From Sphaerolaimus hirsutus (Eukaryota; Nematoda; Chromadorea; Monhysterida; Sphaerolaimidae): 64,000 nt of DNA. The stretch is taken from the NCBI GenBank assembly GCA_964036195.1, contig OZ038455.1, positions 6,713,855 to 6,777,854 on the forward strand. Direction: 5' to 3'. The notes beneath the pieces were generated by a model. It was not told the DNA's origin and did no database searches. It worked only from the letters and a program-made list of their open reading frames with translations. Of the stretch, positions 1 to 64,000 are shown in pieces. Each line of letters starts with the position of its first letter. Position 1 is the stretch's first letter. The position numbers and the translations under genes were made by a program.

Positions 1-287
1 ACGGGTATACATGCCAAGTGGTTTACATGCCAAGCGACCCTACGTAGTGTAGTATTTGATTGAATTACTACAATATTTCAAATACTACAGTAGGGAATAA
101 CTACCAAAAATGGCATCCACTGTTTCAAAGTCCCCGGCAAGCTATTTGTGATTTCGTTTGCAAACTTGATTTGCATATTTGATATAAAAATTTAATAATT
201 TACTAATCTAAAAATATGTAGTCAAGCACCTACCAGCTAGCGGATGCACATACTAGTCTACCCCAGACAGATTTAACTATCTACCTA
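1..287. other. AT-rich spacer, nothing recognised
   Basis: AT-rich sequence with no exon-like frame, inverted repeat or known motif that I can support. It ends at the target site of the element that starts at 296. Confidence 0.5.
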
Positions 288-295
288 TTCGTAAC

Positions 296-1384
296 TAGAG
301 TTGGAAAAACAACGTTTTTTTCAACTCCATGTTTTTCAAACAACAACGTTTATTTAAAAAAACGTTTTTTAAAGCTCCCAGATATGGCCTTGTGTCAACA
401 TACATAGGTATATCGGACACGTGGCAATACTCCGTGATGTTATGTATGACCATATGGCGAGATCTCGGCTGTAAAGTAAACCTGGCCGTAAAGTAAATCT
501 GGCCGTAATGCATAGTTGTACAAACGTATTTATGTTTACTTGATAAATGCGTATACTCAAGTGCTGTGTAAATACATTTACGTTTCCTCCCAAAAAAATA
601 CTGGTACTCAGTTACTCGCGTACTTATTGAAAGTATGGGAGTACAGAAAATGAGTATTTACAGATATTTACATTTACTCACCTTTTACACAGCGTAAAAT
701 TAGGAAATTTTTACTTTACATTTTCCGAAATCAGGTGTGACTAAAAATAAAATACTTTACATTTACGTTTACTTTGAAAAAAGTTCAGTACTTTAAACAA
801 CTCTGCTGCAATGATGCCCGGCCTAAAGTAGCACCCTCTACTTTACGGCTGGGTTTACTTTACGACTGGACCATCCCCTGACCATATAATGGCTGTGGAG
901 CCTTGGGATAGCATTATAAGTGGTGATTTGTGTCAAAATGTCCATTTTTTTGTCGACATACTCATATATCGCCTTATAGTCAAATGTTCGTGACTTCAAG
1001 TGAAGTTTGGCATGGAATACTGATCAAACGAGGTGATAAAAGGAGGTTGTTACTTTGGGGGTGATTTTACACACTGTGGAGGTACATGGTATCACATTAC
1101 CTGAATATTATATACTACAGCAAAATATGACGGGTTATTAACCCATGGTAGCACATAGAAATGGATGCTTTGATACAAAAAATGCTACAAAACCAATGAA
1201 AACAACCACCAATGTCAATTTGCGTGAAATTGGGCGCTTGCGCGCAAAAATTTTGCAAAATACCTAGTGCTTAGTACTAAAAATTTCGGCCAATGTTTGA
1301 AGAAAAAACATTTCGGACGTCATGTTTAAAAAAACAATGTTTTTTAAATAAGAAAACGTTTAAAAAAAACATTGGCCAACCCTA
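296..1384. mobile_element. hAT-like non-autonomous element, family G
   Basis: The ends are TAGAGTTGGAAAA and, inverted, TAGGGTTGGCCAATG. They are flanked by an exact 8-base duplication TTCGTAAC at 288-295 and 1385-1392. Eight-base duplications and T/CAGGGNTGG termini are typical of the hAT superfamily. The interior is shared with the copies at 22462-23171 and 33656-34287 (around 'agatatggcc...gtcaacata' and 'agccat...tggctgtgga'). No transposase frame is present, so it must be mobilised in trans. Confidence 0.8.
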
Positions 1385-1392
1385 TTCGTAAC

Positions 1393-2163
1393 ACCTTTGT
1401 AAAGGTCCGTTGTATGACGCTGTATATTTAATTTGATGCACGGCTCCATTACAATTTCAAAGGAAGCAATAAGACCGCATTACCGGCAAAATGGTGGCGT
1501 CGCTATTAATTAATTAATTCACAATTAGAAATATTTTGCGGGGCGGCGGTGAGCGCGAACATTCGAGAAGGAAATTGGACGCGTGAAAATGGTAGAACGT
1601 GTGTTTCTAGCGTTTCAATGGCTCTTGGGAAGACTTTGGAAACGTAGGTACTTTGGACAACTTTTAAGTGGCTTATGTAGTGAGACAACAATAACATCGT
1701 AATATACATAAATAACACCGTGATATGACACTGTGATAATGAGTGAACACTTATCAAGATATAATTAGAAATGAAACATGGTAGATGTTTAGGGATGGCC
1801 AGTGTTAAATGTTGTTGTTTTTTGTTGCAAAAATGTCTAGGAAAACGCAAGGATTGAAGGTTGAAGCTGTTCTTTTTTCAAAAACTGCAGCCAAAATTTT
1901 TTAGTAGTCATTCACTAGGTATTTTGTGACTTTTTTGCATGCAACTTTGCAAGCAAATGATTTCACATAAAAAATTAGGTACAATTGGTGGTTGTTATCA
2001 TTTTTTGGGTGAAATTTTTAGTGAAAGCTTCCATGATAGTGTGTAATAATAAGCCACGATATGTGTGAAACATAAACCTTTTGTTATAACCTTATTTATG
2101 AACTATTCTATGCAAATTTCAACTGAAGTCACAAACATTCGTCAAAAGGTGATACATGTAACT
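1393..2163. other. Family G fragment in AT-rich spacer
   Basis: A terminus TAGGGATGGCC begins at 1790. The next 370 bases resemble the interior of family G. No opposite end or target duplication was found. I see no gene. Confidence 0.45.
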
Positions 2164-3852
2164 GGGCAAGCACTTTTTTAAAACACCGCTTTAAAAAAAG
2201 CGCAAGGGTCACGACGCTTTTTAAAAAAAGAGCGCTGAGAAATCTTTTTGTACATAAATATGCACTAGATATCATGCAATTTCACATGCACATTACCACT
2301 GGTGGTTGTTTTCATTGCTTTGTGACATTTTTAGTGCCATTGCTTCTATTCCTGCATAGGGTTCAAATGGGATTGACTTTTCAGGATCGGGATTGTTTTT
2401 TTTGAGATTTCAGGATTGGGATCGGGATTGGCCTTTTGGGATCGGGATAGACCTTTCGGGATTGGGATTGACGTTTTTTCTATATCGGGGTTTAGGCCTA
2501 AAAGGTAGTTTTAAGGGTTTTTCCTGATATTTCACAAAATGACCGAAAACACCAAAAACAATGGATGCCAGAAACGTTGGATTAAATTGGCATCCAAAAC
2601 AATGCTATAGATTCGTTTAGGCACTGTGCAATGGGCTGCTTGGCATTGTCATTCACACAACTGTCTACAATATATGCATGTGTATTAACCTTTAACTATG
2701 GTAATGGCCACTGTATCGAGTCCATTTGTGATGTTGTCCATGCCCACGCAACAGAGATATAGAGGGCGGTGGGGAAATGCGCGCTTGCGCGCAAAATTTT
2801 TGCAAACTGCATTCAAAATGGTTCTTTAAAAGTGCCATTTCTGGCACCTTTTGTCTGTGAATTTTTCCGGGATCGGGAGTGGGGCATTTTTTCAGGATTG
2901 GGATATTCAAAATCTCAGGTTCGGGATATTCAAAATCTCAGGTTCGGGATTGGGATCAGGATTGGCTTTTTCAAATTTCAGGACCGGGATCAGGATTGGC
3001 TTTTTCAAATTTCAGGATTGGGATCGGGATTGAGGTCAGGGGTCTCGAATGGGGGGGGGGGTGGGGGGGGGGTTACCCCCACCCCAAACCGCCCAGCTAT
3101 CTATCTATCCCGGAGGCCGCTCAGCTATCTATCTATCCCGGAGGCAAAATTTTGGGCTACTACCCCCTAAACCCCCCCCCCAAATCGCTCAGCTATCTAC
3201 CTATCTGGAACGATTTTTCAGAAACTATACCCCAATTTTTGCTCAAAATCGCTATTTTTCATACCTATATATAGATTTCCACCTTCAAAATCACTGGTTC
3301 ATGCGTCTAACTGCCTATTTTCAGCTATTTTAAGTACTATATGCTCTTGTATACCCATTTTGAGCTATTTTACACCTACTTTTAGCGATTTTTCTCTTTT
3401 TTCTTCCTTCTATGCCCCGAAAAAGCCTATATATTGAACCACCACAACCCCCCCCCACCCCCCCCCCCCAGAAAATTTTTCAGCTATCTATACCTCCGGA
3501 GGAGCGATTTGCAATCTATCCAACCACTCGGAGGGTCAAAATTCAAGATACCCCTGATTGAGGTTTCAGGATTGGGACCACAAAATCCCAAAATTTCTTG
3601 GGATTTGGGATCAGGATCGGGATCCCGTTTGAACCCTATTCCATGGCTCCACAGCCATTCTATTGTTATATATCAACACAAGTACTGCCAGTTGTCTAAT
3701 ATACCTGTATAAATATATTGACTCAGAACCATATTTGGGAGCATTCTAGGAGATGTCTTGACATTTTTCGAATAAAAGTGAAAAAAGCACATAAAAACAC
3801 TTTTTATTTAAAAAAGCAGGGCCGTTGAAAATAGCGCATTTTCCCATCCCTA
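2164..3852. mobile_element. Family G element split by a nested insertion
   Basis: The left part (2164-2357) matches the start of the intact copy at 33656: runs of 'aaaaaagcgc', then the block ending 'attgcttct'. The right part (3646-3852) matches its second half, from 'acagccattcta' to 'ccatccctaa'. The 1.29 kb between is a different element. The target duplication of the outer copy is no longer recognisable. Confidence 0.65.
2358..3645. mobile_element. Insertion of a 'gggatcgggattg' / 'tatctatcccggagg' element
   Basis: Starts GGGTTCAAATGGGATTG and ends CAGGATCGGGATCCCGTTTGAACCC, so the termini are an imperfect inverted repeat. The interior carries tandem variants of 'caggattgggatcgggat' (2380-3040). 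It then has poly-G/poly-C runs and the 'ctatctatcccggaggc' module, which recurs at 26780-27880, 44400-44530 and 60830-61200. The proline- and glycine-rich open frames here are by-products of these repeats. Confidence 0.6.
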
Positions 3853-4255
3853 ACAAGTCATCATAAAAATGATTTTTTTTCGCACAAATCACCACTTATA
3901 ATGCTATCCCATGGTACCACATCCATTGTATGGCTATGGGAGGTCTCCAGGATTTTGACACCCGTGGGAGTTAGATAGCAAATCACTCCTCCAGGGGAAT
4001 AGATAGCTGATTTTTAATATGGGAGCTCAATTCATAGGGTTTTTCAAAGTCTAAAAGGTAGAAAGGGGAACAATCGCTGAAAATAGATTCAAACAGTCAA
4101 CATAGTCAAAAATAACTAAAAATAGCTATATAACCATGATGTATCGATTTTGAAGTTGTAGATTGTGAAAATGGAGCAAAAATTAGTGATGTGAGTGAAA
4201 AGTGGGGAAAAATCGCATGAAATTTGCTCCAATGAAATAGCTGAGTAGTATACAC

Positions 4256-4607
4256 CAGAGTTGCGAGAGCATACTTATGCTTACCCGAAATATCTAGGTA
4301 AAAGGGTAAATACTTACATACACTTATATTTTTGCTTACGCTTACACTTTCATAAAATACCACACACTTTATTATGCTTTCCCGGCCGTAATACCCGGGT
4401 TCTAAGCGTAAAAAAGCTTTTCACATGGTCGGGTTCTACGCTTTTGAAAGTGTAAAACAACAAAAACGAAAGTGAACTAAGCTTATGCTTTTTTTACGCT
4501 TTCCTAGGTATTTGAAAAGTACCTTACGTTTAAGTATCCATAGTCAAAATTTGGAAAATGTGTTTACGCTTACGCTTTCCAAAAATACCGATATTTTAAC
4601 AACTCTG
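4256..4607. mobile_element. hAT-like MITE, family H
   Basis: Terminal inverted repeat CAGAGTTG...CAACTCTG with an exact 8-base duplication GTATACAC at 4248-4255 and 4608-4615. The interior consists of diverged words of the type 'cgtaaacgtaaat' in both orientations. Related copies or fragments lie near 530-800, 18340-18810, 29270-29640, 43600-43800, 45750-45825 and 60225-60480. Confidence 0.82.
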
Positions 4608-4615
4608 GTATACAC

Positions 4616-7600
4616 TCTACCAACCTGTTACATGAAGGCGCGAGTAAACCACACCAGAATTTTATTCTTCGAAAGATCTCCGACACCTTCAAAATCCCAG
4701 TCTGCATATGCAAACTATTTTTGCAACATTAGCTCCGCCTTAATCGTCAATTGACAAACTTCGGTCTGTCATTTCACAGGGTGCCTTGCCAGCGTCACCC
4801 TACCCACTACCGTATGCCATGTCAACTCAAAATGGCAACTCAACATACATATATCACCTAAACGCGCGACCACCTGACAGCGGGCGGGGACAAATATCCG
4901 AGATTGGACTGGCGCGGTGCACTTCCAGCGTATAAATGAAATGCACCTGTATCCGAGTACGTAAATATATAGGTCACACCGGCGGCGGACCAACGCCCCA
5001 CCCGGGGGCCAGATCCGATTGGAAGGTAGGGTGCCCGACCAGCGCGTAAGTACATTCAATGTGCTGATAATTCGGGCGTGTCGGGCGCCTTAGGTTCAAA
5101 TTGAATTTGGGCCAGCCGCCTCCCCCCTTTGCGCGGCCATGTATCCGAGGTTGACGCGAATGACACCCATGGAACCGTTTGTAGGACTCGAATTGAAACC
5201 CGACCCGGGTAAAATCGAACTGGAGTCGGGTTTTATTAAATGCAAGTGAAAAATGTCGGTTTTCACGACTACCTTACCTTATGGTCTGGAATAAGTCCCC
5301 CCTGGGGGCATTCCCGAGCCCTGTAAAGTGTAAAGTAAAGTGTCAAATGTAATGTCAAATGCAAAGTAAAGTGTCAATTGTTCTGCAAAGTGTCAAATGT
5401 AAAGTAAAGCAGTGTATCCAAATCTTTAGTTTTTGTGACCAAATCTTGAGTTTTTATATCGAAATCTTATTTTTCCACATAAGATTCGGATAAATACAAA
5501 GAAAATATTTGGATACACAATATTTGACAGTGCAACAGAATTCCGGGTACCCGTAGTGGTATCCGGGTCTTCACGTACGCATTCATCGCACCCCCATTTC
5601 GGGTCGGGTCGGGTCGGGTCCACTTCGGGTCGGGTCGCATCCGAGCCGGCGGCTCGGCGGCCGCTTCCACTTGTTACACGGCCCAGCGCGTAACCAAGGC
5701 CGATCGGCGTTAGCCAACGGCGGCTAGGTATGTATTTACGTAATTTCTCATACGCTCGCGGGTAGCATTGCGGCAAAATGCGAAATTGAAAAACTCGGAC
5801 CAGTGCGTATCCTTAATTAATGATTGAGTAATTAAGCGGTGAAATAAAGTGCGCTGACGTGGAGAATATTCGAGAAGTAAGACGGGATGGACATAGTCAT
5901 AATTAGTATTGAGCCACGACAAAACGGGCGTAAGTGGCGCCCGCCACTACACGGGCACTCGGCGACTGCGGATCTTAGTTCGATTGAATTGTTTTTGCCT
6001 TTTGCGCAAAAAAGTAAGTATAACTACTAGGTATACTAATGCTCTTCATAAGTTCCCAGTAACTCCCAAATCAACCAAGACTCAAACATTGGGCTCCAAT
6101 TCGACTCGACTCGACTCGTGATCGTGACTCGAAATCAAAAATGAGACTCGAATAATCAATGGGTAACCAAAAAATTCGATTCGACCAAACCGGAAAAATA
6201 TGGACAAGACTTGAGATGCGAAGAGTTCTGCCAGAGTTTTTTACTTAAAACATTTTTCATGTAATTTTTTGCAAATTTCTGAAAGCATAGACAAAAAAGG
6301 CAACACATTTGACTCGATTCGAGGCTCGATATTATTTCCCAACTCGAGACTCGATTTTCACTGACTCTACCCCCTACCGGAAAAGTTTGATGGCTGTGCC
6401 TCAATCAAACTGGAGTGTGAAAAACCGAGTTTTTAGCTCAACTCAAATATTTACTTATCAGAAAATGCCAAACTGGTAAACCAGGTCGCAAATTCAATTA
6501 GAACATAAGGTGCATCTAAGGCACCTGACACGTGAATAAGCTGAGGAATTTTGCACGATCATGCACAATTTCACGTGTCGGGCACCTTACACGCTGCGCC
6601 TTACCTTCTGTGCCAATCTGGTGCCAATAGACTCTGTAAAATGCCTGTAAAATGGCATGACTGTAAAATGGCATGTACTCTGCATGACATTTCACATTTG
6701 CCAGGGCATTTGATTTGACGTGATTACATATACTTGATTTGAGTATATTACATTTGACATTTTTCGGGGTATTTCACATGGCTTTAAACACTTTGCATTA
6801 CATTTTCCAGGGCATTTTACACGACACTTGACAATTTACAATCATTTCACTTTTTACGGACTTTTAAAACTTTGCATGACATTTGCCATTTAGCAGGGCA
6901 TTCAATACATGACATTTCACACCTTGCATGACATTGACATTTTCCATGGCATTTTACATAGGTAAATTTCAACACTTTGCCATAAGACATGTGCATTTTC
7001 CTGTGCATTTTACATTTGCCATTTGCCATTCTCCCGGGCATTTCACATAGTCTCCTATCAGCCAAGGCAACCTATGCCCAGCTCACGCATTCCCCACCAG
7101 TGCGAACTCATGCAAACAGCCTCCAGTTTGCACGCAGCGGATCATGGACACACGCCGCTTCAACGCACCTCCATATGCGTGTTGTATATGGTAAGACTCT
7201 AGTGGCACAGCCGGTGGCAATTAGTTTAGCAGTTAGGTAACCAAGCTCCAGTGAAAGCTGTGATTTGAGACGCTGCTCATGGACGCGCGCACACCACGGA
7301 TTTGCATAGGTATTTCAATACGGGGACAGTGTGACCGCTTTTATTAATGTCTGGTCGTGGGTGATAGGAGCCAATTACACCTGGGGTCTGTTCCAATTGA
7401 TTGGATCCTACGCAATGAATTGACCCGTTGGCTTTACTTACAGCTGACCTGAGCATATCATTATATTTATATGAACCTTACAAACAGGTGAAAAAGTAAT
7501 CTGGGATATCACACAAGAGCAGCAAATACTTCATTAACAGTTTTTAAATAACGATACAATATTTTGGCAGTTACCCTAAAAACAGTTTATTTCACCACAC

Positions 7601-8725
7601 CCCCCCCCCAAATCCAACCAAATCAATTGGAACAGAGCCCTGGATCAAAGTCAATCAAATCATCTCCTCCAAAACCAGAGCTCAGCCACTCCTCTAAATA
7701 GGTGCCTGCCAGAGAAATCAATCCACCTCAAGCAGGTGCTATGTTCAGGTGAATAGCCTGGCTTAGTGATATTGTACAGGGTGGCCCAATAATTCACTGC
7801 TCAGCATTAGACTGATGAAAAAGGTGGACAGTGGATTGTTTTGGACGGTGGGTGAATTAACTTTGGCACAATATTTGTTGTTCATTTTTAATTTTTGAGG
7901 GAACTGAATTACTTACAGGTGAATGGCAAAATTTTGTTAAAATCTATGTTGCCATTCGGCAGGCTAACAGTCATCATTACAATTTGTTGGATGGGCTACT
8001 TTACCATACTTTACCATTTGTAGAAGCACACGGTACAACACTGTACCAAGTGAACCACAATGAAATGGGTGAAATCAATGGGTAAAATAGGTAAAAATAC
8101 AGGACATGAAAAATTGTAAATGAATACCTAGTTAACACTGTTTCCCGGCATGCTCTGCAAATGTATACATGAGAAGATCTTCAAATGCACTCAGCCTCAA
8201 GATGAGTGTATGAAAAAGGTGCAAAGATGTCTGTGTTTGAGAGAGTAAACCAACTTCACGAAAACTTCTGGAAAGCTATGCATTATGGACAGCCATGTTC
8301 CCATGGATGCTCCAACGTTACACCAGCCAAAAACTTCACATTGGCACAAATCCATGGGGGCCAATAAATACATGCAGCATCCCACGAGCGCACCCCCATC
8401 AAACCCACAACAAATCAAATGCCACAAATGCAAACTCAAATTCAAATTGAACCACCCTGTAAGTTAGTCGGCGCCCCAGCTCACAGGCGCCAAGCAGGTA
8501 AATACATACATAACCGCGGTTCTACGTGGAAGCGCGCGCATGGAAGCCGGGCGTGCTCCAAAGCGGGGTGACTTTCATTAGTTTTAAATAGTAGGGTAAC
8601 CGACACCACGCGCGTTACTTCGCCCGCCGCGGCGACGTGTTTCCGTTGACAACACCTTTAGCGGGGATTTGAATTGCCCGACAGCGACAACGTTGTCGGG
8701 CAGCCCGATGAGGGGTTGGAGAGAC
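4616..8725. other. Gene-poor stretch with GC-rich repeat fragments
   Basis: No frame with exon character was found. It holds a partial family A copy (about 5301-5410, end CTGGGGGCATTCCC), a tandem of GGGTC (5600-5635), an imperfect hairpin of the 'aaggtgcatctaaggcacctgacacgtg' type (about 6503-6608), and a long degenerate family A derivative (about 6630-7060). GC-rich patches with CpG recur at 4780-5180 and 8460-8720. Confidence 0.5.
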
Positions 8726-8942
8726 GGTGCCACTGACATGTAAACTGTCAAGTGTCATGTCAAGTGTCAAAAGTCACGTAAAATGCCCTAGCAAATGGAA
8801 AATGTCATGTGAAATGTCAAACTTTCTTTTATTTTCCACTGGTGGTTTTACATTTTACATGACATACTGCATGGCTTTTGACACTTTGCATGAGATTTTA
8901 GATTTTACAGAACATTTGACAGGTTCTGGAAGCGCCCCTTCT
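8726..8942 (+). mobile_element. Family A palindromic MITE (introner-related)
   Basis: Starts GGTGCCACTGACATGTAAA, the donor-like end, and ends with GGTTCTGGAAGCGCCCC. The arms are made of words such as 'atgtcaaatgtcatgcaaagtgtcaaaagtcatg' and their complements. The same words build the two cyclase introns at 28477-28667 and 32002-32204. Confidence 0.65.
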
Positions 8943-10396
8943 GGAAGGACTGGTCATTGAATAGCATTGAATTGCACAGATACTACCATATTAAATATGA
9001 ATGGCTTTTATCCGAATTTTTACTCTAATCATTAAACATTTGAGAGAAAACATGATCCATGTTTCATGACGGTACAGTTAAATTAATTTTTATTAAAAAC
9101 CTGTTTATACTGAACGAAATAAACATCTGTTGAAGTGGTTGATTGAACTTACTACAAGTTTGTAGTAAGTTCAATCAACTACTACACATCTAACTGTCAT
9201 TATTGATTCAACTTAGACACTACAACCATATTTATTCAATCAACCAAATACTTAATGGATACCGATTCGAACTGAACTTTTAGACAACTTCCCCGCTCCA
9301 CATCTCTGTCACATGGAGCCATTCAGTCAGTGATTGGCGATTTATTCAACGCATCACGGTATTTCCCCGCAAAAGTTATCGGGCAACCCGACAGAAAACA
9401 TGTCGGGTTAATTAAATTGCGTCGGATATCACGGGTTCCGCCCTTCCCTCCCGTTGGTTTGATTTGGATGACTAGGTACCTAAGTAGCCATTCATCTCAG
9501 AAACATCATAAAATGCCGAGGTGCTCTGAAATACACGCACCGCATGTTTTCAAATCTTTGTCATCTTGGTGGGATATTGTCGATGGAGGAAAAATCGACA
9601 TCGGTTTTGGCTGAGTGCCAATTTCAGTTGGCGGATTAACGTGTTGGAACGTGAATTTAGATTGAGATTTGTAAAAAATGCAGAGATTTTGGAAGGAATG
9701 ACGAAAGAATCTCATTGCTTTTCTGGGAGAAGTGACTAATTTGAAAATGCCATGGCGCCAAAGTTCAGATGTTTTATAAAGCTATTTGCAATTATGGGGT
9801 AGATTGCAAAATGGAGCCATCGCACTAAACAACCTCACAATAAAGTACCATTTCTAAACACCTAATTAAAATAAATATATAAATACATTACTATTTAATT
9901 TCGAATAAATAGTCGAACGCAAAAATCAGACAATAACTTCTATTTACTCAAAAGTAGGCAGGTTCACGATTCCCAAAAGTAAAATAATGAAAAGCTACAC
10001 CTGAATCTGGCAGCGACGAGAAAACATTTGTGGAAGTGTCTCACTTCACGCCGAATTGCCTCAAATTACACAAAACAGGGGAGGGGTGGCAACTTTTTAG
10101 TTCACAAACAAAATAGCTGAGAAAATGCGGTTTTTGGGAGAAAGTCAGCCCAACTGCCAATCATAAAAGCCACTGAGTTTTGAGACTTTTGGAATATCTA
10201 CCAGCCAGTAGGGAACTAGTCAGAGATTGGATTTCATATAGGCTCGCATTTTACTTCCAAAATGCGAGTTGTAACACAATCACTGTGCCAACCAGACGCC
10301 AACAATTGTAGACGTTTCGAAAATGCTTTGCGAAATGCTGCTTCATTGGAATACAAATAAATGCATAAAATATTTGTGAATAACAGGGACAAAAGC
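8943..10396. other. AT-rich spacer with a short perfect hairpin
   Basis: No gene recognised. It contains a perfect 20-base inverted repeat with a 2-base loop (arms 9138-9157 and 9160-9179), listed separately. Confidence 0.45.
9138..9179. repeat. Perfect 20-base hairpin
   Basis: GTTGATTGAACTTACTACAA is followed after 2 bases by its exact reverse complement. It could be a decayed mini-MITE core. No promoter or gene end adjoins it, so a terminator role is not suggested. Confidence 0.8.
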
Positions 10397-10556
10397 GGGG
10401 CCAATCCCAGACCCTGTAAAATGTAAAATGTCATGTGGGTAATGTGCCAAAAGTCATGTAAAATGACCTGTGAGGTGGCAAACTAGTTTGCCACTTCACA
10501 TAACTTTTGACACTTTGCATGACATTTGACATTTTACAGGGTCCGGGCCTGCCTCC
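10397..10556 (+). mobile_element. Family A palindromic MITE
   Basis: Near-symmetric copy with ends GGGGCCAATCCCAGACCCTG and the inverted counterpart CAGGGTCCGGGCCTGCCTCC. The arms meet at 'ggcaaactagtttgcc'. It has lost the GT of the donor-like end. Confidence 0.7.
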
Positions 10557-11000
10557 ATATACCCTATTGTTTTGTAGTCAAGACTCGGGATCACAATCGC
10601 GTACATAGTTGCCAGTTTCAAAAAAGTCAAACGGAAACAAGAGAAGTTGAAAGTGGAAAGTTGACACTAGAAAAGTTTACAAAATGTCGCGGCCGCAGTG
10701 CAACACTATTTGGTAGACTCAATCAGATCCGACCTAATCAACTGTCTCCGAGACGAGCTACCGTATATTCTGGAATACGACCCCCGGGGGATTTAATTAT
10801 CCTTAGCTGGGGGGAGTTAATTTTACCCAGACCAATGTGCAATGTGATGCAATGCATGACAGCCTGTGTTGAAAATGAACATTGCGCGGATTGAAGTGAT
10901 TTCAATAAAAAGGACAATAACATTCAATAACTCCCGCAAAGGTCTAACGTAATGCTCTCAAGCAAATCTTACGTCGGGGGAGGCGTAGTTATTCAAGCAG

Positions 11001-11141
11001 GTGCCACCCCCAGACGCTGTAAAATGCCCTGTAAAATGTCAAATGTCGTGTAAAGTATCAAGTCATGCAAAATGGCAAAACAAAGTTTGACACGTTACAT
11101 TATACAGGGAATTTTACATAGTCATGGAGTGAGTGCCCCAG
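11001..11141 (+). mobile_element. Family A MITE with intact GT...AG ends
   Basis: Reads CAG|GTGCCACCCCCAG ... GAGTGCCCCAG|CTCAC. Both ends are therefore in the same form as the copies that act as cyclase introns. The flanks are not recognisably coding. The right flank 'ccagctcac' also follows repeats near 7078 and 8471, so this copy probably sits in another repeat. Confidence 0.65.
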
Positions 11142-11549
11142 CTCACAATGTTTCCCACCAATCTTCGACAGTGGAAACATCCAAGTAGTTGGGCATTCAA
11201 AAGGGGGGAGGGGGGTCTTCAAAGGGGGGGGGGGCTTAATCAAGCGTCTACAGTACCCCACGGGGAAGAACCAAAGAGCGGGCCCATCCTAATGGAGGGC
11301 GCGGCTGGCAAAATTGAATAATGCTCGGTAACTGGGCGGGCGCCCTGCCAAAAGACATCACGTTTTGGAGTCTGCGATAAGTCGTGCCCCAAGGCGAAGG
11401 CTCCAGCGGCCCAGTGCGTGCCACTTCCATTTAGACCGATCTCTGGTGGGTCTGGCGTCGGGGACAGAGCCGGAAAAGTGTTGGGTATTGGGTAACTGGG
11501 TTGGGTATTGGGTAACTGGGTTGGGACTGGGTAACTGGGTTGGGAGAAT

Positions 11550-11718
11550 GGCCCCACACACACTAAATGACATCGACACCAAATTTCAACTGGTTCCGAT
11601 CCTAATTCAAAGATTGCCGACGGCGACGACCCAACGAACGACGTTCCGAAGCAAACTTTGAATTGGGTTCGGAACCAGTTGACATTTGGTGTCGATGTCA
11701 ACTAGTGTGTGTGGGGCC
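11550..11718. mobile_element. MITE with 'gacatcgacacc' inverted repeats
   Basis: The ends GGCCCCACACACACTA and TAGTGTGTGTGGGGCC are inverted repeats, followed inward by the matching blocks 'gacatcgacaccaaat' and 'caactggttccga' in both arms. A second copy lies at 16349-16480. A related element with different arms spans 17800-18043. Confidence 0.75.
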
Positions 11719-12092
11719 AATAGACGAATGAACCAGACCTCCGGACATTGTGGGCAGCGCACTGTATAACGATATGAATAAAAAGGCACCAAAGTGCACA
11801 CAAAGGCACCAAAGTGCACAAATAAGTACCAAAGCGTCAGTGGCTATCTTCAAATGCACATTACTGAGCGCGGAGCGCCAATGCAGCCTCAGAAAAATCC
11901 AATCACTCAGCACTCAGCAGGCACAACGGTTCCCTGATCCCGATCCAGAACCCAGCAAAAAGTCGGAATTTCCCAGTCCCGTTGCCAATCCCTCCCATCA
12001 AAATTCGGTTCCGATCACAATCTCGATCCGAAATGAACCCTAAAAGGCGCCGCGGTCGCTTCCCAGCAACGGCGCTATGCCCCGCAAATGGA

Positions 12093-12472
12093 CACTAGTC
12101 ACAGCAAAAAATTGTTTGTGATGCCTCGTGAAGTGTTGTGAAGTGTCTCACGGCGACACTTCCCGACGCTGCGAAGAGCTGGCTGGCGCTTCCCAGCGCT
12201 CCACGAAATTTGTTGTGAAGACACTTCACATCACAGAAGTGCGTCACAACGCTGCACAAATGTTTTGTGAAGTGTCTACACTTTGTCAGCGTCGGGAGGC
12301 GCGTTTCACGAAATTTTGGACTTCGTGATGATAGGTGAAATGTGTGGAAGACACTTCACCAAAAATTTCGTGATGTGTGGTGAAGTATGTGGAAGTGTCT
12401 TCACGGAGGCCGCTTCACGCACATCCAGCCCGCTTCCACACACTTCATGAACCTATTTTTTTGCTGTGAGTA
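12093..12472. mobile_element. MITE built of 'gaagtgt' palindromes
   Basis: Outer inverted repeat 'ctagtcacagcaaaaaa' / 'ttttttgctgtgagtag'. The interior is filled by diverged direct and inverted copies of 'gtgaagtgtcttcac'. Non-coding; no target duplication confirmed. Confidence 0.55.
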
Positions 12473-14058
12473 GGGCGCCAAGGTGCCAACCGGGTCGACC
12501 TTCCATATTAGCGCAGCGGCGGGCACGTTGAAGTGGGGCGCCGCGCGGCACAAGTTAAGCTAGTGGCGGCCGTTGGGCGGTAATTTAATCCCAGTGCGCG
12601 CGCGCCGCCGCCAAGTGGGAACTGGGTTCAAAGTCAAAACACCAGTGGATTAAGTAGGGGTGGAAATAATTTTGCAGTGGGTGGTGTTTTTAAATAAAAA
12701 TTGATTTGAAAGATTATATTAATTTTTTTATTCCAAAATGGTCCGTGCCAGGGGGAAGGGATGTATAACAAAGTGTAAATAAGTACCTAAATGGAATGGA
12801 ATGTCATCTAATTAAAGGTATCTACGGTATTTAAGAATATCTACTACAAAAAATTCATTTTTATGTTCATTAGCTACATGAGTTGACCTTTCTTGTGACT
12901 TTATAAGTACACTACTAGACTCTATAGTAATGGATTAATTACTTCAACAATGGAAGTTCAATAATGTTACAATTCAACCTACAAAAGAAGGTAGGTTAAA
13001 ACAGAAAGATTAAAACAAATGAAAACAAGCCATAAAACAAGAAAACTATAAAACAAATGTTAACTTCCATGTGAAATTACAAAGTAGCTGATGAATGAGT
13101 ACCAAAATTTAAGGCTTTTGCTGTTTCCCAAATTCCTAGGACCTCAAATCAGTTGAAATAACCAATTCCTAAGTGCAACCCCCCTGAAGGCATATGCTCT
13201 ATCCCAGTGGATGTGTGGACTTGGTTGGAGGGAGGTGCATACATAAATGTGTATTGAGATACGTGGACCTTGTGGGGTTGGAGCTACAGCGCAGTGCCGG
13301 GGAAGCGGGTAGGTAAGGGTACACTTGTTTTTGTTTGATGAAAAAGTTACATGTCCGTGGTGAAGGAAAGTTCAGTGTAGTTTGCTCCAGGGTAGCATAC
13401 GAGAGGAACTTGATGGACACCAGTAAATATGAGGGTGATTATTATTGTACTATGCTCCCTGGATATAACTATATGCATCTGCGCAAACTTATGCCTCACG
13501 CAAAAATGCACCAATGCGATATTTATGCACGCACATTCACAAAAAAGGCGGAGTCAAGCGCAACCTAGGTACATTTGTTTCGTGCCTGAAATCATTTTGT
13601 TCTTTTTCGGAAACATTTTTAACGTTAAATTAACGTTGACGTTATGATGGAGCGTTTCGTTCAACAAAAGGGCGGATGTCCGCGGAATGTAAGTTCCCGT
13701 ACAAAAGAACGCCACGATTAATTCTCAAACAATTCCTCAGCACATCAAAACAAGCAGACCAACGGAGTGCACGCGCGCATGTATCACAAATAAAGCAAAA
13801 TGGAATCTAAAACAACAATTAAACCCGGTGGGGCCAAATTTCCTGCCACATGAAAATCAAGGCAAACGCGCTCGTGGCCGGGCGCTAATTGGTGCAATAT
13901 TTCAAAACTGTAAGTGGTCTCATTTGTGGTATTATTTATAACGAGTCACATAGACATAGAGCTGAATGGTAGCCCAGCCCAGGCCCACATGGGCAGGGCC
14001 CAGATTCAATTTGAACGTAGGGCGCCCGACGAGCAGAGTATGGAATTGTGTGCAAGAC

Positions 14059-14662
14059 TAGTGATAGAAAAGCGCCAGAAAAAAGGGCGCCAGGCGCCGA
14101 TGACGCCATTCGGAAACTGGGCGCCAAGCGCCAAGGGCGCCACAGAAAAGGGGGCCAAGCGCCAAGGGCGCCATTCGGAAAGTGGGTGCCCGGCGCCAAG
14201 GGCGCCACGGGAAGAGCGCCATGGCGCGATTTATAAAACAGGGTGCCAGGATGAATAAGTGCGTACAATACCCTGCGTTGCTAAAAAAATATATCTCAAT
14301 CACAGTAGCGCACACATTCACTTCTTACTTACGTTCCGCGGGATGTAATCAGTGAAAAAAGACAAAAATAGCAACAATTTTTTTTGCATTCAATTCATGT
14401 TTATCCACAATGAAAATTGCCATTTGACAAAAAATGCATTCACAGCTAATTATGTCTTCTGTTCGCAAATGTTTTCTTGAAGTGAACGAAAATGGAATTG
14501 CAATGATTTAAACCCATTGATTTACGGGTCTGCAAGTTCAACGGTCCATCATTCTCAGCTTCTGATGTCAGACGCTTCTGACGAACTAGGGCATTAAGCG
14601 CCAAGGGCGCCTTTCAGAAAGTGGGCGCCACAAAAAAAGGGCGCCAGGCGCCAGGCGTCACT
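14059..14662. mobile_element. Family D element with GGCGCC words
   Basis: Starts TAGTGATAGAAAAGCGCC and ends GGCGTCACTA. Flanks TGCAAGAC and GTGCAGAC differ by one indel and could be an aged 8-base duplication. The sub-terminal parts are dense in GGCGCC and GGCGCCAAG words. The 'APSAKRQKRHGA'-like frames read from family D are repeat translations, not genes. Confidence 0.55.
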
Positions 14663-14948
14663 AGTGCAGACACTATCAATTTCACGCATTTACTGGCTTG
14701 GTTGGCGCCTGACGTACGCCTTACGTTCAAATTGAATCCGGCCCCAGCAGCGATGGTTTCAGGATAACTGTTAGGGCTTGGCTGAGAGCTCATACAAATT
14801 GCAAATGCATGGGCGGTGGGAAATTGTTGTTCGTTCTTTATTTTGGTTCGTTTTAATAATTTCATAATGAAAACTTGAAAATTGACAGTATTTTTTTCGG
14901 TAATCATCATAAATTCATTCAAACCGCTCAGTCTTTTGTGCACCTTTG

Positions 14949-15100
14949 TAGTGATGGAAAAGCGCCAGAAAAAAGGGCGCCAAACGGCAATGGCGCCATT
15001 CGGAAACGAGGCGCCAGGCAGCAGGCACCAAGGGCGTCACAGAAAAAGGGCCCCAGGCACCAATGGCGCCATGGCGCGGCCCTCGTTGGCGCCTTCAAAT
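14949..15100. mobile_element. Family D fragment
   Basis: Starts TAGTGATGGAAAAGCGCCAG and contains several GGCGCC words up to about 15100. The opposite terminus is missing. Confidence 0.5.
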
Positions 15101-18100
15101 AGATAGGGTATAATTCACGACTTTAGATTAAAATTTAAAATACCTAATCACTTTCTCAATCACTAAATCTACGAGAGAAAAAAATTAACATTCCAAAAAT
15201 CGCCTTCAAATTACCCAAATCCATATCCACCGTTTTCAATCAATATTCATGCAAAACCTCAAAAGCAACAAGTCTGCGTCCAAGGGGCAAATCTTAGCCA
15301 AATGGTGCCGGGGAGATAAAACGAAGCTAATTTACTTGCGATTCTACCACGCGCGCGCGGGCGAGAAATGTACTGAATTCAACACCAAGACTACTTGGGG
15401 TGGATTTCAATTGATGTCAACTGATTGGACTGGAGCGGGGGACACTTTCAGAACCTGTAAAATGTCAAACATCATGCAATTTGTCAAAAGTCATGTACAA
15501 TGCCCCGGAAAATGTCATATGTCATGCAGAGTGTCAATAGTCATGTAAAATTTACTGGAAAATGTCAAATGTAATTCAAACTGTAAATAGTCATGTAAAA
15601 TGCCCCGGAAAATGGCAAATTTTTGGCGAACTCGTCACTTGGCGCCATGGCACTTTCCTACATCATGGTTCAAGTCAAGTAGAATCAACTAGGTGCAATA
15701 TTCGAGTCAAGTACCTACCAAAATTGACAACCATAGTCGCACCTCGCTCAACCCTTGACACAAATTTGGTCGCTTGACAAAGTGCAAAATCGCACCCCCA
15801 CCAACTAGGACCACGCATATAGACCACGGCGGCGCGGCGCCATAGAAATAGATCGCACAGGTATATAGCAAATTGCGTGTCTTGGGGCCGGTAGCGCCCA
15901 TTTATTTCCATTTAGGATGCTGGGCAACTGAACAATAATCTAAATTTGCACCTGTGTACCCGGTTGCGCTCGCGCACGCACACTGGAATCCACGGAGATA
16001 ACGGGAAACTGGTCCGTTTGGCGCGCGCGCGTTTGGCAGTGGAACCGGAATCGGTCGGAACCGGGGCGGGGCTTGATTTTTCCCGGGTAGCGTGATTCAT
16101 TTTATCACTCCCAATTTCAACTGTCAAGCGATCAGCAAAGTTCAAAGTCCCTAGCAGTGTTTGCACACATAGGAGTATTTGAAACTTGACAAATAACAGC
16201 ATATGGTAAACATACCATAACATAACAGCACATGCACAACTTCATACACATCTAGTTTTGCTCTATACACACTTTTGGGGTACAAAAGAATTTAATTTTT
16301 TTCAAATCTAGCAGCGTAAAAAAATCCCTTTTCCACCCTAGGCAAAATGACCCCACACATGCTAGTTGTAGTTGACATCGACACTAAATGTCAACTGGTT
16401 CCAATCCCGATTCAAAGTTTGCTCGAAGTTTTGAAATGGGGTCGGAACCAGTTGAAATCTTGTGTCGATGTCAACTGGGCAACTGAACAATAATCCAATT
16501 GGGTCCAACTGGCTGTTTGGGTCCAATGATGTATTTGAATGTGAGTGAAATGTCTGGAACTTGACAGGATATTCAACAGCGAGCAGGACCCTACACCAAC
16601 CCAGGTGCCACTCCCACACCCTGTAAAATGTCCTGTAAAATTTCAAATGTCATGCAGTCAAGTAAAAGGCCCTTTTCAGAACTTTTGACACATTGCACAA
16701 CATTAGACATTTCACAGGCGCTCAGATTGTACTGTGACACCTGCTTTTTCCCGTTATATACACAAATATATATTTGGGACGCTCTGGGAGTGGACGTTGC
16801 ACTCTCTGGGGGTGCCCCCAGCCCCAACCCGCACCCCAAAACCCGACCCGAATCAAAACCGGGTCGTGTTCCGAACGCTAGCGTTGCGCAGTGTGGCGCG
16901 GCCAGCCGCACACTCCACGGGCAGCCTGCCAATTAGTACGGCTTAGCTTAGAAAGGCCACGTTTGAAGGATGGCATGAAGGATTTAATCCCGAATTGCAA
17001 GGTGATATTTACGACATATTTGTTTGTTGGTTTGTTCGTTGGCAAGCGTAGCTAATATTTAGTTGTTTAGATGCGAAATTGATTGCTCTTGAGTGGCGTA
17101 AAAGTGAACCGCATTGCATTCAGTTCGTTTATGCGGGAAACTATCAAAGATTTCGATGCACACAAAGTCATATAAAACTGCATGAAAATAGCACAATGAA
17201 ATACAGAATGTATTAATACAATAAACTTGTTGAATTTATATCGAAAAATAACGCGAACGGATATCGGAAGCAATGGAAAATATGATTGATAGACACTTCG
17301 CTGGGCGGATTCTCTCAAAAATTGAAAGCTAGCGGGACCAAGTTCAAACGGGAGTTTCCGAATCGAGATGGGTACTGGTAAATTGCAATTGATGCTGTAT
17401 TGTGTGTGGGGATCAGAACTGGAAATACCGAAATTTTGATACCAAAAAACAAACAAACAGAAAACAAATAATTGAATTCCCAAAGACAGAGGCAAAATAA
17501 TTACCAATTTCCCAACAAATGGAAATAGTCTAGACCAAATTCGACACTTAACTCGTCGAAAAGACACAACAAGTGCCTCCAGTCAAGTCACCCAGACGAG
17601 TCAACTGAACCATTATTAAAACGCTTCACACCAACACCCTTAAAACGCGATCCACCAACAATTTATCCTATCTATGCATCTCCGCTCGGCGCGGCACCTT
17701 TGCAAAATTGTCCACTTGGGGCCAGAACCAATTCGAACGAAGGCGCGCGAAAGGCGCCTGACACGGTAGTGAGCGGACGAAATCATGCCCAGACGCAATG
17801 GCCCTACACACACTAGTTTTCACCGTGACACGTGTGAAAACTGAAATGGCGACATGGCGACATTCAGCCTACTCTTATTGTATGCTATATGTGTTTGAGT
17901 TTTCAATTTTCAAATCTTGACTTTTTTAAATTTTAATTCAAATTTAATTTAAATAAAATCATTCAACCATGTTCATTAATTTGCATTTTAAGAAATTTCA
18001 GTTTTCACACGAGATCACGGTAAAAACTAGTGTGTATAGGCACAATGGCACCACACATTGCATTGAAAAAAAATCATAAATTTTTAGAAAAGATAATTAT

Positions 18101-19166
18101 ATATAATCTCAGAAAATCTCTCAAGAATGACATAAAATTGAATCTCTCTCAAAAAAACCTGGGGGAAAAATAAATAAATTTAAGTATCAGAATTTGAGAC
18201 ATTTTCTGATTTTTTTAAAATCTCAGAAAATCTCTCAAAAAGAAAATGTAATTAAATCTCTCTGGGAAATCATGGAAAAAATATAAATCTCAGAAAATCT
18301 TATATTGAACTTATACTTGAAAATTATGGTGCGACCCACCCAGAGTTGTTAAAATTACTGAACTTATGTAAATATATGTCAAATACTTTTATACTCACCG
18401 CTGAGTACAGAAAATATAAAATACTTTTTTACCAATACTCATGAGTTCATTTGAGTCAAATACTTTTTTTAGGAAAATATAAAATTGAGTACTTTTTCAT
18501 GTAAAATGTAAGGTTGACTACTTTTACATGCACAATCATTTTTTACACTCGAAGACACAAGACATGTCATTTTTAAAATGATTTCTAGTTTCTGATTTCT
18601 TTCTTTTAGTAATTTCTATAAGAAAATGATATGCTTTCTTCCTGGTTGCTTTATTTTAGCACCAAAATCGCAATTTGAAATGTCTAAAACACATTTTCTG
18701 CACACGTGTACTTTTCAGTGAGTCGAGGTATTTTTAAAAAGTATGTACCTAAACGTATTTACACGAGTAACGTTATTTTTCGAGTAAATGTAAAAACACA
18801 TTAACAACGGTGTACCCGTCAACTAAATCTGAGTTGACACGGCGACCAGTTGACATCCAGTGTGCGCAGCACCAATCTCAGTGCCTTTGCCGGCGCCCAA
18901 CACTCGAATTGAACCCAGCCCCAGGGTCGGCTACAGAATGGTGGGCCGGCCGCGGCGGCGGCTAAATTAAAAATTGGTATCAGCGCAGCCGAGCGTGGAA
19001 CTGGCAGGGGCGGCCAGAAATGGGGGCATCTATGTTCCTTCCATCGCATGACACCGCGGCAGCGCGGCCACACCAACCTATGTATATAGGGGATAAGTGC
19101 GTGCCAAACACACGGGCGTGGTAATTTTACTTGGCTGGGTCGCTGCTTCTTTTGACGGACCTGCCA
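15101..19166. other. Repeat patchwork without a recognised gene
   Basis: Contains a degenerate family A copy (15440-15640), GC-rich patches (15780-16080), the second 'gacatcgacac' MITE (16349-16480), a family A copy starting CAGGTGCCACTCCC (16604-16725), the inverted-repeat element at 17800-18043, and a family H element bounded by CAGAGTTGTTAAAAT and TTAACAACGGTG (about 18341-18812). No exon is supported. Confidence 0.5.
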
Positions 19167-19398
19167 GGGGGCGTTTCCAGGGTCGGAGATTGTGAAATGT
19201 AAAATGTCAGGTAAAGTGTCAAAGGTCGGGTAAAATGTCATGTAAAATGGCGAATATCATGCCGAGTGTCAGAAGTCATGTAAATGAAATGCCCTGTAAA
19301 ATAGCAAACTCGTTTGCTATTTTGCAGGGCATTTTACATGACTTTTGGCACATAGCTCGGCATTTTACACTTTTTACGGGGTCTGGCAGTGTCCCCAG
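19167..19398. mobile_element. Family A palindromic MITE
   Basis: Ends AGGGGGCGTTTCC and GGCAGTGTCCCCAG. The arms meet at 'agcaaactcgtttgct' and are nearly perfect around that centre. Confidence 0.65.
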
Positions 19399-20863
19399 AA
19401 GTTGGCTTTAAGTGGGCTTCCCATTTATTATAAATATTTATAGCGCACTGTAAGTGTTGATTTAGTTTTGCACTATGGTGTCTACTGTTAAAAAAGCTTC
19501 ATACCAGTTAACACTCATGGAAACAAAAGTCTTCAACCGTCTCGAATGGGCAACTTAATAAACTGAGAGAATGTTAGGTTCAATTTGAGCCAGCGCCCAA
19601 CGGACCACGGTGCCACTTCAGTGGCTACCATAATTGTCAAGCTATCTCCTATATGCAGCATTGGGAGCTGACACGCACGTGACTACTGGTGGGGAAATTT
19701 GAAAAGGTTGTTTGTGGTAGTATAGATTCTGAATATCCGGAATAATTCACACGGATTTTGGGATGTTTTTCCATGAATTTGTTTTGGCAGAAATGAACAT
19801 AGATAGTACTAGACCATGGTTCAATGGCTATCATTTAATATACATTTATTATCAACTCATACTCCATTTTGAATAAAAGAACTGATTTGATAAAAAGATC
19901 AATTTGAAAAACAAATGATTTTAAAAATCAAGCACTAAACATATTTTTTCATCCATACATTGGACAAATTTCACATCATATTTAGCAATTGACAACAAAT
20001 TCAAATCAATTAGTAATTATAATTTACATTGTACTGCCAAGCAAAGATCACAAAAGCCTATTGCCAAATTTGAGACAACAAATGAATAAGAAATTGTACC
20101 AACATGAGTGGATATAAATACATATCTGTGTGCAGTAGGTGTAGAAATTTACCAGGAAAGTGGCACTAGAATAAATGGTACCGGTGCAAGAAAAACTGAG
20201 GTGCCAAGTGTATCGTAAAAAGGAGGGTATATAGCTTTTTTGCTACTGACACCCTAGACATTGCACACGCCAAAATTTGTTAATCAAAAATCATAGGAGA
20301 AACCTGTGTGCGATCTGATGCTCCTAAATACTGAGCATAAAGAGCACTAAACATAGCAATTTTTTGATATTCCGTGCAGCCACATAGCAATAGCTGAACA
20401 TCAACGCAGAAACATCATGCATTACCGAAATCACTCCAAAAACCAGCCCACTTCCCTCAAAAATATCATCAGGAGAACCAAAATGGCGCCATGACGCCAT
20501 GGCGCCATTTCAAACGCCAGCGCGCATCAAGCTGAGAACCAAGGGGCTCAAACACGCGTCTGGTCCCATACTAGATAAATTGGTGTCGGCGACGCGCGGA
20601 ACTAAAGCATGAGACCGGGCCGCAAACACGATGGAAGCATGCAAATTTAAATTAACACCCGCTATTGGGGCTTGTGGGAAGTTTGTGGTTTGTGATGTGT
20701 TTACTTACCTTATGGATGGGATTAAATAGTGACCCCCCCTCCCCCCCCCCCCCGAAAAAAGTGGAGGTGAGAGAGGGAAGGTTGTCAACTTGACTGGTGT
20801 CGAATTGATGGTAATGATTGTCTTTGTACAAAATCGACACGAAATGGACGATTTATGAATCTT

Positions 20864-21066
20864 GTGTGGCACTCTCAGACCCTGTAAAATGTCAAATGTT
20901 ATGCAAGGTGTCAAAAGCCATGTAATATGGCAAATGTCGTGCAGGGTGTCTACATTTGCCATATTCCAGGGAAGACATGACAATTGCAATTGCACATGAC
21001 TTTTGACATTTTGCAAGACATTTTAAATTTTACAGGACATTCTACAGAGTCTGGGAGTTCCCCCCT
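20864..21066. mobile_element. Family A palindromic MITE
   Basis: Ends GTGTGGCACTCTCAGACCCTG and GTCTGGGAGTTCCCCCCTG, with the arm words of family A. The acceptor-like end reads CTG rather than CAG, unlike the intron copies. Confidence 0.65.
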
Positions 21067-21649
21067 GATTGAATTCGAATATATTGAAACAAGTTTACCT
21101 ACACAATCAGTTCACCCAGTGGCAGCGGGTAGCCACAATCAAAGGCTATCATATCATCCCCCCATCCATAATTCACGCGCCCAGACCGGAAAGCCCCAAA
21201 TTGCTGGTATGTACGCGCGTGTGGTGTCGCGCGGCATGGAAAATGTAAATTGACCGCCATAATTAATGGGGCGACACACGCGGCTACATAATATGTTGTA
21301 TATATTTAAGTGTTGCGGTGTTATCTGCCGCTAGAGGGTTGGCGACCAGGAATCCGGATATTTAGCTCGCAGCGAGCGATCCGGGTAGCGTTGGAAACGA
21401 GACCCGACCCGACCCGGAAATTGGGAAAAGTTTTTTTTGTAATTTAATTTGGTTGGGTGCACCACTCCACCAGACACTAATTGGAAACTAAATCTACAGA
21501 TGGAATATGAACAACTTATTTGTGCAAGATATTGTCGACCCGATACTGGCAAATTTCACAATTCAAACACCGGTACCGTAATCGGACCCGATACAAAAGT
21601 TACACCCACTTCCGATTCCCACGCCGAGAAACCGGTCCAGTTTGAACGA

Positions 21650-22045
21650 GCCCAGACCACTTCAAATGCTAGTCACTTCAAATGCTGCCAAAAAAGCTCA
21701 CTTCAAATGCTGTAGTGCATCATTTCAAATGCTGTAAGGCGACAACTACCTACAGTTAGTGATTATGCCACCATTCAATCATCTCATGCTTGCTCACCTG
21801 CGGCACTAAAATGGACTTAATGAGCATTAGAAATGAATAGAGTAGTGAAATGAGAAGTGAATAGAATTTTATCAATTTTTAGCATTTTCTTGTCACTTAC
21901 CATTTGTTTTTCGTTTTTCTACTTCCCAATTCTTTTCTCATACCACTTCTAGCACAGTAGCATTTGAAATGATTCACTACAGCATTTGAAGTGAGCTTTT
22001 TGGCAGCATTTGAAGTGACTAGCATTTGAAATGATGCACCCCCAG
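21650..22045. mobile_element. Family C inverted-repeat element ('caaatgct')
   Basis: Arms of repeated 'cacttcaaatgctgccaaaa' type words occur at 21655-21740 and, inverted, at 21955-22040, around an AT-rich centre. A second, more diverged copy lies at about 32655-33021 inside an intron of the guanylyl cyclase gene. Confidence 0.65.
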
Positions 22046-22461
22046 TTTGAACCACCACCAAACCGACAGACTGTCCACAATCCCGAGAACCGGTTCCCAA
22101 TCCGGGTCGGGTTCAAACCCGGAACGCGGCTAGCGCGCCAGCGAAAAGATTCACACGCAACCATTAGTAGCACTCGGTCGCGGGTATCGACATTGGAATC
22201 GGCAATGAATAGCATCCAAGGGGGGGGGCGGACAGAAATAATAGGGCGGCTAGCGGGTTCGATCGCGCCCCACTACCATATGCAAGTGCGGCGGCGGCGG
22301 CGCACTTTACCACGCATGTGACCCACCCGATCCGGAGACATTAGTGTCATCGCGACGGGTTGGCGCACTCGCGGGGCAGCGACGGAAAATGCTACGGGGG
22401 TCTAGTAGAAAGGGGTTGCGGGGTAAACCCCCTTGTCTGATATACCTATATATGTTGACAC

Positions 22462-23171
22462 CAGGGATGGCCAAAAAAAGGTTTTTTTTCAACGACAGGG
22501 GGTTTTTTAAACCGTTTTTTTTCCAAAAAAGGGTTTTATTTTAAAATAAAACCGTTTTTTCAAAAGCTCCCAGATATGGCCATGAGTCAACATATACATG
22601 TAAATAAGACAGGTGACAGTACTTTTGTGATGTTATATATAGCCATAGAATGGCTGTGGAGTCATGGGATAGCATTATAAAGGGTGATTTCTGTAAAAAA
22701 AATATCCATTTTACATCGAATTATTATGTATATCACCTTCTGTCGAACGTTCATGATTTCAAGTGAAGTTGGTCATGCAAAAGTTCTTGAATAAGGTTAT
22801 AAGAGCAGGCTAACACATTGGCAGTAGTGTTACACACTGTACAAGTATGTGGGGACACATTGGGTGTATATTATACACTACACTCGCATATTGTGTGTTA
22901 TTATGACCCAATAGCACAAACAAATGGAAGCTTTTACACAAAAATGGCACAAAACCAATTAAAACAACCACAAATAGTAATGTGCATGTGAAATTGCGCA
23001 CTTGCGTGCAAAAAAATTGCAAAACACTTAGTGCTTAGTACTAAAAATTTTGGTCAAGGTTTTTAAAAAAAACGGTTTCGATGTTTGGGTTTTTTTAAAT
23101 AAAACGTTTTTTATTTAAAAAACCTTTGAAAATTGTTTTGAAAAACCTTTGAAAAATCTTGGCCATCCCTA
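22462..23171. mobile_element. hAT-like element, family G, nested in another G copy
   Basis: Ends CAGGGATGGCCAA and TTGGCCATCCCTA, with an exact 8-base duplication GTTGACAC at 22454-22461 and 23172-23179. The sequence on both sides ('ctatatatgttgacac' and 'aaggccatatctgtgagc') is itself family G interior in the opposite orientation. One family member has therefore inserted into another. Confidence 0.85.
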
Positions 23172-23279
23172 GTTGACACAAGGCCATATCTGTGAGCTTT
23201 TAAAAAAACGTTTAAAATATAAAAAACGTTGTTTTTTTATAAACATGGCGTTTAAGTTTTTTTTCCAACCCTAATCCAC

Positions 23280-25650
23280 ACACGCATACATTGCCTAATA
23301 CCCCTTGAACATCCCCCTTATCACCCAGCTGTCTAATCTATCTATATGTGGCAAATTTGTCCCAATTTTTTGCTAGAAATCCCTACTTTTCGTAGTTTGG
23401 AAACACATGGGTTGCTTGATCTATGGAGGCATTCCATTCGGACGAGACCACACCAAACAGTTTTCATGTTTTTTACAGGAAACACTGGGCAACCACTTAC
23501 CAACGCAAAAAAGTTGTTTTTTTCCGAAAATTCCCCGCCAATGCGGCGCGGCGACCAAGCGCGAACGGGCCACGGGTCCAAATAGGCGCTAGCGCTCAAA
23601 TCCGCTCAAATTGGGTTCATTTCAAATGCGCGCGCCTACTTCCTGCCCGCGTCCGTGCAAACACGCACGCACACCTATATAAACGGGGATAATGGTGGAA
23701 AAAGACCATTTACTAAGTTGGGCGGGCTTAGAAAGCGCAGCGGCGGGGAAAATTAGATCTGGGGCGATTTTTGCGTGAAAATACCGTATTTTAGAACAGG
23801 TACAGTGGAAGAGTTCCGGCGAAAACCAGCATTATGCAAAAGACAGTTTGAAAAACCCGAAAGATCACAAATGGTGAAAATTTTGCGCCCGGTACTGAGG
23901 AGATATCCAACCAAAGGAGGGTCCAATTCACACCAGGGGCCAATTCCACAATACGTCCAGTGACAAGTGTCACAACTTCGTATTAAGAAAAATTGAGAAG
24001 TCTCCACTTGACAAAACTTGATGATCAGTGGTAGGAAAGGAGGGTTGGTAACCCACCTCCAAACCTACTTTTCTACCTATCTACTTTTCACAAAAAAACG
24101 CCGCCCACTCCCAATCTTGTCACTTGATAACGGATCAGAATTGGCCCTCGGTGCAAATATTGTCGAAGTCACAAACCAAAGGAAGTCAGGTCGATTCCCC
24201 CGGTCCACATTCATAAATCTTGCATGAATCGAGCATCTGACCAGCCCATTCGCAGTTTGGAAACGAAACCTGGAAATGTGGGAGCCATGTTTTGAACGTG
24301 AAAGTGGGCAGTTGACAATTTAGCGGAGAAATTCGTGATTTGATGAAAGAAACTTTTCTGAATTTGGAATCGGCCCTGTGCATTTAAACAATTCAAATAT
24401 TGTATATGTAAGTCATCGATTATCAAACTTACCGCAAGAACAAGATGAAATAATTGGCACACTGCCAAATTGCGTGAAAGTCCAAATGGATACCAGAGCT
24501 GGTGACAAATATAAAAATGCGGATCCATTTAAGCATTAAGGAAGTATGCATTAACTTCTAGGTGCAAATTTAAGAGAACTGATAATCGCAATGAACATTA
24601 AATGTTTAATGGTAAATTTTACCCTCTCATGCAGGTTTTCATCATCGTTGTTTTTGGCTGAATTCCAATTTCCAGAGAAAAAACAAAGAGGATCGCCACA
24701 TCAGCTCATCAACAGAGCAAATTCGACAGTGTCGATACAGCAATGACAATGTCAATACATCGACCGGGAGAAAATTTAGGACACCATCCCACAGTCCTCA
24801 GTGTATTTTTGGATTGCGGATGCTATGAAGTTGGCATAATTCCAATTTAGTATTTGGATATATTATCACATATTGTACGAAACAGAGTAAAAGACCCAAG
24901 ATTTCCGTTCGAGTCACCGATAATGGCTGCGAAATGCGATAAAGCGACCGACAATGGTCGCTAATGACAATCCACATACCAGAATGCCGCGCCGGTTCGT
25001 CAACGGCAGTATACAAACCGTGGTATCCAAAAATGGTTTTGGAATGTTGCCAACTTCTACCCAATAATGTCGCTCCGCCGTTTTTTTGCATTATTCATTT
25101 GTATTTTTCATATTCAGTTATTCGGAAAGAGCCCCGTATGTAATCTTGGCAACTGGCCAAGTCATCTGTTTGGGTACACCCGCTTGTACACATACATTAT
25201 ATACCCGTGTCAATTAGTGTGTAGGCCGCCATAAGCGACCATTTCCGGTAGCTCAATCGCATTCCGCGGCCATTATCGGATACGTGGACTAAATCCTGTG
25301 TCTTTTACTTTCGTTCTTAAGATATCCAATTGTATCAAACCGTATCCAATACAAACCCGGACTTGGCCCAAGATTACATACGTGGCCCGATCCGTTATTC
25401 GCGTCGCATCGGAGCTTTAGTGTGCTTGGCCACGCCTTTTTGGTTGATGCCGTCGCAAATTGAAAGTGGGTTTACTTACAATCCTTACAGTGAAGAAATT
25501 GAGATTATTGGGGTTCAAATAAAAATCATTTCTATGTATAACTTTTGTTTAGGCTCTTTTTGTTTATGTTTAATCCGTAAATGTTGTTGTTAGGTATGGC
25601 GCTCCACACACAGCGATTTTTAAGTAAGTTCGAACGTTTTTTGGTAAAAT
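23280..25650. other. Low-repeat stretch, no gene identified
   Basis: Less repetitive than its surroundings. Some minus-strand frames (for example near 24186-24383, with CEW and CGPG cysteine motifs) are open, but none matches a family I know or shows paired splice sites. It may hold an unrecognised exon or old, diverged repeats. Confidence 0.35.
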
Positions 25651-25656
25651 GTGAAT

Positions 25657-25790
25657 ACCGTATTTCTTCTAATAAAAGAACGCAGTTCTATTTTTTCTCG
25701 TCAACCTCCTATTAAACGGCAGGTAAACAAGTCGACGATAAAAATAGAACGGCGCTCTTCTATTAGAACAAATACAGAATTCATACTTTG
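25657..25790. mobile_element. Family E MITE, 'ttctaataaaagaacggc' subfamily
   Basis: Starts TACCGTATTTCTTCTAATA and contains 'gttctatttttt' and its complement. Longer relatives lie at 28825-29186 and 43826-45079. Confidence 0.55.
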
Positions 25791-25952
25791 CCAAAACACG
25801 TTTGAACTTATTTTAAAAATCGCTGTGTGTGGAGTGGCAGTTTTTGGGCGGAGTCTACCTAATAAAAACCAAAAACCTTTTCAGGGACCAAACCTGGATC
25901 GTCGGCTGACGTGCGTGGTTTCCCGAAAAAAATTTAACATCGCATGACTGAT

Positions 25953-26157
25953 CGGCGCACCGCACACTGCAAAGTGAAACGATCGGGTCCGGACGTTTTA
26001 ATTTCCGCCCGGGCAGAATTATAAAGTCAGTTCGGACGATTTTTTTTACGACACATCTAAAAGCTACTGAAATTTGGGTCAATTCGGATGATTTTTAATT
26101 CCACCCATGCAAAAATCGTCCGAACTTCCCGTTACACTTTGCAGTGTGCGGTGCGCC
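25953..26157. mobile_element. MITE with 27-base inverted repeats
   Basis: GGCGCACCGCACACTGCAAA begins at 25953, and its reverse complement ends at 26157. The inner parts repeat the words 'gtccgga' and 'ttcggacgatttt'. No open frame. Confidence 0.6.
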
Positions 26158-26249
26158 AATGTGAGCGGCAGTTTCTTGAGATCTTGTTCGGCACTTTTTT
26201 AGGCACAGTTAGGAATCATTTTCTTTTCAAATCTTGCTCGTCACAGTGG

Positions 26250-26665
26250 TCAACTTCAATTGTTTATTGGATGCCGATGCACCTATATAATTTTTATGAA
26301 CGTGAAAATTTTTTTTACCAATTACCGTTTTTACCTACCGGCTGTCAGATTTCCATTTTCCGTTTCAATTTTCCTAAGGCAAACTTTTCCGATTACAGGC
26401 TACTGAATTGTTTCGGTGTCTGTTTTTGCGCCTCATTTTCCATTTTGTCATTCAACTTTCTATTTTCTGTTTCAGCCGATTGGTAAACTTTTATGCAGGT
26501 TTTCAATTACGGGAAAAAATTTTTTATGTTTATAGCAAAATTTCTTCACTTTTTTATGTTTCCATGCAAATTTTGCTTTCCGTTTTGATTTTCCATTTTC
26601 CGTTTTCGACTAGTGTAAAAAATCGTACCGTTTCCGTTTTTCGTAAATTTTTTTTAACATAGCGT
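26250..26665. repeat. 'ttttccgttttccg' repeat stretch
   Basis: Diverged tandem of the word that also builds the arms of the element at 36225-38139. Probably a decayed relative; no terminus or target duplication is recognisable. Confidence 0.45.
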
Positions 26666-26779
26666 GACATGACATGATTTTTGACATGACGTAGCTGCGA
26701 CTGTCATTTTGGTGTTGTGTGTATCATGTGCTGTATTGTAGGTTCAATGTCAACCATTATCAGGGTCAAGGGTCTCCTA

Positions 26780-27880
26780 GGGGGGGGGGGGCTGGGGGGG
26801 GCTGCCCCCCCCAAATCGGCCAGCTATTTATCTATCCCGGAGGCCGCTCAGCTATCTATCTATCCTGAGGCAAAAATTTTGGCTACTACCCCCAAAGACC
26901 CCCCCCAAATCGCTCAGCTATCTATCTATCTGGAGTGGGTTTTGAGAAATTTTGCCCCAATTTTCGCTAAAAATCACTAATTTTCACACCTTTTTATAGT
27001 TTTTCACCTTCAAAATCGTGCTCTCCGGCAAAATGCATGGTTATTTTTGGCCATTTCAAACCTACTTTTGGCCACTTTTAACCGATTATTAGCGATTTTT
27101 TCCCCTTTCGGCCTTCTTTCGGCTGGACTGAAAAAGCCTATATATTTTGCCCCCACGAGCCCCCCCCCCAAGCCCCCCCCAGCCCCCCCCCCCAGCCCCC
27201 TAAAAATTTGTCTATGGCTGGGGGGTCTGGGGGGGGGGCTTGGGGGGGGGGCTCGTGGGGGCAAAATATATAGGCTTTTTCAGTCCAGCCGAAAGAAGGC
27301 CGAAAGGGGAAAAAAATCGCTAATAATCGGTTAAAAGTGGCCAAAAGTAGGTTTGAAATGGTCAAAAATAACCATGCATTTTGCTATCTATCTATCTATC
27401 CTGAGGCAAACATTTTGGCTACTACCCCCAAAGACCCCCCCCCAAATCGCTCAGCTATCTATCTATCCCGGAGGCAAAATTTTGGGCTACTACCCCCTAA
27501 ACCCCCCCCCCCCAATCGCCCAGCTATCTACCTATCTGGAGCGATTAGTCAGAAACTATACCCCAATTTTCACTCAAAATCGCTATTTTTCATACCTATA
27601 TATAGATTTTCACCTCCAAAATCACTAGTTTATGCGTCTAACTGCATATTTTCAGCTATTTTAAGTACTATATGCTCTTGTATACCCATTTTGAGCTATA
27701 TACACCTACTTTTAGCGATTTTTCTCCCTTCTCTTCCTTCTATGCCCCGAAAAAGCCTATATATCGAACCACCACAACACCCCCCCCAGAAAATTTTTCA
27801 GCTATCTATCCCTCCGGAGGAGCGATTTGCTATCTATCCAACCACTCGGAGGGTCAAAATTCAAGATACCCCCGATGGGC
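26780..27880. repeat. Composite of 'tatctatcccggagg' modules
   Basis: Three modules share poly-C runs, 'agctatctatctatc' and 'gcctatatat' words with the elements at 2358-3645, 44400-44530 and 60830-61200. The central part is a large palindrome, listed next. All proline- or glycine-rich frames here come from the poly-C and poly-G tracts. The module ends only a few bases beyond the stop codon of the cyclase gene, so it may form that gene's 3' UTR. Confidence 0.6.
27028..27384. repeat. Near-perfect 357-base palindrome
   Basis: The left arm, from GCAAAATGCATGGTTATTTT (27028) to the poly-C tract, is repeated in reverse complement up to ...AACCATGCATTTTGC (27384). Each arm is about 170 bases with few mismatches. 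It can form a long hairpin or cruciform. Confidence 0.85.
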
Positions 27881-27887
27881 AGTGTAG

Positions 27888-28016
27888 TCACACAGGCGTT
27901 GTCGCATTACTTTCAGAATAGTTGTTGCCATACTTCTTTTCTTCACTGGTCATTTCAAACTTGTATGGGTGTCCCTGGGCGCCCGTGACCCAATAGGTAG
28001 CCATTTGACCTTTGCC
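27888..28016 (-). CDS. Cyclase exon 10: C-terminus and stop
   Basis: Acceptor 'ttgcatgcag', then [10 protein letters not shown], the last strand of the cyclase fold (family pattern KGKG...TYWL). A 31-residue polar tail follows, ending NATTPV, with TGA at 27888-27890. It joins exon 9 in phase 0 (...VIIK/GKG). Confidence 0.9.
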   Translation of the reverse strand, partial: GKGQMATYWVTGAQGHPYKFEMTSEEKKYGNNYSESNATTPV

Positions 28017-31000
28017 CTGCATGCAATTTTTGTATTAAGTTCGCAATTCGCAAAGTTAAGTTTGTATTAAGCACGTTCTTATAGTTCACATTGTCGTTGT
28101 AGGAAATGTAGACACAAATATAGTTCTTTCCCGAATTAACCCTCCCCTCGAGATACTCCCAGAGTGTGAGCTTGTTTAGAGGAAAGTCGGTGAATATCAA
28201 TCCGTAGTCTCGCACCATGGAAAGTGTGAAATGTCAATAAAACATGTGATTTAGAAATTTTGCCTGACATTAACAAATTTTTATTTACATTTGGCACTTT
28301 TCTTTACACATTACAACGTGCGGGACTGTCATCTTAGCGTGCACATTTTTTCGGGATTTTGCGATACCGAGACCTCAATCCCAGTCCCAATCCCGAAAAG
28401 TCATTCCTACACATAAATCCACCTTAATAATCACACTGCCCCTGGGACGCGTCTTGAACATCTCGCTGTGCGCAGACTGGGGGCACTCTCAGACCCTGTA
28501 AAAGCCCTGTAAAATGTCAAATGTCAAGCAAAGTGTCAAAAGTCATGGAAAATGCCCTGCAAAATGGCAACCGAGTTGCCATTTTGCAGGGCATTTTCCA
28601 TGACTTTTGACACTTTGCATGACATTTGCCATTTTACAGGGCTTTTTACAGGGTCTGGGAGTGGCACCAGGTGTTCGCAAGCCGCGTCCGACACGTGCAC
28701 CCTGAGCGCCATGCCGCTCGACTGCATCCGCGACGCGGTGTTCACGGTGTCGCCGAACAGGCAGAACTTTGGCGCGCGCAGCCCCACCACCCCGGCGGAC
28801 ACGCTGCCTGCGGGTGGAGGTTTATACCGTATTTCTTCTAATAGAATGGCATGCTTCCAATAGAACGGCACCTCCAATATAACGGCTGGTTTTGGCCTGT
28901 TTTTGCGCTCACGAAAACAATACAACGGCAGATACAAATTACCTTCGAAGAGTGCCCAAACAACTGAGAAAATAATGGCGAGAACATTCAGTGCCTTCCA
29001 ATATTGATTTGGATATCAAATTGATGCTCGGATGTGAAAATATTGCTCGAGTGAAATTATGTCTAAGCAAAAAGAATGTGTGAATAAAATTCCTGAAAAA
29101 AATAGAACAGCAGCCTACAATAGAATGGCCGGTAAAAAAGTTGATGAAAAATATAATTGCACCCTTCTATTAGACTAAATACGGTAGATCTAGGTGCCTG
29201 TTAAGCCATTCAATTCAGCACACTGCATATGCGAATATACTTATCCAGCATTTGAAATTACCCATTGAGTATTTTTTCTCACAGAAAACGTAAAAATGGG
29301 TATTTTTCTCATATAAAATGTTAAAGTGTGTATTGCTTCTCACAGAAAATGTAAAAATCAGAAATTTAGCCAATTTGTACTCTAGAATACATCAAATATG
29401 TGTTTTTTCTCCCGATAACTATTTCTTAGGAAAATGTCCTATTTTGGTCACTTTCTGTCTGTCAAAACGTCACCTTCTATGTCCCGCTTTAATACGTTTT
29501 ACGTACTCGCGTACTTTCAAAAAAGTACGCGAGTAAGTGCGCACCGGTGTGTTTTTCGGGAGGAAACGTAAACGTATTTATACAGTACTCGAGTATCCGT
29601 ATTTATCGAGTAAACGTAAATATGTTTTAACAACTATGCTCGCACGCTCAACCCATCCAAACCGCACCGGTGTGAAAGCCGACGCGCACGCGTATGGCGC
29701 CGGAGCTGCCCTTCAAGTGCGGCACTTGCACGCCGTGCAGCGTGTGCACCAGGTCGAGGCTGGCGGCGGCGATGTTGCCCGAGTGGTTGTCGCCGCACCG
29801 CTCGGGCACCCCGCTAGACGCCACGATGCAGTCGCCCACTGTTTCTAGCTGTTGGTTGTTGGGGTTGTTGTTGGGGTGTGCAGGACCCAAATTCAATTGG
29901 AAGGTAGTAATGGCGGCCGAGACACTAGTTGATACACGTTGTCAACTCGGATTTCGGCTTCACGTGTTGCAGAGCGATCTTCCAATGCACTTGTCGTAAT
30001 GTACCGTATTACCTCGAAATACCCCCAGGGGGTTTATTATTTCGCCAGCAAAATTTGAGGGGGGGATAATTCGAGGGGGGGGGGTCTATTATTTCGCCAG
30101 AAATTTTCGGAAATTCCCCATACGCAGACGTAGAAAAATCGAACAATTACATTCATGTATATGTGTTTATAGGCATATATTACTGTATATACACAAAAAC
30201 CCTTCCCTAACGTCACTTAACCATCAGTTTTAACGTGTGTTCTGCATTGTACAGATCACAAACTGCGGTATTTGTCATGTACGATCACGTTACACTCAAT
30301 TTTAGGGGGGGGTATTTCGAGGGGGGGGGTTTATTATTTCCTCAGCCGAAATTGAGGGTTTTTTTTCGAGGGGGTGGTTCATTCAAGGGGGGGGGGGTTA
30401 ATTCGAGGTAATACGGTATATTTTTAAACATTGCCACATGTGCACTTGAAGATCGCTGTTTCACACGCTCCCGAAACCTGAATTGACACAAACCAGTTGA
30501 CACACGTGTGTCAAGTGAGTCAACTTGTGTTGACCGTGACTTGTGGGCCGCCTATGTGCGTGTTAGGCACCATTATGATTTTTGTGTCAGGTAAATTTTC
30601 AAACTGCGTTCGATTTGATAGAGCGTGCTCACCTTGTAACAATTTCTTGAGTGAAGGATTTCGTCCACGTTCGTGAATAAGAGGTTGAGTAGGTTAACGA
30701 CCTGCGTTATTATATTTACTATTTATCTATTCCCTGTTAGCATTGAGGTTGAACGCAGTACGACGTATAAGCTACAAGTAAATCTCTAAATGCAAATACT
30801 TGTCAGCGACAAGTCCACTTTTCATTTGCCTCACAACACACAAATCCACTTCCTCACATTCCTTGTCACATCCCCAGTAGTGATGTAAAGGCACCGGGGC
30901 ACCGGTGCCCCGGTGCTGGGCACCGAAGGGCACCAGCACCGGTGCTGGTGCGGTGCCATTGCAATCTTCAGGGGTGCCATGCCGGTGCCGGTGCCATTTT

Positions 31001-34000
31001 TTTCAGAATAGCACCGGTGCCGGTGCGGTGCGGTGCCATTTTTTTGCCGGTGCCAAAGGTGCTAGCACCAGGGACAAAGTGAAAGGCACCGGGAAAGGCA
31101 CCGGCCAAGGTTTCATGTGCTGTGCAACTTTGTCCACAGTATGTGCTTATTCATATTTCAAAAAACAGCGATATATTTACCCAACCGTTTTTGCCTATTT
31201 TGTAAACCTCCCATCAAATAAATATACCTACTGTGAAATCCATTATACCCGATACGGTATCTGATGAGCGAATCTAAAATTTTGTTGAATTTAAAATCAT
31301 TTTTATATTTTATATTTATCTTACTTGTTTGTTCAAAATTTGTTGTCAGTTTATGACAGAGATAGTTCCATTCTCTGTACATCAACGACTCCGATCAGTA
31401 GACAATAGTGGCTATGGACATTGCAGTGAATTAAATATTTTATCTTTCATTTGTAATCATTGTAATTGCTTCATAAAAGTGATTGCCACATCATTCTGAT
31501 CATTTTAAGTGCTCAACCATCAAAATCGGTTGAAAATTCATGGAAATATGCACTTCCAAAGGTGAGACCACTGAGAAACTGCCCGATATTTACTTCAGAA
31601 ATTCCAGCCCGGTGCGGTGCCTTTCGGTGCTAGCACCGGCAACCCGCCGGTGCCCTTCGGTGCCGGTGCCAATTTTTCCAAAAGGCACCGGTGCCGGTGC
31701 GGTGCGGTGCCATTTTCTGGCCGGTGCCCCAGGGTGCCAGGTGCCCTTTTCATGCGTTGGCAAAGGTGCCGGTGCGGTGCGGTGCCATTTTTCCCGGTGC
31801 CTTTAACATCACTAATCCCCAGTACAGAAATTGGCCCCTACCCATTCAACCAATACAACCAATCGCCCGTCTCTCACCTGAACAGGCGTGCTCTGCGCGC
31901 AAATTGGCGTGAAGCCAACAATATCCGCGAACATGACAGTGACGCAGTCGAACGATTCCGGCACCACCGCCTCGCCCATGCTCAGCTGCTTGACAATGTG
32001 TCTGCGGGCAGTCCCGCACTCTGTAGACAAAGTGTAAAGTCAAGTGTCAAATGTCGTGGAAAATGTCAATTAAGATATTACTGAACTTTTGACATTTTTC
32101 ACGGCATTTGACAAATTTGTGTAACATTTTGCGACAGAGACATTTGACATTTTGCATGGCATTTGACACTTGACCCTACACTTTGCAAAGTGCGGGACTG
32201 GCACCTGGGCAGAATCTCGTGCAGCAGATCGGCCATTTTCTGCTGTTCCCTGGCCAGCTTTTCCGTTTGCAATCCCAACTGCACAACCAGCTGTTTCGAC
32301 TGCTCGTGTATCGAGTGCGCGTGGTATGCCGCATAGCTTGTCTGCGATCGGGCTCGCGGCGATTTCTCGTGCACTCGAAGGACTAGTTCCGGTGCACTAG
32401 TAGATTTCCGGTGCACTAGAAGTGCTTCTAATGCATTTTTTAGTGCGTAGTCAATTTGATTATTTGAAAACTTTTTCTAAAATTTGAAAATTTGAAAAAA
32501 TTTGGAGAGTCTTAAATTTTTTTGTTTCAAATGTGCAGATTTTTTTACAAATTTTACAAATTGTGTGTGTAAAATACTTTTTAAAATTATAAATGTGTAA
32601 TACAATTTCTGGTCCCGGTGCCGGCCTGAAGAAACGAGGCCGGACCACTAAGGATGCTAGTCGTTTGGTATGCTGCCAAAAAGCTCACTTAGAATGCTGT
32701 TAGGCATCGCTTGACATGACAACCAGCTACACGCTGTATGCCACCATTAAATCATATCATGCTTGCTCATCATATGCAACACTTAAGGATGGATTTCATG
32801 AGCATTAGAAGTGAATTGAATTTGTTAAATATTTTTAAAGCATTTTCTTGTCACTTGCCTTGTGTTTTTTAAACTTTTTTACTGCTCAATTCACTTCTCA
32901 TTTTACTTCTCAATTCACTTCTAGCACAGTAGCACTTGAAATGAGGCACTACAGCGTACAAACTGTGCATTTCCGCGTCATACTAAATGACTAGCATACT
33001 ATACTAAATGATGCACCCCCCTCCCCCGAAGAAACTAGTCCTGTTTGAACCCTAACTCATTATGCATTAGTTCAGGTGTGAAAAAGAATTCTGCGAAGCC
33101 ATGCCGAAGGCCCTTTCCGAAATCCCGCTAGTATCGAAAATCGACCTCAAAATTTTCAAAATATCTCATAGTGACACCAAAAAGTTACTATTTTCGAACA
33201 CTAGTTGTGCAGGTGTAGAAATGGTCAAACTATGTGTTAGCATAAAACTAACAGCTAAAACAGCCAGTATCAAGGTCGCAATTAGCGAGATCAGGAGCAT
33301 AAAAAACTCTGCATTAACGTCTGCAACATTTTTGTCCAACACGCCCCGCAGATTATATTCAACCTGTGTATTTTATTAAAGATTTATTTTATGGTTGGTA
33401 TTAAAGATACCGTAAATATTTCCTCGAATTACCAATTTAATTAATTTCGTACCTTAGTACTTTAGTAATTACCTCGTAATTTTTCAGAGTGGAAATTTTT
33501 AGGGTGGGGGTATTTCGAGGAAATACGGTAAGTTGAAACTGGTGATATCTGTGGCCACTTCCGCAAGAGGCAAAGTAAAATGACAAATGGTAATAGCAAA
33601 GTACCTAATTTGATAAATGAGAAGTTGAAAGTGAGTTAAAACGTTAAGAGTAGAGTAGGGATGGCAAGCGCTTTTTTTAAAAAAAAAGCGCTGGCAAAAT
33701 TTTTTGTACTCATGCACTAGGTATTTTGCAATTTTTTTGCGCGCAAGCGTATAATTTCACATGCAAATTGCCATTTGTGGTTGTTTTCATTGGTTTTGTA
33801 GCATTTTAGTGGCATTGCTTCTAGTAATAATAAGTTGAGGAGATATGTCATTGTAGTAAATAATATCCAGCCAATGTGCTTCCACTTCTCTACAGTGTGA
33901 AACATCCTTCTCTACAGTGTGAAACATCACAGCCTTCTTTTATAGCCAAATTTAAGCACTATTCCATGCCTTACATCACTTGCAGTCAAGGAACATTCAA

Positions 34001-35188
34001 AAACGGCAATATACATCATGAGTCAACATAAAATTGGATTTTTTTGGCAGAAATCAGCACTTATAATGCTATCAGATGATTACACAGCCATTCTATGGCT
34101 ATATATCATCACAAGTACTGCCACTTGTCTGATATACCTGTGTATATTGACTCAGGACCATATTTGGGAGCTTTTTAGGTAACGTCTTGACATTTTTTGA
34201 AAAAAGCGAAAAAAGCGCATTTTTTAAAAAAGCACTTTTTTTTAAAAAAGCGGGGCCGTTAAAAAAAGCGCTCTTTTTCCATCCCTAGAGTAGAGTAAAT
34301 TGGTAAGAGACAAATGACAAATGACAAGAAAAAGTAAAAATAACATTTTTATAACATTTTCTTGTCATTTGCTACCCTTTAACGATTTACTCTAGTTTTA
34401 ACTATTCACTTCACTCTCAACCTACCATTTGTAAAATTACTTTGCTTTTACTTTAATCATCTGCATTTCACTTTCCCTCAAACCTGAGTGCCCAGCGAAC
34501 GTAGCAAAGCGATCCTTTGAGATATGGTCGAAAACCAGAACCGGGCCGACTCGCTTTCGTTCCGATCCGACTGGCTTATTTTCAATGGTGAATCGGCCAT
34601 TTGGAACACCATCGACTGGAGCGCCGAGTAATTTGTGGAAATCTGAGTTGATCACGAAGTTTGACATTTTGCAGGGCATTTTACATGACTTTTGACACTT
34701 TGCATGACATTTTACATTTTACACGGCATTTACCGTTGGCCTTCCTTGGCACTCGCCGCTTGGGAGTGGCAAGTTGGCAACCAGGTGCCAGTTCAGCAAA
34801 TTGAGAAGTGAGAAGTAAAATGGCAAATGCGAAGTAAATTGGCAAAAGCGAAGTCAAATGGCAAGTGAATTGGCAAAAGCGAAGTCAAATGGCAAGTGAA
34901 TTGGCAAAAGCGAAGTAAAAAAAAACTAATCCCTCGTCGCTTTCGCCATTTTACTTATCAATTCACTTCGCTTTTGCCATTTCACTTCGCATTTGCCATT
35001 TTACTTCTCACTTCTCAATTTGCGGAACTGGCCCCAGATGTTGGAGACAGTACGCCGATATTCACTAAAAATTCTGCATTTTGAACTGACCGATTCATTG
35101 GCCACTGCGAGCTTCTTATCATAGTTCCGCAACTCGTCGGTGGTGTACGAAGCCAACAAAAACAGGCCATTCGCGCTTCCTACCAATT
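27888..35188 (-). CDS. NIT-domain receptor guanylyl cyclase (5' partial)
   Basis: Joined model: 35091-35188, 34484-34642, 33231-33363, 32205-32352, 31878-32001, 30633-30701, 29668-29848, 28668-28807, 28423-28476, 27888-28016 (410 codons plus stop; all phases agree). Seen: an extracellular helical part like a NIT sensor domain, one membrane helix, a signalling helix ending EILPR, and a class III cyclase domain. Known of the family: such enzymes make cGMP from GTP as homodimers. Both metal aspartates (FADIVGF, VGDC), the guanine-selecting Glu and Cys (LETVGD, FCLFGD) and the Asn/Arg pair (NTASRM) are present, so it is predicted active. Inference: NIT-type receptor cyclase, because no kinase-homology region lies between membrane and helix. 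The signal peptide and the start of the NIT domain are missing and should lie above 35.2 kb, beyond transposons. Each long intron holds a different mobile element; two short ones are mobile elements. Confidence 0.85.
28423..28476 (-). CDS. Cyclase exon 9 (18 codons)
   Basis: Encodes [18 protein letters not shown], the segment before the KGKG strand. The PRG and VxxK pattern is usual here in receptor cyclases. The acceptor is the end of a family A element (GTGCCCCCAG). The donor is AAG|GTGGAT. Easily missed, because it is only 54 bases long. Confidence 0.88.
28477..28667 (-). mobile_element. Introner: family A element forming the whole intron
   Basis: On the gene strand the intron reads CTG|GTGCCACTCCCAGACCCTG ... 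CAGGGTCTGAGAGTGCCCCCAG|TCT. It is a near-perfect palindrome of 191 bases centred on 'ggcaactcggttgcc'. No intron sequence lies outside the element, and its own ends are the splice sites. Family A copies elsewhere (46459-46648, 53223-53370) have the same ends, so this is a dispersed element, not a local hairpin. Confidence 0.85.
28668..28807 (-). CDS. Cyclase exon 8: catalytic core
   Basis: Joined to exon 7 it reads [13 protein letters not shown]. It then has [13 protein letters not shown] with the base-selecting Cys and the Asn and Arg needed for catalysis, and ends DAACEHL. Acceptor 'ccacccgcag' (28808-28809), donor CTG|GTGCCA at phase 0. GC-rich compared with its surroundings. Confidence 0.92.
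28825..29186. mobile_element. Family E MITE in cyclase intron 7
   Basis: TACCGTATTTCTTCTAATAG ... TAGACTAAATACGGTA. The interior repeats 'aatagaacggc' words and their complements. It starts 18 bases beyond exon 8, so the intron's acceptor lies in the short spacer. Confidence 0.7.
29270..29640. mobile_element. Family H element in cyclase intron 7
   Basis: Words such as 'aaacgtaaacgtattta' occur in both orientations, and the right end is TTTTAACAAC near 29636. It occupies the intron next to exon 7. Confidence 0.5.
29668..29848 (-). CDS. Cyclase exon 7: second metal aspartate
   Basis: Starts [16 protein letters not shown], holding the guanine-selecting Glu and the second metal-binding Asp. It continues to RVRVGFHTG. 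Acceptor 'caaccaacag', donor ACCG|GTGCGG (phase 1). Family members usually have GDAY or GDAF where this one has GDCI. Confidence 0.9.
30002..30418. mobile_element. Family E MITE in cyclase intron 6
   Basis: TACCGTATTACCTCGAAATA ... TTCGAGGTAATACGGTA, an inverted repeat with poly-G/poly-C tracts and 'tttattatttcgccag' words. The TA at each end may be the target duplication, as in Tc1/mariner elements. Confidence 0.75.
30633..30701 (-). CDS. Cyclase exon 6 (23 codons)
   Basis: Encodes [15 protein letters not shown] followed by LHSRNCYK. This is the helix after the first metal site (family pattern VVxLLNDLYxxFD...YKVE). It bridges exons 5 and 7 exactly in phase 0 on both sides. Acceptor 'ataacgcag', donor AAG|GTGAGC. 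The usual Asp after LLN is Leu here. Confidence 0.85.
30878..31814. mobile_element. hAT-like family D element with GGTGCC words
   Basis: Inverted ends TAGTGATGTAAAGGCACCGG ... CCGGTGCCTTTAACATCACTA, with an exact 8-base duplication ATCCCCAG at 30870-30877 and 31815-31822. About 200 bases inside each end are packed with GGTGCC, GCACCGG and similar words. The centre is AT-rich and non-coding. It fills most of cyclase intron 5. Confidence 0.88.
31878..32001 (-). CDS. Cyclase exon 5: first metal aspartate
   Basis: With exon 4 it reads [17 protein letters not shown]. It continues [15 protein letters not shown], whose Asp binds metal, and ends STPVQ. The acceptor is the end of a family A element (CTGCCCGCAG). 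The donor is CAG|GTGAGA at phase 0. Confidence 0.93.
32002..32204 (-). mobile_element. Introner: second family A element forming a whole intron
   Basis: The gene-strand intron reads CCCAG|GTGCCAGTCCCGCACT ... AGTGCGGGACTGCCCGCAG|ACAC, 203 bases. Both ends are the element's inverted repeat. The interior has the family words 'agtgtcaaatg', 'catggcatttgac' and complements. The exon sequences abut it directly on both sides, and the reading frame is restored only when exactly this element is removed. Confidence 0.85.
32205..32352 (-). CDS. Cyclase exon 4: signalling/dimerisation helix
   Basis: Encodes a polar stretch and then the coiled-coil linker [19 protein letters not shown], which couples the receptor part to the catalytic domain. 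Donor CCCAG|GTGCCA (phase 2). Two acceptors are possible: 'ccgcgag' (exon from 32352, fits the exon 3 donor used here) or 'gatcgcag' (exon from 32341). Confidence 0.82.
32655..33021. mobile_element. Family C element in cyclase intron 3
   Basis: Diverged copy of the element at 21650-22045: 'gatgctagtc', 'tgctgccaaaaagctcactt', the AT-rich middle, and 'gcatactatactaaatgatgcacccccc' at the far end. Confidence 0.6.
33231..33363 (-). CDS. Cyclase exon 3: transmembrane segment
   Basis: Acceptor 'aatacacag', then [20 protein letters not shown] and an uninterrupted hydrophobic helix ([19 protein letters not shown]). This places the upstream NIT-like part outside and the cyclase inside the cell. Phase 0 from exon 2. 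The donor is uncertain: 33231 (CATA|GTTTGA) fits exon 4 from 32352; a donor at 33202 would fit exon 4 from 32341. Confidence 0.7.
33408..33530. mobile_element. Family E MITE, short
   Basis: TACCGTAAATATTTCCTCGAA ... TATTTCGAGGAAATACGGTA. It lies in cyclase intron 2. Confidence 0.65.
33656..34287. mobile_element. hAT-like element, family G, in cyclase intron 2
   Basis: Ends TAGGGATGGCAAGCGC and GCGCTCTTTTTCCATCCCTA, with an exact 8-base duplication GAGTAGAG at 33648-33655 and 34288-34295. It sits inside an older inverted repeat of 'aaatgacaaatgg' words (about 33540-34440). It is the best reference copy for the split one at 2164-3852. Confidence 0.87.
34484..34642 (-). CDS. Cyclase exon 2: NIT-like sensor part
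   Basis: Phase 0 at both ends (acceptor 'atcaactcag', donor CAG|GTTTGA), 53 codons. The frame chosen encodes [20 protein letters not shown] and later [20 protein letters not shown], an amphipathic helical pattern like the second half of a NIT domain. Two other frames are also open across it. This one is preferred because it joins the transmembrane exon in phase. Function by family: small-molecule sensing outside the cell; ligand unknown. Confidence 0.62.
34664..34775 (+). mobile_element. Half of a family A element
   Basis: One arm only: 'gacattttgcagggcattttacatgactttt' to 'gggagtggc'. It lies in cyclase intron 1, next to the family B element. Confidence 0.55.
34784..35037 (+). mobile_element. 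Family B palindromic MITE with GT...AG ends
   Basis: Reads CCAG|GTGCCAGTTCAGCAAATTG ... CAATTTGCGGAACTGGCCCCAG|ATG. The arms are built of 'gcgaagtaaattggcaaaa' words. It shares the GTGCCA/CCCCAG end pattern with family A but lies in the opposite orientation to the gene, inside a larger intron. A second copy is at about 63172-63409. Confidence 0.75.
35091..35188 (-). CDS. Cyclase exon 1 (first found): N-terminal NIT-like part
   Basis: Acceptor 'caccaccacag' (or one slightly upstream), donor TCG|GTCAGT at phase 0. It encodes [20 protein letters not shown] and ends KKLAVANES, which continues naturally into exon 2. The typical ERG motif of NIT domains would lie in an earlier exon, which I did not find. 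Confidence 0.5.
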
Positions 35189-35231
35189 CTGTGGTGGTGA
35201 AATTTCTCGTGCGTTTGGAAAAAGCTAAAAG

Positions 35232-36045
35232 TTCAAACACTCATAATCCAAGCAGGCATAATCCAAGCAAAAATTAGGCATAATCCAAACAAAAAAAAGG
35301 CATAATCCGAATACTTTTTGTGCCCCTAACTGCAGCATAATCCAAACAGAAGTGAGGCATAATGGCAGAAAAAGTGAGGCATAATACAAACACTCATGTG
35401 GCCTATACTTGTGCATTTGTGTATGTATGGTGTTGCAATGTTTGTACAGTGTAATTATTTATGTGTGTGTAAAATTATGCAAACAGATGCATCTGGGTAA
35501 GCATTAACTTAACTTCAAGAGCAGGTATGTGATATGTGGCAAATGAAAACATAATTATGTATATATATATTATGGGTATATACAAATATATATATATATA
35601 TATATATCAAAGCTACTTCAAAACTACAATTGGGATTTTCTCACTGAATTTCCCACTGTGATGCAATATGAGGCAGCATCCATGTGGCTTATCTCTTTCA
35701 ATTTGCAGTACATGTGGGACAAGCAACACATCGAAAGAAAATGAATTTAGGCAACATAACACAAGTGGTGATCATTTCATTTGAGGGAATGTGCTTGAAT
35801 GATGTGCACATCATTTGGATTTTTGCCCATTTTTGTTTGGAATTTTGCCTAACTTTTGTTAGGATTTTGGCCCATTTTTGTTTGGAATTTTGCCTCATTT
35901 TTGTTTGGATTTTGCCTCATTTTTGTTTAGATTATGATTAACTTTGGCAGATGAGTTCTGTTTGGATTATGCTGCTCTTTTGTTAGGATTATGCTTTACT
36001 TTTTGCTTGGATTATGCTGTTTGGATTATGTGTCGTTTGGATTTC
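35232..36045. repeat. Inverted repeat of 'cataatccaaac' words
   Basis: 35232-35400 carries repeated 'ggcataatccaaacaaaa'. 35810-36045 carries the complement 'tttgtttggattatgcct'. The centre is AT-rich with an (AT)n tract at 35588-35608. Cysteine/leucine-rich frames here are repeat translations. The repeat may separate the cyclase gene from its missing 5' exons. Confidence 0.6.
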
Positions 36046-36224
36046 GATGCAGACTCATGCATTTTAGTGCTAAAATTTGGTGATGTGATGTATTCTATGG
36101 TCATACACGCGCTAATTAGCACCGTGAATTTGTCAACTTCACACTGTTTTTTGTCAACTTAAACTTAAGTTGACAATTGACATTCTAACATCAAAAATGT
36201 GATCTGAACTAGTGTATGTACAGC

Positions 36225-38139
36225 TAGGGTGTCAAATTTCCGTTTCCGTTTCCGCCTTTCCGCAGGAAAATTTTTTACCTTTCCGTTTTCCGTTTTCCGG
36301 CAGCCGAAAAAATTTTACCTTTCCGTTTTCCGTTTTCCGGCAGCCGAAAAATTTTTACCTTTCCGTTTTCCGTTTTCCGGCAGCTGAAAATTTTTTACCT
36401 TTCCGTTTCCGTTTTTCCGGCCCATTTTTCCATTTTCTGGCTGAAAAATTTTTACCTTTCCGTTTCCGTTTTACCAGGCCATTTTTCCATTTTCTGGCTT
36501 GATTTTCAGTTTTCTGGCATTTTTCCATTGTTTTTCCAATCTGTATTTATCTTCAATTGGCTCATCCCATTGTGTTGTTTTTGTCTCTTGGAGCAGCATT
36601 GACAACTGGGATTTCAGGGTCAGTGAAACAGGTGCTGTGAACCCAATTGGGTCATATGCTGACACCAATAATTTATTCAAGTTTCGTCTGGTTGGTGTTG
36701 TGATGCTGTCAATGTGCAATTTTGGTGTTGATATTGCCAGCATGTCCATGATGTGATTTTATTTCATGCCCATTACTGCGACAATTTTATTCACCTTTGG
36801 ACTCCTGTCATTTTCTGCTATTTCATTCATGACTGATCTGGAGTTTGACAGCCATTCCCTCATGTTCATAGAACATTGGTTAAATAAAGCTTTGACTTTG
36901 TAATATAGTTCTAAAGCTTCAACTTCATTTGTGACACTCATAATGAAGTTATCGACGTAAATGTTGTTTATTATCATCGCCAACTGGTTTTGTTCCCCTT
37001 CATTTTCTTCATATTCATTCATGTTGTTTATTGTCACATTTAAATGGTATTTTATGACTGCTCCCAAAATTGCTGGGCTGCAGACAAGTCCAAACAGTAC
37101 GTGTTTAAAATGAAGTACTATTAAGTTATTTTCAGTTACTGGTTTTGATCTTTCAGCCAGAAAAATCGTGTGTAGTCTCTAGCTTGGTCATGCAATCCTA
37201 TTTGCAAAAATGCCTTTTCAATATCAGCAATTGATGCTAGATTGCCTGCCCTGAACCTCAGGAGTAGGCCCAGTGCTAATGGTGTTGTAATTGGTCCTCT
37301 AATAAGGCACTCGTTGAAACTGGGCTTACCTGCTGACCCATCGTACACGATTCTGCATGATGTCGATTTGCCTGGTGTGATTACTGGCTGGTGTGGCAGG
37401 TAATGAATCCCCTTGTTGTCTGTTTTGTCGTAACAGATGTCAATTATTCCCTTTTTCTAGTTGGTTGTCCAAAACTTTCCGGTATTGTTCGAATAAGTTT
37501 GGATCTTTGTTGAATCTTCTTATCAGTGATTTAAACCGCACCAAGGCTTCTGCTTTTCCCGTGGGCAGGTCACTGATACTCTCTTCATACGGCCAGTCAA
37601 TATAGTATCGTTTGTTGTTGTCGTTGAATTTTATGCTATTTATTATCATCTCCTCTGCAATGTTGTCATCAATTGCATAGGGGTCATCAGTGATTCCCAC
37701 TGCTTCTAGACTGTGAAATTGTCGTAGTGTTTCCTTTCCTATGGCCACTATGGCTACTTTTTGATGATTTTTTGTTGGTTCAGTTAAGCTTGAACTACAA
37801 GTGAAGTTACAGGCATGATCCATAGTTGCAGAATGTACAGCTACCACAATCAAAGCCAAACAGGCAAACCTGCATGCAGGTTTTCCTTCTGCAAATTTGT
37901 CTATTACCGTGCTAATTTCACTTTATTTTTTTCTGTTTCCGTGAAAATTTTGTTTTCCGTTTTCCGTTTTCCGGCATTTCATTTTTCCGTTTTCCGTTTT
38001 CCGGCTGACAATTTTTTTTTACCTTTCCGTTTTCCGCTGAGTGAAGTTTTTTTACCTTTCCGTTTTCCGTTTTCCGGCAGAAATTTTTTTTTTACCTTTC
38101 CGTTTTCCGTTTTCCGTAAAAAATTTTTTTGACACCCTA
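36225..38139. mobile_element. hAT-like element carrying a BEL/Pao fragment
   Basis: Inverted ends TAGGGTGTCAAA ... TTTGACACCCTA, with an exact 8-base duplication TGTACAGC at 36217-36224 and 38140-38147. Both outer arms (36240-36520, 37905-38130) are tandems of 'cctttccgttttccg'. The middle 1.3 kb is a retrotransposon reverse transcriptase in the minus direction. Confidence 0.82.
36471..37859 (-). pseudogene. BEL/Pao-type reverse transcriptase fragment, frameshifted
   Basis: In gene order (high to low coordinates): an N-terminal pol region (37440-37859), the palm motif IADIEKAFLQI (about 37220), FGLVCSPA (about 37090), IYVDNF as variant of the YVDD active site (about 36960), and a connection segment with SAYDPIGFTAPV (about 36640). 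This motif order and the 'DPIGF' block are characteristic of BEL/Pao elements. The frame breaks at about 37455 and 37135 and near 36755. No gag, integrase or LTR accompanies it. It is a dead fragment with part of the second active-site Asp pair lost. Confidence 0.8.
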
Positions 38140-38209
38140 TGTACAGCCTATTCAGACAAACTGAAAAAATTGGCTGTATCCATTATATCAATGGTGCCTG
38201 CTGCAAAAT

Positions 38210-38409
38210 NNNNNNNNNNNNNNNNNNNNNNNNNNNNNNNNNNNNNNNNNNNNNNNNNNNNNNNNNNNNNNNNNNNNNNNNNNNNNNNNNNNNNNNNNNN
38301 NNNNNNNNNNNNNNNNNNNNNNNNNNNNNNNNNNNNNNNNNNNNNNNNNNNNNNNNNNNNNNNNNNNNNNNNNNNNNNNNNNNNNNNNNNNNNNNNNNNN
38401 NNNNNNNNN
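38210..38409. other. Assembly gap (200 N)
   Basis: Exactly 200 N. It separates the hAT-like element from the retrotransposon pol fragment. The upstream reverse transcriptase part of that element may be collapsed or missing here. Confidence 1.
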
Positions 38410-40125
38410 ACTCTGAAGTACTGTTTGGCCTCACCGCCAGTTTTAGTACATCCTGTGTGCGATGGTCGACCATTTTACTTGGAAACTGATGCAAGTGCAC
38501 AAGGGCTCGGAGCAGTTCTATCACAATATGATGACAACAATCAGCTACATCCTATATCATTTATTTCTAAGCGACTGACACACCCTCATTCTACATTTTC
38601 AGCTGCAGAACTAGAAGCATTGTGTATTGCGTGGGCAGTTCGCAGACTGGCGGATTTTGTGGAGGGGCAAAATTTGATTGTCATTACTGACAATAGCGGA
38701 ATAGCACAAGTGTTGAAATCGCCGTCGCACAGTAAATTGGAACGTTGGTCGATCTTCATTCATGAGCGCGTGACGCAATTCATGCATCGTTCAGGCAAGC
38801 AAAACATGGTTGCTGATTCTTTATCGCGAAACCCAATCGAACAACCAGCATTTGGTGAACATGAACTTGACGAAGGAACTTCTATGGTCAAAAGTTACCC
38901 AGCGCGCATGATTGATACAGGGGTACACTTTCCGCGGGCACCACATCTTTCAAAAATAATTAGCACTTCGCATTCAATTGATTGGCAACATATACAGAAT
39001 TCTGACCCGGAGCTTAGTTCAATAAAGAGTCAATTAGAGATGGATCCTTCCAGCATTCCAGGCGCTATGATAATCGACAACATTGTCTACTTTGCAGTGG
39101 CCGGGAAAGACAACGAATTTGCAATTTGGCCCCCTAAAACATGGCAAGATGCTTGTTTAGCGCAGGCACACTTGGGCGTGTACGCTAGTCATGGAGGCCA
39201 ACGCCGCACTATCGAATTATTATGCCATTATTTTTCTTGGCCCACACTAAAAAAAGACGTTTTGGCATACTGTAACAATTGCACAAAATGCATGCAGCAT
39301 AAAACACATCGGCTGCATCCCGGACCATTAGGAGCTACTGACACACCTTCACAACCATTTGATGTCCTGCACGTGGACACTTTACAACTAGAACAAGGTA
39401 ATCAGAAGTCAAAAGTGGTGGTAGTAGTGGACGCTTTTACTCGGTACGTTATAGCCATTCCCGTGACTTCACTTTCAGCCACTACGGTAGCACGGGCAAT
39501 ATTAACGAAGGTATTCCTAATTTTCGGCGCCCCCAGATTGATTATATCTGACCAGGGGACAGAATATGTGAATGAATCTTTCAGGCAGCTGTGCAATACT
39601 TATGGAACTGTCCATTCACCCACGCTCTCACATAATCCCCCGGCTAATGGGATGGTTGAAGCCGTGAACGGACGGCTGCGAGAACAATTGTGTATAGTGA
39701 AGTCTGAATTTCCTTCATTACACTGGCGAGATTTACTGCGCATGGCGGTACTCAAACATAATCTAGCGTACAACAGATACACTGCATGTTGTCCCTTTTT
39801 CCTAACATACGGTTTTCTACCGCACTGGAACTTATTTTTCGCAGCGGCAAAAAAATTGGATGTGCAGTCTGTCCGCATGGCAGCGCAAACACACAGCGAT
39901 AAAAGCAGGGCAATGTATAAGGAATATTTTGATTCTAAACACTCTGTCACAATTAAAGCTGGCGATACCGTCATGGTACGCAATTTGTCTGGTGACAAAA
40001 CTTTGCCGAAATTTTCGGGTCCCATGGAAGTCACAGATGTTGTGGGGCCAACCGTTTTTGTCAATATGGATGGTGTGGTACATAAGTTACCACATCGCTA
40101 TTGCTGGAGAGTCAATAAATTATAA
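38410..40125 (+). CDS. Ty3-type retrotransposon pol: RNase H and integrase (5' partial)
   Basis: 572 codons without a stop, running out of the gap to TAA at 40123-40125. RNase H is complete in its acidic residues (YLETDAS, AAELEAL, ITDNSG, VADSLS). The integrase has the HHCC zinc finger (residues about 250-300 of this part), then the DDE triad: HVDTL, ISDQGTEY and, 36 residues later, MVEAVN. The C-terminus has an SH3-like strand region (PKFSGPMEV). Order RNase H then integrase, and the motif spacing, fit Ty3/mdg4 elements. The reverse transcriptase lies in or before the gap. The intact frame suggests recent insertion. I could not identify LTRs. Confidence 0.9.
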   Translation, partial: TLKYCLASPPVLVHPVCDGRPFYLETDASAQGLGAVLSQYDDNNQLHPISFISKRLTHPHSTFSAAELEALCIAWAVRRLADFVEGQNLIVITDNSGIAQVLKSPSHSKLERWSIFIHERVTQFMHRSGKQNMVADSLSRNPIEQPAFGEHELDEGTSMVKSYPARMIDTGVHFPRAPHLSKIISTSHSIDWQHIQNSDPELSSIKSQLEMDPSSIPGAMIIDNIVYFAVAGKDNEFAIWPPKTWQDACLAQAHLGVYASHGGQRRTIELLCHYFSWPTLKKDVLAYCNNCTKCMQHKTHRLHPGPLGATDTPSQPFDVLHVDTLQLEQGNQKSKVVVVVDAFTRYVIAIPVTSLSATTVARAILTKVFLIFGAPRLIISDQGTEYVNESFRQLCNTYGTVHSPTLSHNPPANGMVEAVNGRLREQLCIVKSEFPSLHWRDLLRMAVLKHNLAYNRYTACCPFFLTYGFLPHWNLFFAAAKKLDVQSVRMAAQTHSDKSRAMYKEYFDSKHSVTIKAGDTVMVRNLSGDKTLPKFSGPMEVTDVVGPTVFVNMDGVVHKLPHRYCWRVNKL

Positions 40126-40271
40126 ATCGTGACTTTTCCGGGATGTTATTTGATGCTTACTAGTTAATTCATTTCTTTGCCTGACGCATCCCTGTAAAAT
40201 TTTATGTAAACGATGGCTGGGTAATAACAGATTACAGAAAAAGTTTTTGCCACACACAACAAATCATTATT

Positions 40272-41181
40272 TTGTCACAAAAACATAAAATGAATTGTTT
40301 TATGTTGTTTAGCTTGGTGGTGGCAATTACTGCAGCAGTGAAAAGAGGTCCAAATGACGAAAATCTGACCCTAACCCCTGTTTCTGCTGCTTCATCTACT
40401 CTCGATGTACGTGTGCGTGACGACGATGGCGACAGCGACGACGCAGAAGCGGACCAGCCCATGGACGCCACGGGGGCCTCAAGCAGCACTGCTTGTCCGG
40501 AACCTGTTGTCGAACCAGCATCATCTTCACGTGCGCTTAGTGAGGCTGGTTTGACGCGCTTAGCTGATGGCACAGTAGATTTCCACCCGGAATATCAGCG
40601 ATCTCGACAGGAGTTTCAGAGAATGCAAGAGGTGACTAGCATTTGACATTTAATTAAAATACAATTAAAATACACATCTAAATATTGTAAAGTATTGATA
40701 ATTTAACGAAATTATTGACATTTTTTGGGAAAACGAAGTCCTATCATTATTTTAAAGGACATGGAAACGCTAACAAATCGATATACCCGTTTGACTGTGG
40801 CGTTCAACGAAGTACAGGAACGTGCAGATGAACGCCATCACGCAGTCCAGGGCTATAAAGTTAGCCATGAACATACCGAATTTGGCATTGTGTCATTTTT
40901 AGCAATATAGCGCTATATTTATTTAGTCTAAGCAGCAAGAGTGCGATCGTCTGCACGCTAACCTGACCGAATGCCGCTCTGAACTAGGCCGTTCGCAACA
41001 AGTGGTGGCACGTCAAGCAGCGTCGCTCGCTCAGGCGGCAAACGAAAATGACAATCTACGTCGCAATCCACGACAGGTGGAGCAAGCCACCAGTGCCACA
41101 CAGACAGAAACTAGCATATTTTCAACGGTTTCTTGTTTATTTTTATTGAACGTTGATTGTGCTATTTACGATGTCAATTAA
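40272..41181 (+). CDS. Unrecognised coiled-coil protein, three-exon model
   Basis: I do not recognise the family. Exon 1 (40290 or, after the acceptor-like 'ttactgcag', about 40338, to 40631) encodes an acidic, Ser/Ala-rich region with RVRDDDGDSDDAEADQPMD, then HPEYQRSRQEFQRMQE. Exon 2 (40758-40859) starts DMETLTNRYTRLTVAFNEVQ. Exon 3 (40936-41181) starts QQECDRLHANLTECRSELG and ends NVDCAIYDVN with TAA. Junctions are GAG|GTGACT...TTTAAAG and AAA|GTTAGC...AAGCAG, all phase 0. The Glu/Gln/Leu periodicity predicts a coiled coil across exons 2 and 3. A further donor (CGACAG|GTGGAG, about 41077) could extend the gene. It lies only 150 bases after the Ty3 pol stop, so an accessory frame of that element is the main alternative. 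Confidence 0.45.
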
Positions 41182-41282
41182 ACACTGGCGGAACATTTCG
41201 AAATTAATCTAAACACGCCTTGAAAATGCTGAAATTCTAAATCGCTATTCAAAGTTATAAGCTTCTTAATTCTGGATGATTT

Positions 41283-42040
41283 GACAGAAGTCGAAATTCC
41301 TCGAAATACCCCCTCAAAATGGACACTGAATTTATAAACCCCCTCGAAATATTCCCCTCGAAATACCCCCTCAAAATGGACACTATGAATTTATAAACCC
41401 CCTCAAAATATTCCCCTCAAAATACCCCCTCAAAATGGACACTATGAATTTATAAACCCCCTCGAAATATTCCCCTCAAAATACCCTCTCAAAATGGACA
41501 CTATGAATTTATAAACCCCCTCGAAATATTCCCCTCGAAATACCCCCTCAAAATGGACACTATGAATTTATAAACCCCCTCGAAATATTCCCCTCGAAAT
41601 ACCCCCTCAAAATGGACACTATGAATTTATAAACCCCCTCAAAATACCCCCTCAAAATGGACACTATGAATTTATAAACCCCCTCGAAATATTCCCCTCG
41701 AAAAACCCCCTCAAAATGGACACTATGAATTTATAAACCCCCTCAAAATATTCCCCTCGAAATACCCCCTCAAAATGGACACTATGAATTTATAAACCCC
41801 CTCGAAATATTCCCCTCGAAATACCCCCTCAAAATGGACACTATGAATTTATAAACCCCCTCGAAATATTCCCCTCGAAATACCCCCTCAAAATGGACAC
41901 TATGAATTTATAAACCCCCTCGAAAGATTCCCCTCGAAATACCCCCTCAAAATGGACACTATGAATTTATAAACCCCCTCGAAATATTCCCCTCGAAATA
42001 CCCCCTCAAAATGGACACTATGAATTTATAAACCCCCATG
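41283..42040. repeat. 59-base tandem repeat, 13 units
   Basis: The word 'ggacact' recurs at 41321, 41378, 41437, 41496, 41555, 41614, 41659, 41718, 41777, 41836, 41895, 41954 and 42013. The spacing is 59 bases, except 57 once and 45 once. The unit contains 'cctcgaaatattcccctcgaaatacccc', the interior phrase of family E MITEs. The array therefore arose by tandem amplification of a MITE interior. Confidence 0.93.
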
Positions 42041-42260
42041 GAAATACACCCACCCAATATTTATACCTACCCAGAGTTTAGATTATTTAATAATAAAGAT
42101 AATAACAAAATAAGCATAAGCATAAGCATAAGTTTACAAAAATAATAAATTTAGTTTATTAAGCAGGGTTTATACCATCTGCATACACATATAGGTAAGT
42201 CTATAGACTCTTATACATGGTGCTTATTGTTGCATTTTTTGTACGTTACAAACAACAAAT

Positions 42261-42832
42261 TACCGTATTTCCTCGAAATACCCCCCCCCCGGGGGGTTCA
42301 TTTTTTCAGAGTGAGAATTCTGAGGGGGGGGGGGGTTAAACGAGGGGGGTATTTCGACGGGGGCCGGTTATTATTTCGCCAGAATTTTTTTGAAATCCCA
42401 GTACTAAAATGTCGTCTGAAACGTACGCAGACGTCGAAAAATGCAACAAAAATCGCCATTTATAATACTCTAAAGACATTTATAAGTGTGAAGACGTACA
42501 AACACTGTTCTCACATAACAGAGTTATCGTTTTTAACGTGTGTTCTGCATTGCCGGGATGACAAACCGCAGCCTTTGTCATTTACGTTCTCTATACACTA
42601 AATTTTGGGGGGGGGGTATTTCGAGGTTGGATTTATAAGTTCATAGTGTCCATTTTGAGGGGGGGGTATTTCGAGGGGGGGGGGGGTTCGAGGAAATACG
42701 GTAGTACTGGGATTTGAAAAAAATTTTTGGCGAAATAATAGCCCAGCCCTCGAAATACCCCCTCGTTTAAACCCCCTCAAAATTTCCACTCTGAAAAAAT
42801 AAACCCCCCGGGAGGTAATTCGATGAAATACG
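42261..42832. mobile_element. Family E MITE with an inverted partner
   Basis: TACCGTATTTCCTCGAAATA at 42261, matching GAGGAAATACGGTA at 42703. A second, inverted fragment continues to 42832 (ATTCGATGAAATACGTA). Poly-C and poly-G tracts inside. It lies just after the 59-base array and shares its words. Confidence 0.65.
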
Positions 42833-43311
42833 TAGAGGTATCTAAAAAAGCAGCCAACACGGGCACTTCACAAACAGAACTTCATCGTAACAAAGTCTTT
42901 GTGTGGACACATATTTAGGTATTTTGTAAATAGTATCTGTAAATGCAGCAGACCACTGATCTGATACACACATTCCAGTGCTTAGTGATGTGCTGACTCA
43001 AAAAACGTGATGTGCACTGATATTGGATTTACCAAGACCGCTTCCTAGCAAACGAATGCAAGGACCAATTGAAATGACCTCTCCGAATGACCGTAAATGA
43101 CTGGTTATCTCCAAGTAACGTCGAAATAAATTGATAGAGGAGTCTTCTATAATTTTCCTGCTTAACTACATTTCTCTAAGAGAATCTCAACCCATATTTT
43201 TAAGTAATTACGTTTTTTGCATTACAATGTACTTATCGTTATTGACTTTTTTCTCAGTTTTATGCAACTACGGTACTTTAAAGTTGTTCCCGGTGGCAGT
43301 CCAGCGCCCTG
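42833..43311. other. Spacer, nothing recognised
   Basis: No repeat end, exon pair or RNA gene that I can support. Confidence 0.4.
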
Positions 43312-43493
43312 GTGGCAATCCCAAGCCCTGTAAAGTGTCAATTTGCATGCAAAATAAAGAAATAAAAGATTTCATTACTAAACACTTTACAGTTTGCATG
43401 ACAAATTTGACTTGACAGATTGACGAGATTTGACAAATTTGTATAACACTGAATAACATTTGACACTTTACAGGGTGCGGGACTGCGCGCCAG
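43312..43493 (+). mobile_element. Family A MITE with GT...AG ends
   Basis: Reads CCCTG|GTGGCAATCCCAAGCCCTG ... CAGGGTGCGGGACTGCGCGCCAG|GACAC. The arms use the family words and the centre is diverged. The flanks are not recognisably coding. Confidence 0.65.
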
Positions 43494-43825
43494 GACACAG
43501 TAACTGTAGGGCACTCTTCAGATATTGCACAATTTTTTATATTTATTTCTCGGACAGCACGCTATGTCCCGTGTAATTCTGTACTCTCTATTCTCATGAT
43601 CAGAGAGTTGTTCAAAGTGTAGAACTTTTGTGTAAGAAAACGTAAACGTAAAGTTAATATTTTACGTAAAACGTAACGTGATTATTTTTACGCATGGCTG
43701 AGTACAGAAAACGTACAGTAATTTTTTACTTTTACTCATGAGTTAACGCGAGTAGTTAAATTATTTTTGAGTAAATACCGTAGTTGTGAGTAAATACCAC
43801 CAGGTCTGAGTGAGAAAACTGTGGA

Positions 43826-45079
43826 ACAAATACCATATTTCTTCTAATAGAAGAGCGCCATTCTATTTTTTTCGTCAACTTTTTTACCTGCCATTCTATT
43901 AGAGGTGCCGTTTTATTGGAGGCTGCTGTACTATTTTTTTCACTGCTTTTTTCACACATTTCTCATTTCAAAATAGTTTTATTTTTGATGAACATTGAGC
44001 AGGGTTGGCAAAATCTCTGAAAAAGATAAAAATAAAATACAAATAAAATAGAAAATTGGAGAATAAAATAAAATACAATAAAATGGAAAATTAATAAAAT
44101 AAAAATACAATTTTACTAAAATTCGAATTTTTGTAAAATTTTAGTACAATTGTACAAAAATTCGAATTTTTGTACAATTTTAGTAAAATTTTACAAAAAC
44201 TCGAGTGTCTGTGAAATTCTATAAAAAGTTTTCTATCCTCTTGTTCAAGATTCTAGCTGCCAATTTGCAGAACTGATGCAATGTTGTTGCTTTCATTGTT
44301 GTGATTTTTGCTCAAAATCGCAAATTTTAAACTTTTTTTATATTTTGGATCCTTAAAAAAACTAATCTATGTGATTTTTTCCCATTTACTTCGTTCCATA
44401 CCATGAAAAAGCCTATGTATTAACCCCGCAAGCCCCCCCCCCCCAAGAACAAATTTTTAGCTATCTTCCCTCAGGAGGAGCAAATTAGCTGCAGATCTAT
44501 CCGGCCCCTGTGAGGGTCAAAATTCAAGATACCTACATAGCAACCAATGTCACAAGTCTACATAAAAAATTTTTTGTATTCATCTGTACGCTTTGAGCGT
44601 GCACATTGTTTTATGGCCTTGCATCCAAGATTTTAGATTTTTTGTAAAATTTTTGTAAAATAGTTTCATTTTATTTTATTAATGACATTTCAGAATAAAA
44701 TAAAATAAAATAAACTGAAACATTAATAAAATAAAAATAAAATACAATTTTAATAGAAATAAAATACAATTTTAGTAAAAAGAATTTTACTAAAACCAAC
44801 CATGACATTGAGCAATATTTTTATATCAGAGCATCAATTTCAGATTTAACACCTATTTGAATGCTTTGCATGTTATCACCATCCATTTTTTATTCATTTT
44901 TGTGTTTGGCACACTCCCAACATAATTCCTACCTGCCGTTCTATTGGAGGTGCCGTTCAATTGGAGGCTGCCGTTCTATTGTTTTTGTGAGTGAAAAAAA
45001 TCTGCCAAAACCTGCCGTTCTATTGGAGGTGCCGTTCTATTATTTGGAGGTATGCCGTTCTATTAGAAGAAATACGGTA
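43826..45079. mobile_element. Family E element split by a hAT-like insertion
   Basis: Left end TACCATATTTCTTCTAATAG and right end TATTAGAAGAAATACGGTA. The interior repeats 'gccgttctattggaggt' words. It is interrupted at 44000-44804 by another element. Confidence 0.65.
44000..44804. mobile_element. hAT-like element of 'aaataaaatac' words
   Basis: Starts CAGGGTTGGCAAAAT and ends ACTAAAACCAACCATG, with an exact 8-base duplication ACATTGAG at 43992-43999 and 44805-44812. The arms are tandem 'aaataaaata' tracts and the centre holds a 'tatcttccctcaggagg' module. It is inserted in the family E element around it. Confidence 0.82.
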
Positions 45080-46280
45080 AACCCCTGAGAGTATATCTGG
45101 GAAATACATTAGTAAATACATTTAATAAACTACTTTGAGTGTCTGTCAGCAACTTTATTTATACATGGGCATGTCTGCATTTGCAATTAAGACATGTGTG
45201 TTAATGTTGCGCATAAGGATGGAAAAAGGGCTTTTATCAATGACTTTCCTTGTATTGTTTTTTTGAAACAATGTCCAGAAATTTCCAAATTTGCGAATTT
45301 CATACTCAAAACACATGGCATATTGCAGCCAGGTGAACATTCTTCAGGACCTTTTTGTCTATTTTTACCTTCAAAATAACTATTCTTGGTACGAATACTA
45401 ACAAGATGGATGGGCACACTTGCACATGTATATTTTGCAGACTGCGCGCTATATGGTTTTCTGGACAAAACACTGTGACGTCATCGTTGTTGAGATAAGT
45501 TGTCCCAAAAATTTAAATAAATGTGATTTTCTATTTTTTTTATTTTTGTTTTGAAAGTGGGTATACGCGGTGGACATCACACTTAGTATGAAAACGTACC
45601 ATAACCCGTCTGAATAATGAATCAAAAATTCTGCAGTTTTTTCATCATAATATTTCGTTTTTACTATGGAATAATTAATTGCGAAATTTATCAGATTTTA
45701 TTCATCAAATTATGGCAGGTTTTCATACTAGGTGTGCTGTCCGCGGAGTATACAGAATAATTTGGAAAATGTATTTATGTTTACATTTACGTTTTCCAGA
45801 AATAGCAGTATTTTAACAACTCCGTTAGACACTAAATAAACCATCCAGCATCGTTAGTCTTATTTGATATACCTAAGTTGTTGTTTTTCTGATGAATGCA
45901 AGACACGCGATGAACATACCATAATTCTCGAAATACCCCAGGTCTGAGCGAGCTGAGAACCCCCTCTCATCGAAGTACCCCCCATCTGGAACAAGGTACA
46001 TTGTATGCAATGAACATGTATTTATTACTGCGAGTTTACATCGTAGCTATACACAGACTTGTTTGTGTAACTATCTGAGAAAATATGGGTGAATGTTTCA
46101 ACTATTCTGCACGGTAGTGTAAAACCTGAATAAATTTCCTGTGACATTTTTTGCCATCTCTAGGGCACCTAAATTATGCGTGTGTAGGCGGCGCCGCTGT
46201 GACCACCACTGTGCAATAGTCTAGCCAGAAAAAAAATAATGGCACACAATCAATCGACCGCAGATATTTAGATATAAGAG

Positions 46281-46774
46281 TAGTGATGTAAAAGCGCCAT
46301 GGCGCTGGCGCCAGACACTTGGCGCCATTTTGCTATGGCGCTATTGGTGCTTTTTGCACTGGGAATTGGAAAAGCGCTATGGCGCCTTTGTGCTTGTGTT
46401 GAAAGTGTGCAACAGGTGTCTCCCGGCTGAGTAGTAAGACGATCAACTACTACACGTGGTGGCAGTCCCAAGCCCTGTAAAGTGTAAAGTGTCAAATGCA
46501 AAGTCAAATGCAAAGTAAACTGTCAGTTGTCATGCAAAGTTCAGTAATCAATTCTTTTCTTTTTTGTTTTGATTGACACTTTACTTTGCATTTGACTTTA
46601 CATTTGACACTTTACTTTACACTTTACAGGGCTTGGGACTGCCCCCTGGCGCCATTTTTACTTGACATTCGTGCAAGACGCCATTTCGCTCTTCTGGCGC
46701 CAGAGGTCGGAAACGCGCCACGCGAAACGCGTTTGGCGCTCCGCGTCAAACTTTTAGCGCTTTTTAGATCACTA
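46281..46774. mobile_element. Family D element with a nested family A copy
   Basis: TAGTGATGTAAAAGCGCCATGG ... GCGCTTTTTAGATCACTA. Its interior GGCGCC words are interrupted at 46459-46648 by a family A MITE. The flanking 8-mers do not match exactly. Confidence 0.65.
46459..46648 (+). mobile_element. Family A MITE inside a family D element
   Basis: GTGGCAGTCCCAAGCCCTG ... CAGGGCTTGGGACTGCCCCCTG, arms nearly perfect. The acceptor-like end reads CTG, not CAG. Confidence 0.8.
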
Positions 46775-47199
46775 CATAGGATAATTGCGCTAATATCGGA
46801 CAACTAGCTGACAGTGAGAGAGAAATGAAAAGGGCGTGTCGTTTATTAAGAGTAAAACCAGCATATAGGTAAGTATTTATATTTTAGCGATAATGAATAT
46901 AAATGATATTTACCAAACACACGATAATGTGTAAAAAGTGTTCACACAAAAAAAACGAAAAATCAAAATACCTCCAAGTGTTACCATGCTTTTGCTACCC
47001 AAAAAGGTGTAAAAACGTCAATTAAGTTGCAAGCGGTTTAATTGAACAATATGAGATTTGTTCCAAGTATTTACATACCACTGTAATGTGGTGAAATATG
47101 GAACTTTCCCATGATGTGTGAGAGCAGTGAAAAGCATGACGATTTTATATGTTGAAACGCTCACAAACAAAGGTACACTGTATACTCAGCAGACTTGAC

Positions 47200-49717
47200 T
47201 AGTGATGTAAAAAGCGCCAGACTTTTGGCGCCAAGCGCCAAAAGCGCCATGGCGCTTTTCCGGAACTAGCGCCAAGCGCCAATGGCGCCACAGCAAAATG
47301 GCGCCAAGCGCCAAAAGCGCCATGGCGCTTTTCAGGACCTTAGCGCCAAGCGCCAAAGGCGCCAGGGGGACATGGCGCCAAGCGCCAATGGCGCCAGCGC
47401 CAAAATGATATTGCCTTTAATGATACAGGTGAGACAAAGTACTATTTTCTTCACTTTCAATAACTTGTATTGCCTCCAAAAACACAAAAATGGTCAAATA
47501 ATGGAAATCCATAAATTTTCTTGCTCAACATCCAACTGTAACTACCGTATTACCTAGGATTGTCCCCCCCTTGAATTGTGTGCTGACCGTGGCAAAATGG
47601 ATGGATAAAGAAATACAGAGAGTTGATAATTAGGCTCATATTTGTCCAGTTACCTATTTGCACTAATTTTACATTTCATGCACTATATTAATTTACCACG
47701 TAAATTATATTTCCTGCACTATATTATTTATCCATGGAGAATATTCAATTAGGAAAGTATATTATAAGTATTTGATATGTTTATGTGGAATATTTAGGTT
47801 AAAAGGTCAAATAAGTTATTATTAGGTTTATGAACATGAAATTAGGCTCATTCAACTCGACGTAATGTTCTGATCATTATTATATATACATTTACATGGT
47901 TTACTTGCAATTTGGGAAAGTCAAATCTTGTAAAATATTTATGTGCTACATATTTACTTTGGCCAGCGTCCTAATAGAGAAATAGTGCCCTGTGTACAAC
48001 TAGCATTTACGGTACGAAGCCCTTCGCATAGGCATAATTATTTAACTCTGCTCACTGTTTATTATTTACCTTGACATTTATAATAATACCCTGCTCAAAT
48101 TAAATATATTATAAACCCTGCTCAATTAGTATACCCATTTACTCCGAATAAGTCCCAATTTGTCAATTATAAAGTATACGTTTCCAGGAAGTGATTACTA
48201 TTATTGTGTTGAATATACTTTATTCTATTTACGTCATTAGGAACATTTGCACTGCTATTTACAATTTCCAAACCCTATTTTATTAGTTCCAATGTGCGTC
48301 AATGTTTTCTGACAAATTGAAGCAAATTAGTAAATCGGCCGAGTTTGCCGACTTTGCGCCTCTCAAGATTAATAGTTTTTCCATTAGCCCAATTTGTACC
48401 TGGTATTTCTTTACCATAGTTATTTGAATGTATGCACGCGTAAAATAAGCCAACTGTCTCAACTAAATGTGTCTTATTATTGCATTTATGTCTTATTTGT
48501 GCATTTGAATTTAGGAAATTATTGTAGCTATGTTTTTATACATGATTTCCGTGTCTTAGCTACTTTGGAAGTTTTTACTTCAGTCTGCGGACCCACCCCA
48601 AGTCTTCAACTAAGCTAGCGATAGAAACTTTGACTAGGAAGCTCGCTAGGCTTTGCGCTTTTATATCAAGCTGTATCTGATCAAAATAAAGTACCTGAAA
48701 CAATCTCGAAACCCCCTTTCAACACGCAACCACAAAATAAACTCAATTTGGCTGTCGACAAGTGGACGTTCAGCTACAACAGGAAATCAACCACTCTAAA
48801 GGCCGTTTCTCACTACGGTCTTGGAGTTGCCGGATTCGGTGGTAGAAGACGCTGACTTCGGTGGCTTCATCACAAATTGACCCCCCCTCGAATTAACCCC
48901 CCTCAATATGGGCTGGGGAAATAATAACCCCCCCTCCGGAATGATGTACATCATGTATGCAATGTACATGATGTATTTACGACTACTAATTTGCATTGCA
49001 GCTACACTGATACACTCATTTGTGTACAGTTATACATCTTTAACCCCAATAAAACCTATTTTCTCACATTTATTACGTTTTTGTGTATGAAAAACCGTAT
49101 TCTTTACTATGAATTTCACGAAAATTTCTGATGAAATAATATCCCCCCCTCGAATAAACCCCCCTCGAATTAACCCCCCCCCCTAAAATTTTGCTGGCGA
49201 AATAATAAACCCCCATGGGGGTATTTCGAGGTAATACGGTAAGACTGGTCCAAATAGATAGCAAATTGCCTCTCTGAAGTGGTAGAAGCTGAAAGATTGT
49301 CTCGTGGTTGGGGGTTGCAGAGTTTCGATCTATTGGATATTTCAAGATTTAAAGTGAAAACTGTCAGATAACAGGGTAAAAATAGCTAAATTACATATCT
49401 GAGTAAAATACCTATGTAAAATAATTAAATACGTGGCCAAAAATTGCTGAAAATGGGCAATAAGGCACATGAACACCGCGGCACAATTATCACTCTCTGG
49501 CGCTTTTTTGGCGCTTTAAAAAATGGTAGCGCCAAGCGCCAATGGCGCCACTGGAAAGTAGCGCCAAGCGCCAAAAACGCCATGGCGCTTTTCGGAAACA
49601 CGGCGCCAAGCGCCAATGGCGCCACAGCATTTTAGCGCCAAGCGCCAAAAGCGCCATGGCGCTTTTTACTTTGGCGCTAGCGCCAGGCGCCAGCGCCACG
49701 GCGCTTTCACATCACTA
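47200..49717. mobile_element. Long family D element with exact target duplication
   Basis: Starts TAGTGATGTAAAAAGCGCC and ends GGCGCTTTCACATCACTA. The duplication GACTTGAC lies at 47192-47199 and 49718-49725. Sub-terminal blocks (47210-47405, 49496-49710) are dense in GGCGCCAAGCGCC words. The middle 2 kb is AT-rich with fragments of family E (about 47545-47600 and 48870-49241). No transposase-like frame is visible, so it is a large non-autonomous element or a decayed autonomous one. Confidence 0.82.
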
Positions 49718-49718
49718 G

Positions 49719-49940
49719 ACTTGACACTCTGCACTCCCACATCTATGTCTCACGTTGGAAGCGTGCCAATGATAATTACCGCTGCGATTTTTGTAAAATG
49801 TTACAAAACTTCATTGTTGTGAATACATCAATGTTTGACATTGTTTGATATTAATGATTTGTTCAACTTTTTTTTAAATCGACTGCGTTAAATACAGTTG
49901 GCAAGCTTCCAGCATGAACCACTCGTGCAAGGAGTATACC
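49719..49940. mobile_element. Family M inverted-repeat element
   Basis: 'cgttggaagcgtgccaat' near the left and 'ggcaagcttccagcatgaacc' near the right. Related copies are at about 59580-59810 and 61455-61684. The long family D element has inserted at or in its left end. Confidence 0.55.
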
Positions 49941-52900
49941 ATATAATGATTTATGACAATTGAAAAGACAATTTATGGTACGCTGGCAAGATGATATAAA
50001 GTCGTCGGTGAAAACAAAGACAAAAAAATGTAGAAAAAGCTCATAAAGCATGGTTGGTTCGATACCGAAGTAAATATTAACAACGCAAAAAAACTACCGC
50101 AATATGAAAAGGGGTAAAAAATGGTTTCCTCAAAAGAACCTATCACAGCCAAAAAACAAACATTTATGACATGTGTCGCTATTCAAAAAGTTCTGAGACA
50201 GAAGTTGTGATAAAATGTGAAATTTATGATAATTCTTGATTATTTTTTCATCCATAATCGCAGAGATAATCATCTATCAATAGCACAATATTCACATTTA
50301 TTTCAGTGCAAATTTTGGCATCCTTTCTGGCCAAAAAAAATTGATACACTACGTTTCATGAAATTCCGGAAATTTATATCATGAATTTTCTGGTTATGTT
50401 CAAATTCAAAGAAACATGGCTGTCAATTTTGACGGATAAGCTCAGAACTTAATGAATATCCGGTACAAAAATGAGAAACATTTTTCAAATATCAAACATA
50501 TAGGTATATACGTGTAAAATAATGAACATAGACTAATGTATGTTGCCATGACATCAAAAGTTCATGTGACAGATTTTCATTGTAATCTGTGATGTAGCTC
50601 AAGCTTGTGCAGGGTTAGTGCATACTAATATCAACTGATTGCATATTTTACGATTAACTCTACCATAATTCATCTGAATAAAAAACTATTTTTTTCTTTT
50701 CTGATCAGATTACATTGCTCTCAGTATGGATAAATTTTGTGCACAATTATTCATGTGCCTTTGATCGTTAAAATACGGTAACAGTCATTCATTGTATACA
50801 CTCCTGCCAGTCAGTACAAATATTTACATACACTTTCATTATTTAAAAAAATTCAATTTGAAGTTTTCTGAAAATTCCTAGAAGGTAAACTTGCACATAT
50901 TTATGCACGCAAATACAAAGCAATTTATGCACTGACCCTACGCAAGCATTTCTAATTTATTTCCCTTTTTATATCCCTTCTTGCATACCCACTAAGGGTT
51001 TTTCAGTATACCTGAAAGCTTTATAATATATGGGTGAATTGATACGTGGCTGGAAATGTGAAATTCAGAAAAGAATTTAAAAAATGTCATATAAAAATGC
51101 ACTTTTAGCTAAGTCACTTGAAGTGAAGTGTGAGTGAATCTAAATTGAAATTTTATGACACACTTTTGAAATTGAGTAAGATAAAAATATATTTTTTTTG
51201 GCACTTTTCCAACCGCCCAAACTCACCCAAAGACACGGTGACATGAGGATTCTGAATCAGTCACAAAAATACTAAAAGTAGCGAGAAGAAAAACTGGCTT
51301 CGAAATTAAAATAATTGAATCATGGTGAAAATGGTAAATGTTGGAACCCGACTGTGGCCATAATTCGAACATTACAGGAAAAAATAAACAGAAAATAAAA
51401 ATGCTACTCAAAACATTATTTGAAGCGAATCAAATATTATAATAGTAAATACGTCAGGTGATCATCATCAATAATTCCTAGAAAATGTTTTTACTTTTTC
51501 CCTACCTAAATATATATGTAAATACCTAGGTACATGTCATATACATGTTCCATAAGATTCCTATTCTAAGCATTGTAAATCTAATCCAAATTCAACTAAT
51601 ACTTAATTCATTTTCAAATCAACATCAAAAATTTAGACAATTTTGTAAAGCATGGTGAAATGTGGCAAAATACATACATTCCATAAGATACATACATACA
51701 TGAAGACTTCTGAAAATTAGCTGACAATATTAATCGCAGAAAACAGAGCAGAGCCATTGAAAACCAGGAACCTAATCCAATTACACCTGGTAGAAAGTAA
51801 GGCGCACGTAAGGCGCCCAACACATGCTCAAGCGCATGATGTTGACACAATTCATGCGCCTACTCACCTATCGGGTGCCTTACAGGCACTTACATTCTAA
51901 TTGAGTCAGGCCTAGCATTGAAAAAATCATACGTGATTTATTTATTTTTTAATCTCAATAAATATTAAACATTTATAAGATTATTATATACCGTATTTCC
52001 TCGAAATACCCCCGTCTCGAAATCCCCCACTCAAAATGAACACCATGATATTTTCAGCCCCCCTCGAAATACCCCCCTCAAAATGGGCATTATGAATTTG
52101 TGGTACGGGAAATGCATGACAGACGTACAAAACACTTACTGTGTTACGTTAGAACATCGTTTATACCATCTACATCCTTATATAAGGCTGTAAAAACTTA
52201 TAAATGGTGGTTATTGTTGCATTTTTCACGTTTTTCTCTCAAAATTGTCACTCTGAAAAAATAAACCCCTGGGGGTAATTCGAGGAAATAAGGTATTTAT
52301 AATGAATATATATTCAAAATAAGTATTTCAGGCATATAATTTACAGACATAACAAGTATCGAAAGCTAACGTTTTTCATATACATTTTAGTAAACAGTAA
52401 AAATTATTTTCCCACCACTAAGCCATCTCGTAGCTGTACCGCATCACAAATTGCGAAAAAAACTGTCATCATAAATACTTCCTCTTATTTGACGCAACAA
52501 AATTGCATCAAAAATAGCCGCCGGCAAATAGCAGCATCCATCAAAAATCAAATAGGTATGTATATTTCATACGCATGTAGGTATGTATGTACCTTAATCG
52601 AACATCTAGCCAACAATACTCACTTTTTATTACACTAATCATAGAAAAGTGGACAATCTCATACTAGTCTGAACATTGAACTAAATATACTCAGCGGACC
52701 GCGTGCTATGCATTTTTCCGAAGGAAACACCCCATTCTGACGTCATCGTTTAAAAAATCAAATTTGTTCCAGCAAAAAATGTCTGGGGAAAACATTCGTC
52801 GATTTTACGCGACTCCGCCTTTTTCTTTTCAAACTTTTTTTTTTTTTTTGAAAATTCCTAGGTACATAAGTATCCTGCTCTAGTATTATCAACCAAGACA

Positions 52901-52960
52901 TAACTAATTTTGGGAGCATACTTTGCGGTCAGCCGAGTATACAAATATGCGGTAACATTA
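49941..52960. other. AT-rich spacer downstream of the Ig gene
   Basis: Mostly unique-looking AT-rich sequence with no exon I can support. It includes an imperfect hairpin of 'aaggcgcacgtaaggcgcccaaca' words (about 51782-51892) and a family E MITE (51989-52296, TACCGTATTTCCTCGAAATA ... GAGGAAATAAGGTA). The 3' UTR of the Ig gene should begin at 52960. Confidence 0.5.
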
Positions 52961-53076
52961 TTATCTGCACAGAAACGAGGCAAAGAGACAATAACAGAGC
53001 AACGCAAAACAGTGCAGCGCGGGTGCACTTTGCAGTTTTTTGTAGACGCTGCTCGCGGAACTGATGCTTCTGGTGT
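52961..53076 (-). CDS. Ig gene exon 10: GPI-attachment signal and stop
   Basis: Acceptor 'ttcatcgcag'. In the phase set by exon 9 it encodes a Ser-rich stretch (TRSISSASS, the likely attachment region) and then the hydrophobic tail ALHCFALLCYCLFASFLCR, with TAA at 52961-52963. A different open frame crosses the same bases, but only this one fits the incoming phase and gives a membrane-anchor tail. Confidence 0.78.
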
Positions 53077-56000
53077 CTGCGATGAATTTTTTTGTGGGAT
53101 TAATTTTTGATTTTTGAACACTTTTGGAAAACAATGAATTTTTGGAAAAAAAATCCAGTTGTACTTGTGATGATTATGTTTGATTCAAAGTGTGATAATG
53201 TGCCTGCGCACACGCACACTTGGTGCCAATCCCAGACCCCGTGAAAAGCCCTGTAAAATGTCAAATGTTATGCAAAGTGTCAAAAGTCATGGAAAATACC
53301 CTGCAAAAGACACTTTGCATGACATTTGACATTTTGTAGGGCTTTTTACAAGGTTTAGGAGTGCCCCCTGCTTACACACGAAATTTCGAAAACTCGCAAA
53401 TCAGCTTAGGATGCATTTGAGTTCTCTGTAACGCTGGCAAACAGTCGAAAAAAAAGTATTTAAATTTTTAAGTGGTTTTTCTGAAATGAATTTTCGAATT
53501 TTCGAATTTTTCTCAAAAATGATTTTCGAATTTCGAATTTTCGAATCTTTTTGGCAATTTTCGAATTTTTTTGACTAGTTTTTGAATTTTTTTTGGAAAA
53601 ATATTGAATCTGAAGCTTTAAACACATAACTTGGACTGTTTTCATGTTCTCCTAAGTTTTTATAACCTTATTTTTTACCATAATTTAGCATTAAAATGGT
53701 GGAAGGCATTATACAGACCAATGTCTTGCTTCTTCATTTAATTCACACATTGACACATTTTATTCACCAACACAGCAAAGGCAATAAAAACAACAATTTA
53801 AAAATCAGTGCCAAATAAAATATCGGCATCAAATAGAATATTGGCTTCAAATAAAAAAATTGGCATCAAATACCGTATTTCCTAGAATTAATCCCCCCGG
53901 GGGGTTTATTACTTTGCCAGAAATTTTTCGAAATCCCAGAATGAAGTTTTTGTTTGTAAGTAACCCAGATGTAAAAAATGCAACAACAACCGCCATTTAT
54001 AAGACTCTATAGACTTTTATAAGTACGTAGACGCTACAAACCCTGTTCTAACACAACACAGTCATTGTTTTTAACGTGTGTTCTGCGTTTCCCAGATAAC
54101 AAACCGCATTACGTTCTCTATACATCAAATTTGGGGGGGTATTTCAAGGGGGGTTATAAATTCGTAGTGCAAATATTGAGTGGGGTATTTTGAGGGGTGG
54201 GGATATTTCAAGTAAATACGGTATAAAAACAGATGTGTCGAAGTCCGCCTCTTCCGCCGCGGATGACATTTCAATGTTTTTTGTTACGTTTCGCTTTTTC
54301 GCATATCAATTGTCGATTTATTTAGCATGTTGAACTTAAGAGTGCGTTTTGTTGCCTTGAATTCCCTGAAAAATTCGAAAACTATTTAAAATTTTTTTCG
54401 AATTTTTTGAAAAATAAACCGATTTTTAAGTGTTTTTTCTAGGGGTGAAATAAAAATTCGAAAATTCCGAAAAAATTCGAAAACGTTTTCGAATTTTCGA
54501 ATCTTTTTTTGGCCATCGTTAGTTCTCTGCAATGAGGTCGCAATCAACTATAGTTGACGGAGATTACAATGCCTCATTGTTGGAAACTTAAACACGTTCA
54601 AAGCATTAATGAATTTTAACATTAGTGAGTTTTCGAAATTTCATGTGAAAACTAGTATGCGCAGCGCCAATAGTTTTGAATGTAAAATTTGGTTGCATTT
54701 CGCATTTCCAACAGGTAAATACTTGAATGATTTTAAAACATAGAAAATTATTTAAAAAATCAACGATTTTTCAAACAGAACGGGGTGACCTCCACATGTC
54801 AGATTTTTCCCGCAAAAATCCCTACACACCTCAAAAATCCCCCCTCTAAAAACACTCACTTTCGGTCATCCGCAAGGAATTGCTCCTTTTCACCTTGGCA
54901 GTTCTGTGCTTCAAATAATCCACATTGAAACTGCCCCAACCGTGGTCGTTTTTGGCGCGGATTTGAATGTCGTACAGGGTGTTCGCTTCAACTTGATCGA
55001 TTATATAGTTTGATGACCAGGTGTGACGCTGGGTTTTCGATAGCAATGTGCTCGCTGAATTGGGGGGGGGTATTTTATTTTTTTTATTATTAAAAAAGCA
55101 TTTCTGGGTGTGGTGAATGTTTTTTTTCGCAAAGTTCCATTCACAATGCTTTTCGTGATTATTCACACTAATTTGTTTTTTTCTTTTTACTTACTCAAGT
55201 GTGCAGACTATTAGTAAAGATAACGATAAAACATGGTTAGCGTTCTAAAAAATGGGTGCTTAGCAGAAAATATAGTTAAATATACAGGGTGCGGCAATTT
55301 AGACGGACCCGATAAAGTTTGAAAAAACTTGTCACTGGGTAGTCGTATTTACGTCAAATTTGAGGTCAACATTAACAACTAAATAGGAAAGGATCCCTGA
55401 AAATATGGCTGCGATAGCTCCACTCGTTCACAAGTTATTCATGTGAACGCGTAATTGTCACTTTTCCACCACCTTGTGATATCGTTCAAACGGGATTGAC
55501 TTCTCGGGACCGGGATCGGATTGTTTTTTTCAGGGTTTTTTTTTCTGATATTCTTTTCGCAGCTGCATGCCTAAATGCGTGCACGCTCGCCAGCAATTCG
55601 CTATGCCCACAAGGAAATCGGCGGGCGCTTGCGTAATTGGTCGTAAAGCTAGGTGGTGGAAAAGTGACAATTACACGTTTCAATGAATAACTTGAGAACG
55701 AGTCGAGCTATCGCTGCCATATTTTCAGAGATTCTTTCCTATTTAGTTGTTAATGTTGACCTAAAATTTGACGTCAATCCGACTACCCAGTGACAAGTTA
55801 TTCAAAACTTTATGGGGTCCGTCTAAATTGCCGCACCCTGTAATCTCATAAAAAATCCCCAAAAGTGCGTTATAATTAAATTTCGCTGAAAAAATGCTAA
55901 GAAAATACTAATAAATATAAATGGGCGATTTTTTACATTTTTTTCTCATAAAATCAATATACCTAATTAGATCAGCTTCCCGGAAACAAACCTGGAGAAA

Positions 56001-59000
56001 ATATGACTCAATAATATCAAATTTATAAATATTTTCGTGTATTTTAAAATACATCAATCTCCCGAAATATTTGGAACCCTAAAACACGGTACAAACATCA
56101 CATTAAACCCCCCCCCCCCGAAACAGACCCTTCCTAGGCTCGTAAAATACCGTATTCCACTGATCCAAACCCAATTTGTCACTCTTCCCCATATGCGGCT
56201 TCCAGCGGATTTCATACTCAGTGATATCGCTCGCAGATTGTATATGCCAGCGAAGCGAAATTCTGTTTCCATAGGTGCCATCTACTGATATCAAGGGGGG
56301 TCCGGGCAGGCCTGGAATTTTTTAGGAGGGGGGAGTTATTTGGGGGTGGGTTTTTTGGTGATTGGATTAATGCTGTTTTGGGTATGTAAAACCCCATCTT
56401 TATCACAATCCGCCTCGAAAATTTCTGGGGAAATAATACCGCCCTCGAAATAGCCCCTCAACATTTTCACTTTGAAAAAATAAACCCCATGGGTAGTGAT
56501 GGAAAATCGTCACTGCGCTGGCGCCTGGCGCTAGCGCTAAAGGAATAGCGCCATGACGCGTTTGGCGCTATTTTTGCATGGTGTCAGGAACAAAATGCCT
56601 CGTGCTGGCGCTAGCGTTTTAGCAAAAAGCGCCGTGGCGCCAGGCGTCATTTTGCTCTGGCGCTATTGGCGCTCGTCGCCGAAGTCCTGGCACTTTTTCT
56701 ATCACCATCCTGGGGGTATTTTGTAAATAAACCGTAAAATGAAAACTTAAAATTAATCTGGAACTTTTCTGGATCCTTTAAACCGGCACTTATCACATAA
56801 CTCTTGCCCTCTGGCACCCTCAAATGTCACAAATCAAAACTAATTGCAGAAATTCAAACATCAATCAAACAAACCAGTCAATGCGACATCCACTTTTTTC
56901 TCGCCCATATGATTAGCCACTCTGCACGTGTAAGTGCCGAAATCCGCCTCGTTCACGTCATTGATACTCAGGAAAACTTCCGTGTGATTATCGCGAACTG
57001 CTTGGAACATTGCCAAACGGCCCGGAGTTGACAACTGGGGGGGGGATTGAAAGTGGGAATTTTGTGGGAAAATTGGGGGGGAGGGGGGTAGTAATGTCAC
57101 TACAGAAAATGTATTTTATTATATTTTGGGTTTAGAAATTTATGTATGTTTACTTTCCAGAATCAAATCTTTTTGTAAAATCAAATTTTTGAATTCAAAA
57201 GGGGCGGCTAATGGCTATCCATTGTGCGGTGATTTTGATATCTTTTCGTCTAAATGCATGAAGTGCTGTAATGTTTTTCATTATTTGAAAAGGAAACGTT
57301 ACTGATTTGAAGGAAGGTTGAACAATTAGGCGAAAATCTAGAATAGCAAAGAAAACAGAATAGAAACATGCTGAAAAACAGGCCATCCTCGAATAATCTT
57401 CCCTTAAACACCCACCTCCCCAATCATTAAAAACAAAACAAAAAAAAACAAAAAAAACTGACCTCCAACGGAAAATTGTTGTGCATCCAAGTGACCTGCG
57501 GTTCCGGTTCGGCCACAAAAACGCACGTCAAATTGACAGATTCCCCTATGGCGCCGGCGATCATTCTGTGCGGCGTGTGCACTTGGGGCGCGACTGCGTA
57601 GGGCGCAAAAGTAGGGTTTAGGGTAGGGTTTTCGTAGGGATTTTGCAGGGATGTAGGGATTCTAAGGGGCACCACTCTGTGGCGCGCTAATGTAAAAAGC
57701 TCCGGATTTTTGTGGACACACGCCAATGGTGCCAGTTGAATAAATGTGAAGGGAACAGCTTTAAAAAAGTGAATATCACTATTTCTGTACATATTATTTA
57801 CATCGTGGCATATTCTTACCGTACTTTTATTGCGACCCATTTTTGAACGGAATTAAATTCTCAAAATTGCCTCATTGTGACATTTTTTAAACGAAAAATC
57901 GCACGGATAGGTAAATTCAGGCGCCGGTGGAGACACAGCAAAATGACACCATGCGTTTTTACCATAATGGCCAAAGATGGTACTACTCGAAATTGAAAAA
58001 TTGGTGCACGGTACATGCTGACAAATACTTTTTGCAATTTTAAAAAATGCTTTTGTATTCCCGTCTATTTACCCATTTTCAATGCTTAAGGCCACGTGGT
58101 AGTTGGACAAGAAGTTTTCCCACCCGAAACCCACACATAACCTAATGATAAACATCCCCATGAAATTTAGGCAACATTACAAGCGGAAAGGCAACACAAC
58201 ACTAATTATAGCACATTAACATCTACTATCATAAGAAAATATTTACAAACGAACACCCAAGCACAAAACACGGAAAATTCTTACCATCAATACTGGCATT
58301 TGGCGCTGGAAAACATATTCGAACTAATACATAAATATTTATAACAATGGGGAACCAAGAAATGTTAATTTTGCTCCAAACAACCCCCGGTTATCAAAAT
58401 AGTAGGGGGCAAGTGGCAAGAAAGCCCATAAAATCCAACTACTTATCTATTTTGCCGATAATTTTTTCGCCACAAAAAACATATATCCTCGAGTGTGGGG
58501 AGTTATTCAAGGGGTGGTTTATTTTTTTCCTAACTCACCCAACAGGGGGGAGTTTTTCAGGGGAGAGAGTCATTCAAGGGGGTCTTATTCAAGGATATAT
58601 GGTATTACCAATGAAATCAATATCCACTGTTAATTTGCATGTGAAAATGCCCACTTGCGCGTACAAAAACTTGCAGAATACCAAAAAAAAATTTAAAAAA
58701 ACTTAACGTGCAACCCCACCCAAAAACACAAACCAAACAAAACTCACAATGCACATTGACCCTAATCTGCCTTCGATCTTCACCCAAATCGTTTCTGGCC
58801 GTACATTCGTAAGTGCCAGAATCCGCGGAAGTAGCCTTGGCGATGTAAAATCGACCCCCCTTTGCGGACGTTTTCGTGGCCTTACCCCCTTGGACACTTG
58901 TGGATGGAGGGTTTTCGTCCTGGGTTGTTGGGATTGGGATCAATGAGTAGGTAGGTTTTATTTGGTAGACTCCGCCCACTGCGTGCAGTCCATTTTTCTG

Positions 59001-61948
59001 GAGGAAACTATCCACCATGCCGCCATCGTTAACAAAATCAAAATTGTTACAAAAAAAATTAAAAAAACTTTTAAGGGACACGCTTTTGGCGCTTAGCGCT
59101 ATTTTTACGTGACGCCAGAAAAACGCCTGGCACTGGCGCTTGGCGCTAGCGCCGAAGCAAAAAGCGCCATGGCGCGATTGGCGCTTGGCGCCAAAGTCAC
59201 CATTCACTACCCATCACTACCACAAAGTCACTACTCATCACTCTACCCACCACTCTGTTGTCACGTTTGTCCACTTGCGGAATTTGCAATCCACATGTTC
59301 CGTAATTCACGTAACACCAAATTAAAACTGCCCAAATTCCCATTTGGTCACGTACCACTTTGTTCCATTGCAATTCGGCAGGGGGGTTGCCACTGGCTCT
59401 GCAGGTCAAATCGATCGGTTCACCGGGGCGCACAATTAGTGGATTACTGTCGGGCACCAGGGTTACGGAGGGGGGCACTAAAATGGGGGGTCATTTGATG
59501 GCGTCAGGAAAAAGTGAGACATGTAAAAATGTAGAACATGAGAAATGACATGGAGATAGAATCATTTATAGTCCAGTGACATGACACTATGCACCCGCAG
59601 AGTTTTGTTTATGACGCATGTTGGAAGTGTCGTTGGAAATGACAAGTAATAAAGCACACGATTTTTGTGAAAAAATGGAGACAAAAATTTTTGCTGTTGA
59701 AATTAAAAAGTTATGACAGCAACGATTGTTTTCTTTATTTTTAATGAAAATCGCATGTGTTGGCACGGTTCCAGCGTGAACCACGCGTGCAAAGCGTTCA
59801 GTCACTAAATAGAGTATGTTCTCAGTTCTGGAATCTGGCATTAAGTGTTGAATGTGCAATAGCATTTTTTATTTGCGAATTTTTATAAGGTAGATAAATG
59901 TGTTCAAACGGTCCAAAAAACGACTTGCTTCACAGGTGAATTTGTGATAATTTCACTGGAGCTTTACACAAATTGCAACTAGAAAGCAGCGTCAAAATTT
60001 CCCGATGAAAGAATACCACTTTAGCGGACCTTAAATGAAGCCACAAAAATAATCTGAAACAAACCTTGCACAATCAATTCATGCGTAATCTTCTTATCAC
60101 TGCCCGCAATCATGCACACATATTTTCCCGAGTCATAATAATCCACAGAATCGATTATCATGTCCCAGACTCCGCCCATCCCGTCGGCAGCCAGTCGAAA
60201 CCTGTATTTTTGTCACAGTTGTTAAAATGTATTTAGATTTACTTGAAAAATAGATATACTCGAGTACTCGGTAAATACATTCACTAATACTTTCGAAAAA
60301 GTACCTGAACTCACCTGTACGCGTACCTTTTTAAAGTATGCATACACAGAAAATGTGTTTTGGAAATTAAAAATTGCTATTAAATTTTTTGTCGCTAAAT
60401 TAAAGATACGTCGTTTGAGTGTACTGGAATCAGGTCTTTCTCAACTACGGTGTACGGAACCGAAAAATCACCCATTCCTGTAAACTCAAATGCATCTGAT
60501 AAATTTACTAAATCTTCAAAATATCATTATCAAACCATTGACATTCAAAAAAAAACTTTTGTCATCTCAAAAATCTCCGCACCCACCTATCATCGGGAGT
60601 GAGCCTGCCATCCTCAGCGAAAAGTAATTTGGTGGTATTTTCGTTCGGTACTTCCCGTTCCCACATTATTGCCTCGTACTCTGAAAAGTGTCAAAGGTGA
60701 AATGTGAAAGTGTACATTTTTTGTAGGGAAATATTCTACTGGGAGTCAAAATATCTGTCAAATGAGTACTGGGAGTTCAAAAAAATTCTGGCGAGATAAT
60801 TAACCCACCTCGAAATACCCGACTGAAGCTCTCTGTGCATGTTTACCCGCTGTGCATGTAGACCCTAATTTTCACACAAAATCGCTCATTTTTATACCAT
60901 TTTATACATGTTCACCTTCAAAATCACTAGTTCATGTGTTTTATTGTCTATGTTCAGCTATTTCTTGTAGTATATGTGCTTATATACCCATTTTTAGTAA
61001 TTTTTCACCTAGTTTTAGCGATTTTTCTACCTTTTTTCCTCATTATGAAAAAGCCTGTACAATGAACCCCCACGAACCCCCAAACCCCCTAAATTTTTTT
61101 CTAGCTATCTATCCCTCCAGAGGAGCGATTAGCCATCTATCCAACCCCCTGGAGGCTCAAACTCTTGAATACTCCTGACATGCACAGCGGGTAAACATGC
61201 ACAGAGGCACAGGCCCGAAATACCCCCCCCCCCTTCTCGCTTAACACACCCTCAAAAAATAAACTCCGGGGGTAATTCGATGAAATACGGTATATTTTTG
61301 AACACCTACCCAGTGCCCACTCCTTATATCTTCGAAAAACTCAACACATTGTCATTTGACACGTGTAAGTTTAGTGAACAATATAAAAAAGTAAAAGATG
61401 ATAATATTAACATCAAAAATTCCGAACCCCATCACATAACTCCTATACTCGGCGAATATGATACTCTGCACTCGCACTCATTTATGCCTCACTTTGGAAG
61501 CGTGCCAATCATGATGAATTTTTGTATAAAAGATGAAAAATCAATGTTGTGAATAAGCTAACGTATAGCGTTCTAACAGATAATGCCTTTTTTTATTGCT
61601 AATGAACTTTCTATGAAAATTGCACGCGTGAAAAAATCGTTGGCACACTTCCAGCTGGAACCACGCGTGCAGGGTGTAAAGTGACAGGAGTATAAATTAA
61701 CGGACAAAAAACACCCCCAAAGTTGCGTGGTTTATCCAAAAATACACGATATTATCATCTAAAAACGCACCATTATCCACAACTTTACAAGGCAGCGTCA
61801 CACTCTGTCCCATTTTGGCCCGGTGTATTCCATCCCCGCTATCCACAAATTTCGCCTCTTTCCCATACAACTCCAGTAGATTCGCGGCGGCGTCGCTTTG
61901 GCGCAGTGCCAAAATTAGTGACATAACTATTTTTATTGCGACGTTCAT
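52961..61948 (-). CDS. GPI-anchored Ig/FN3 cell-adhesion protein (klingon/wrapper-like)
   Basis: Ten-exon model, 521 residues: 61771-61948, 60587-60680, 60065-60201, 59356-59477, 58748-58997, 57463-57593, 56875-57034, 56129-56311, 54860-55054, 52961-53076. All splice sites are GT-AG and all phases agree. Domains: signal peptide (1-22), Ig1 (about 30-135), Ig2 (about 138-260), Ig3 (about 262-360), FN3 (about 361-483), and a hydrophobic C-terminal GPI signal in the last exon. Each Ig has its Cys, Trp and Cys (PCKVV/MWERE/YVCMI; LTCRA/LQWNK/YECTA; LTCVF/VTWMH/YTCRV). Three Ig plus one FN3 plus GPI, at about 520 residues, is the architecture of insect Klingon and Wrapper, which mediate homophilic or glial adhesion. 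Orthology to either one is inference. Confidence 0.88.
53223..53370 (+). mobile_element. Family A MITE in Ig gene intron 9
   Basis: GTGCCAATCCCAGACCCCG ... AAGGTTTAGGAGTGCCCCCTG. It lies within a larger intron and opposite to the gene, so it does not act as an intron itself. Confidence 0.7.
53440..54522. repeat. 'ttttcgaattttcgaa' inverted repeat with nested family E
   Basis: Arms of 'ttcgaatttttcgaa' words at 53450-53600 and 54360-54510. A family E MITE (53871-54223, TACCGTATTTCCTAGAATTA ... CAAGTAAATACGGTA) lies between them. All of it is inside intron 9 of the Ig gene. Confidence 0.6.
54860..55054 (-). CDS. Ig gene exon 9: second half of FN3
   Basis: Acceptor 'ccccaattcag'. It continues TLLSKTQRHTWSS..., then YDIQIRAKNDHGWGSF, the conserved F and G strands of an FN3 domain. 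A basic, Ser-rich linker follows, ending RMTE. Donor GAAA|GTGAGT (phase 1). Read-through would stop four codons later, so the donor is needed to reach the anchor exon. Confidence 0.88.
55285..55840. mobile_element. Tc1/mariner-like MITE with long inverted repeats
   Basis: CAGGGTGCGGCAATTTAGAC ... GTCTAAATTGCCGCACCCTG, flanked by TA on both sides. The arms match for about 190 bases (including GGTGGTGGAAAAGTGACAATT at 55460 and 55650). The short centre carries a 'gttcaaacgggattgac' fragment. It lies in intron 8 of the Ig gene. Confidence 0.85.
56129..56311 (-). CDS. Ig gene exon 8: first half of FN3
   Basis: Acceptor 'aaaattccag'. It begins G/LPGPPLISVDG, a typical start of an FN3 domain after an Ig. 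It then has ISLRWHI and ITEYEIRWK (strands B and C). Donor AAGG|GTCTGT gives phase 1, which alone fits exon 9. Confidence 0.87.
56494..56707. mobile_element. Family D element in Ig gene intron 7
   Basis: TAGTGATGGAAAATCGTCAC ... TTTTTCTATCACCA, with GGCGCC words. It is inserted in a family E fragment (56400-56493 and 56708-56725). The two flanks, 'cccatggg' and 'tcctgggg', are no exact duplication. Confidence 0.6.
56875..57034 (-). CDS. Ig gene exon 7: second half of Ig3
   Basis: Acceptor in a long pyrimidine tract (tccccccccccag). It encodes LSTPGRLAMFQAVR, a predicted N-glycosylation site (NHT), then DVNEADFGTYTCRVAN with the domain's second Cys. Donor ACTG|GTTTGT (phase 1). Confidence 0.9.
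57463..57593 (-). CDS. Ig gene exon 6: first half of Ig3
   Basis: Joined to exon 5 it reads VNVH/FAPQVHTP. It then has GESVNLTCVFVAEPEPQVTW (first Cys and core Trp) and ends FPLE. Acceptor 'cctacgcag', donor GAG|GTCAGT at phase 0. Confidence 0.92.
58748..58997 (-). CDS. Ig gene exon 5: second half of Ig2
   Basis: Acceptor 'tttcctccag'. It starts KNGLHAVGG, then a long Thr/Pro/Ser-rich stretch (PIPTTQDENPPSTSVQG), then FYIAKATSADSGTYECTARN with the second Cys, and ends RRQIRVNVH. Donor CATT|GTGAGT (phase 1). The stretch between the core Trp and the DSGTYEC motif is longer than in a usual I-set domain. Confidence 0.88.
59079..59215. mobile_element. Family D fragment in Ig gene intron 4
   Basis: 'ggcgcttagcgct' and 'gccatggcgcgattggcgcttggcgcc' words, ending 'cccatcactac'. 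The intron is only 358 bases, so this fragment is over a third of it. Confidence 0.55.
59356..59477 (-). CDS. Ig gene exon 4: first half of Ig2
   Basis: Acceptor 'cccattttag'. V/PPSVTLVPDSNPLIV, then GEPIDLTCRASGNPPAELQW with first Cys and Trp, ending NKV. Donor GTG|GTACGT at phase 0. Confidence 0.93.
60065..60201 (-). CDS. Ig gene exon 3: last part of Ig1
   Basis: Acceptor 'aaaatacag'. FRLAADGMGGVWDMIIDSV, then DYYDSGKYVCMIAG with the second Cys, ending ITHELIVQ. Donor CAAG|GTTTGT (phase 1). Confidence 0.92.
60587..60680 (-). CDS. Ig gene exon 2: middle of Ig1
   Basis: Acceptor 'cacttttcag'. E/YEAIMWEREVP with the core Trp, a predicted N-glycosylation site (NTT), and DGRLTPDD. Donor GATAG|GTGGGT (phase 2). 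Confidence 0.88.
60832..61205. mobile_element. Inverted-repeat element with 'tatctatccctccag' module
   Basis: Ends CTCTGTGCATGTTTACCCGC and GCGGGTAAACATGCACAGAG. It is inserted in a family E MITE (60790-60831 and 61206-61292, ending GATGAAATACGGTA). It lies in intron 1 of the Ig gene. Confidence 0.75.
61455..61684. mobile_element. Family M inverted-repeat element
   Basis: 'gatactctgcactcgcactc' and 'ctttggaagcgtgccaat' on the left; 'ggcacacttccagctggaaccacgcgtgc' on the right. Similar to the copies at 49719-49940 and 59580-59810. All three lie in or just after the Ig gene. Confidence 0.6.
61771..61948 (-). CDS. Ig gene exon 1: signal peptide and start of Ig1
   Basis: ATG at 61946-61948. MNVAIKIVMSLILALRQSDA is a signal peptide (positive start, hydrophobic core, small residues at the cut). 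It is followed by KMGQSVTLPCKVVDN with the first Ig Cys. The donor AATG|GTGCGT (phase 1) is preferred over read-through, because it alone joins the Trp-bearing exon 2 in frame. No upstream in-frame ATG improves on this start. Confidence 0.85.
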
Positions 61949-63171
61949 TTTGAGTGATTAGGGTGTGAATTTATTTTTATTTAGAATAGATAGACTGATT
62001 AATTCAATTTGATGCCGAATGTGAATGAAATGCGGTGAATTAATAGGAATTATTTGAGCACCTCATAGACTAGGATGCATTGCACTGGAATTTGTCTTTT
62101 TGGCAGTCGATTTTTTGCGATGTCTGCAGAATGAAAGTGAATGAAATGTTCATTACGCAATTTTGAAAGGGTGATTAATGAAGCAAATGGTAATGAGTTA
62201 ATTTTCTATTTATAAATGCCAGACTTTACTTGATGCACCGCGGTTAGCATCGCAAAATGGATGATTTTGATAAAATATAGGTAATCTCAAACAATGTATC
62301 AAAAAGAAAACGAAATTAGATCTCACTGAAAAACGCAGTTAAATATAAAAAATATTTTTGATCCCATGAATAATATACTGTATTACCTCGAAATACCCCC
62401 ATGGGGGTTTATTATTTCGCCAGCAAAATTTGAGGGGGGAGGTTAATTCGAGGGGAGGTTAATTCAAGGGGGGATAATTCGAGGTAATACGGTATACTTG
62501 ATCAAATTACTCTGAAAAACAGGAGAAAATATAGATAAATGCAACATTTTGACTCTTTCTGATATAAAAAAATATAAATCACCAAGGATTTTCCAATGCT
62601 GATCGAGGTGAATTTTTGGACACGGAAAATCTTCCGTGAACCAAAATTTCTGTCTCAAAAATGCCAAATTACCACATTCGTAAACGCAATATCGCACTAA
62701 TTTGAACTGAAATAATGATACATTCTCACATCGAAAGTAAACAGTCACCATTTCGAACGTTTATTTGACTGCGCGCGGAAAAGTCAAGTATGTGCAAAGT
62801 TTAAGGAGCCCTGACATTTCCGATTTTTAGTGAGCTCCATTTCCACCTAACACAGTCCAACAAATTTACATGTAAAATAGTTCGGCTTGTCAGATAAATA
62901 GGCGTTTGAAAAAATGGCGTAAAGCGCAAGCCAAAATATAAAAATTCTATCAAGAATATACCATATTTCATCGAATTACCCCCAGGTGGTTTATTATTTC
63001 GCCGGAAATTTTTTGAGGGAGGTTAATTCAAGGGGGGTTATTATTTCACGTGAAATTTTACGAAGTTCCATTATTTTTGTAACATAGTCGGAACCAGAAA
63101 AATTCAACAATAACAGAGGTGTAATAGCGTCTATAGAATAGGGGGGGGGGATAATTCAAGGAGACCAGTGG
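61949..63171. other. Upstream flank of the Ig gene with family E MITEs
   Basis: Should contain the promoter and 5' UTR of the Ig gene, but I see no clear TATA or initiator that I would commit to. Family E MITEs lie at 62376-62494 (TACTGTATTACCTCGAAATA ... GAGGTAATACGGTA) and about 62959-63165. Confidence 0.45.
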
Positions 63172-63409
63172 CTAGGTCCGCAAACGAAGAAGTGAGAAGT
63201 GAAATGGCAAAGGCGAAGTAAAAGCGCAAAGGCGAAGTGAAACGGCAAGTGAAATGGCAAGTGAAATGGCGAAAGCGAAGAGAAATCACTTTTTATTTAT
63301 ATTTATTTTTACTTCGCTTTTGCCAATTCACATGCCGTTTCACTTGCGCTTTGTCTTTTACTTCGTCTTTGCCATTTCAGTTCTCACTTCTCATTTTCCG
63401 AACTGGCAC
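63172..63409 (-). mobile_element. Family B MITE
   Basis: On the minus strand it starts CCGG|GTGCCAGTTCGGAAAATG and ends CGTTTGCGGACCTAG. The arms have 'gcgaagtgaaatggcaa' words as in the copy at 34784-35037. Confidence 0.7.
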
Positions 63410-63457
63410 CCGGTAAATCTCCCTATATTTTCAGAAGGCTGATGACAGGCGTTATCC

Positions 63458-63928
63458 TACCGTATTACCTCTAATATAAGGTGTACCTTATATTGTTTTC
63501 GTCACATTTTTCGAGCCAAAACTTATGCCTTATATTAGAGGGTACCTTATATTAGAGGGTACCTTCAATTATTTTCACCAGATTTTAAAGAAATTTCAGT
63601 AACAGTGAACAACGATACAATTCATTTTTTTCAAATTGGAATGTACAAAATAGGTGGTACAGTATCACTACAAAATGGCAGAAGTCGACCAAGAGTTATC
63701 GCAGTGCCCTTCGGCACCATTTCCATCATTTTCCGCCATGTTTGGCGACCGTTTTTATGATTTTGCGCGTTTTGGCACGCAGCCAGCTGTGCCTAATATT
63801 AAAGGTTTGCCTTATATCAGAGGGTACCTTATATTTATTTCGTCGCCTTCAAAATAGCCAAAAGTTATACCTTATATTAGAGGGTACCTTATATTAGAGG
63901 TATGCCTTATATTGGAGGTAATACGGTA
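63458..63928. mobile_element. Family E MITE, 'accttatattagagg' subfamily
   Basis: TACCGTATTACCTCTAATATA ... TATTGGAGGTAATACGGTA. The sub-terminal parts repeat 'gggtaccttatattaga'. The centre (63640-63790) encodes an open stretch that looks non-repetitive but matches no family I know. Confidence 0.75.
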
Positions 63929-64000
63929 AATCCAGTGTTCAAATCCACTCGCATTTCCTTGCCGAGCGCAATTTTAATAATTATATTGGCGCCACGCCAA

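Follow-up and report, generated by a model that had tools for sequence, protein, structure and literature searches.

The window, by which we mean the whole stretch of 64,000 nucleotides analysed here, contains a guanylate cyclase gene on the minus strand whose domain is traceable across exons from position 32296 to 27957; searches beyond the window were made in a genome assembly of 348 Mb in 762 contigs. Two introns of the cyclase domain correspond end to end to MITEs, and these belong to different families (A and D). The remaining exon borders of the gene are ordinary GT and AG sites, with one donor and one acceptor set by eye. Elsewhere in the window we noted by eye a retrotransposon-like open frame with RNase H/integrase-like character and a run of N (38041-40125) and, on the minus strand at 54846-59213, pieces of exons from an animal gene that resemble Ig and fibronectin domains. 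The features are collected in Table 1.

Table 1. Features of the cyclase locus, related elements in the same window, and other genes with elements at homology-spanned junctions (positions are those of the window unless a locus is given).
Feature	Location	Strand	Remarks
Window	G000:C7:6713855-6777854		
Exon before cyclase intron 1	32205..32296	-	Upstream limit not set
Upstream target copy	32205..32207	-	CAG in sense, retained in exon
Cyclase intron 1	32002..32204	-	Element plus downstream CAG; GT-AG, phase 2, 203 nt
Family A MITE, GTGCCAGTCCC...GGGACTGCCCG	32005..32204	-	
Downstream target copy	32002..32004	-	CAG in sense, source of the 3′ AG
Exon after cyclase intron 1	31878..32001	-	End is CAG/GTGAGA
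Cyclase exon	30633..30701	-	23 residues
Cyclase exon LETVGDC...HTG	29668..29848	-	Donor by eye
Cyclase exon ...AGVVGL...EHL	28668..28807	-	Acceptor by eye
Cyclase intron 2	28477..28667	-	Family D element 28480-28667 plus downstream CAG; GT-AG, phase 0
Cyclase exon	28423..28476	-	18 residues
Cyclase exon	27957..28016	-	12 residues at the start
Family B MITE	34785..35034	+	CAG both sides, GT end first on plus; candidate intron only
Family C MITE	46459..46645	+	Ends as family B; candidate intron only
DNA primase large subunit	L029		Junction spanned; PDB ungapped at junction
p85 SH2	L014		Junction spanned; PDB ungapped at junction
Trypsin	L051		Junction spanned by Pfam
ZP-N	L055		Weak, 21.6 bits vs cut-off 24.7
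NUP210	L060		Junction spanned; PDB ungapped but weak, E 0.077

The preliminary description had reported a palindromic element at 32002-32204 whose exact removal restores the reading frame, and both statements are borne out: the bases and coordinates agree, the inverted repeat is visible by self-comparison, and excision joins CTGCCCAG to ACACATTGTC in phase 2. The length of 203 bases that it gave to the element is that of the intron; the element proper has 200 bases, and the final CAG is the second target copy. The unspliced frames across the intron contain stops, 203 nt is 2 mod 3, and the peptide obtained after removal of the 203 bases, EILP-R-HIVKQL, aligns ungapped to solved cyclases. The joined cyclase peptide aligns with natriuretic peptide receptor 1 (PDB) without a gap across the junction (E 8e-47 for the joined protein), and a Pfam HNOBA match spans the same junction at 20.9 bits, below the cut-off of 23.4; a short cyclase peptide found no match in the protein database. 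The sense strand of the intron with short flanks (236 nt) is predicted to form a single long hairpin (-97.7 kcal/mol, z = -9.9, equalled by 0 of 200 shuffles), as is the element copy in the p85 gene. At cyclase intron 2 the upstream target copy is CTG (28668-28670) and the downstream copy CAG, and this junction is also spanned by a Pfam/PDB match.

These elements belong to a large MITE superfamily with common ends (CWG/GTGSCAGTYCC...GGRACTGSCCC/CWG, slashes marking the target borders), behind which lie several internal sequences (A to D). A genome search for the element gave at least 76 matches, from 40 scored among 1676 candidates. We also sampled tiles, twenty 10-kb stretches at regular spacing from four contigs only (C1, C2, C4 and C6). 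A scan of the window and tiles for the end motifs yielded 25 candidates, against none in a single mononucleotide-shuffled control, and L029:2236 and L039:846 were dropped by eye as other families. The 200 kb of tiles hold 15 superfamily copies, 14 from the scan and one from a palindrome search. Many copies lie outside exons, and the flanks of 24 elements have a GC content of 0.51 against a background of 0.41 (P 6e-10). Palindromic stretches of all kinds number 189 in 264 kb (window plus L029-L048), a frequent one having ends like TACCGTATTNCCTCGA. Judged by divergence, family A is old, since no other copy among the matches scored exceeds 74% identity to the cyclase copy over its full length, and family D is young, since most of its copies are 90–96% identical (40 scored of 1482 candidates). 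One young family D copy recurs on C4 in several locations whose flanks are alike (L044:5139-5329, L050), which suggests a recent segmental duplication.

The two terminal repeats are unlike at the second base: one end has GTG, the other usually GGG. Flanking triplets were counted for 37 elements: 13 from the tiles, 7 from the window, 14 full-length family D copies (from 40 scored, chosen blind to their flanks) and 3 family A loci added because of their coding appearance; L037:6911 (GGG at both ends), L045:8959, two elements of the window (at 10398 and at 20866) and all other family A loci were left out. Read with the GTG end first, the triplets are CAG/CAG in 17 elements, CTG/CTG in 8, CTG/CAG in 2 and CAG/CTG in 1, while 9 elements have other pairs; CTG stands on the right side in 12 of the 37. 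They are identical in 25 of 37 elements, compared with a mean of 14.3 after shuffling of the right ends between elements, and the middle base agrees in 25 of the 28 CWG/CWG pairs (Fisher P 1.2e-4). Because the triplets thus match across the element beyond chance, CWG is a true 3-bp target duplication and not a fixed element end. The base preceding the target triplet is C in 25 of 37 elements, and the base following it is G in 18. This bears on the proposal in the preliminary description that a family A insertion carried the splice sites in its ends. The GT does lie in the terminal repeat, but the AG derives from the 3-bp CAG duplication; that both sites are carried by the element is ruled out, as the final triplet follows the target.

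On the strength of the sequence, the intron at 32002-32204 is very probably an introner, that is, a non-autonomous NuwaI-like (PIF/Harbinger-like) MITE that inserted in an exon and is removed by splicing. Such a MITE would insert into an exon at a CWG target and duplicate 3 bp. If the target is CAG and the element lies with GTG at its upstream end, the upstream CAG would remain exonic, the first bases of the element (GTG) would become the 5′ splice site, and the C-rich element end together with the downstream CAG would become the 3′ splice site, giving an intron of the form GTGSC...SCCC + CAG. As the upstream CAG would be kept and the downstream one spliced out with the element, excision would restore the original codon. 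Because the repeats differ at the second base, GT would be offered in one orientation only, and this donor may have been created by a G-to-T change in a GGG repeat. The long hairpin may aid splicing by bringing both sites together.

Similar junctions are found elsewhere in the genome. We searched Pfam with the sense joins from 22 elements (for L059 the downstream side only), and in seven cases a Pfam or PDB match runs across the junction: the two in the cyclase gene and those in the primase, p85, trypsin, ZP and NUP210 genes (the trypsin join had no PDB match at E 0.001). The GTG end lies upstream in sense in 7 of these 7 (P 0.016), a figure that includes some selection, as most of the joins were selected by eye among sense frames. 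Among the others, a KH domain (L047) matched on the upstream side only, the downstream side tested at L059 matched a cuticlin domain, which would fit a moulting animal, and the receptor-like gene L022 gave a weak PDB match only (E 0.057). There was no Pfam match for the sense joins of L022, L028, both L030 copies, L038 (two), L046:691, L044 (two), L053, L054, L058, L062 and L063, apart from weak chance-level matches at L046:691 and L030:7065. The antisense joins of 23 elements, searched in one frame each, gave none above the Pfam cut-off and two at chance level (E 0.11 and 0.2). The exon downstream of the insertion at L014 matches p85 (E 1e-5) and the exon upstream of the insertion at L049 matches primase (E 3e-16); to judge from these matches, both genes look intact beside the insertion. 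Strand choice by open frames or codon use was not decisive: both flanks carry an open frame of at least 33 aa in 21 of 34 elements when read in sense and in 19 of 34 when read in antisense (11 and 7, respectively, for the 14 family D copies), and a small codon-use model applied to 33 elements assigned 8 to sense and 2 to antisense, left 23 undecided and missed the trypsin case. The preliminary description is supported in that one MITE makes up exactly one intron; related copies recur in the exons of other genes with their target site duplicated.

Could the MITE instead have landed inside an older, ordinary intron and filled or replaced it? MITEs are dense in this genome, as the count of palindromic stretches shows, and other introns of the cyclase gene contain repeats. 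An internal insertion would, however, leave old intron sequence at both ends, whereas the ends of element and exon coincide to the base, with target duplication, in two cyclase introns and in other genes, and we regard this origin as improbable. Still less probable is removal of the element from DNA, by precise somatic excision of the PIF/Harbinger-like kind, instead of from RNA. PIF/Harbinger excision usually takes the element and one 3-bp copy exactly, according to the available text of PMC2836001, and such a process needs no AG and so would account for the CTG cases described below, but it leaves the upstream position of GT in sense in all seven homology-spanned copies unexplained. Introner insertion followed by splicing remains our preferred reading.

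A CTG target would give the same intron a TG end. Of the seven spanned junctions, three have CTG on the right, namely primase (left CGG, right CTG) and p85 and NUP210 (CTG both sides). We therefore sought in-frame, stop-free GT-AG alternatives with donors from -30 to +90 and acceptors from -90 to +45 of the element borders. In primase such an alternative adds 3 residues, and in weaker cases it removes 1 residue (a BTB-like gene) or 2 (L030:935). In p85 the sole in-frame alternative in range deletes eight residues including the FLVR motif, in NUP210 the mildest swaps seven residues for two, and in the receptor-like gene L022 the mildest deletes nine; within the range searched, no GT-AG alternative spared the conserved residues of these three genes. 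The simplest reading of these sequences is that GT-TG introns are spliced here. It is nearly an even question, though, whether the CTG copies are instead harmful recent alleles, or are bypassed by nearby GT-AG splicing with small protein changes, with no GT-TG splicing at all. The mild options in primase, the BTB-like gene and L030:935 and the youth of family D fit that alternative; the losses or replacements of conserved residues in p85, NUP210 and L022, the conserved exons that adjoin the insertion in p85 and primase, and the frequency of CTG on the right among the 37 elements speak against it. TG 3′ splice sites are known as alternatives in 36 human genes in what is available of PMC2374985, so an animal can use TG as a 3′ splice site; the human TG is an alternative site, whereas here it would be the sole 3′ end of some introns.

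As to a source of transposase, the genome contains a DDE_Tnp_4 family with at least 163 matches (150 scored of 306 candidates). More than 130 of the family's matches are nearly identical (e.g. C7:5781237-5781869), and most carry about four in-frame TGA codons within the matching stretch, which may reflect an intron of the transposase gene. The peptide from 200 bases of one copy is one that we take to be PIF/Harbinger-like, and no family D copy was present in the 200 bases read. The MITEs themselves would be mobilised by a NuwaI-type transposase. NuwaI transposons (PHIS/PIF-Harbinger-like) are described, in the portion of PMC4482050 at hand, as duplicating CWG, having repeats that usually start GGG and occurring mainly or only in animals. 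The CWG target duplication is found here too; of the two terminal repeats, one usually starts GGG and the other GTG. NuwaI families were described with transposases, whereas those here are short MITEs acting as putative introns, likened to NuwaI by their ends and target.

Introners (PMC9860276) are likewise non-autonomous DNA elements making introns in exons. In our data, related elements occur at many positions with similarity reaching the splice borders, and copies lie in coding exons where their removal restores the protein (seven junctions, one below the Pfam cut-off). The class of mechanism, with one splice site carried and the other co-opted, is already known from that survey: in its available text, some families carry one site and recruit the other from the duplication, and in Chrysochromulina the 5′ site is carried and the 3′ site co-opted. 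The Chrysochromulina introner has 4-bp duplications and no inverted repeats, as opposed to the 3-bp CWG duplication, long palindrome, asymmetric repeat ends, animal host and possible GT-TG ends found here. Introners are rarely reported in animals, with two animal groups among the 3,325 genomes of the survey, and the word Harbinger does not occur in PMC9860276. The titles and abstract beginnings of the introner literature searched, a partial coverage, contained no tie of introners to CWG or NuwaI elements. The introner elements of Amoebophrya (PMC7789003, in excerpt) resemble these in being hairpin introns with inverted repeats and 3–5 nt border direct repeats, and many are non-canonical; Amoebophrya is a dinoflagellate with very variable splice motifs and no family-specific repeat, whereas GT is constant here.

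The introns of Fritillaria (PMC13326754, likewise in excerpt) offer an animal parallel, with a repeated triplet (YAY) at exon and intron ends and non-AG 3′ ends, but this is a tunicate with AG-AC/AG-AT ends and duplicated U2AF, as against GT-AG and perhaps GT-TG here. A tunicate host is ruled out by the mitochondrial code, in which AGA reads as Ser, and introns of the Fritillaria type by the GT donors as well. In the COX1 gene (L064, G000:C762:1905-3239, on a contig of 14,754 bp) AGA is Ser, ATA is Met and TGA is Trp; the named records nearest to the protein, which include insects and the priapulid Halicryptus, are about 69% identical to it, and the closest database protein is 91% identical (among the best 120 of 7999).

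Taken together, these observations permit a broader reading that we hold tentatively and lean slightly against, in which a NuwaI-like MITE lineage serves as an intron factory, a GGG to GTG change providing the donor and CWG duplication the acceptor. Because the CWG target is strand-symmetric, many gains would begin as GT-TG introns, spliced by the host, and in some of them a later T-to-A change of one base in the right-hand target copy would convert the ends to GT-AG; cyclase intron 2 and L058 (CTG left, CAG right) would be candidates for such a conversion. The genome may hold some ten thousand such introns, by rough extrapolation from 7 exonic among 15 copies in the 200 kb of tiles (2 recognised by homology and 5 by open frames only). 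What would be new, if true, is the transposon lineage, its CWG target and the TG ends that may occur. Here the passage from transposon to intron is legible base by base, from the GT end and the source of the AG to the one working orientation, and the natural CAG and CTG copies could show whether an animal spliceosome accepts TG as a sole 3′ end and whether proto-introns later become canonical. Mobile DNA appears to be generating introns in this genome, and some of these may have an unusual end.
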